A stretch of DNA of 32,773 nucleotides from contig CALXHS010000048.1 in NCBI GenBank assembly GCA_944388165.1, positions 1-32,773 of the forward strand, in the 5' to 3' direction. Under the pieces are notes generated by a model. That model was not told where the DNA came from. It made no database searches and saw nothing but the letters and a program-made list of their open reading frames with translations. Shown here in pieces: positions 1 to 32,773 of the stretch; position 1 is the stretch's first letter, and each line of letters starts with the position of its first letter. Source of the stretch: an uncultured Gemmiger sp. GTDB taxonomy: Bacteria > Bacillota > Clostridia > Oscillospirales > Ruminococcaceae. A program made the translations under genes and the position numbers.

Positions 1-331
1 TGAAAACCTGCTCCATGCAGCCAAACAGTATGTGGTGTACCGCCGTCAGGATGAACAGCTGCAGAAACTGCGGGATGCCGCCCAGGAAAAAATCCGGCAG
101 CTGGAAAGTGTGCTGAACAGTCTGAAAGAGAAAGTGGCCGATCTGACCAACAGACTGGCAGAACAGACCTCTCATCATCGTCAGTCACTCATGTTGGAAA
201 GAGCTCGGCGGATGCAGACGGAAAAAGAAAACGCACGCCTCAAACGGGAAAGGGCTAGCATGGTATCACTTCTGCGAAAACATAAAATCGAATGGAAGGA
301 AAACTTGTTTACTGAACGAAATGAGAGGTAG
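1..331 (+). CDS. 3' end of a coiled-coil protein (partial, runs off left edge)
   Basis: The reading frame is open to the first base of the window, so only the last ~109 codons of a larger gene are present; an internal GTG at 32 is not a convincing start because the frame continues upstream and no ribosome site precedes it. The visible protein is highly charged, rich in Glu, Lys, Arg, Gln and Leu, with long heptad-like stretches (for example QLESVLNSLKEKVADLTNRL), and reads as a continuous alpha-helical coiled coil. There are no catalytic motifs. Such tails occur on mobilisation/relaxase proteins of Gram-positive elements and on many unrelated proteins, so a mobile-element origin is only a guess suggested by the accessory DNA that follows. 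It ends at a TAG just before a terminator. Confidence 0.6.
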   Translation, partial: ENLLHAAKQYVVYRRQDEQLQKLRDAAQEKIRQLESVLNSLKEKVADLTNRLAEQTSHHRQSLMLERARRMQTEKENARLKRERASMVSLLRKHKIEWKENLFTERNER

Positions 332-345
332 AAATATATAGACAT

Positions 346-380
346 AAGCTGATTGGGAAAATTCCTGACCAGCTTTTTAT
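346..380 (+). terminator. Intrinsic terminator after the partial coiled-coil gene
   Basis: AAGCTG (346-351) pairs with CAGCTT (370-375), with additional GG/CC pairing inside and a T-rich tail TTTATTG. It lies 15 bp after the stop codon of the upstream gene and separates it from the helicase operon. Confidence 0.6.
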
Positions 381-439
381 TGTTGAACTGAAACGGGTGG
401 AATAATCAAAAGATGTATGATATTATATGAGTGTGCATT

Positions 440-467
440 TTGAATGAAATAAACATAAAATTATAAA
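440..467 (+). promoter_or_regulatory. Probable promoter of the helicase operon
   Basis: TTGAAT (440-445), 16-bp spacer, TATAAA (462-467) in very AT-rich DNA. A leader of about 100 nt would precede the start codon at 576, where GAGG sits about 8 bases upstream of the ATG. In DNA this AT-rich, promoter-like matches are common, so the call is tentative. Confidence 0.4.
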
Positions 468-575
468 AAAATATAGGCAGTATTTCGGATTGGAGGCGGC
501 TTTTCAACGAAACACGTGCATGAAATAAGCTGAAGGTTGTATATACGAAATAGAGAGACAGGATGAGGTAAACTT

Positions 576-3500
576 ATGAATTTGATTGTTTATAAAGGAT
601 TTTCTCTGAATTTTCTTGAAGGTATAGAAGAAAAGCCCTTAGTTGAAACGGAAGTGAGCGACAAAGTAGATATTATGTCGTTTGACAGAAGAATACGCAA
701 ACGACTGAATATGGCGCTTATTGAGATGGATGAGAATGATACGGTTTGGATTACTTATGAAGAGTATTCCTTGATCAAGGCACAGATCGATGAAGCAATA
801 AAAGAGGATGGATTAACGGTTTTAATCTATCGTAACAACCTTTACCCGGATTATTATCCCATACCGTTTGAACTTCCTAATGGAGTGTCTGAAGAAATAA
901 CACGAGTGCTAAGTGGAGATAGTGCAAGTGACGTTTCAAAAGAATGTCAAAAGTTTACGTCCGTTTATAATGCCCTAGTTAATATTGATGGCGCGTACTA
1001 TGGCAGCTTTTGCAATTATGAGTATGACAAGAATGATGGTATTAGTATACAAGACTATTATCCTAGTGTAGTAACAATTGAAGAAGGGCTGACATGTGGA
1101 GAATATAATGTGTTTCTAAATGATGATGTTGACACATATCTGCGGGATCTTGCACACATTGCAGCACAAAAGCCATCGGTTATAGGAATCAGATCTACAG
1201 AAGGCTATGTATCAAAGCGCATGCAGGAGTCTTTGCAAGCATACTGTGTAGAAAATCATATTCGTCTGGTAAGGTTTCATGAGATTCTCCCAGAAGATCA
1301 AACAATGGAGGATGCGCTTGCTAATATCGCTAAAAATGATATTGGTATAGCCGGTTTTACTAGCTTTAGAAAGATTAAATTTTATAAAAATCCTGATATT
1401 GATAAGGAAGTGATAGAGCTTTCTCAAGGGCAGATAATTCAGGAAATTATACATCAGGCTGAAAAATCTTATGATGTAGATTCGGGAAATTCGTTCAGAG
1501 ATATTTTTATCACAGCATCAACGGGAGCAGGCAAATCTGTTATGTTTCAGATCCCTGCTGTTTACCTTGCACAAAAATATAAAAAACTAACAATCATTAT
1601 CGAGCCAGTCAAGGCTTTGATGCAAGATCAGAAAGAAAAGCTAAACAAAAATGGATATACAAGAGTTGCGGCATTTAACTCTGACCTGATTTCGCAAGTT
1701 GAGAAAGAGGCGGTTTTAAAGAAAATCAAAGAAGGTGAAATAGATCTTTTATATCTGAGTCCTGAAACGCTCCTCTCTTATTCTATTGAAACGATTATAG
1801 GTGAGAGAGAAATAGGGTTACTTATAGTTGATGAAGCCCATATTGTTACAACCTGGGGTGTAGGATTTAGACCGGATTATTGGTATCTAGGCGGATACAT
1901 TAATAGGTTGCGCAATCAAATTCAAACAAAAAAGGGAATTAAAAGAAAAGTGTATCATTTCCCGGTATGTGCATTTACGGCAACTGCGATTAATGGGGGA
2001 ATTGATGACTCGGTAAGCGATACGGTTATAAGTCTGTATATGGAAAACCCTATAAAATATATTGGTTACGTACGCAGGGATGACATCGGTTTTGATATTG
2101 TCCATAAAGCTGAAGGAAAAAGATTGCCAAAACCAGAGTATGAGGCTGAAAAGACAAAAGCGCTAGATGCGCGTATTAAAGGGTGGCTTGCAAAAAACGA
2201 AAAAACGATTGTCTATTTTCCGTATGCATCTTTGGCAAGCGATGCCTTTAAAGGAATTCGCGGCTTTACTGGAATGACCGTAGATAAAAGAATAGGATTG
2301 TATACGGGTAGAAATGTAGATGGCTTAAATCGTGAGGCTTTTAATGCCGCGAAAAGAGAAACCTTTGAGGGATTTCGTAAAGGGACGACACCAATTATGT
2401 TGGCAACAAAAGCATTTGGTATGGGAGTCGATGTGGATGATGTCCAGAATGTGTATCACTATGCAGTGACCGGGAATTTATGTGATTATGTGCAAGAAAT
2501 CGGGCGTGCCGCGCGTAAAAAGGCGATGAGAGGTACGGCTATTACAGATAATTACTATAATGATATCAATTTTATGAAGGTTTTGTTTGGTATGTCTCAA
2601 ATTAGGCAATATCAAATCAAAGCTGTTATCGAGGGAATCTATAACACATATAAAAACAAAAAAGAAGCCCGTAGTTTTTTGATTTCGCCAGAATCATTTA
2701 CTTATATATTCAATGGTAAAGGTGCAAAAGATGAGGATCAGTGCATAAATAAATTGAAAACCTGTCTTTTGATGCTTGAAAAGGATTTCTTTGATAAATA
2801 TAACTTTAAAGTTATTGTTTCTCGCCCGCAAAGTGTTTTTACGAAAGCGTTTGTCTGCATAGATAAGGAACATGAAAAGGAAGTATTGTCTTCCCGATAT
2901 GGGGTTTGTTTTAAGTTTATTGAAAAAGGACGTCATTATGAAAGGCAAGCGGATGGCTCTGTATTAAGCGATATAGGAGATATTTATTCTATTGACTTGA
3001 AAGAAATATGGGAAAATTACTATCCTAATATTTCTTTCCCACAGTTTAAATATTGGTATTTTAATCCGGATTCTACAGCCAGTGATAAAGTGGTTATTAT
3101 GCCAGAGATAAGGTCTTTTTTTGCACCTAGACAGAAAGTTAATATCGAAGCGCGGAAGGATATGCTGCTTTCTGACTTGCGACAGACAATTTTGGATGAT
3201 TTTGAATATATAGCCAATACGCTGTATACAAGCTTTGGAAGAAGTTATTTCGCTTTAGATGATATGGTAAAAATCCTTCGCGAGAGATTCGGAATAACAA
3301 ATGCTAGAATTATTTCGAATTCTTTGTTCGAATTGGTTGATCCGAATGGGCGCTGCGTAAAAAGAAGAACTAGTGAAACTACAGGAAAGACTCAATATTC
3401 TCTAACAAATGGAAATTTTAAAGAATTCATGCGCAGGCCAATTTTGAAGTCGAGAATCATTAGCAATTTATCGAAAATATGTGATTCTTGTAGCTATTCC

Positions 3501-4169
3501 AGTTATATTAGTTTGACATCAGACACCACATCTGTTGTTGCACTTAAATTGTTATCGATCTTCGATTATATTACATATGAGGTTCTGGGAGGTTCGGAAC
3601 CGGAAATTTTTATTCGTTTAAATGATCCAAATAAGTTTAGAAGTATTGTTATGGGGCAAACGTATTATTCGAATGGTTATGTAAGCAAAGCAAAGCAAAA
3701 ACATGATCGCGATATAGAAGTTCTACTTCACTTCTTCAATGGAATAGAAACAGACGAGGAAAGATGGGACTATATTGAAAATTATTTCCTTGGCTATGAT
3801 GTGCTGTGTAATATTAAGCCTCAAAATGTTAACGCAGTTAAGATGACGCGGGCGATAGACAAAGAACATTCCTATCAAACAACAAAATTTAAGAGCTGGG
3901 AAGATGTGGGAGACTTTTTTGACGAGAATGATCATGTGATCATTAAAGAACTTGGAGAAACAGGTATTAACATTCCTGAATATCTTCAGACAGAAATCAA
4001 AAAAGCGGATGTAGGTGGCGATATTCTCATGTCTTGGCCTTCTCGTGATACTTTAATTTGCCAGCAAGATACATCTGACAAAACAATGGAATTTTTTAGA
4101 GTGAGAGGTTGGCATGCATATAAAATTAACGCGATTGATTACGAATCTATAAAAAAGGAATTGAGCTGA
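576..4169 (+). CDS. Large RecQ-like superfamily 2 helicase, first gene of a candidate defence pair
   Basis: A 1197-residue protein with a complete SF2 helicase core of RecQ character in its middle. Visible motifs are Walker A TGAGKS (residues 316-321, Lys320), DEAH (419-422), motif V around KAFGMGVD (612-619) and motif VI QEIGRAAR (640-647). The first ~300 residues and the last ~500 match nothing I recognise; no zinc-binding RecQ-Ct cysteine set or HRDC domain is evident, so it is not housekeeping RecQ, which is about half this size. It presumably unwinds or translocates on nucleic acid using ATP. The stop codon is one base before the ATG of the NERD-helicase gene (TGAAATG), implying translational coupling and joint function. 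The gene is strikingly AT-rich compared with the core genes right of 6500, a sign of horizontal acquisition. A role in anti-phage or anti-plasmid defence is inferred from architecture and context only. Confidence 0.85.
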   Translation: MNLIVYKGFSLNFLEGIEEKPLVETEVSDKVDIMSFDRRIRKRLNMALIEMDENDTVWITYEEYSLIKAQIDEAIKEDGLTVLIYRNNLYPDYYPIPFELPNGVSEEITRVLSGDSASDVSKECQKFTSVYNALVNIDGAYYGSFCNYEYDKNDGISIQDYYPSVVTIEEGLTCGEYNVFLNDDVDTYLRDLAHIAAQKPSVIGIRSTEGYVSKRMQESLQAYCVENHIRLVRFHEILPEDQTMEDALANIAKNDIGIAGFTSFRKIKFYKNPDIDKEVIELSQGQIIQEIIHQAEKSYDVDSGNSFRDIFITASTGAGKSVMFQIPAVYLAQKYKKLTIIIEPVKALMQDQKEKLNKNGYTRVAAFNSDLISQVEKEAVLKKIKEGEIDLLYLSPETLLSYSIETIIGEREIGLLIVDEAHIVTTWGVGFRPDYWYLGGYINRLRNQIQTKKGIKRKVYHFPVCAFTATAINGGIDDSVSDTVISLYMENPIKYIGYVRRDDIGFDIVHKAEGKRLPKPEYEAEKTKALDARIKGWLAKNEKTIVYFPYASLASDAFKGIRGFTGMTVDKRIGLYTGRNVDGLNREAFNAAKRETFEGFRKGTTPIMLATKAFGMGVDVDDVQNVYHYAVTGNLCDYVQEIGRAARKKAMRGTAITDNYYNDINFMKVLFGMSQIRQYQIKAVIEGIYNTYKNKKEARSFLISPESFTYIFNGKGAKDEDQCINKLKTCLLMLEKDFFDKYNFKVIVSRPQSVFTKAFVCIDKEHEKEVLSSRYGVCFKFIEKGRHYERQADGSVLSDIGDIYSIDLKEIWENYYPNISFPQFKYWYFNPDSTASDKVVIMPEIRSFFAPRQKVNIEARKDMLLSDLRQTILDDFEYIANTLYTSFGRSYFALDDMVKILRERFGITNARIISNSLFELVDPNGRCVKRRTSETTGKTQYSLTNGNFKEFMRRPILKSRIISNLSKICDSCSYSSYISLTSDTTSVVALKLLSIFDYITYEVLGGSEPEIFIRLNDPNKFRSIVMGQTYYSNGYVSKAKQKHDRDIEVLLHFFNGIETDEERWDYIENYFLGYDVLCNIKPQNVNAVKMTRAIDKEHSYQTTKFKSWEDVGDFFDENDHVIIKELGETGINIPEYLQTEIKKADVGGDILMSWPSRDTLICQQDTSDKTMEFFRVRGWHAYKINAIDYESIKKELS

Positions 4170-4170
4170 A

Positions 4171-5889
4171 ATGGCACATATTTATCCACAAAAGGAAGAT
4201 TTAGCAGATGTTCCGTATTCAGAGATTAGAGTCTATGAATTGCTCGAAAAATTACCGGATACATATTATGTATTCCACTCGGTTCAATGGGCAAAAAAAG
4301 GAAGCAGATGGAAAACCACATGGAAAGAAAATGATTTCCTTATCCTAAACAAAAATTTGGGAGCCCTTGTGCTTGAGGTTAAAGGCGGTGAAATCGAATG
4401 TCATGGTGGTGTTTTTCATCAGATAAACTTTCAAACGCGGGAAGAGAATATCCTTAATCCACAGAAGAAAAACGATCCACTATCACAAGCTATTGATGGT
4501 ATTTATCACTATCGTAGGCAAATTGATAACATTGCTTTTAATCTTGAGGATAGATTTCCGATAGAAGCTGCAGTTTGGTTTTCAACATGTAAGATAAAAG
4601 ATAAAATTGCAAGCTTCCCTTTAAAATATCGAGAAGTTGATGGAGCGATACTCGGAGACGAGGATTTTCAGTACGGAGCTAATGCAATTAGAAAGGTATT
4701 CGACTTTTACGAGAATTATAATAAAACAAGCGTTTCGGATGAGGAATTTCAGAGAATACTCGATCTCATCGCAAATGATTTTGAGTTAATTACAGCACCA
4801 GCGGCACGCAAGGGAGAATTGGATCACGCTTTTTTGAAACTGACAAATGAGCAGACTGGACTATTGGATTATATTTCAGAGCAAAAAAGCGCTACAATAC
4901 AAGGAGTTGCGGGTACGGGTAAAACTTTAATAGCAAAGGAGGCCGCCCGAAGATTTGGACTTGAAGGGAGAAAAGTTTTATTTCTATGCTTTAATAGATT
5001 TTTGTATATGGACCTTCTACGCCGGTATCCATACGAGAATGTGACTTATTATAATTTGAATACTTTTATAGCCAAATACAGACCAGGATTTGACATATCA
5101 AATGCTGCACGACGCTCTGCTGAGCTACAAAAGATAAGTTGGGACGCATTGGACTTCGATGATGTAATAGTGGATGAAGCACAGGATTTTGAAAATTCAG
5201 AGATCCTCTATTTCAAAGATTTTACTGAGCTGAGAGAAGGGCATTTCTTTGCTTTTTATGACAAAAACCAGCTTGTTACAACGCGAGAAGTTCCAGAATG
5301 GATTAGAAACTCAGAATGCAAATTACTCCTGACCAAGAACTGTAGAAATACGCGTGAGATCGCTTTAACAGCTTATAATGTCATTGATGTAGAGCTCAAT
5401 CAAAAAGTAATGATGGTTGATGGGGAACGAACAGGCATCAGTTTTGTAAAAGGTCAGGCTTTACTCAAGCTTGCAACTTTGCTTAAATTACTTACAGGCG
5501 ATAAATATGGCTATGAGTATTCTGATATAGTAATTTTATCATTGCAAAAAGAGGAAAACTCTATAATGAATGGGGTGAATAGACTTGCGGGAATACCGAT
5601 CCTAAAAGAAAGGTCCAATACCGCTGTAATGTTCACTACATCACGCAAGTTTAAGGGGCTAGAAAGCCGTGTTGTTATCGTTACGGATATCAATGAAAGC
5701 TGCTTTACTAATAGTGATATGAAGAAAAACTTTTATGTTGCGTGTTCACGTGCTACGCAGCAACTTGTACTATTTGTGAATGCAGACGATGACCAAATCC
5801 AAATTATGGCAGATGCTATTAGTAAAAATAAATTTGCTGCTAAAGGGAGAATCGCAATGAAAACACAAGCAAAAATCTGGGAATTATAA
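4171..5889 (+). CDS. NERD-domain nuclease fused to UvrD-like SF1 helicase
   Basis: A 572-residue two-domain protein. The N-terminal ~130 residues look like a NERD (nuclease-related, PD-(D/E)XK-type) domain: Asp55 in ENDFLIL followed by EVKGG (69-73), giving the D...ExK catalytic pattern. From ~residue 225 there is a superfamily 1 helicase/ATPase: Walker A GVAGTGKT (245-252), Walker B DEAQ (335-338), the segment TSRKFKGLESRVV (490-502) matching the UvrD-type motif before the C-terminal strand, and motif VI-like YVACSRA (522-528). It should couple ATP-driven movement on DNA or RNA with cleavage. NERD plus SF1 helicase is the architecture of single-protein nuclease-helicase immunity enzymes, but here it is paired with a large RecQ-like helicase one base upstream. 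AT-rich composition like its partner. The start ATG is set by the one-base junction with the preceding stop. Confidence 0.85.
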   Translation: MAHIYPQKEDLADVPYSEIRVYELLEKLPDTYYVFHSVQWAKKGSRWKTTWKENDFLILNKNLGALVLEVKGGEIECHGGVFHQINFQTREENILNPQKKNDPLSQAIDGIYHYRRQIDNIAFNLEDRFPIEAAVWFSTCKIKDKIASFPLKYREVDGAILGDEDFQYGANAIRKVFDFYENYNKTSVSDEEFQRILDLIANDFELITAPAARKGELDHAFLKLTNEQTGLLDYISEQKSATIQGVAGTGKTLIAKEAARRFGLEGRKVLFLCFNRFLYMDLLRRYPYENVTYYNLNTFIAKYRPGFDISNAARRSAELQKISWDALDFDDVIVDEAQDFENSEILYFKDFTELREGHFFAFYDKNQLVTTREVPEWIRNSECKLLLTKNCRNTREIALTAYNVIDVELNQKVMMVDGERTGISFVKGQALLKLATLLKLLTGDKYGYEYSDIVILSLQKEENSIMNGVNRLAGIPILKERSNTAVMFTTSRKFKGLESRVVIVTDINESCFTNSDMKKNFYVACSRATQQLVLFVNADDDQIQIMADAISKNKFAAKGRIAMKTQAKIWEL

Positions 5890-5918
5890 AATGTGAGGTG
5901 AGAGGAAAATAAAAAGAA

Positions 5919-5986
5919 CCTTACTTCTTTGTGCTTCTCTCCACAGCCCTGAGCTGCCGTGGATAAGAAGCAGAAAAGAAGCAAGG
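5919..5986. repeat. Long imperfect hairpin at the right edge of the AT-rich island
   Basis: CCTT (5919-5922), CTTCTTT (5924-5930) and TGCTTCT (5932-5938) pair in order with AAGG (5983-5986), AAAGAAG (5975-5981) and AGAAGCA (5966-5972), giving 18 pairs with single mismatches; CCAC/GTGG (5941-5944, 5959-5962) extends the apex. There is no T-run directly after it on the plus strand, so it is not a standard terminator. It lies 30 bp after the NERD-helicase stop codon, where base composition begins to shift to that of the core genome. Confidence 0.55.
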
Positions 5987-6033
5987 CGCCTTGTGGATTC
6001 TGGCTGAAGTTGCGAAAACTTCTGCGTGAATGA

Positions 6034-6062
6034 TTGTAAAATGCACGGTTCTGTGTTATTAT
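6034..6062 (+). promoter_or_regulatory. Promoter of candidate small RNA 1
   Basis: TTGTAA (6034-6039), 17-bp spacer, TATTAT (6057-6062). No convincing coding region follows; the next strong signal is a terminator at 6158-6190. Confidence 0.5.
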
Positions 6063-6068
6063 TGCCTC

Positions 6069-6190
6069 CGGAAAACGCTTAAACCGAAGCAACCAGAACA
6101 CATTTGCCGCACCGGAAACAGTTCAGCAAGCGCTGATTGGTTCTTTTGCCTTTATCAAGCCGCCGACCCTTTTGGGCCGGCGGCTTTTTT
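6069..6190 (+). ncRNA. Candidate small RNA 1 with terminator
   Basis: A ~120-nt transcript is predicted between the promoter at 6034-6062 and a strong intrinsic terminator: AGCCGCCG (6158-6165) with CCC (6167-6169) pairs to GGG (6174-6176) and CGGCGGCT (6178-6185), TTTT loop, T-run 6185-6190. Inside it GAAACAG (6115-6121) pairs with TTGGTTC (6137-6143) and TCAGC (6123-6127) with GCTGA (6132-6136) to form a two-part stem capped by AAGC. A short open frame crosses the region but has no ribosome site and covers the terminator. I do not recognise a known RNA family (not tmRNA, SRP RNA, or a riboswitch class I know). The 5' end is inferred. Confidence 0.45.
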
Positions 6191-6297
6191 GCTGCAAAAA
6201 GATGGAAACACGCCCTCATTCGGAACAAAATTCACCAGCCCGGGCGGGCAAAGTCTGTGCAAAAGCCCGATAACAAGTGAAAAATCCTGAAAATCTA

Positions 6298-6326
6298 TGG
6301 ACAACCCCCGAAAAGTGAAGTATAAT
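6298..6326 (+). promoter_or_regulatory. Strong promoter of the G5/3D gene leader
   Basis: TGGACA (6298-6303), exactly 17 bp, consensus TATAAT (6321-6326). Transcription should begin near 6333, leaving a ~180-nt leader ahead of the G5/3D protein gene. Confidence 0.65.
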
Positions 6327-6331
6327 AACCC

Positions 6332-6448
6332 GGAACAATTGCCGGGAAAGTCTCCGGCAGGGATTGTTTCAACGCTTTTGTTTTTCGCGGCATCTTTGCC
6401 CATGCATAAGGTGCCGGCCTTTGCGGCCGGCCTTTTCTTATGCGCCGC
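6332..6448 (+). ncRNA. Structured leader or small RNA 2 with internal terminator-like hairpin
   Basis: Two hairpins fill the leader. The first pairs GGAACAAT (6332-6339) with ATTGTTTC (6363-6370) and GCCGG (6341-6345) with CCGGC (6354-6358). The second pairs GCCGGCC (6413-6419) with GGCCGGC (6425-6431), followed by CTTTTC, and is wrapped by GCATAAG (6404-6410)/CTTATGC (6437-6443) and GCGGC (6387-6391)/GCCGC (6444-6448). The inner GC stem plus T-run could terminate transcription, making this either an attenuator for the downstream gene or a separate ~105-nt RNA. I looked for the c-di-AMP (ydaO) riboswitch often found before cell-wall lytic genes and did not see its conserved elements. Confidence 0.45.
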
Positions 6449-6511
6449 AAAAGTTGTAAACGACCGGCAGCCCGTTTAAGGGCGCCGCATCCAAAAAAGG
6501 CAGGAGCTTGC

Positions 6512-7642
6512 ATGTTATCAGTCAAAACCCGTGAACATATCCGCCGCTGGCTGGAAACCACCGGCCTGCGCTGCGCCGTGCTGCTGTGCGGGGGCGTTTC
6601 CCTGGGCATCTCCCTGGCTGTCGTCAGCGACCGCATGCACATTGTGGAAATCAGCGACACCCACGGCCAGGCCGGGGTCATCGTCACCTGTGCCACCGAC
6701 GTGAACACCATCGTGGACCAGGCGGGCCTGGCTGCCCCCGGCAGTGAGGACGAACTCCAGATCGTGGAAAGCAACGGCCGGGACCGCATCCACGTGCTGC
6801 GTGCCTTCACTGTGCCCGTCACCGCCGACGGCACCACCACCGACCTGGTGGCCACCGATGAAACGGTGGGAGAACTGCTGGATGAAGCCGGCATCGAGGT
6901 GGGGGAGGCAGACATTGTGGAACCCGCCCTGGACGAAGTTCTGGAGCGGGGGGACAGCGTCACCCTGCAGCGGGTGGAGTACGTGGAGTACACCACCGAG
7001 GAAGTCATCCCCATTGAAACAGAATACAGGGAATCCAGCCTGTACTACCGCGACGCCGACGCCCAGACCGTATTGGAAGAAGGCCAGGAAGGTCTGGACG
7101 TGGTCACCTGGCGGGAAGTCTGGGTGGACGGTGAGCTGACCGAAACGGTGGAAGCCGGCCGTGAAACGGTGGTGGCTATGGAACCCGCCGTGGTCAAGTG
7201 CTACGGCGAAGGGGTTCCGGTGTCCATATTCACCGGCCCCGAAGTGGTGGACGGTGTCCCCGTGGAAGGGGTGGAAGCCGTCTATACCAGCAAGCGCTCC
7301 ACCGGCTACTCCGCCTCCAGCACGGCGAAAGGTGCCTCCGGCCAGCGCCTGACCTACGGCACCGTGGCGGTGGACCCGTCGGTCATTCCCTACGGCACCC
7401 TGATGTACATTACTTCGGACGATGGCCGCTTTGTCTACGGCTACGCCTATGCCGCCGATACCGGCACCGCCCTGGTGACCGGCCACGCCTTTGTGGACCT
7501 GTATTATGAGACCTACGAGGAATCGGTGACCAGCGCGGTGATCCCGGTGACAGTGTATGTCATCGACGAGGAGACCGCTGCCGCCTATAAAGAAACCAAC
7601 GACGCCATCCGGGAAGCGGACCTGGCCGACCACCACGGATAA
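6512..7642 (+). CDS. Secreted cell-wall protein with DUF348, G5 and 3D domains (YabE-like)
   Basis: A 376-residue membrane-anchored or exported protein. One hydrophobic segment (~residues 20-40) follows a positively charged start. Then come two DUF348-like ubiquitin-fold repeats (~45-150; the second includes VGELLDEAGIEV), a G5 domain (~150-225) and a C-terminal 3D domain (~275-355) with the signature spacing DPSVIPYGTLMYI, YAADTG and FVDLYY, whose three Asp residues form the active site in MltA-type and Rpf/YabE-like proteins. The family acts on peptidoglycan, as stationary-phase or resuscitation-type lytic enzymes. The ATG at 6512 is chosen because AGGAG lies just upstream and the hydrophobic segment then sits correctly; an in-frame ATG at 6440 would overlap the terminator hairpin. 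Preceded by a structured leader that may control it. Confidence 0.85.
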   Translation: MLSVKTREHIRRWLETTGLRCAVLLCGGVSLGISLAVVSDRMHIVEISDTHGQAGVIVTCATDVNTIVDQAGLAAPGSEDELQIVESNGRDRIHVLRAFTVPVTADGTTTDLVATDETVGELLDEAGIEVGEADIVEPALDEVLERGDSVTLQRVEYVEYTTEEVIPIETEYRESSLYYRDADAQTVLEEGQEGLDVVTWREVWVDGELTETVEAGRETVVAMEPAVVKCYGEGVPVSIFTGPEVVDGVPVEGVEAVYTSKRSTGYSASSTAKGASGQRLTYGTVAVDPSVIPYGTLMYITSDDGRFVYGYAYAADTGTALVTGHAFVDLYYETYEESVTSAVIPVTVYVIDEETAAAYKETNDAIREADLADHHG

Positions 7643-7653
7643 TCCAATGCACA

Positions 7654-7698
7654 AAGCGCCCCCGCCGCGGCTTGCTGCCGGACGGGGGCGCTTCTGTT
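7654..7698. terminator. Bidirectional terminator between the G5/3D gene and dapF
   Basis: AAGCGCCCCCG (7654-7664) is perfectly complementary to CGGGGGCGCTT (7683-7693). T-rich DNA follows on the plus strand, and it sits between two convergent genes. Confidence 0.75.
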
Positions 7699-7726
7699 TA
7701 CCTTTATTATAAGAAGGGCAGGGGAC

Positions 7727-8581
7727 TCACACTTCCACCCGGCCCACAAAGGCGGTCTCGGCGGGACCGGCCATCTGCACGGCGTCGTCGGCATCCACGG
7801 TGATGGACAAAGTGCCGCCCAGCAGCTCCACCTGCACCGCCTCGCCCCGGGGACAGATGCCCCGCAGGACCATGGCGGCCACGGTGGCGCAGGCGCCGGT
7901 ACCGCAGGCCAGAGTCTCGCCGCTGCCCCGCTCCCACACCCGCATGACCAGGTGGTGGGGGTCACGCACATACACGAACTCGGTGTTGGTGCCTTCGGGG
8001 AAGGCAGGGTGCTTCTCGAAATCAGGTCCCATGGCGGCCAGCGCTGCCCCGGTGGGCAGGGTCTCCAGGTCAGGCCACTCCACGATGCAGTGGGGGTTGC
8101 CCATGCTCACGCAGGCTACATCCCAGCTGCGGTCCGCCGCCACCAGGTCGGCGTGGACCAGGGGGCCGGTTCCCAGACCCACGGCGGGCAGGGCGTCCGG
8201 GTTGGCGTCAAAGCGGCCCATGTCCGCCTGCCACATGCCTTCCCCCAGGCGGCGCAGGGTCTTGCGACCGGCCATCAGGGTGTCGATCTCGATCACGTCC
8301 TTGGCCATGCCGTGTTCATACAGGTACTGTGCCACGCAGCGCACCCCGTTGCCGCACATGCGGCCCTCGCTGCCGTCGGCGTTGAACATCCGCATGGTGG
8401 CGTCGCCCCCCGCCAGCACCGGCGGACAGATGCAGATGATGCCGTCCGCTCCGATGGAAAAGTGACGCCGGGACAAAGTGCGGCTCCAATCCGCAATGTT
8501 TTCCGGCAGGCCGGTCTCGCGGCAGTCCAGATAGATATAGTCGTTGCCGCAGCCGTGCATTTTGGTGAATTCCAGTTGCAT
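7727..8581 (-). CDS. dapF: Diaminopimelate epimerase
   Basis: A 284-residue protein that interconverts LL- and meso-diaminopimelate in the lysine/peptidoglycan pathway in the cytoplasm. The family's two catalytic cysteines are both present: Cys76 in MCGNG and Cys226 in ACGTGACAT. The N-terminal KMHGCGNDY is the classic start signature of DapF. Length is normal for the family. ATG start with AGGAGG close upstream on the minus strand. It stands alone with its own promoter, convergent with the preceding G5/3D gene and divergent from acpP. It implies meso-DAP-type wall precursors. Confidence 0.97.
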   Translation of the reverse strand: MQLEFTKMHGCGNDYIYLDCRETGLPENIADWSRTLSRRHFSIGADGIICICPPVLAGGDATMRMFNADGSEGRMCGNGVRCVAQYLYEHGMAKDVIEIDTLMAGRKTLRRLGEGMWQADMGRFDANPDALPAVGLGTGPLVHADLVAADRSWDVACVSMGNPHCIVEWPDLETLPTGAALAAMGPDFEKHPAFPEGTNTEFVYVRDPHHLVMRVWERGSGETLACGTGACATVAAMVLRGICPRGEAVQVELLGGTLSITVDADDAVQMAGPAETAFVGRVEV

Positions 8582-8622
8582 AAAAGGCCCTCCTGTGTAC
8601 GCTTTCCTGTACTCTCTCCTCT

Positions 8623-8651
8623 ATCATATCGCTTTTGGGGGCGGTGTACAA
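8623..8651 (-). promoter_or_regulatory. dapF promoter
   Basis: On the minus strand TTGTAC (8651-8646), 17-bp spacer, TATGAT (8628-8623), giving a leader of about 35 nt to the dapF ATG. Confidence 0.6.
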
Positions 8652-8681
8652 CCGCCGGGCCACAAAAAAGTTCCGTTGACC

Positions 8682-8712
8682 TTGACAAGGTGCATGGGAT
8701 ACGATATATAAT
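8682..8712 (+). promoter_or_regulatory. acpP promoter
   Basis: Consensus TTGACA (8682-8687), 17 bp, TATATA (8705-8710); an overlapping TATAAT (8707-8712) would give 19-bp spacing. It divides the dapF and acpP transcription units. Confidence 0.75.
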
Positions 8713-8777
8713 TACATGAAGACTTGCATTCTGCCCGTTAACCCGCGGGCAAACATAGATTGAAGGAGAGTTATAGA

Positions 8778-9014
8778 ATGGAATCCGAAGTTTTTGAGCG
8801 CATCCGTGAGTATCTGGCCGACCAGCTGGACGTTGAGCCGGAAAAGATCACCCCCGACAGCGACATTGTGGAAGATTTCGGCGCCGACAGCCTGGACGTT
8901 ATCGACATGATCACCACCCTGTCCGACGAATTCGGCGTGGAGATCCCCGATGAGGATATCGAGAATTTCCGTACCGTGGGCGACGTGGTCAGCTACGTGG
9001 AGGAGCGCCTGTAA
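8778..9014 (+). CDS. acpP: Acyl carrier protein
   Basis: A 78-residue, strongly acidic four-helix protein that carries growing fatty acyl chains on a phosphopantetheine arm during type II fatty-acid synthesis. The attachment serine is Ser38 in the signature GADSLDVIDM, with the usual FGVEIPDEDIENF segment after it. The ATG at 8778 follows AAGGAGAG at an ideal distance and gives the normal family length; an upstream ATG at 8760 would overlap that ribosome site. Strong promoter upstream. The gene sits apart from any fab cluster and 36 bp before proS, so the two may be cotranscribed although not functionally linked. Confidence 0.96.
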   Translation: MESEVFERIREYLADQLDVEPEKITPDSDIVEDFGADSLDVIDMITTLSDEFGVEIPDEDIENFRTVGDVVSYVEERL

Positions 9015-9050
9015 TCCCTTTTAGAATTGTAGAAAGTGTGAGGAAAAGCA

Positions 9051-10490
9051 ATGGCAAACGATAAGAAAAAGATGGTGGAAGCGATCACCGCGCAGGAAGT
9101 GGATTTTGCGCAGTGGTATACCGACATCTGCACGAAGGCCGAACTGGTCGAATACTCCAGCGTGAAAGGGTTCGTGGTGCTGCGCCCCTATGGCTACGCC
9201 ATTTGGGAGAACATCCAGAAGAACCTGGACGCCCGCTTCAAGGCCACCGGCCACGAGAACGTCGCCATGCCCATGCTGATCCCTGAAAGCCTGCTGAAGA
9301 AGGAAGGCGAGCTGGTCAACGGCTTTGCCCCCGAAGTGGCCTGGGTCACCGCCGGCGGCAGCGAACCCCTGGAAGAACGCCTGGCGGTTCGCCCCACCAG
9401 CGAGACCATGTTCTGCGACCATTTCTCTCATGTGCTGCAGAGCTACCGCGACCTGCCCATGCTGTACAACCAGTGGTGCAGCGTGGTCCGTTGGGAAAAG
9501 TCCACCCGTCCTTTCCTGCGCACCCGTGAATTCTGGTGGCAGGAAGGCCATACTATCCATGAGACTGCCGCCGAGGCCGAGGCCGAGACCGAGCAGCAGC
9601 TGAACTGCTATGCCGATTTCTGCGAAAACGACCTGTGCATCCCGGTGGTCAAGGGCCGCAAGACCGACAAGGAAAAGTTTGCCGGTGCCGAAGCCACCTA
9701 CACCATCGAAGCTATGATGAAGGACGGCAAGGCCCTGCAGAGCGGCACCAGCCACTTCTTCGGCGACAAGTTCTCCCGCGCCTATGACGTGACCTTCACC
9801 GGCCGGGACAACACCCTGCAGTATCCCTTCCAAACTTCCTGGGGCGCTTCCAGCCGTCTGATCGGTGCCATCATCATGACCCACGGCGACGACGACGGCC
9901 TGATCCTGCCCCCGGCCATTGCCCCGGTGCAGGTGGTCATCGTTCCGGTGGCCGCCCATAAGCCCGGCGTGCTGGAAAAGGCCCGGGAACTGGCCGCTTC
10001 CATCGGCAAGTACGCCCGCGTGAAGCTGGATGACTCCGACAAGGCTCCCGGCTGGAAGTTCGCCCAGTGGGAAATGAAGGGCGTGCCTCTGCGCCTGGAA
10101 GTGGGCCCCCGCGACATCGAGCAGGGCCAGTGCGTGCTGGTCCGCCGCGATACCCGCGAGAAGCAGTTCGTCAAGTTCGAGGAGCTGGAGACGGTCGTTC
10201 CGGCCGCCATGCAGGCCCTGGCCAAGGACCTGTACGACCGCGCTCTGCAGAACCGGGAAGCCCGCACCGTCAGCGCCACCACCATGGAAGAGGTCAAGGA
10301 GAAGGTGGCAGCCAAGACCGGCTTCGTCAAGACCATGTGGTGCGGAGACCTGGCCTGCGAGGAAGCCACGAAGGAGCAGGCGGGGCTGTCCAGCCGCTGC
10401 ATGCCCTTTGAACAGGAGCACCTGTCTGATGTTTGCCCTGTCTGCGGCAAACCCGCCAAGACGATGGTCGTCTGGGGCGTTGCGTATTAA
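9051..10490 (+). CDS. proS: Prolyl-tRNA synthetase, short zinc-type
   Basis: A 479-residue class II aminoacyl-tRNA synthetase that charges tRNA-Pro. It is the archaeal/eukaryote-like form: no long editing insertion between motifs 2 and 3, and a C-terminal zinc-binding region with paired cysteines (CEEA near residue 433 and CPVCGK near 464) ending in the conserved terminal Tyr of GVAY. Class II motif 2 is seen as [13 protein letters not shown], and the proline-site segment VRPTSE is present. This form is common in clostridia in place of the long bacterial one. ATG start with GAGGAAAAG upstream. Followed directly by a strong terminator. Confidence 0.97.
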
Positions 10491-10500
10491 GCTCACTCTG

Positions 10501-10527
10501 GCAGCGCCCTGCGGGGCGCTGCTTTTT
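10501..10527 (+). terminator. proS terminator
   Basis: GCAGCGCCC (10501-10509) pairs with GGGGCGCTGC (10513-10522), followed by TTTTT. It begins 10 bp after the proS stop. Confidence 0.85.
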
Positions 10528-10554
10528 GGTTTGGGGGCATCGTGTCCCCAAACC
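10528..10554. repeat. Second perfect hairpin after proS
   Basis: GGTTTGGGG (10528-10536) and CCCCAAACC (10546-10554) form a 9-bp perfect stem with a 9-nt loop immediately after the proS terminator T-run. No T-run follows; it could stabilise RNA ends or shape the leader of the next gene, whose ribosome site lies 13 bp further on. Confidence 0.5.
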
Positions 10555-10583
10555 GCCTATTTTGCCGGAAAGGTCGTTGCCGC

Positions 10584-11651
10584 ATGTTCCTTGTTCTGAC
10601 CCTGGGGGTATACGCCGTGGGCTTGGTGCTGACTGCCGTGGGCAGCCGGCTGGCCGGGCGCTGTGCTACCTGGTGCTGCGCCTTGTGCGGGTTCCCCATG
10701 TGGGTGGTGTCCGGTACGGTGGCAGCCCTCAGCGTGGCGCTGCCCCAGCTGGTGCTGGCCTTTCTGGCGTCGGGCCTTTCCATCACCTCCATGGCGGTGG
10801 GGGTGGCCCTGGCGGGGGCTGTTACCGACCTGGGGCTGGTGCTGGCCCTGTGCCTGCTGCGCCGCTCGGTCACGGTGGACAGGGGAGAGTTCTGCCGCAA
10901 ATGCATCATCCTGCTGGCGGCCTGCCTGGTGCTGGTCTTTTTCGCCGGGGACGGCGTGCTCACCCACACCGGGGCGGGGCTGCTCATGGGCTTGTTTGTG
11001 CTCTTTGTGCTGGAAAGCATCCTCTACCAGTACCGTCTGGCCTATGATGAGGACCTGCAGCCCATCGGGGTGGGGCCCCACCGTCTGCCCCGGTCCGCGG
11101 CGGTGCCCGCGGTGCAGACCATGGCGTTCCCCGCCATGAGCCTGTTCAACAGCGCCAAGAATCTTTTCGGCATGCTCTTCGGGGCGGCGCTGCTCACGGT
11201 GGGGGCCTGGGCCCTTCTGTACAGCGCCACCGTGCTGGCCAACCTGACCGGCACCATCCAGGCCCTGTGGGCGGCTACCCTCATCTCCTTCGGGTTCAGC
11301 CTGCCCCTGCTGGCGGAAGTTTTGCACCATCCCTTCGGTTCGGTGTGGAAAAAATTTGCAGTGCGCTGCCGGGTGCATCCGCCCGCGGCCCTGCCCATGC
11401 AGATGCTGAACAGCGCCATTCTCAGCCTGACCTTTGTGCTGCCTTTGTGCAGCCTGACCTACCGTAAGCATCTGCCGGTGGGGGCCCAGTTCCGCTGGTA
11501 CGATATGCCCGCCTGCCTGCTTCTGGGCCTGATTCTGCTGCTGCCCGCTTTGCTGAAAAAGCGGCTCTACCGGTGGCAGGGGGCAGCCTGCCTGGCTGTC
11601 TATGTCGTCTATGTGGCCGCCGTGCTGCTGGCCCCCTTGTCCGGCGCCTGA
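10584..11651 (+). CDS. Multipass membrane protein resembling a degenerate Na+/Ca2+ exchanger family member
   Basis: A 355-residue protein with about ten hydrophobic segments. Two places line up with the alpha-repeat signature of CaCA-family exchangers (normally like ALGTSLPEL): ALSVALPQLVLA (residues 48-59) and ISFGFSLPLLAEVL (234-247). In both repeats the Glu that coordinates the cation is lost (Gln55 and Leu242). The two-repeat layout with a polar middle loop (~150-180, containing YDEDLQP) also fits the family. I infer a descendant of a YrbG-like exchanger that no longer transports by the usual mechanism, or transports something else. The ATG at 10584 is chosen over 10542 because GGAAAGG (10568-10574) lies just upstream. 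Alternative: an unrelated polytopic protein with chance resemblance. Confidence 0.6.
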   Translation: MFLVLTLGVYAVGLVLTAVGSRLAGRCATWCCALCGFPMWVVSGTVAALSVALPQLVLAFLASGLSITSMAVGVALAGAVTDLGLVLALCLLRRSVTVDRGEFCRKCIILLAACLVLVFFAGDGVLTHTGAGLLMGLFVLFVLESILYQYRLAYDEDLQPIGVGPHRLPRSAAVPAVQTMAFPAMSLFNSAKNLFGMLFGAALLTVGAWALLYSATVLANLTGTIQALWAATLISFGFSLPLLAEVLHHPFGSVWKKFAVRCRVHPPAALPMQMLNSAILSLTFVLPLCSLTYRKHLPVGAQFRWYDMPACLLLGLILLLPALLKKRLYRWQGAACLAVYVVYVAAVLLAPLSGA

Positions 11652-11671
11652 ACCTTTGCCATACACAACAA

Positions 11672-11712
11672 AACACCCCCGAAAGGCTTCTGCCCTTCGG
11701 GGGTGTTTTTGC
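11672..11712. terminator. Bidirectional terminator between convergent genes
   Basis: AACACCCCCGAA (11672-11683) pairs with TTCGGGGGTGTT (11696-11707), with T-runs on both strands. It serves the exchanger-like gene (plus) and the GNAT gene (minus). Confidence 0.85.
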
Positions 11713-11715
11713 GTA

Positions 11716-12264
11716 TTACAGGTATTTGATCATCCAATATACATCGGCGTAGTGGCCGTCGGCGTATTTCATGTTGCGGGGCAGAGTGCCGCAGCGCACG
11801 AAGCCCAGTTTCTCGTACAGAGCCACAGCGGCTTGGTTGTCGGCTACCACCGTCAGTTCCGCCTGCTCAAACCCGGCGGCTTTGGCCTGTTCCAGCACCG
11901 CGGTCATCATCCGGGTGCCGATGCCCTTGCCCCAGAATTTTTGGTACAAGGCAACGGACACTTCGCACCGGTGCCCCACCCGCTGAAAGGGTCCCACAGG
12001 GGAGAAGGAACAGCTTCCTGCCAGTTCGCCGTCGCAGAAGCCCAGCAGCATCAGGTCCCGGGGAGCATCCGCCCGCCCTTGCAGGAACTGCCGTTCCGCT
12101 TCGGGGGTAAAGCCGGGTTCCTCCGGCTCCCGCAAAAGATACGGGGTCTCGGCGGTAGTCTCCTGCAGGCAGGCCAGCATGGCTTCGGCGTCCCCGGGTG
12201 CAGCGCTGCGGATGGTCAGGGTGGTGCCGTCCCGCAGGGGGATGGCGGTTTCAGGATAGTGCAT
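11716..12264 (-). CDS. GNAT-family N-acetyltransferase
   Basis: A 182-residue acetyltransferase of the GNAT fold, using acetyl-CoA. The CoA pyrophosphate-binding motif appears as QKFWGKGIGTRMM (Q/RxxGxG/A type), and the C-terminal strand-helix NQAAVALYEKLGFVRCGTL is typical of RimJ/RimI/PhnO-like members. The substrate cannot be told from sequence. The ATG at 12264 has AAGGAGGC six bases upstream; a longer frame to 12324 would overlap the kinase gene. It lies 14 bp after the histidine kinase stop codon on the same strand, so it is probably the third gene of the two-component operon. Confidence 0.88.
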   Translation of the reverse strand: MHYPETAIPLRDGTTLTIRSAAPGDAEAMLACLQETTAETPYLLREPEEPGFTPEAERQFLQGRADAPRDLMLLGFCDGELAGSCSFSPVGPFQRVGHRCEVSVALYQKFWGKGIGTRMMTAVLEQAKAAGFEQAELTVVADNQAAVALYEKLGFVRCGTLPRNMKYADGHYADVYWMIKYL

Positions 12265-12278
12265 GACAAGGCCTCCTT

Positions 12279-13718
12279 TTATTCGCCCTGGCCCACCGGC
12301 AGGGTGAAGGTGAACCGGCACCATTTGCCCTGTTCGCTCTCCACCCGGATCTGCCCGCCGGACAGATTGATGAGCACCTTGCAGATGTGCAGGCCCAGAC
12401 CGCTGCCCCGGGTGTTCAGCCCGCGGGAACGGTCCTCTTTGTAGAAGCGCTCAAACACAAAGGGCAGGGCTTCGGGGGCAATGCCCTCGCCGGTGTTTTC
12501 CACTTCCACCACCACCATGCCGCCTTCCCGTTTGACCGAGAAGCGGATCACGCCCTGGGGCGGGGTGAACTTGATGGCGTTGTCCACCAGGTTGTACACC
12601 ACCTGATGCACCAGGTCCGGGTCGGCGTATACCGGCTGCCGGGCGGGTTCCAGGCCCTGGATGTCGATCTGGCCGTCCTCAATGCGCTTTTCATCCGAGA
12701 GCACCACGTCGGTGATGGTATCCCAGATGTTGCAGTTGCGGGCCTGGACCTTGTATTCGCCGGATTCCAGCTTGGTGATGTCCAGCATATTCTGCACCAG
12801 CCGGGCCAGGCGTCCCGTCTCCTGGGATACGATGCCCAGGTAATGCTTGTATTCCTCGGCGGGGATGGTGCCGTCCAGCATGCCGTCGATAAAGCCCTTG
12901 ATACTGGTCATGGGGGTGCGCAGCTCGTGGGCGATGTTGCCCATGAACTGGCCCCGGGCGTTGTCGATGGTCTGCAGCCGGGCCGCCATGTTGTTGAAGG
13001 TGGTGGCAAAATCCGCCAGCTCCTCGCAGCCGTCTACCGGGGCGCGGGCGGTGAAGTCACCGCTGCCCAGCTGGCGGGCGGCCTCCCCAATCTGTTCGAT
13101 GGGGGCGCTGATCTTGCGGGCGAAGAGGATGGAAATGGCGATGGCAAAGAGCAGAATGCCCACTGCCGACACAAGGAAGATGTTGAGCAAATCGCTCACA
13201 TACTGGTGCAGGGCGTCCATGGAAGTGGCCACAAAGAGGTAGCCCCCGGTGGTCTGGCCTTCGATGCGCCGCCCGGCCACATAGTATTTGGTGCTGAACA
13301 CCCCGCCCAGGGTGTCCTCGCTGTAATAGTCCACGCCGCTGTCCAGCACGTCCAGCACTTCCGCGGGCACGTTGTCCCCGGTCAGGTCGGCGGCCTCGGT
13401 GTGCAGCAGGATCTTTCCGTTGGGGTCCGCAATGAAGATGACCGCGTCGGAAGAGGTGTGGAACAGCTCAAAGCCGCTCTCAATGTTCTCCTTCAGCGCC
13501 TCGTCGTTGATGGGCTGGGTCACGTCGTTGCCCTGGGCGGCAAAGCGGTTGCTCAGGGCGGTGGCGCCGTCCAGCACGCTGGTCAGTGCACTCATCCGTT
13601 CGCCGGAAAAATAGGCAATGGACAAGGCGCTCTGGATGCCGCACATCAAAGCCAGGCTCAGCAGCAGGACCAGGGCGATGCTGGTGAACAGCTCGCGGCT
13701 GATGGTTTTTCTGTGCAC
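12279..13718 (-). CDS. Membrane sensor histidine kinase
   Basis: A 479-residue kinase. Two membrane segments (~12-37 and ~178-200) bracket an extracytoplasmic sensing domain of ~140 residues with a Cache/PAS-like look (IFIADPNGKILLHTEA). After them come HAMP (~200-252), the dimerisation/phosphoacceptor domain with His264 in NIAHELRTP, and an ATPase domain (~365-478) with the N box around VYNLVDNAIKFT and G boxes around GEGIAPE and RGSGLGLHICK. It should autophosphorylate on His264 and pass phosphate to Asp54 of the partner regulator encoded immediately upstream. The start is GTG, directly abutting the TAA stop of that regulator, which points to translational coupling. The signal sensed is unknown. 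Confidence 0.93.
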   Translation of the reverse strand: MHRKTISRELFTSIALVLLLSLALMCGIQSALSIAYFSGERMSALTSVLDGATALSNRFAAQGNDVTQPINDEALKENIESGFELFHTSSDAVIFIADPNGKILLHTEAADLTGDNVPAEVLDVLDSGVDYYSEDTLGGVFSTKYYVAGRRIEGQTTGGYLFVATSMDALHQYVSDLLNIFLVSAVGILLFAIAISILFARKISAPIEQIGEAARQLGSGDFTARAPVDGCEELADFATTFNNMAARLQTIDNARGQFMGNIAHELRTPMTSIKGFIDGMLDGTIPAEEYKHYLGIVSQETGRLARLVQNMLDITKLESGEYKVQARNCNIWDTITDVVLSDEKRIEDGQIDIQGLEPARQPVYADPDLVHQVVYNLVDNAIKFTPPQGVIRFSVKREGGMVVVEVENTGEGIAPEALPFVFERFYKEDRSRGLNTRGSGLGLHICKVLINLSGGQIRVESEQGKWCRFTFTLPVGQGE

Positions 13719-14408
13719 TTATTCCTTCACCTCGAACTTGTAGCCCACGCCCCACACGGTCTTGAGGTTCCACTGGTCGGAAGCGCCCTCCAGCTTTTCA
13801 CGCAGGCGCTTAACGTGCACATCGATGGTGCGGGAGTCTCCGTAATACTCAAAGCCCCACACCTCGTCCAGCAGCTGGTCGCGGGTATACACCCGGTTGG
13901 GATGCCCGGCCAGGCAGGCCAGCAGTTCCAGTTCCTTGGGCGGCGCGTCCACCACCTTGCCCTTGACCTTCAGCTCATAGCGGTTCATGTCCAGGTGCAG
14001 GTTGTCGAAGCTGTACACGCCCTTGTCGTCCTCATTGGGCACGGCGCAGCGGCGCAGCACCGCTTTGATGCGGGCGGTCACTTCCTTGGTCTCGAAGGGC
14101 TTGACGATGTAGTCGTCGGCGCCCAGTTCCAGGCCCAGGACTTTGTCGTAGGTCTCGCCCTTGGCGGTGAGCATGATGATGGGGGTCTTGTGCTCCTGCC
14201 GGATGCGGCGGCAGACCTCCCAGCCGTCCATATCCGGCATCATCACGTCCAGCAGCACCATGTCCGGATGAATCTTGTCAAATTCCTGCAAGGCGGTCTT
14301 GCCGTCGTGGGCCAGCGTTACCGCAAAGCCTTCCTTGACCAGATACAGCCGCAGCAGTTCGCAGATATTTTTATCGTCGTCCACAACAAGGATCTTTTCG
14401 TTTGCCAT
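13719..14408 (-). CDS. OmpR/PhoB-family response regulator
   Basis: A 229-residue DNA-binding regulator. Receiver domain 1-~120 with acidic pocket DDD (10-12), phosphoacceptor Asp54 in LLDVMMPDMDG, and the conserved Lys in VKPFE; C-terminal winged helix (~130-227) with RVYTRDQLLDEVWG and SRTIDVHVKRLREKL, the recognition-helix region of the family. First gene of the minus-strand operon regulator-kinase-acetyltransferase. ATG start with GGGAGG upstream. It is close to PhoP/WalR-type regulators, but targets cannot be named from this window. Confidence 0.95.
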   Translation of the reverse strand: MANEKILVVDDDKNICELLRLYLVKEGFAVTLAHDGKTALQEFDKIHPDMVLLDVMMPDMDGWEVCRRIRQEHKTPIIMLTAKGETYDKVLGLELGADDYIVKPFETKEVTARIKAVLRRCAVPNEDDKGVYSFDNLHLDMNRYELKVKGKVVDAPPKELELLACLAGHPNRVYTRDQLLDEVWGFEYYGDSRTIDVHVKRLREKLEGASDQWNLKTVWGVGYKFEVKE

Positions 14409-14445
14409 TCCTGTTCATTCCCTCCCAAAAGGTATCATTGTTCTT

Positions 14446-14474
14446 ATTATACGGGGCAAATGTTGAAAAATAAA
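14446..14474 (-). promoter_or_regulatory. Possible promoter of the two-component operon
   Basis: On the minus strand a consensus TATAAT (14451-14446) lies about 40 bp before the regulator start codon. The -35 region 17 bp upstream (TTTATT) is poor, so the promoter may be weak or depend on an activator. Confidence 0.45.
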
Positions 14475-14606
14475 GAAGAAACCGTGATTTTTTCGGCATT
14501 TCCGGTAAAGGATGTGCAAAGTTTTCTCCGGCCCTTCCCCGAGGGGGCCGCATATGCTATACTGGAACAAAAGCCCCGGCCCCTGGGGACGAAAGGAGCA
14601 TGCACC

Positions 14607-14987
14607 ATGGCAGATACCAGCCGTTTTGTCTGGCAGGACCGCAAGCGCATTGCTTTCGGTCTGCCGTTTACCTTTACCACCTACCACCTCACCAGGGAAA
14701 AGCTGCTCATCCGCAGCGGCATCCTGAACACCAAGGAGGAGGAGATCCGTCTCTACCGCATCATGGACGTGACTTTGCGCCGCTCTTTATGGGAGCGGAT
14801 GTTCGGCCTGGGCACCATCCACTGCTGCTCGGCGGACAAATCCACCCCGGAATTTGACATCCGCTGGATCCCCAACGCCGCCGATGTGAAGGAACAGCTC
14901 TCCAACATGATCGAGGAGGAGCGCCAGAACAAACGGGTGAGCAGCCGGGAATTTATGACCGACGAGGACGACGACGGGATGCTGTAA
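14607..14987 (+). CDS. Small bacterial PH-domain protein
   Basis: A 126-residue protein with the short bPH_2 (YdbS/YdbT-like) fold signature: a strand pair TTYHLTREKLLIRSGIL, then EEEIRLYRIMDVTLRRSLWE, then GLGTIHCCSADKS. In this family RxxDV and the following hydrophobic/arginine segment recur closely. No membrane segment is seen, unlike most members, so it may be the soluble version; the acidic tail TDEDDDG ends it. The ATG at 14607 follows GAAAGGAG. It is divergent from the two-component operon and ends before a strong terminator. Function unknown. Confidence 0.75.
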   Translation: MADTSRFVWQDRKRIAFGLPFTFTTYHLTREKLLIRSGILNTKEEEIRLYRIMDVTLRRSLWERMFGLGTIHCCSADKSTPEFDIRWIPNAADVKEQLSNMIEEERQNKRVSSREFMTDEDDDGML

Positions 14988-15019
14988 GCCCCGACGTACC
15001 TTATACATCAACACGCTGT

Positions 15020-15049
15020 GCGGCGGGCCTTTGCGGTCCGCCGCCTTTT
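15020..15049 (+). terminator. Terminator after the PH-domain gene
   Basis: GCGGCGGGCC (15020-15029) pairs with GGTCCGCCGC (15035-15044, one G-U pair), followed by CTTTTG. It ends the GC-rich core DNA just before the AT-rich nuclease gene. Confidence 0.75.
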
Positions 15050-15103
15050 GCAACGGACCCTTTTTTCCCGTTGTACATAAGAGGGGATAAGTGAGGATGC
15101 GGA

Positions 15104-16039
15104 ATGTACATGATCCGGTTTATAGAAGATAACATAATAATTATAGCTGAAATAGGCATTGTTGCGATTGTGTGCGCTGCTGCACTGATTGCACTTTATG
15201 CCGTTAACCAAGCAGTTCTAAAATATCGCTTCTGCAAGCGATACGGGATAGAAAAACTGCCAAAATCAATTGTTATAAAGTATGCCAAAATGCGTGATAT
15301 CAATGAGTATGAACTTCAGTATCCTTATTGGAACCATCAGAAAAGAGATGGTACAGCAGATAGGCGGTACAAAGGAAATCGTATCGTTTGGCCCAAAAGT
15401 TATTTGAGGGTAGACAATATCGTTTTATCTTCTCGCAAGCCCACGGCAATACTGAATACGGTGAGGTCTTTGCGGCGAATGGGTGTTTCTGTGAAATTAA
15501 GTCCAGAGGAAGTGAAAAAGCGTAGAATACTTGAAAAGAAAAAACGTTTGCTTTCTTTTGACGTTGATTTGCAACAAATTGTGAATATGTATAATAAGTA
15601 TCCGACTGGTTTTGAACAGATGTGTGCAACTCTTTTTGAAAAGATGGGATATACTTGCCATGTAACTCCGAAAACAAATGACGGTGGATATGATATCTAC
15701 ATACAAAAAGGCGGCGAAACCGGAATTGTAGAGTGCAAATGCTACTCAAAAAGTCATAAAGTCGGCAGGCCGGAAATACAAAAACTTGTGGGAGCCAATG
15801 TGATTGTGCAAGCAAAGAATCTTCTTTTTGTTACGACCAGTGACTTTACACCGGAAGCGCGATTATATGCTGAAAAAAGCGACGTTACTTTGATTTCTGG
15901 TCAGAACCTTATGAAGATGCTTCAGGAGTATGGCGATACAAAGAAAGAAGTTTCCGTACCGCTAGAAGAATGGCAGTTAAACCAATATGATTTAATAGAA
16001 TATATTCCAGAGGATATCTACGGGATTTACTTTAGCTAA
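15104..16039 (+). CDS. Membrane-anchored Mrr-type restriction endonuclease
   Basis: A 311-residue protein with one N-terminal membrane segment (~residues 10-36) and a C-terminal Mrr_cat PD-(D/E)XK nuclease domain (~168-272). The active-site pattern is complete: Asp197 in GGYDIYI and ECK (Glu210, Lys212), followed by GRPEIQKLVGA and FVTTSDFT, segments characteristic of the Mrr/type IV family. The middle (~40-165) is basic and unassigned. Mrr-like enzymes cut modified or foreign DNA. The base composition is much more AT-rich than the genes on both sides, and it stands alone between a terminator and the ychF promoter, so recent acquisition is likely. The ATG at 15104 follows GTGAGGA; an ATG two codons later is possible. 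Confidence 0.88.
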   Translation: MYMIRFIEDNIIIIAEIGIVAIVCAAALIALYAVNQAVLKYRFCKRYGIEKLPKSIVIKYAKMRDINEYELQYPYWNHQKRDGTADRRYKGNRIVWPKSYLRVDNIVLSSRKPTAILNTVRSLRRMGVSVKLSPEEVKKRRILEKKKRLLSFDVDLQQIVNMYNKYPTGFEQMCATLFEKMGYTCHVTPKTNDGGYDIYIQKGGETGIVECKCYSKSHKVGRPEIQKLVGANVIVQAKNLLFVTTSDFTPEARLYAEKSDVTLISGQNLMKMLQEYGDTKKEVSVPLEEWQLNQYDLIEYIPEDIYGIYFS

Positions 16040-16064
16040 GATAAGTATCTGGCGGTCGCGGCCC

Positions 16065-16093
16065 TTGCCTGTTGGCCCCTGGGCGTGTATAAT
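16065..16093 (+). promoter_or_regulatory. ychF promoter
   Basis: TTGCCT (16065-16070), 17 bp, consensus TATAAT (16088-16093), with the ychF start codon about 47 bp downstream. Confidence 0.7.
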
Positions 16094-16139
16094 AAACAAT
16101 GGTATAAAATGCAATTACGCCAAAGGAGCGAATCGTAAT

Positions 16140-17270
16140 ATGAAACTCGGTATTGTCGGCCTGCCCAACGTGGGCAAGTCCACTCTGTTCAACGCCATCA
16201 CCTCCACCCGTAACGCCCAGGCGGCCAACTATCCCTTCTGCACCATCGAGCCGAACTCCGGCATCGTGGCGGTGCCGGATGCCCGGCTGGACAAGCTGGC
16301 CGAGATCTGGAAGACCGACAAAAAGACCCCCGCCACCGTGGAGTTCGTGGACATTGCCGGCCTGGTCAAGGGCGCTGCTGCGGGCGCGGGCCTGGGCAAC
16401 AAGTTCCTGGGCCATATCCGGGAATGCGACGCCCTGGTGCATGTGGTGCGCTGCTTTGACGACGACAACATCGTCCACGTGGTGGAGGATGTGAACAAGC
16501 CCGAGAGCGTGGATCCCATCCGGGATATCGAAGCCATCGACCTGGAACTGATCCTCTCCGACCTGGAGATGGTCAACAACCGTCTGGGCCGCCAGCAGAA
16601 GGCCGCCAAGACCGGCAACAAGGCCGCCGCGGCGGAAGCTGCCTGGCTGGCCGAACTGGCCGCCCATCTGGAAGGGGGCCGGCCTGCCCGTACCTTTGAA
16701 TTTGACGACGATGACGCCGCCCAGCTCACTGCCCGCAAGGAACTGGGCCTGCTGTCCGCCAAGCCGGTGATCTACGCCTGCAACGTGGGCGAGGATGACC
16801 TGCTGGGCGGCCTGGATTCCAACCCTTACTATCCGCTGGTGGTGGCCCGTGCTGAGGCCGAGGGCGCCCAGGCCATGCCCATCTGCGCCAAGACCGAGGA
16901 GGACATCGCCGATTCCACCCCCGAAGAGAAGCTGGCTTTCCTGCAGGAGATGGGTATCGAAGCCACCGGTCTGGACAACCTCATCAAGGCCAGCTACACC
17001 CTGCTGGGCCTGATCAGCTTCCTCACCGACGGCAAGAAGGAATGCCGCGCCTGGACCATCAAGGCGGGCACCAAGGCCCCCCAGGCCGCGGGCAAGATCC
17101 ACTCCGACTTCGAGCGTGGCTTCATCCGCGCCCAGGTCATCAGCTACGACGAGCTGGCGGCCAACAACTTCGATTACGCCGCCGTGAAGGCCAAGGGCCA
17201 GCAGCGCACCGAAGGCAAGGAATATGTGGTGCAGGACGGCGACATCATCGAGTTCCTGTTCAACGTCTGA
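16140..17270 (+). CDS. ychF: YchF/OLA1-family ribosome-associated ATPase
   Basis: A 376-residue member of the Obg-like YchF family, which binds ribosomes and hydrolyses ATP in preference to GTP. Visible: P-loop GLPNVGKST near residue 8-16, G2/switch region NYPFCTIEPN, G3 DIAGLVKGA, and a C-terminal TGS-like domain (~280-376) ending in the family motif QDGDIIEFLFNV. The central helical hairpin (~ILSDLEMVNNRLGRQQKA) is present. Normal length. ATG at 16140 with AAAGGAG upstream. Leads an operon with mtnN 21 bp downstream. Confidence 0.97.
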   Translation: MKLGIVGLPNVGKSTLFNAITSTRNAQAANYPFCTIEPNSGIVAVPDARLDKLAEIWKTDKKTPATVEFVDIAGLVKGAAAGAGLGNKFLGHIRECDALVHVVRCFDDDNIVHVVEDVNKPESVDPIRDIEAIDLELILSDLEMVNNRLGRQQKAAKTGNKAAAAEAAWLAELAAHLEGGRPARTFEFDDDDAAQLTARKELGLLSAKPVIYACNVGEDDLLGGLDSNPYYPLVVARAEAEGAQAMPICAKTEEDIADSTPEEKLAFLQEMGIEATGLDNLIKASYTLLGLISFLTDGKKECRAWTIKAGTKAPQAAGKIHSDFERGFIRAQVISYDELAANNFDYAAVKAKGQQRTEGKEYVVQDGDIIEFLFNV

Positions 17271-17291
17271 TCCAGAAGAGGGGAGAGCACA

Positions 17292-17975
17292 ATGGTTATC
17301 GGCATTATGGGCGCCATGCCCGAAGAAGTGGCCCAGCTGTGTGAGAAGCTGTCCGGTGTGGAAAAGGAAAGCTACGCCGGTGTGGAATATTACAAGGGCA
17401 GCCTGGCGGGCAAGCAGGTGGTGGTCTGCTGTGCCGGCATGGGCAAGGCCAACGCCGCCGCCACCACCCAGGTGCTGGCCGGGCGTTACGGCGCGGAAAA
17501 GATCATCTTTTCCGGCATTGCAGGCAACATGACCAGCAAGATCGGCATTGGGGATGTGTGCGTGGGCCGCACGGTGGTCTACCACGATGCCCAGAACGAC
17601 ATGATCTGCCAGAGCGCCCCGTTCCTGCAGGAGTTCCCCGGGGACGAAACGCTGGTGAACGCCGCCATGCAGGCCTGTGAGCGCTGCGGCGTCAAGGCCA
17701 TTGCGGGCAAGATCGCCACGGGGGATGCCTTCGTGGGCGACAGCGAGACCAAGCGGGCCATCGAAGAAAAATGCCACCCCGACTGCGTGGAGATGGAAGG
17801 GGCCGCCGTGGCCCAGATCGCCGCGCGCAACGGCGTGCCCTGCGTGATCCTGCGTGCCATGAGCGACAACGCCGACGAGGACGGTTATGAAGTGCTGGTG
17901 GTGCGGGATTTCAGCATCGCTGAGTATGTGCGCACCGCTACTGCCATCGTGGAGACCATGATCGAAAGCCTGTAA
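17292..17975 (+). CDS. mtnN: 5'-methylthioadenosine/S-adenosylhomocysteine nucleosidase
   Basis: A 227-residue phosphorylase-superfamily enzyme that removes adenine from methylthioadenosine, S-adenosylhomocysteine and 5'-deoxyadenosine, clearing by-products of SAM use. Family marks: GIMGAMPEEV at the N-terminus with the catalytic Glu, GIAGN, the purine-site segment VEMEGAAVAQ, and RAMSDNAD with the general-acid Asp. Length is as expected. GGGGAGAG ribosome site before the ATG. Second gene after ychF. No luxS or methionine-salvage genes are in the window. Confidence 0.96.
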   Translation: MVIGIMGAMPEEVAQLCEKLSGVEKESYAGVEYYKGSLAGKQVVVCCAGMGKANAAATTQVLAGRYGAEKIIFSGIAGNMTSKIGIGDVCVGRTVVYHDAQNDMICQSAPFLQEFPGDETLVNAAMQACERCGVKAIAGKIATGDAFVGDSETKRAIEEKCHPDCVEMEGAAVAQIAARNGVPCVILRAMSDNADEDGYEVLVVRDFSIAEYVRTATAIVETMIESL

Positions 17976-18003
17976 GGCCTGCACACAACCAAAATAAAAA
18001 CAG

Positions 18004-18050
18004 GGACCCCCGAGCCGGCAGCAACCCGGTTCGGAGGTCCATTCTCTTAT
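18004..18050 (+). terminator. Terminator-like inverted repeat after mtnN
   Basis: A 15-bp stem: GGACCCCCGAGCCGG (18004-18018) against CCGGTTCGGAGGTCC (18026-18040), with one mismatch and one G-U pair, then a T-rich stretch. A-rich DNA precedes it. Confidence 0.65.
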
Positions 18051-18263
18051 TCTTCCTATTACGGGGCATTCGAAAAAAACCAGAAGGGCAAGAGAAAAAA
18101 ACAAGAATTATGTGGGCAAAATGTGGGCACTCACTGCTTGCTTTCAAATAATTTACTATTTTTTTCCCAATGAAATTTTCAGAAGATGACCCGAAAAAAG
18201 CACGGTATTTCCTGCAAAATCTTATGAAAAGGGGTTTGCAGGTGATTTTTGAGGCAAAAAGAA
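18051..18263. other. AT-rich intergenic stretch, no gene seen
   Basis: About 210 bp of A/T-rich DNA between two terminators with no credible coding region. It contains a tandem 9-bp direct repeat, ATGTGGGCA at 18110-18118 and 18121-18129, and several A-tracts. The composition differs from adjoining core genes. The repeat resembles sequence I associate with 3' ends of clostridial tyrosine-integrase genes, so an old integration or excision site is possible but unproven. Confidence 0.35.
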
Positions 18264-18305
18264 ACAGGCCCCGAAGCCGAATGGCTGAGGGGCCTGTGTT
18301 TTTGA
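18264..18305. terminator. Strong terminator downstream of mgsA
   Basis: ACAGGCCCC (18264-18272) pairs with GGGGCCTGT (18289-18297), with an inner AGCC/GGCT pairing, followed on the plus strand by GTTTTTG. On the minus strand it lies about 60 bp beyond the mgsA stop and has a T-rich flank too (complement of the GCAAAAAGAAAC segment), so it could serve mgsA. Confidence 0.7.
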
Positions 18306-18363
18306 TTCTATTTTTGTCTTTTTTGATTTCTTGGACTGCCCTATATCACCTTTCGAAAAAAGG

Positions 18364-18762
18364 TCACGGATTCAGGATGGTGCGCCAATCCAGGTCGCCG
18401 TGTTCCAGACCATGGATCAGCACTTCAGCGGTGGCGATGTTGGTGGCCACCGGGATGTTGTGCACGTCGCACAGACGCAGCAGGTTCATCTCGTTGGGTT
18501 CGCCGGGCTTGGCGGTGATGGGGTCGCGGAAGAAGAGCAGCATGTCCACTTCGTCACAGGCGATGCGGGCCGCGATCTGCTGGTCGCCGCCGTGTTCCCC
18601 GGGCATAAAGCGCTGCACTTCCAGGCCGGTGGCTTCGGATACCAGCCGCCCGGTGGTGCCGGTGGCAATCAGCTGGTGCGATGCCAGAATGCTGCGGTAC
18701 GCGATGCAGAACTGTACCATCAGCTCTTTCTTGGCATCGTGTGCAACCAATGCGATCGTCAT
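18364..18762 (-). CDS. mgsA: Methylglyoxal synthase
   Basis: A 132-residue cytoplasmic enzyme converting dihydroxyacetone phosphate to methylglyoxal and phosphate, a bypass when sugar phosphates pile up. Signatures: [10 protein letters not shown] at the start, GTTGRL (phosphate site), [10 protein letters not shown] with the catalytic Asp, LLFFRDP, and [13 protein letters not shown]. Normal length. The ATG at 18762 is preferred over 18783 because a GGGAAGCGGGG purine tract precedes it. It lies 75 bp after minD on the same strand; the mreC/mrdA/min/mgsA order is familiar in clostridia. Confidence 0.96.
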
Positions 18763-18837
18763 AACAAACCCCGCTTCCCTCATGCCAGCGGCATGATGAA
18801 CAACTTATACTTTTAACGGACGGAGGCCCCTAACGGG

Positions 18838-19584
18838 TCAGCTGGTAAATGTCAACGGAATACGCTGCCCCAGCACCCGGCCTGCCATGGCGGCCCCGGC
18901 TTTCTGGGCCGGGCATCCTTCGGGCAAAGCCTCGCCCAAAGCGCCGGCCTGCTGCAGCTCTCTGCTTTCGGGGATCACGGCCAGCAGCCGCACTCCCACG
19001 GTGTCGATGCATTCATCCAGATCGTACACCGGTGCGCCCCGGGCAAAACTCTGCCGGGTCACGCGGTTCATCACCAGGCGCACATTGTCCTGCTGACGGC
19101 CGTCTGCCAACAAGGTGTCGGCCACGATGCGCCCATCCCGCAAGGCTACGGGGTCGGGAGTCAGCACGATAAACGCCTGTTCCGCCAGCTGGGCGGCAGC
19201 CTGGAAAGGAGCGCCCATTCCGGCGGCGGTATCAAACAGGATAAAATCAAAGTAACCCCGCATGGCCAGGATCAGAGCGGCCAGGGGTGCGGGCCGGACC
19301 TCGCCGCCCTCATAGGGGGCGCTGATCACCGAAAGCCCGGGGTAGATGGGGCTTTGCACGATGGCTTTGTCCCCCTGGCAGCGGCCGCAAAGGACATCCT
19401 CGATGTCGTAGACGGTCTTGCCATACACCCCCGCGATCAGGTCCACGCTGCGCAAACCGGAATCCAGCTCAATGAGCAGCACCCGCCGACCCTGCCGCGC
19501 CAGTTCGGCGCCCAGCAGCACCGAGGTGGTGCTTTTGCCGGTGCCGCCCTTGCCGGAACAGATCATAATGGTTTGTGCGTTCAC
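18838..19584 (-). CDS. minD: MinD-like septum-placement ATPase
   Basis: A 248-residue deviant-Walker ATPase. SGKGGTGKST (residues 10-19) holds the two lysines of the ParA/MinD class. The segment GLRSVDLIAGV followed by VYDIEDVLCG matches MinD more closely than ParA or flagellar FlhG, and DTAAG is the Walker B-like strand. MinD normally uses a C-terminal amphipathic helix to bind membrane; the tail here (MAGRVLGQRIPL) could form one but ends atypically. GTG start with GGAGG nine bases upstream. Sits with mreC and mrdA, but no minC or minE is adjacent, so its partner is unclear. Confidence 0.8.
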   Translation of the reverse strand: MNAQTIMICSGKGGTGKSTTSVLLGAELARQGRRVLLIELDSGLRSVDLIAGVYGKTVYDIEDVLCGRCQGDKAIVQSPIYPGLSVISAPYEGGEVRPAPLAALILAMRGYFDFILFDTAAGMGAPFQAAAQLAEQAFIVLTPDPVALRDGRIVADTLLADGRQQDNVRLVMNRVTRQSFARGAPVYDLDECIDTVGVRLLAVIPESRELQQAGALGEALPEGCPAQKAGAAMAGRVLGQRIPLTFTS

Positions 19585-19679
19585 GTCAAAGGGCCTCCGG
19601 TTCGTTTTGTGGAAATGATGCAGGGCGGCCCATATGGGGATCGGGCAGTATTCGACCCTGCGAGGGGTTATCCTTTATT

Positions 19680-19708
19680 ATTCTAGCACAAGATAACAAC
19701 CCCGACAA
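19680..19708 (-). promoter_or_regulatory. minD promoter with A-tract upstream element
   Basis: On the minus strand TTGTCG (19708-19703), 17 bp, TAGAAT (19685-19680). Just upstream (19709-19740) are two runs of seven T/A and an A5 tract, like an UP element, also arranged as AACTGT (19708-19713)/ACAGTT (19731-19736). The leader to the GTG is about 90 nt. Confidence 0.55.
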
Positions 19709-19757
19709 CTGTTTTTTTGATAAAAATTGGACAGTTTTTTTGCACACAATCACAGCA

Positions 19758-19783
19758 CGCCGCCCTGCAACTGCACGGCGGCG
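19758..19783. repeat. Hairpin downstream of mrdA
   Basis: CGCCGCC (19758-19764) and GGCGGCG (19777-19783) form a 7-bp GC stem about 45 bp after the mrdA stop. No T-run follows on the minus strand, so termination there is uncertain and some readthrough into minD is possible. Confidence 0.4.
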
Positions 19784-19825
19784 CGTTAACTTTGTGGGGG
19801 TGAACGGTGTTTGGTTTGTTGCCTG

Positions 19826-21637
19826 TCAGTCGTACAGGGCATCTGCCACGGCCCGCATCACCGGGGCCGCGTTGGCGCCGCCGCCCCCGTACTCCAGCAC
19901 AACAGCCACCGCGTACCGGGGCTCCTCGGCGGGAAAATACCCGATGAGCACCGAGTTTGTATAATATCCGCCCCCCGCCGTGCGTTCCGGGCGCTGGGGA
20001 CTGCCGGTCTTGCAGGCCAGGGTCACCGGGGCTTCCCGCAAAGCGGAAAGGGTCTGGGCCATGCGCACCATCCCTTCCCGGATGGGCCCGAAGACTTCTT
20101 CGCCTCCCGGGGCCTCGGCCAGGATACGCTGTTCATACTCCCACAACGTCTGCCCTGTACCGTCCACCGCCTGGTCGGCAAAATGCAGGGCCGGGCGCTG
20201 GCCGTTGTTGGCAAGGGTGGCCGCATAAGCCGCCAGCTGCAAAGGTGTTACGGCAGTGTTTCCCTGGCCGATGGCCGCCATCAGGGTCAGTCCGTCCTGG
20301 TAGTTGCTGTCGGTGGACCAGGTCAGCCGCCCTTCGGCACAGGGCAGTTCCGCCCCGGTGTCCGCCCCCAGGCCCAGCCGCCGGGCGGTGGCAGAAAAGG
20401 CATCCACCCCCAGGCGGCGGCCCACGTCATAAAAGTAGATGTTGCAGCTGTGCTGTAGGGCGGTGAGCAGGTCCACCGGCCCGCCGTGGCTCAGCTGCAG
20501 GCATCCCGGCTGGTATTCGCTGTAAAACAGATACCGCCCGGTGCAGTTCACCGTGTCTTCCACCGTGATGAGCCCCGCCGCCAACGCACTGGCTGCCACG
20601 GCGGGCTTGAAGGCGGACCCCGGGGCATACAGTCCCGCGCACACCCGGTCCAGCAGGGGAGAGCCCTCGTCCGCCGTCAGGGCAGCGTAGTCGTTGCGCC
20701 AGGTGTTCAGGTCGTACCCCGGCCAGCTGGCCGCTGCCAGCACCCCGCCGGTGGTCACATCCACCACCACGGCGGCGCCTGCGCTGCATTCCCGGCCGGA
20801 CCCTGCCCCGGCGGTGGTCTGCAAGGTGCGGATGCGCTCCTGCAGCGCCTGCTGTACCGCCCGCTGCAGGTCGCTGTCCAGGGACAGCACCAGGGTGGCA
20901 CCGGGCACCGGGGATTCGACCACCGTTTCGCTGCGGGTGCCGTCAAAACCTACCGACACCCGCAGCCGTCCGCTCTGCCCCCGCAGCAGCTGGTCGTACA
21001 CCTGTTCCAGCCCGCTCTGTCCGATCTCGGCGTTCATGGCCACCCCGGCTTTCCACAGGGCGTAGTCGTTGGCCTGCCATTGTTCGGCGGTGATGGGCCC
21101 GGTGTCCCCCAGGGCGTGGGGCAGCAAGGTGCCTTCCGCCCAGCTGCGGGTGCCCCGGGCCACCAGCCGCACCGCCCCGCACTGAGGCAGCCCGGCGGCG
21201 TACAGGGCGGCGGCCTGGGTGCCGTCCAGCCCTTTGGCAATGGTCAGTTCCCCGGCGCTGGCGGCAGAAAAAAAGGCGGCGAGCTGTGTTTCCACATCCT
21301 CGCCGCTTAGATCGGTCAGTTTCAATTCCCGCAGAATCCCGTAGGTCTGCTGTATGTCGGTGCCTTCCGGCGCCGGTAAACAAAGGGTCAGGTCGTACAC
21401 GGTGTCATCCTGGGCCAGCACGGTGCCGTTGCGGTCCACAATGTCGCCCCGGGCCGCGGGCAGGTCCACGGTATAGCTGGTCTGGCTGGCTTCCGCCACC
21501 TTTTCCGCGTAGTGGTCCGCCATCACGAACTGCATCCAGGCCAGCCGCACCGCAAACAGAATAAAGACCGCCCCGCACAGCACCAGCAGTACGGTCAGTC
21601 TCTTTTTGCTTGGGGTAGATCTGCGCCCTTTGCCCAT
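19826..21637 (-). CDS. mrdA: Class B penicillin-binding protein 2 (elongation transpeptidase)
   Basis: A 603-residue peptidoglycan transpeptidase of the elongasome. One N-terminal membrane anchor (~residues 12-34), a dimerisation/pedestal domain opening with AARGDIVDRNGTVLA, and a C-terminal transpeptidase domain with all three catalytic motifs: SAFK (Ser341-Lys344), SCN (397-399) and KTGS (543-546). Beta-lactams would acylate Ser341. ATG at 21637 with GGGAAGGTGAG upstream; the open frame continues further upstream only as a GC-rich artefact overlapping mreC. Normally mreD separates mreC from mrdA; here only 59 bp lie between them. It has its own promoter. Confidence 0.95.
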   Translation of the reverse strand: MGKGRRSTPSKKRLTVLLVLCGAVFILFAVRLAWMQFVMADHYAEKVAEASQTSYTVDLPAARGDIVDRNGTVLAQDDTVYDLTLCLPAPEGTDIQQTYGILRELKLTDLSGEDVETQLAAFFSAASAGELTIAKGLDGTQAAALYAAGLPQCGAVRLVARGTRSWAEGTLLPHALGDTGPITAEQWQANDYALWKAGVAMNAEIGQSGLEQVYDQLLRGQSGRLRVSVGFDGTRSETVVESPVPGATLVLSLDSDLQRAVQQALQERIRTLQTTAGAGSGRECSAGAAVVVDVTTGGVLAAASWPGYDLNTWRNDYAALTADEGSPLLDRVCAGLYAPGSAFKPAVAASALAAGLITVEDTVNCTGRYLFYSEYQPGCLQLSHGGPVDLLTALQHSCNIYFYDVGRRLGVDAFSATARRLGLGADTGAELPCAEGRLTWSTDSNYQDGLTLMAAIGQGNTAVTPLQLAAYAATLANNGQRPALHFADQAVDGTGQTLWEYEQRILAEAPGGEEVFGPIREGMVRMAQTLSALREAPVTLACKTGSPQRPERTAGGGYYTNSVLIGYFPAEEPRYAVAVVLEYGGGGANAAPVMRAVADALYD

Positions 21638-21665
21638 GATGTTCTCACCTTCCCTTTTCCCCGTT

Positions 21666-21694
21666 ATTATACACGGTGGCCCTGTGAAATGCAA
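21666..21694 (-). promoter_or_regulatory. mrdA promoter
   Basis: On the minus strand TTGCAT (21694-21689), exactly 17 bp, consensus TATAAT (21671-21666). It sits at the mreC stop codon, so mrdA can be made independently of mreC. Confidence 0.65.
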
Positions 21695-21696
21695 AT

Positions 21697-22446
21697 TCAC
21701 CCTGCCGGAACAAACAGCACCGCCCCCGCGCTGCTGCCGGTGTCCTGCAAGGGGGCCTTTTCGGTCAGGCCGGTGGCGTCGGGGGTGGGGGCTTCGGCCA
21801 GCACCCCCACCCAAAGGCCGTCCCCGGTGCAGACCACCGTTCCCGCTTCCAGCCCGCTGTGCCGGGGCAGCCCGGTGATGAACAGGGCGTTCCCCTGCCG
21901 CTGCAATACACCGCAGCAGCCCCCGGCCAGCACTGCCGCTGTGCCCTGTTCCTGCCCGGCGGGGTCTGCCCGGCTGCTGCCGGTGCCGGTTTCGCACACA
22001 AGGCCCGCCAGCCGCCCTTCTTCGTCCAGTACAGGGGTGCCGATGTCGTATTCCCCAGCCAAGGCAAAGCTCCCGTCCGGGTACCGGGCCGTCACGGGGG
22101 CGGGCTGCCAGGAACGCCCTTCCGGCCGGGCCGGGGCGTCCAGAAAGCTGCGCAGGGCCTTGTTCTCCGCTTCCAGAGTGGCAGTGGCCGCCAGGGCGGT
22201 GTGCAGGGCGGCATTGCGGCTGCGCAGCGCCCGCAGCCGGTCGGTGTAGCCGGGGGCGAAATGCTCTGCCAGCATGCCGTCCACCTGCCCGGGCAGGGCC
22301 GAAAGCACCGCCCACACCGGGCCCAGACGTTCCCCCATGACCAGCACACCCCCTGCCAGCAGGATCAATACCCCCAGTGTCGCCAGTCTGCGCCGTCTGC
22401 GGCGACGGCGCCCGCCGCCCAGGGCAAGATTCAGCCCGTCCCCCAT
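21697..22446 (-). CDS. mreC: Rod shape-determining protein MreC
   Basis: A 249-residue envelope protein. A very basic start (run of eight arginines) precedes one membrane segment (~residues 23-40), then a coiled coil (~75-105, RSRNAALHTALAATATLEAE) and two beta-barrel-like halves with PDGSFALAGEYDIGTPV and GLEAGTVVCTGDGLWVGVL, the arrangement of MreC. MreC scaffolds PBP2 and the elongation machinery outside the membrane. ATG at 22446 chosen for the GGAGGGG just upstream. Divergent from similar proteins; the symbol rests on topology plus neighbouring mrdA and minD. Confidence 0.8.
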   Translation of the reverse strand: MGDGLNLALGGGRRRRRRRRLATLGVLILLAGGVLVMGERLGPVWAVLSALPGQVDGMLAEHFAPGYTDRLRALRSRNAALHTALAATATLEAENKALRSFLDAPARPEGRSWQPAPVTARYPDGSFALAGEYDIGTPVLDEEGRLAGLVCETGTGSSRADPAGQEQGTAAVLAGGCCGVLQRQGNALFITGLPRHSGLEAGTVVCTGDGLWVGVLAEAPTPDATGLTEKAPLQDTGSSAGAVLFVPAG

Positions 22447-22501
22447 GGCACAACCCCTCCCACAGCCTTTTCTGTTCAGCATATGCCCCCGGCCCCGGCG
22501 C

Positions 22502-22531
22502 TAGACGTGGCGGGGCCTTATCCTGTATAAT
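22502..22531 (+). promoter_or_regulatory. Promoter of the HAD-glycosylase operon
   Basis: Consensus TATAAT (22526-22531) 40 bp before the ATG, with a weak -35 TAGACG (22502-22507) at 18 bp. Confidence 0.5.
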
Positions 22532-22571
22532 AGCACCATAGGTCACCGAAGATAGAAGGGAAGGAACAACC

Positions 22572-23393
22572 ATGTCTTATCGTTTGATCGTGCTGGATAT
22601 TGACGGCACTCTGCGTCCCCGCGGCTGGAACTGTGTGCCCCGCGGCACTGCCCGGGCCATCACCGCCGTGCAGCGGGCGGGGGTCAAGGTGGCCATCGCC
22701 ACCGGCCGGGGCCGCACCAGCGTGCCAAAAGAACTTCTCAACGGCATCCGCCCGGATTACTGGATCTGTTCCGCCGGGGCCAATGTGCAGGACGCCAAAG
22801 GAACTATCCTGTATGACAGCCGCATGACCTCCGAACAGATGTACGCCCTGGTGGACTTCTGCGAAAACTACGAATACCCTCTGCGCTTTATCTTTTCCGA
22901 CGGGGGCTTTGCCTATGTGGGCTATGAAGAATTTCTGGCCTGGAGCCGGGTTCACCCGGTGGGCATCGACCTGAAGGACGGCATGGACCAGGACCGCCAC
23001 CTCATCGACATGCCCTTCACCGCTTTTGGCTGGCTGAGCCGGGAGGCGGCGGAAAAGTTCCAGGCGCAGTACGGCTACCTGGGTCTGCGCTTTCTGTTTG
23101 ACAGCGACACCGCATGCGACATTCTGCCCCCGGAAGTGGACAAAGGCCGGGCGCTGTCCGGCCTGCTGGACAAGCTGGGCCTGTCCGCCGCCGACTGCGT
23201 GGCCGTGGGAGACGGGGACAACGACGTGGGCATTCTGAAGACTGCCGGTCTGGGGGTGGCAGTGGAATCAGGCAGCGAAGAAGCCAAAGCCGCCGCCGAC
23301 CGCCTGTGCGCCCCGGCGGACAAGGGCGGACTGGAAGCTCTCTGCCGGGAACTCTGGCCCCAGGCCTTCGGAGAGGAAGAGCACCGTGGCTGA
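22572..23393 (+). CDS. Cof-type HAD phosphatase
   Basis: A 273-residue haloacid-dehalogenase-superfamily hydrolase. Motif I LDIDGT gives nucleophile Asp9 and acid/base Asp11; motif II lies in AIATGRG; motif IV is GDGDNDVGIL near residue 215 with the preceding Lys in DKGRAL. The inserted cap between ~80 and ~185 is of the IIB type used by Cof/YbiV-like sugar-phosphate or cofactor phosphatases. Substrate not deducible. AAGGGAAGGAA precedes the ATG. Its end overlaps the next gene by 8 bp (GTGGCTGA), so the two are one operon. Confidence 0.9.
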   Translation: MSYRLIVLDIDGTLRPRGWNCVPRGTARAITAVQRAGVKVAIATGRGRTSVPKELLNGIRPDYWICSAGANVQDAKGTILYDSRMTSEQMYALVDFCENYEYPLRFIFSDGGFAYVGYEEFLAWSRVHPVGIDLKDGMDQDRHLIDMPFTAFGWLSREAAEKFQAQYGYLGLRFLFDSDTACDILPPEVDKGRALSGLLDKLGLSAADCVAVGDGDNDVGILKTAGLGVAVESGSEEAKAAADRLCAPADKGGLEALCRELWPQAFGEEEHRG

Positions 23394-23916
23394 GTATACC
23401 CGGGTGGGGCCGGGACTGCCCCCGCTCCATGGGGACAGCGCCCGGGTGCTGATCCTGGGCAGCTTCCCCAGCCCCAAAAGCCGGGAACAGGGCTTTTATT
23501 ACGGCCATCCCCGGAACCGCTTCTGGCCGCTGATGGCCGCTCTTACCGGGCAGAAGGTGCCGGAACATGATGACATTCCGGCGAAAAGACAGCTGATTGT
23601 ACAAAATGGACTGGCCGTGTGGGATGTCATCCGCAGCTGCGAGATCATCGGTGCTTCGGATGCTTCCATCCGCAACGTGGAACCCAACGACCTGGCGGGC
23701 ATCATTGCCCGGCTGGGGGTGGAGCGGGTGGTCTGCAACGGCAGCACCTCCGCCCGGCTGTACCGCAAATACGCCCGGCCGCACACCGGCATGGACTGCG
23801 TGGCCCTGCCTTCCACCAGTCCGGCCAATGCCTCTTTCCGGCTGGAACGCCTGGAGCAGGTCTGGGGCGAAGCCCTGGGGCCTTTTCTGCCCGGTACGGG
23901 TATGACCAAACTGTAA
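23386..23916 (+). CDS. DNA-deoxyinosine glycosylase (uracil-DNA glycosylase superfamily)
   Basis: A 176-residue base-excision repair enzyme predicted to remove hypoxanthine from DNA. The family 6 signature is clear: ILGSFPSPKSREQGFYYGHP then RNRFWPL, with the catalytic-loop region near the start, and the C-terminal LPSTSPANAS corresponding to the superfamily's motif II. No 4Fe-4S cysteines, unlike family 4/5. The start is a GTG overlapping the end of the HAD gene; there is no better ATG and the first signature begins at about residue 22, as usual. Operon partner of the HAD phosphatase. Confidence 0.9.
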   Translation: MAEYTRVGPGLPPLHGDSARVLILGSFPSPKSREQGFYYGHPRNRFWPLMAALTGQKVPEHDDIPAKRQLIVQNGLAVWDVIRSCEIIGASDASIRNVEPNDLAGIIARLGVERVVCNGSTSARLYRKYARPHTGMDCVALPSTSPANASFRLERLEQVWGEALGPFLPGTGMTKL

Positions 23917-23954
23917 AAAAACCGAAAACTTTGCATGCATACGCCCCAATCGGT

Positions 23955-23983
23955 TTGCATAGCAAGGGCCTATGCATTATAAT
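23955..23983 (+). promoter_or_regulatory. Promoter with embedded palindrome, XpaC-TelA cluster
   Basis: TTGCAT (23955-23960), exactly 17 bp, TATAAT (23978-23983). TGCATAG (23956-23962) and CTATGCA (23970-23976) form a perfect inverted repeat covering the -35 and spacer, placed where a repressor would block RNA polymerase. A further TGCATGCA palindrome lies just upstream (about 23933-23940). Confidence 0.65.
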
Positions 23984-24014
23984 GAAGCTATCACCACCCT
24001 GGGGAGGAAAGCCG

Positions 24015-24638
24015 ATGAACAAGTGGGAAGAAGTACGCCGCCGCCCGGTGCTGCCGCTGTATCTGGCGGCGCTGGTCTGGCCGGTGGCCGCCCTGATACT
24101 GCCTGTGTATACCCTGTGGGGATTGCTCCTCACCGCGGCTCTCAGTGCGGTGGTGGGCCTTGTGGCGGGGCGGTTGTGCCCCACCCGCGTCATCCGTCGG
24201 GAAGTGCCCTTCTCCACCGGCAGCGAGGATACCGATGCCATGCTCACCGGCATCACCGGGAACCTGGACGCCCTGGCGGCGCTGAACCGATCCATTCCCG
24301 ACGCGGAACTTTCCCGCCAGATGGACCGGATGGAAAAGGCCGGCCGGGCCATTGTGGCCGAGATCGAGCACGACCCGAAAAAAGCGCCCCAGGTGGACCG
24401 TTTTGCCCGGTACTATCTGCCCGAAGCCGTCAAGATCATGTCGGCGTATGCCCGGATGCAGTCGGTGCAGGGGGGCAATGCGGGGCAGGTACGCAGCGAG
24501 GTGAACGCCACCGCCGGCACCATCGCCCAGGCCTTTGAGAACCAGCTGGACGCCTTGTATTCGGCGGAAGCGCTGGACATCAGCACCGACATCGAGGTAC
24601 TGGAAGGTATTCTGAAAGGCCAGAATCTGGCCCAGTAA
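24015..24638 (+). CDS. XpaC-family membrane protein
   Basis: A 207-residue protein of the XpaC family (labelled 5-bromo-4-chloroindolyl phosphate hydrolysis protein in annotations, though not shown to be an enzyme). Two adjacent membrane segments (~13-52) are followed by a helical cytoplasmic part with the family hallmark: a long helix SIPDAELSRQMDRMEKAGR, then DRFARYYLPEAVKIMSAY. Placed 53 bp before telA, its near-constant companion in Firmicutes. GGGGAGGAAAG precedes the ATG at 24015; the open frame upstream overlaps the glycosylase gene and is spurious. Confidence 0.88.
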   Translation: MNKWEEVRRRPVLPLYLAALVWPVAALILPVYTLWGLLLTAALSAVVGLVAGRLCPTRVIRREVPFSTGSEDTDAMLTGITGNLDALAALNRSIPDAELSRQMDRMEKAGRAIVAEIEHDPKKAPQVDRFARYYLPEAVKIMSAYARMQSVQGGNAGQVRSEVNATAGTIAQAFENQLDALYSAEALDISTDIEVLEGILKGQNLAQ

Positions 24639-24691
24639 AGCGCGAAACAGAGAAACTCTGATGGATTTATACAGAAAGGATCTGATCTTGT

Positions 24692-25876
24692 ATGGCAGAG
24701 AACACCACCCCGGAATTTGACCTGAACGCCCCCGCGGCGCCCAGTCTGACCCTGGACGCCGAACCCGCATCCCCCAGCCTGACCCTGGACCCCGAAGCCG
24801 ACGCCAAGGTCGTGGCCGAAGCCCAGAAAGCCGCGCCCGTCAAGGTGGAGGACACCCCTCTGACCCCCGAAGAGCAGCAGATGATCAACGATTTTGCGGA
24901 AAAGATCGACATCACCAATTCCCAGATGGTGCTGCAGTACGGCGCCGCCAGCCAGAAGAAACTCAGCGATTTCTCCGACACCGCCCTGTCCAAGGTCAAG
25001 ACCAAGGATATGGGGGAGACCGGCCAGCTCATCACCGACCTGATCGGGGAACTGCAGGGCTTTGACGCCGCCGAGGAATCCAAGGGCTTCTTCGGCTTCT
25101 TCAAGCGCCAGCAGGCCAACATCGCCAACCTCAAGACCAAGTACGAGAAGGCCGATGTGAACGTGGAGCGCATCAAGGCCAAGCTGGAAGACCATCAGGT
25201 GACCTTGATGAAGGACATCACTATGCTGGACAAGATGTATCAGCTGAACCTGGTCTATTTCAAGGAACTGACCATGTACATCCTGGCAGGCCGCAAAAAG
25301 CTGGCCGATGTCCGCGCCAACGAACTGAAAGCCGCCCAGGAGAAGGCCCAGCGCTCCCAGCTGCCGGAGGACGCCCAGGCGGCCCGGGACCTGGCGGATA
25401 TGTGCGACCGGTTCGAGAAGAAGCTCTATGACCTGGAACTCACCCGCAACATCTCCATCCAGATGGGCCCCCAGATCCGCCTGATCCAGTCCAACGACAC
25501 CATGATGGCGGAAAAGATCCAGACCACCATCATCAACACCATCCCCCTGTGGAAGAACCAGATGGTGCTGGCTCTGGGCATGGCCCACAGCCAGCAGGCC
25601 ATGCAGGCGGAGCGCGCCGTTACCGACGCCACCAACGAGCTGCTGCGCAAGAACGCCGCCACTCTGCGCCAGGGCACCATCGACATTGCCAAGGAATCCG
25701 AGCGGGGCATTGTGGATCTGGAGACCCTCAAGCAGACCAACAAGGAACTGATCTCCACCCTGGACGAACTGAACAAGATCCGGGCCGACGGCAAGGCCAA
25801 GCGGGCCGCCGCCGAGGTGGAACTGGGCCGCATCGAGGGCGAACTGCGGGCCAAGCTGCTGGAACTGAACAAGTAA
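24692..25876 (+). CDS. telA: TelA-family protein (toxic anion resistance)
   Basis: A 394-residue soluble, almost wholly helical protein of the TelA/YceH family, linked in other bacteria to tellurite, cell-envelope antibiotic and nisin tolerance. It has a disordered acidic/proline N-terminus with a repeated SLTLD segment (residues ~20 and ~30), the conserved GFFGFFKRQQANIANLKTKY, then long amphipathic helices with DKMYQLNLVYFKELTMYI and a C-terminal part ending EGELRAKLLELNK. AGAAAGGA upstream of the ATG. Second gene of the XpaC-TelA-LemA-TPM cluster. Confidence 0.93.
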   Translation: MAENTTPEFDLNAPAAPSLTLDAEPASPSLTLDPEADAKVVAEAQKAAPVKVEDTPLTPEEQQMINDFAEKIDITNSQMVLQYGAASQKKLSDFSDTALSKVKTKDMGETGQLITDLIGELQGFDAAEESKGFFGFFKRQQANIANLKTKYEKADVNVERIKAKLEDHQVTLMKDITMLDKMYQLNLVYFKELTMYILAGRKKLADVRANELKAAQEKAQRSQLPEDAQAARDLADMCDRFEKKLYDLELTRNISIQMGPQIRLIQSNDTMMAEKIQTTIINTIPLWKNQMVLALGMAHSQQAMQAERAVTDATNELLRKNAATLRQGTIDIAKESERGIVDLETLKQTNKELISTLDELNKIRADGKAKRAAAEVELGRIEGELRAKLLELNK

Positions 25877-25904
25877 TATCCCTTCGCCCTTCAAGAGGAC
25901 CATC

Positions 25905-26561
25905 ATGCAACTGCAACAACAGGAAACCTTTACCATCCAGGGCCCCCAGCTGCAAGTGCTGGGTGAGCTGGAAACCAAGCTGCCCGCCCCCGCCCGGCGC
26001 AAACCCACGGCGGCGCTGGTGCTGGCGGCACTGGCCCTGGTATCGGTGTTCGGCATCGGCGGTGCCAGGCTCAAGGGCCGGTACGACCAGGTCCTGACCG
26101 CCTACACCACCGCCACCAATGAATACGGCGACGGCATCCAGACCGATCTGGCCGCCCAGGCGGACGCCGCCGCCAGCCTGATCCGCCTGGCCAGTCGGAT
26201 CCTGGGGGCGGATGACCCCGCCGTTGCCCAGGCCAACGAGGCCCTGGATATCTGGAACGCCACCCCGGTGGAACCGGCTGTCCAGTATGCCGTCAACCAG
26301 ACGCTGTATGCGGCGGTGGGGGACGTATACAATGCCGCTGTCCTAAAAGGTGACAACGACCAGAAGACCCAGCTGGACGGCCTGTATTCCGAGTTCACCT
26401 CCCGCCAGGCTCTGGTGGAGCGGGCCGCCGCCAACGACTATAACCCCAAGGCGGAGGAATATAATCAGATCACCCAATCCCTGCCCGGCAGCCTGATCGG
26501 ACAGCTGTGGGGTGTGGGACATGCCCAGCTGTTTGCCCCTGTGGATACGGCCGACGGCTGA
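25905..26561 (+). CDS. Divergent LemA-like membrane protein
   Basis: A 218-residue protein with one membrane segment (~residues 36-55) following a soluble N-terminus, then a helical domain. The tail YNPKAEEYNQITQSLPGSL followed by IGQLWGVGHAQLF matches the LemA ending (YNxxxxxYNxxxxxFPxxL...FGF...F). LemA usually starts directly with its membrane segment, so the extra ~35 residues and the Trp-Gly-Val in place of FGF mark it as unusual. Pairing with a TPM-domain gene 19 bp downstream supports the call, since LemA and TPM genes are often neighbours. AAGAGG upstream of the ATG. Confidence 0.65.
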   Translation: MQLQQQETFTIQGPQLQVLGELETKLPAPARRKPTAALVLAALALVSVFGIGGARLKGRYDQVLTAYTTATNEYGDGIQTDLAAQADAAASLIRLASRILGADDPAVAQANEALDIWNATPVEPAVQYAVNQTLYAAVGDVYNAAVLKGDNDQKTQLDGLYSEFTSRQALVERAAANDYNPKAEEYNQITQSLPGSLIGQLWGVGHAQLFAPVDTADG

Positions 26562-26580
26562 ACGGAAGTGAGTTGACATT

Positions 26581-27525
26581 ATGCGCAAACATCCCATCCT
26601 GACCCGGACTGTCGGCGTGCTGACGGCCGCGGCGTTGTGTACAGCCTGCGCGCTGCCGGTGCTGGCGGCGCCTCAGGCCGACCCGGACAAGGCCGTGATC
26701 GACAACGCGGATATCCTGTCCAAAGAGACCGAAGCCTACGTTACCAACATCAGCACCGCCCTGCAGAACACCTGCGGGGCCCAGATCGGTGTGTATACGG
26801 TGGATACCATCGGCAACTACACCATGGAAGGCTACACCTACGAACTGGCCAACGACTGGGGCCTGGGCGATGCCGACAAGGATAACGGCATCGTGCTGCT
26901 GCTGGCCCCCGGCGAGGACAACTACCACGCCATGTGCGGTTCCGGGCTGGAGACCCAGTTCACCGTACAGATGCTGCAGACCATCCTCAACGAGGACATG
27001 GAGCCCAACTGGGTGAACAAGGATTACGATGCGGGTACCCAGCAGACGGTGTACGCCATGGCTGAAAAGCTCTGTACCATCTATGGGCTGACCTTTGATC
27101 TGGACGAAGCGGCTGCGGGCAACATTCCCGCCGCTTCCACCTCCAACGGCGGCAGCTATGCCCAGACGGCGCCTCAGGAAGACCGGGGCGGGGTTTCCTT
27201 CACCGGCATCCTGGTCCTGATCGTGGTGCTGGCTGTGGTGGTGGCCCTGCTGGCCACGCCCCGCCGCCGGTACTATGGCGGCGGTTACCGCGGCCCCACC
27301 TTTATCTGGTTCGGCGGCCCCCGGGGACCCCGTCCCCCGCGCCCGCCCCGGCCGCCCCGTCCTCCCTATGGACCCCGCGGCCCTCGCGGTCCCCGCGGTC
27401 CCCGCGGTCCGGGTGGCTTCGGCGGAGGTTCCTTCCGCGGCGGCGGTGCCGGCCGCATGGGGGGCGGAGGTTCCTTCCGTGCCGGCGGCGGCTCTTTCCG
27501 CGGCGGCGGTGCGGGACGGCGCTGA
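26581..27525 (+). CDS. TPM-domain (YgcG-type) secreted protein with collagen-like and Gly-rich tail
   Basis: A 314-residue protein. Signal peptide (1-~30, cut near VLAAPQ); TPM domain (~35-165) with the typical VIDNADILS, IGVYTVDTIGNYTMEGYTYE and NGIVLLLAPGEDNYHAMCGSG; one membrane segment (~210-230, GILVLIVVLAVVVALL); then a cytoplasmic or wall-facing tail that is low complexity: RPPRPP repeats, four Gly-Pro-Arg triplets, and a GGGSFRGGG-type repeat ending GAGRR. TPM proteins occur in photosystem repair and in bacterial envelope or phospholipid-linked roles; the Gly/Ser/Arg-rich tail is common in YgcG proteins, but the Gly-Pro-Arg collagen-like run is extra. Last gene of the cluster. Confidence 0.85.
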   Translation: MRKHPILTRTVGVLTAAALCTACALPVLAAPQADPDKAVIDNADILSKETEAYVTNISTALQNTCGAQIGVYTVDTIGNYTMEGYTYELANDWGLGDADKDNGIVLLLAPGEDNYHAMCGSGLETQFTVQMLQTILNEDMEPNWVNKDYDAGTQQTVYAMAEKLCTIYGLTFDLDEAAAGNIPAASTSNGGSYAQTAPQEDRGGVSFTGILVLIVVLAVVVALLATPRRRYYGGGYRGPTFIWFGGPRGPRPPRPPRPPRPPYGPRGPRGPRGPRGPGGFGGGSFRGGGAGRMGGGGSFRAGGGSFRGGGAGRR

Positions 27526-27563
27526 GCCTGCCCTGAGTTCATCACAGCAGGGAGAAACGCAAC

Positions 27564-27881
27564 ATGGAACGCATGGCATGGAAAGGCCGCATCAAGCCCG
27601 GCTGCAAAGCCGAGTACCAGCGCCGCCACAACGAGATCTGGCCTGAGATGGTGGAGGTACTGAAAGCGGCGGGCATCTGCAATTACAGCATCTTTTATGT
27701 GGACGATGAACTTTTCGGCTACTACGAATGTGAAAAGGGTGTGGCCTATGCCGAGAAGGTCCAGGCCGAAAGCCCGGTGGTGGACCGCTGGAACGAGTAC
27801 ATGAAGGATATCCTGGAACTGGAGATGGACCCCCAGACCGGGGCCCAGCCCAAGCTGGAACAGGTGTTCCGCCTGGATTGA
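27564..27881 (+). CDS. rhaM: L-rhamnose mutarotase family protein
   Basis: A 105-residue ferredoxin-like-fold protein of the RhaM family, which interconverts alpha and beta forms of L-rhamnose. Recognisable throughout: WKGRIKPGCKAEYQRRHNEI near the start with the catalytic His, then NYSIFYVDDELFGYYEC and VVDRWNEYMKDI. Length is standard. GGGAG upstream of the ATG. No other rhamnose genes are in the window; it stands behind the envelope cluster and before a terminator, and might act on another sugar. Confidence 0.9.
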   Translation: MERMAWKGRIKPGCKAEYQRRHNEIWPEMVEVLKAAGICNYSIFYVDDELFGYYECEKGVAYAEKVQAESPVVDRWNEYMKDILELEMDPQTGAQPKLEQVFRLD

Positions 27882-27897
27882 TCCCCCAAAAAACACA

Positions 27898-27938
27898 AAC
27901 GCCTGCCCGGAAATGGCCGCCGGGCAGGCGTTTTTTCA
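27898..27938. terminator. Bidirectional terminator between rhaM and pyrG
   Basis: AACGCCTGCCCGG (27898-27910) pairs with CCGGGCAGGCGTT (27920-27932), then TTTTTT on the plus strand; a T-run also follows on the minus strand (complement of CAAAAAACACAAAC). Confidence 0.85.
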
Positions 27939-27960
27939 ACGGAAAATCCTGTAATTGTGG

Positions 27961-27999
27961 AAAGAGGGAGGATGCCCTGCATGGACATCCTTCCTCTTT
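27961..27999. repeat. Stem-loop just downstream of pyrG
   Basis: AAAGAGGGAGGATG (27961-27974) pairs with CATCCTTCCTCTTT (27986-27999), one G-U pair. It ends four bases from the pyrG stop. No T-run follows, so it may protect the 3' end while the neighbouring hairpin terminates. Confidence 0.55.
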
Positions 28000-28003
28000 G
28001 CTG

Positions 28004-29650
28004 TCAATCCTGTGCCATCTGGCAATGTTCCTGCTCGCAGCGCTCCTGCTGGTGCTTCAGGGAAGCGGCGATAAAGCCCTTGAACAGGGGATGGGCCCGG
28101 TTGGGGCGGCTCTTGAACTCGGGATGGAACTGCACGCCGATGTGGAAATCCCGGTCAGGCAGCTCCACGGCCTCCACCAGCAGGCCGTCCGGGCTGGTGC
28201 CCGCAATGACCAGACCTTTTTCCTCCATCTCGGCCCGGTAGTCGTTGTTGAACTCGTACCGGTGGCGGTGGCGCTCGTCGATCTCGGTCTTGCCGTAGCA
28301 GGCATACATGTGGGTGCCTTCGGCCACCACACAGGGATACTTGCCCAGGCGCATGGTGCCGCCCTTGGGGATGTTGCCTTCCTGGTCGGGCATCAGGGCA
28401 ATGACGTTATGGGCGCCTTCGGGCTTGAACTCGCTGGAATGGGCATCCTCATAGCCCAGCACATGGCGGGCAAACTCCATCACCATGATCTGCATGCCCA
28501 GGCAGATGCCAAAGTAGGGGATATACTGTTCCCGGGCAAACCGGGCCGCCTGGATCATCCCTTCAATGCCCCGGTCGCCGAAGCCGCCGGGCAGGATGAT
28601 GCCGTCCACGTCAGCCAGTTCCTCGGCGCAGCGCTCCTGGTCCACCAGAAGTTCACTGTCCACCCAGCGGATCTCCACCTTGCTCTCGTTCTCGAACCCG
28701 GCGTGGTACAGGCTTTCCATCACGCTGAGATAGGCGTCGTGGAGCTTGACGTATTTGCCCACCAAGGCGATGGTGCAGGTCTTGCTGCGGGTGGCAATGC
28801 GGGAGAGCATCTCCTTCCACTCGGTCAGATCGGAAGGCGGGGTCTCCAGATGCAGCTGGCGGGTGACAACCTTGGTCAGACCGGCGGCTTCCAGCATCAG
28901 GGGACATTCGTACAGGCTGGGCATGGTCAGGTTTTCAATGACGCAGTCCGGCCGCACGTTGCAGAACAGGCTGATCTTGCGCTTGATGTCGTTGCCCACG
29001 GGGCCGTCGGCACGCAGCACGATCACGTTGGGGCAGATGCCCATGCCCTGCAGCTCCTTGCAGGAATGCTGGGCGGGCTTGGATTTGTATTCGTCCGAAC
29101 CGGAAATGTAGGGCACCAGCACCACATGGATGTAGCAGCAGTTTTCCAGGCCCTGTTCCAGGCCCACCTGCCGGATGGCTTCCAGGAAGGGCTGGCTCTC
29201 GATGTCGCCGGTGGTGCCGCCGATCTCGGTGATGACCACGTCTGCCTCGGTGCTCTTGGCCAGATTGTAGATGTAACTCTTGATCTCGTTGGTGATGTGG
29301 GGGATGATCTGCACCGTCTGGCCCAGGTAAGCGCCCTGCCGTTCCTTGTGCAGCACGTTCCAGTACACCTTGCCGGTGGTCAGGTTGGAATATTTGTTCA
29401 GGTTTTCGTCGGTGAAACGTTCATAGTGGCCCAGGTCCAGGTCGGTCTCGGTGCCGTCATCGGTGACGAACACCTCGCCGTGCTGCAGCGGGCTCATGGT
29501 GCCGGGGTCCACGTTGATGTAGGGGTCCAGCTTCTGGGACGCCACTTTCAGCCCACGGGTCTTGAGCAGCCGTCCCAGGCTGGCCGCCGTGATGCCTTTG
29601 CCCAGACCGGACACCACACCGCCGGTCACGAATACGTATTTTGTTGCCAT
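28004..29650 (-). CDS. pyrG: CTP synthase
   Basis: A 548-residue enzyme that makes CTP from UTP using ATP and glutamine nitrogen. Amidoligase domain (1-~270) opening with [20 protein letters not shown] and holding [29 protein letters not shown] and [11 protein letters not shown]; class I glutamine amidotransferase domain (~295-535) with PGGFGDRG and the nucleophile Cys in YFGICLGMQ, and the catalytic His-Pro-Glu in QFHPEFKS. Full length. ATG with GGAGG ten bases upstream. It follows the glutamine synthetase genes on the same strand, separated by a terminator and its own likely promoter; both use nitrogen from glutamine. Confidence 0.98.
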
Positions 29651-29666
29651 TCTTCAGCCTCCAGAT

Positions 29667-29704
29667 ATTCTATCGTAAAACGGGCCCCGTCCAAATAGGG
29701 CCCG
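29667..29704 (-). promoter_or_regulatory. Overlapping terminator and pyrG promoter
   Basis: On the minus strand CGGGCCC (29704-29698) and GGGCCCG (29687-29681) form a stem followed by TTTTACG, ending the ANTAR transcript. Within the same DNA, TTGGAC (29694-29689), 16 bp, TAGAAT (29672-29667) reads as a promoter for pyrG, giving a very short leader of about 10 nt. Confidence 0.55.
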
Positions 29705-29722
29705 GCGTGCAAGCTGCTGTTC

Positions 29723-30316
29723 TCAGCTGTCGCTGTCGGTTTCCTCTTCCGCTCCCTCCAGGATCTCCCGGGCCACCTCACCCCGGCTGCGCCGGGTATC
29801 CATGGCCTGCTTTTCGATCAGGCGGTGGGCGTCGGCTTCGGTCAGGCCCTTGTGCTCAATGAGATAGCACTTGGCCCGGTCCACCAGCCGCAGCTGCGCG
29901 ATCTTTTCGGTCAGGCGGGCATTTTCCGCCCGCAGGATGTCCAGGCGGCGGTAGCAGCTGGCTGCCATCTGCACCGCCTGGCGGAACTGAGGGGCCGAAA
30001 AGGGCTTGCCCAGCACCAGTACCCCCCGTTCCTGCAATTTTGCGCCGATCTGCTCGGCGTTGCCGCTTTTGACCAGGAACAGCACCCCCGCGTGGCTTTT
30101 TTCCACCGCGTGGAGCGCCAGTTCGTGGCCGAATTCATCCGGCAGCGGCGCGTTGATAATGACCACTTCAAAATCCTTGTCGCCCAGACGGCGGCGGGCC
30201 TCACCGCCGCTGGCCACGATCACCGGCCGTGTGTACCCCAGCTCTGCGGCATGCCGGGCCAGGTACTCGTTGGCGTTATTGCCCGCCGATGCGATCAATG
30301 CCAGACCCAATGCCAT
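29723..30316 (-). CDS. ANTAR-domain antiterminator with a pseudo-receiver
   Basis: A 197-residue regulator. The N-terminal ~120 residues have the receiver fold, but the phosphoacceptor Asp is Asn55 (VVIINAPLPDEFG) and the N-terminal acidic pair is missing (LIASAGNN); the conserved Lys of LGKPFS remains. A helical linker (~120-140) leads to an ANTAR RNA-binding domain (~140-190) with KCYLIEHKGLTEADAHRLIE and DTRRSRGEVAREIL. ANTAR proteins bind paired hairpins in leader RNAs and stop terminators forming. Unlike phospho-activated EutV or AmiR-type members, this one cannot be switched by standard phosphorylation. It lies 33 bp after glnA in the same operon, implying control of nitrogen genes. Confidence 0.9.
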   Translation of the reverse strand: MALGLALIASAGNNANEYLARHAAELGYTRPVIVASGGEARRRLGDKDFEVVIINAPLPDEFGHELALHAVEKSHAGVLFLVKSGNAEQIGAKLQERGVLVLGKPFSAPQFRQAVQMAASCYRRLDILRAENARLTEKIAQLRLVDRAKCYLIEHKGLTEADAHRLIEKQAMDTRRSRGEVAREILEGAEEETDSDS

Positions 30317-30349
30317 TCCCCTCCTTTTCCCGCTGGTATCCCTTGTGCC

Positions 30350-31660
30350 TTACAGGACCAGGAAGCAGTGTTCCCGTTCCCAGGCGGCGGGGTCGCGGGC
30401 GGTCTCGCTGGCAATGCAGAGCTGGGTCTGGTACTTAAAGTACTTGTTCATCACCGCCAGGGGCAGTTCCTTGGCGATGAATTCGCTCTGGGCCGCCACC
30501 GTGATGGCCTCCCGCAGGGTGCGGGGCAGGCTTTCCAGCCCGGCCGCCGCATCTTTGTGGAAGAGGTTGCGGTTCACCGGTTCCGGCAGGGGCAGTTTGC
30601 GTTCCAGCCCGTCCAGCCCGGCAGCCAAAATCAGGCCGATGACCAGATAGGGGTTGCAGGAAGGGTCGGGGCTGCGCAGTTCCAGGCGGCAGAACTCCCC
30701 GCTGGCGGAAGGCAGCCGCACCAGCTGGCTGCGGTTCTGGCGGCTCCAGCTGATATACTGGGGTGCTTCACAGGAACCGAACCGGTTGTAGCTGTTGGGC
30801 ACCGGATTGCAGAAGGCGGTCAGTTCCCGGGCATGGGCCAGAATGCCCGCAATAAAATGCCCGGCCTCGCTGTCCGGTTCGATCTCCCCGGCAAAGAGAT
30901 TTTGCCCGTCCCGGGTCAGGGAGAGGTTCACGTGCATGCCGCTGCCTGCCTGGTCGGGCAGGGGTTTGGGCATGAAGGAAGCAAACAGCCCGTTGCTGCC
31001 CGCAATGGCCTTGATGGTGCTCTTCAGGGTATTCACATTGTCGGCGGTGCGCAGGGGAGCGCCGTACAGAAAGTCGATCTCGTTCTGGCCGTGGCCGCTT
31101 TCGTGGTGGCTGTGCTGGGGCTGCAGGCCCATGTCCTCCATGGCAAAGCAGATCTCCCGGCGGATGTTCTCCCCCTTGTCCAGGGGGGACATGTCAAAGT
31201 AACCGCCGTGGTCCATGGGGATGCGGGTGGGATTGCCGTGCTCGTCCGTCTCAAAGAGGTAGAACTCGCACTCGCACCCCACCGTGCAGGAAAGTCCCTT
31301 GGCCCGGATACGCTGCGCCACCGACTGCAGATAGCCCCGGCAGTTGCCCTCAAAAGGCTTGCCGTTGGGCAGGGTGATGTCGCAGTACATGCGCATGACG
31401 CGGCCTTCCGCCGGGCGCCAGGGCAGGATGGTCATGGTGTCCGGGTCGGGCCACAGCACCAGATCGCTCTCCTCCGTGTTCATGAACCCGGCGATGGAGC
31501 TGCCGTCAAAGCAGATACCGTATTCAAACACACGGGGCAGTTCACTGGAATAGACCGAAATGTTCTTCTGGTTGCCGAAAATATCGCAGAAGGCCAGGCG
31601 CACAAACTTGACGTCGTTGTCTTCCACGTAATTCAGGATGTCCTGGGCGGTGTGTTTCAT
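30350..31660 (-). CDS. glnA: Glutamine synthetase type I
   Basis: A 436-residue GSI enzyme making glutamine from glutamate, ammonia and ATP. Landmarks: FDGSSIAGF, the metal/nucleotide-site EFYLFE, HHESGHGQNEIDF, MHVNLSL, the glutamate-site NSYNRF and RLELRSPDPSCNPYL. The region that carries the adenylylated Tyr in enterobacterial GlnA reads NLFHKDAAAG, with Phe in place of Tyr, so covalent adenylylation is not expected. ATG at 31660 is preceded by CGGAGG; a frame extension to 31687 lacks a ribosome site. Preceded by a strong terminator and followed by the ANTAR gene. Confidence 0.96.
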   Translation of the reverse strand: MKHTAQDILNYVEDNDVKFVRLAFCDIFGNQKNISVYSSELPRVFEYGICFDGSSIAGFMNTEESDLVLWPDPDTMTILPWRPAEGRVMRMYCDITLPNGKPFEGNCRGYLQSVAQRIRAKGLSCTVGCECEFYLFETDEHGNPTRIPMDHGGYFDMSPLDKGENIRREICFAMEDMGLQPQHSHHESGHGQNEIDFLYGAPLRTADNVNTLKSTIKAIAGSNGLFASFMPKPLPDQAGSGMHVNLSLTRDGQNLFAGEIEPDSEAGHFIAGILAHARELTAFCNPVPNSYNRFGSCEAPQYISWSRQNRSQLVRLPSASGEFCRLELRSPDPSCNPYLVIGLILAAGLDGLERKLPLPEPVNRNLFHKDAAAGLESLPRTLREAITVAAQSEFIAKELPLAVMNKYFKYQTQLCIASETARDPAAWEREHCFLVL

Positions 31661-31689
31661 ACAAAAACCTCCGGGGGCTAACCCCAAAA

Positions 31690-31724
31690 CTCGAAAGGCC
31701 CGCCGTAGGGGCGGGCCTTTCGAG
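31690..31724 (-). terminator. Terminator between glnN and glnA, possible attenuator
   Basis: CTCGAAAGGCCCGCC (31690-31704) and GGCGGGCCTTTCGAG (31710-31724) form a perfect 15-bp stem with a five-base loop, followed on the minus strand by TTTTGGGG. It lies after the glnN stop and 30 bp before the glnA ATG, so any transcript entering glnA from upstream must pass it. Confidence 0.85.
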
Positions 31725-31774
31725 CTGGTGTAAGAATTTAGGAAAGGGAAAATCTTAGTGACAGCGGCGGCCCG

Positions 31775-32773
31775 TTATTCGGTGTAGAACAGCATGCGGC
31801 TGTAGCAGGGCAGGGGCCAGTACTCTTCGTCGCACATTTCTTCAGCCACGTCGGCAGCGGCGCGCAGGCGAGCCATGGCAGGCAGGACCTTGTCGTGGAA
31901 GGCGTGGGCCTTGGCGGCTTCGTCCTCCATGGCGCAGACCTCGTCGGTGAGGACCTTCAGGGCGTCGGCGGCATCGGACATCTCGTCGGTATACTTGGAG
32001 AGCTCGGTCAGCAGCTTGGTCTCCGCATGGGTGGAGATGGCTTCAGACACCGAGGTCTTGGCGGCGGCGGTGGCGGCCACATCGCCCATGTAGCTGGTGG
32101 CGGCGGGGATCAGCTGCTTGTTGGCCATCTTCAGCATGGTGCGGGCTTCGATGTTGATGATCTTGCTGTAATGCTCCATCTCCACTTCGTAGCGGGAGAG
32201 CATTTCGGTCTTGGTCAGCACGCCGAACTCTTCCATCAGGGCAATGTTCTTGGGGTCCTTCAGGGCGATCATGGCGTCCGGGGTGCTCTTCAGGTTGGGC
32301 AGACCGCGGCGCTCGGCTTCTTCTTCCCAGGCGGCGGAATAACCGTTGCCGTTGAAGATGACCCGGCGGTGGTCGTTCAGAGTCTGCTTGACCCAGGCAG
32401 CCGCAGCGCACTCAAAGTCGGCGGCGTTCTCGGTGGCGGTGCAGAAATCCTTCAGTTCCTTGGCCACGGCGGTGTTCAGGATGGAGTTGGCGTCGGACAG
32501 GTTCTCGGTGGAACCGGGCATACGGAACTCGAACTTGTTGCCGGTGAAGGCGAAGGGAGAGGTACGGTTGCGGTCGGTGGTGTCCTTGCTGAACTTGGGC
32601 AGAACGTCCACGCCCAGGTCCATCTTCATCTTCACGGGACCGGCGTAGGGAGAATCGGAGCAGATGGCGTCGATGACGGCTTCCAGCTCTTCGCCCACGA
32701 AGATGGAGATGATGGCCGGCGGAGCCTCGTTGGCGCCCAGACGATGGTCGTTGCCGGGGGTAGCCACGGAGGT
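31775..32773 (-). CDS. glnN: Glutamine synthetase type III, C-terminal part (cut by window edge)
   Basis: The last ~331 residues of a GSIII, whose full length is about 700; the frame is open to the final base of the window, so an internal GTG at 32767 is not the start. GSIII-specific signatures: GNDHRLGANEAPPAIISIF, DRNRTSPFAFTGNKFEFRMP, and the C-terminal helical region with KMANKQLIPAATSYMG and EDEAAKAHAFHDKVLPAMARL. These large dodecameric enzymes are typical of Bacteroides, cyanobacteria and some clostridia. It lies upstream of glnA on the same strand, giving two glutamine synthetases in tandem. Confidence 0.95.
   Translation of the reverse strand, partial: TSVATPGNDHRLGANEAPPAIISIFVGEELEAVIDAICSDSPYAGPVKMKMDLGVDVLPKFSKDTTDRNRTSPFAFTGNKFEFRMPGSTENLSDANSILNTAVAKELKDFCTATENAADFECAAAAWVKQTLNDHRRVIFNGNGYSAAWEEEAERRGLPNLKSTPDAMIALKDPKNIALMEEFGVLTKTEMLSRYEVEMEHYSKIINIEARTMLKMANKQLIPAATSYMGDVAATAAAKTSVSEAISTHAETKLLTELSKYTDEMSDAADALKVLTDEVCAMEDEAAKAHAFHDKVLPAMARLRAAADVAEEMCDEEYWPLPCYSRMLFYTE

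Follow-up and report, generated by a model that had tools for sequence, protein, structure and literature searches.

Two adjoining genes of an uncultured Gemmiger sp., here termed A and B, form a conserved and coupled module that is carried on inserted DNA. The window analysed is a whole contig of 32,773 nucleotides, in which ORF calls place gene A (576–4169) and gene B (4171–5889) on the same strand with a single base between them. We consider it reasonably likely that their products make up a mobile, two-subunit nuclease-helicase complex of immunity, in which A would serve as sensor and loader, B as effector and the C-terminal tail of A as the coupling between them.

Gene A (576–4169, + strand) encodes a RecQ-like SF2 helicase of 1197 aa. 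Its product matches the PADLOC family C3a193 over nearly the full length of the profile (572 bits, E 7.7e-172; residues 53–1075 on positions 50–982 of 983), and Pfam identifies DEAD (78.6 bits) and Helicase_C (59.2) domains. The helicase core (residues 283–660; 1422–2555, +), delimited by alignment of 21 relatives, carries the Walker A motif TASTGAGKS (K320), DEAH at 419–422, TATA at 468–471 and QEIGRAAR at 640–647; all 21 aligned proteins conserve K320 and the DEAH box without exception. Upstream of this core, residues 1–260 (576–1355, +) contain no named domain, Pfam returning no match above cut-off; here the AF2 model (mean pLDDT 79 and pTM 0.53 for the whole protein) gives 10-residue pLDDT means of 67–93, and K7, G8, N87, N88 and P95 are invariant among relatives. 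Sequence comparison and fold both support a RecQ core, as the initial annotation had proposed. However, the protein reached only 158.6 against a cut-off of 640.2 for NCBIfam TIGR01389 and 144.4 against 219.8 for TIGR00614, and Pfam listed no RecQ zinc-binding, RQC or HRDC domain at E<=1. Given these scores and missing accessory domains, gene A is not a canonical RecQ. The DpdF model scored 128.9 against an equivalog cut-off of 550, placing A outside Dpd.

Gene B (4171–5889, +) encodes a NERD nuclease fused to an SF1 helicase (572 aa) and is matched along its full length by the PADLOC model RTasNERD-Hel (167.5 bits; residues 1–541 on positions 1–516 of 519). Of a different helicase superfamily from A, B has Pfam matches to NERD (30.8, cut-off 22.1) and UvrD_C_2 (27.9, cut-off 27.4). 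The NERD domain (PF08378, E 4.4e-7) spans residues 18–136 (4222–4578, +), and its residues D55, E69, K71 and Q84 are invariant in 14/14 aligned proteins. The same holds for K251 and D335/E336 of the SF1 domain (residues 224–541; 4840–5793, +), which lie in the Walker A motif GVAGTGKT and the DEAQD motif at 335–339. With this domain, defined by Pfam and alignment, Foldseek returned SLFN11/SLFN14 first and GajB (8tk1) at rank 28; the structure model of gene B has a pTM of 0.39. The two adjoining helicases, their Walker motifs and the N-terminal nuclease signature of B were all correctly read in the initial annotation.

The GC content of genes A and B (0.363 and 0.374) differs markedly from that of the DNA to the right (0.618 at 7001–14900), bearing out the compositional contrast first described. 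This AT-rich island abuts the GC-rich host chromosome; host DNA common with the relative G274 (96.6% match) begins at 5936–6138, which marks the right island boundary, and the left junction lies outside the contig. A terminator hairpin does precede gene A (about 346–375, +; −13.1 kcal/mol, z −3.75), although it is absent from the pattern-scan terminator list. A second hairpin, 3′ of gene B (about 5919–5986, +; −30.4 kcal/mol, z −3.0), is likewise present but crosses the island/host boundary. As its right part is host DNA in the G274 alignment, this hairpin is not simply the end of the cassette. Since the contig covers one of the two junctions, the cassette is only putatively self-contained. 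Folding of 5936–6140 was no better than that of shuffles (z −0.02), and an Rfam scan of the window at gathering scores revealed no known RNA. The ORF at the contig end (32–331, +) had no Pfam match above cut-off and bears no named identity. A plasmid origin of the left flank was considered, and a plasmid DNA search with 1–575 gave no match. In a phage collection, gene B found no match, and gene A matched 25 records in part, none covering 80%.

Gene B lies directly downstream of A in 18 of the 22 close A loci with a readable 3′ end, a count that omits L010 and L021, where the contig stops short of the 3′ end of A, as well as L022 and L025, which are distant or fragmentary. The initial annotation would have been undermined had the two rarely co-occurred; they do not. 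Among the 18, B is a remnant in L004 and frameshifted in L003. In the 15 paired loci examined, B starts between −4 and +1 nt from the A stop, the start at the junction being chosen where several in-frame starts were present. The two proteins diverge in parallel (Mantel r 0.92; 0/9,999 permutations as high; 11 loci). No B accompanies A at L006, L011, L012 and L023 or in distant members of its family, and in L016 and L019 A lacks its N-terminal part. The pair is found together in several bacterial families.

The C-terminal tail of A (residues 1078–1197; 3807–4166, +), which the initial annotation had missed, is our proposed coupling domain for B. In the AF2 model a low-confidence linker (about 1081–1097) leads into an alpha/beta domain of ~100 aa. 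B is present at 18 of 19 tailed A loci and at none of the three tail-less ones (Fisher p 0.0026, relatedness not corrected for), the exception being L006, which keeps the tail and lacks B. On the tree of A we count three tail changes, interpreted as a single gain plus two losses, and the corresponding independent-pair test comprises three pairs, too few to reach significance; the tail tree was built without L052 (antisense ORF), L008, L053, L079, L086 and L106. Pfam gave no identity for gene A's own tail, and one of 13 tail members matched NA-iREase3 weakly (E 0.013). Bell et al. (PMC12458937) report that helicases of Druantia types I and II end in inactivated Vsr domains. The tail is perhaps a dead nuclease-like fold; with that lone weak match, and none for the window's own tail, a dead Vsr/REase-like assignment is a guess.

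The tail is not confined to relatives of A. Three Druantia DruE-like helicases (L126, L128 and L084) end in the same type of tail, and each of their genes ends 1–5 nt before a relative of B. Conversely, none of 12 testable tail-less DruE relatives has an adjoining B relative, a count that omits L148, whose frame is truncated where the contig stops, and L152, which has 2 nt of sequence beyond the gene. When a profile of the A tail was searched against 544 protein C-termini, the best match outside A was L126 (E 2.4e-9, 32.0 bits; best of 2,000 shuffles of this end, 2.9 bits). The matches to L128 (8.6 bits) and L084 (4.6 bits) were weak and in the same range as two unrelated proteins. A reciprocal profile of the three DruE-like tails placed 20 of the 21 A entries (E 4.6e-8 to 0.087) directly behind those tails and ahead of all other proteins; L010, cut by the contig end, was not among the best 30 listed. 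The three tailed DruE genes all came to light initially through B, and a helicase search recovered only one of them. The A-tail profile had no significant match on the plasmid Druantia-like helicases L157–L160, and by eye the last 200 residues of the DruE-like L161 bear no resemblance to the tail. Distant B relatives are paired with helicases showing no such tail, namely the DISARM-like L137, the SACS/NOV_C protein L135 and L161, so that not every NERD partner requires the tail. In the nearer clade, several B relatives stand without an adjoining helicase. Tentatively, tail and B may together constitute a transferable effector cassette, in which an adaptor of ~100 aa would plug the NERD-SF1 protein into unrelated sensor helicases (C3a193 and DruE-like).

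We sought to place the pair among named systems. No named system in the PADLOC (2023) and NCBIfam protein models fits it, nor was a published description found in the open-licence PMC literature. Both proteins are, however, already PADLOC candidates or accessories, A as C3a193 ('poss. alt. Cas3') and B as RTasNERD-Hel; neither protein is therefore undescribed. Absences given below apply to the PADLOC families tabulated, which were 25 out of 36 for A, the complete set of 17 for B, and 25 out of a maximum of 40 in other scans. C3a193, also matched by L011, L012, L022 and L031, is a profile of 983 positions that stops before the tail of A and states no partner or function, and eight distant relatives lie directly behind a sigma-70-like gene and not before a NERD helicase. 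RTasNERD-Hel denotes a DRT-associated NERD helicase; B matches it end to end but is instead coupled to A, and Pfam found no reverse transcriptase in the adjacent ORFs 32–331 and 6440–7642. C3a187 (NERD+UvrD) has the same domain pair as B and matches it much more weakly (47.3 bits).

Druantia has the tail in common with A through the three DruE-like helicases, but DruE scored 22.1 bits on A, whose core is RecQ-like and without the MZB region, placing A outside Druantia. TALON, a YprA-family system, resembles the pair in joining a helicase to a NERD nuclease, but differs in its YprA helicase and its TPR-CSD and TBP genes; for the YprA family, which includes TALON and ARMADA, helicases ending in an active or dead nuclease domain have been reported, and the word RecQ does not occur in the main text (PMC12458937). 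Hachiman HamAB, with a helicase sensor and a nuclease effector as two subunits (PMC12278908), offers a working analogy for A and B, although its helicase and nuclease are of other families. HamB matched only the A relatives L011 and L012 (21.5 and 18.8 bits), and neither HamA, HamB nor GajA is among the matches listed for A (25 of 36) or B (all 17), which sets the pair apart from Hachiman and Gabija. Weak matches of B to Nhi (36.4 bits, residues 224–430), AbiO (41.1) and GajB (24.7) reflect SF1 motor features in common. Nhi is a single protein, unlike B in its two-gene unit, and Gabija needs GajA.

We favour a mechanism in which A would bind and track on invading or abnormal DNA, and its flexible C-terminal tail domain would hold B. 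The NERD domain of B would then cut DNA while the SF1 motor feeds in the substrate or clears it, and coupling of the B start to the A stop may supply both subunits together. We infer that the two proteins touch via the tail, that DNA is their substrate, that A controls B and that the pair protects against phage or plasmids; A and B are probably a virus-defence pair.

The surroundings of the genes bear on this function. Among nine larger flanking proteins, hand-picked from seven relatives, four have PADLOC matches at E<=1e-8, labels that are predictions: a type II methyltransferase and restriction enzyme (L005), a type IV enzyme (L006) and AbiU (L007). The other five of the nine gave no defence family match. 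Mobility genes make up 4 of 10 scanned neighbours, with serine recombinases (L085), a relaxase (L005) and an integrase-core protein (L016). Such genes, and the common involvement of RecQ-like and SF1 helicases in recombination, would suit a module for the mobile element's own DNA processing or maintenance (recombination, replication restart or protection of incoming DNA) rather than for immunity. We regard this as unlikely, as neighbours vary widely from locus to locus and include the restriction, type IV and Abi genes above, and DISARM-like and Druantia-like operons repeatedly have members of B's family next to them.

In PsyrTA the RecQ-like protein is the toxic part. By the same token A might be the effector, with B confined to a regulatory or processing role, in keeping with the PsyrT match of A (138.9 bits, best in the helicase core) and with the A loci lacking B. 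This arrangement appears improbable: B has its own motor and an intact nuclease signature, both invariant in 14/14, whereas Pfam lists no nuclease domain in A. Moreover, the neighbour of A is a NERD-SF1 protein and no PsyrA is among the matches listed, which places the pair outside PsyrTA. It is very improbable that A is an alternative Cas3-like motor serving a CRISPR effector in trans with B as accessory: beyond the C3a193 label, this could draw on a distant B relative ~5 kb from cas10/cmr1 in Thermomicrobium and on L011, where a tail-less A adjoins a UvrD-PD-(D/E)XK protein and a DEDDh-like exonuclease (38.7 bits to a CRISPR-associated DEDDh model), but a cas gene is the best match for none of the other A neighbours scanned, and tailed A pairs with B without need of CRISPR.

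Pairs of helicase and nuclease form a major theme in bacterial immunity, but sequence seldom reveals how one nuclease is matched to one helicase. In two unrelated helicase families, the match described here is marked by a short tail. If the tail is the docking part, it would provide two candidate-only families with a partner and a testable role, point to the likely surface of interaction and predict which large helicases recruit NERD effectors. If tail and B do form a transferable cassette, then the helicase would shed its adaptor on loss of the cassette, and in one case (L011) it stands next to another nuclease-helicase set. Sensor helicases of immunity and their nuclease effectors would then be interchangeable, and the adaptor could predict their partners.

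Genes A (576-4169, plus strand, 1197 aa) and B (4171-5889, plus strand, 572 aa) occupy most of the AT-rich part of the contig, a complete record of 32,773 bases in which the first ~5.9 kb are AT-rich and most of the remainder is GC-rich. GC content is 0.363 in A and 0.374 in B, compared with 0.618 at 7001-14900. From 5936 onwards the window matches G274, a genome of the same genus, with 86.5% DNA identity across 6221-14987, while different genes (CotH-like and VTC-domain) lie to the left of the matching DNA in G274. This arrangement indicates that A and B are carried on DNA inserted relative to G274. The right edge of the insertion falls at most about 50 bases from the B stop; the left edge lies beyond the contig.

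Immediately right of the pair, the 203 bases at 5936-6138 contain no recognised gene and are 96.6% identical to G274, against about 86% for the surrounding DNA. This segment gave no Rfam match, its folding energy is ordinary, and it is possibly an unknown RNA or an insertion site. A further AT-rich gene (15104-16039, GC 0.386) encodes an Mrr-type restriction endonuclease domain. As the DNA match to G274 and a further genome, G411, stops at 14973-14987 and restarts at 16059, this gene is another small insertion, lying 9 kb from the A-B pair.

The core of A is a RecQ-type helicase (Pfam DEAD and Helicase_C), and its closest structures, both by sequence and by fold, are RecQ and RECQL5. Assignment as a canonical RecQ was rejected since A scores under the RecQ cut-offs; Pfam lists no RecQ accessory domains in the protein. 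Among the PADLOC matches listed, the top family is C3a193 (572 bits). In the phylum sample, A was matched at E<=1e-60 in 16/398 genomes, counting the window's own (nine above 400 bits, seven restricted to the core), and in 0/14 control genomes. A family sample yielded matches at E<=1e-40 in 10/396 genomes; the window's own is the only close A, the others being 33-38% identical, and B was matched in three of the 396. The close form is rare. Distant C3a193-type helicases lie directly 3' of a sigma-70-like gene at L022, L055, L056, L080, L081, L082, L107 and L108, an unexplained association; the C-terminal part of MzaA was matched in both such loci tested (L022, and L031, the same gene as in L056).

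Scanning genome contigs with A returned 24 loci. B lies directly downstream of A in 18 of the 22 loci with a readable A 3' end (the window, 20 of those 24 and the viral contig L085), a count that includes a B remnant (L004) and a frameshifted B (L003), in a locus set with near-duplicates (L005/L013 and L007/L008). The N-terminal side of A is missing in L016 and L019. The frames are coupled: in the 15 paired loci examined, the B start ranges from 4 bases inside A to 1 base past its stop, the start being taken at the junction wherever several were possible. Distances among A and B proteins correlate (r 0.92, 11 loci; 0 of 9,999 permutations as high), partly owing to the shared ancestry of the carriers, which include Lachnospiraceae, Oscillospiraceae, Eubacteriaceae, Anaerovoracaceae and Veillonellaceae.

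Tailed A proteins extend 123-129 residues beyond a conserved YFLG, a region predicted to form a low-confidence linker followed by a small alpha/beta domain. B is present at 18/19 tailed loci, L006 being the lone exception, and at 0/3 tail-less loci (L011, L012 and L023; Fisher p 0.0026, uncorrected for relatedness). The tail requires three changes on the A tree, with L011 and L012 inside the tailed clade, which we read as one gain and two losses. At L011 (1454-7163), a UvrD-like protein whose C-terminus gives a PD-(D/E)XK match lies, together with a DEDDh-like exonuclease, directly upstream of the tail-less A, a possible partner replacement.

A profile built from 14 A tails was searched against 544 protein C-termini (proteins of at least 200 aa, from the collected loci). 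The top match after the A proteins was the 1719-aa DruE-like helicase of L126 (E 2.4e-9, 32.0 bits; best of 2,000 shuffles of its end, 2.9 bits). Matches to L128 (E 0.044) and the L084 fragment (E 0.77) were weak and, as L077_11668 (0.033) and L131_12137 (0.71) score alike, these two tails rest mainly on the reverse search. There, a profile built on the three DruE-like tails ranked 20/21 A entries (the window counted twice) ahead of any other protein (E 4.6e-8 to 0.087); the single L126 tail as query again placed A tails next. PADLOC DruE1 scores are 605.9 (L126), 596.2 (L128) and 63.5 bits (L084), and a B relative follows each helicase end by 1-5 nt. The L126 helicase, used as query against 199 genomes, hit 15 places spread over 14 of them. 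One of these places, in G491 (the genome of L128), has tail and B. At 13 the protein stops no more than about 30 residues past the core, leaving no room for a tail; the 12 of these with 1.4-1.5 kb of downstream DNA show no B (5.3 bits at most), the 13th has only 2 nt downstream, and the 15th place is cut by a contig end. Because each of the three tailed DruE genes was initially encountered through B, unbiased support here amounts to one tailed gene with B against 12 tail-less without. At L126 (1175-11612) and L128 (569-10508), a protein of 1167 or 994 aa matching neither Pfam nor PADLOC, the tailed helicase and a NERD-SF1 helicase stand in a row that looks like a Druantia-like variant.

Of nine larger flanking proteins hand-picked from seven relatives, four match PADLOC at E<=1e-8 (a type II methyltransferase and restriction enzyme, L005; a type IV enzyme, L006; AbiU, L007) and five have no match. 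A Pfam scan of ten neighbours found four mobile-element genes (two serine recombinases, L085; a relaxase, L005; an integrase-core protein, L016), three other families and three without a match.

By analogy with Hachiman, in which, according to PMC12278908, a helicase controls a nuclease, A would be the sensor/loader and B the nuclease effector, with the tail linking the two. What the sequences themselves establish is the pairing, the coupled frames, the conserved residues and how the tail is distributed, whereas contact between A and B, the substrate, control and protection are inferred. In TALON (PMC12458937), a NERD nuclease is already coupled with a helicase of another family. The initial annotation proposed a candidate undescribed defence module. 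The A-B pair and shared tail were not found in the literature and databases searched; the two gene families are both already known as PADLOC candidates or accessories.

Domain matches show that B combines a NERD nuclease and an SF1 helicase in one protein; its closest PADLOC family is RTasNERD-Hel (167.5 bits). The nuclease and motor residues proposed for B in that annotation proved invariant in 14/14 relatives. In a 39-protein tree, with categories assigned by us from the adjacent gene, the 14 B partners of A form one clade (support 100), nested in a 24-member clade (support 100) with three DruE-tail partners and seven relatives adjoining other genes or none. L127 (346-4730) carries, all on one strand, a B relative, an unknown protein of 319 aa and a RecQ-like (DpdF/PsyrT-type) helicase of 538 aa, another RecQ-like/NERD-SF1 association with a different gene order. 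In the case of the farther relative L102 (5782-8590), on a Burkholderia plasmid, a sigma-70 gene lies directly upstream of the NERD-SF1 helicase. Other farther relatives adjoin DISARM-like operons that include an MZB/DUF1998 protein (L100, L104, L105, L137), SACS/NOV_C giants (L097, L103, L135) or a DruE-like helicase with no recognisable tail (L161). Given these DISARM-like, SACS/NOV_C and DruE-like neighbours, B recurs as a partner of large helicases, and one branch of these partnerships is marked by the tail.
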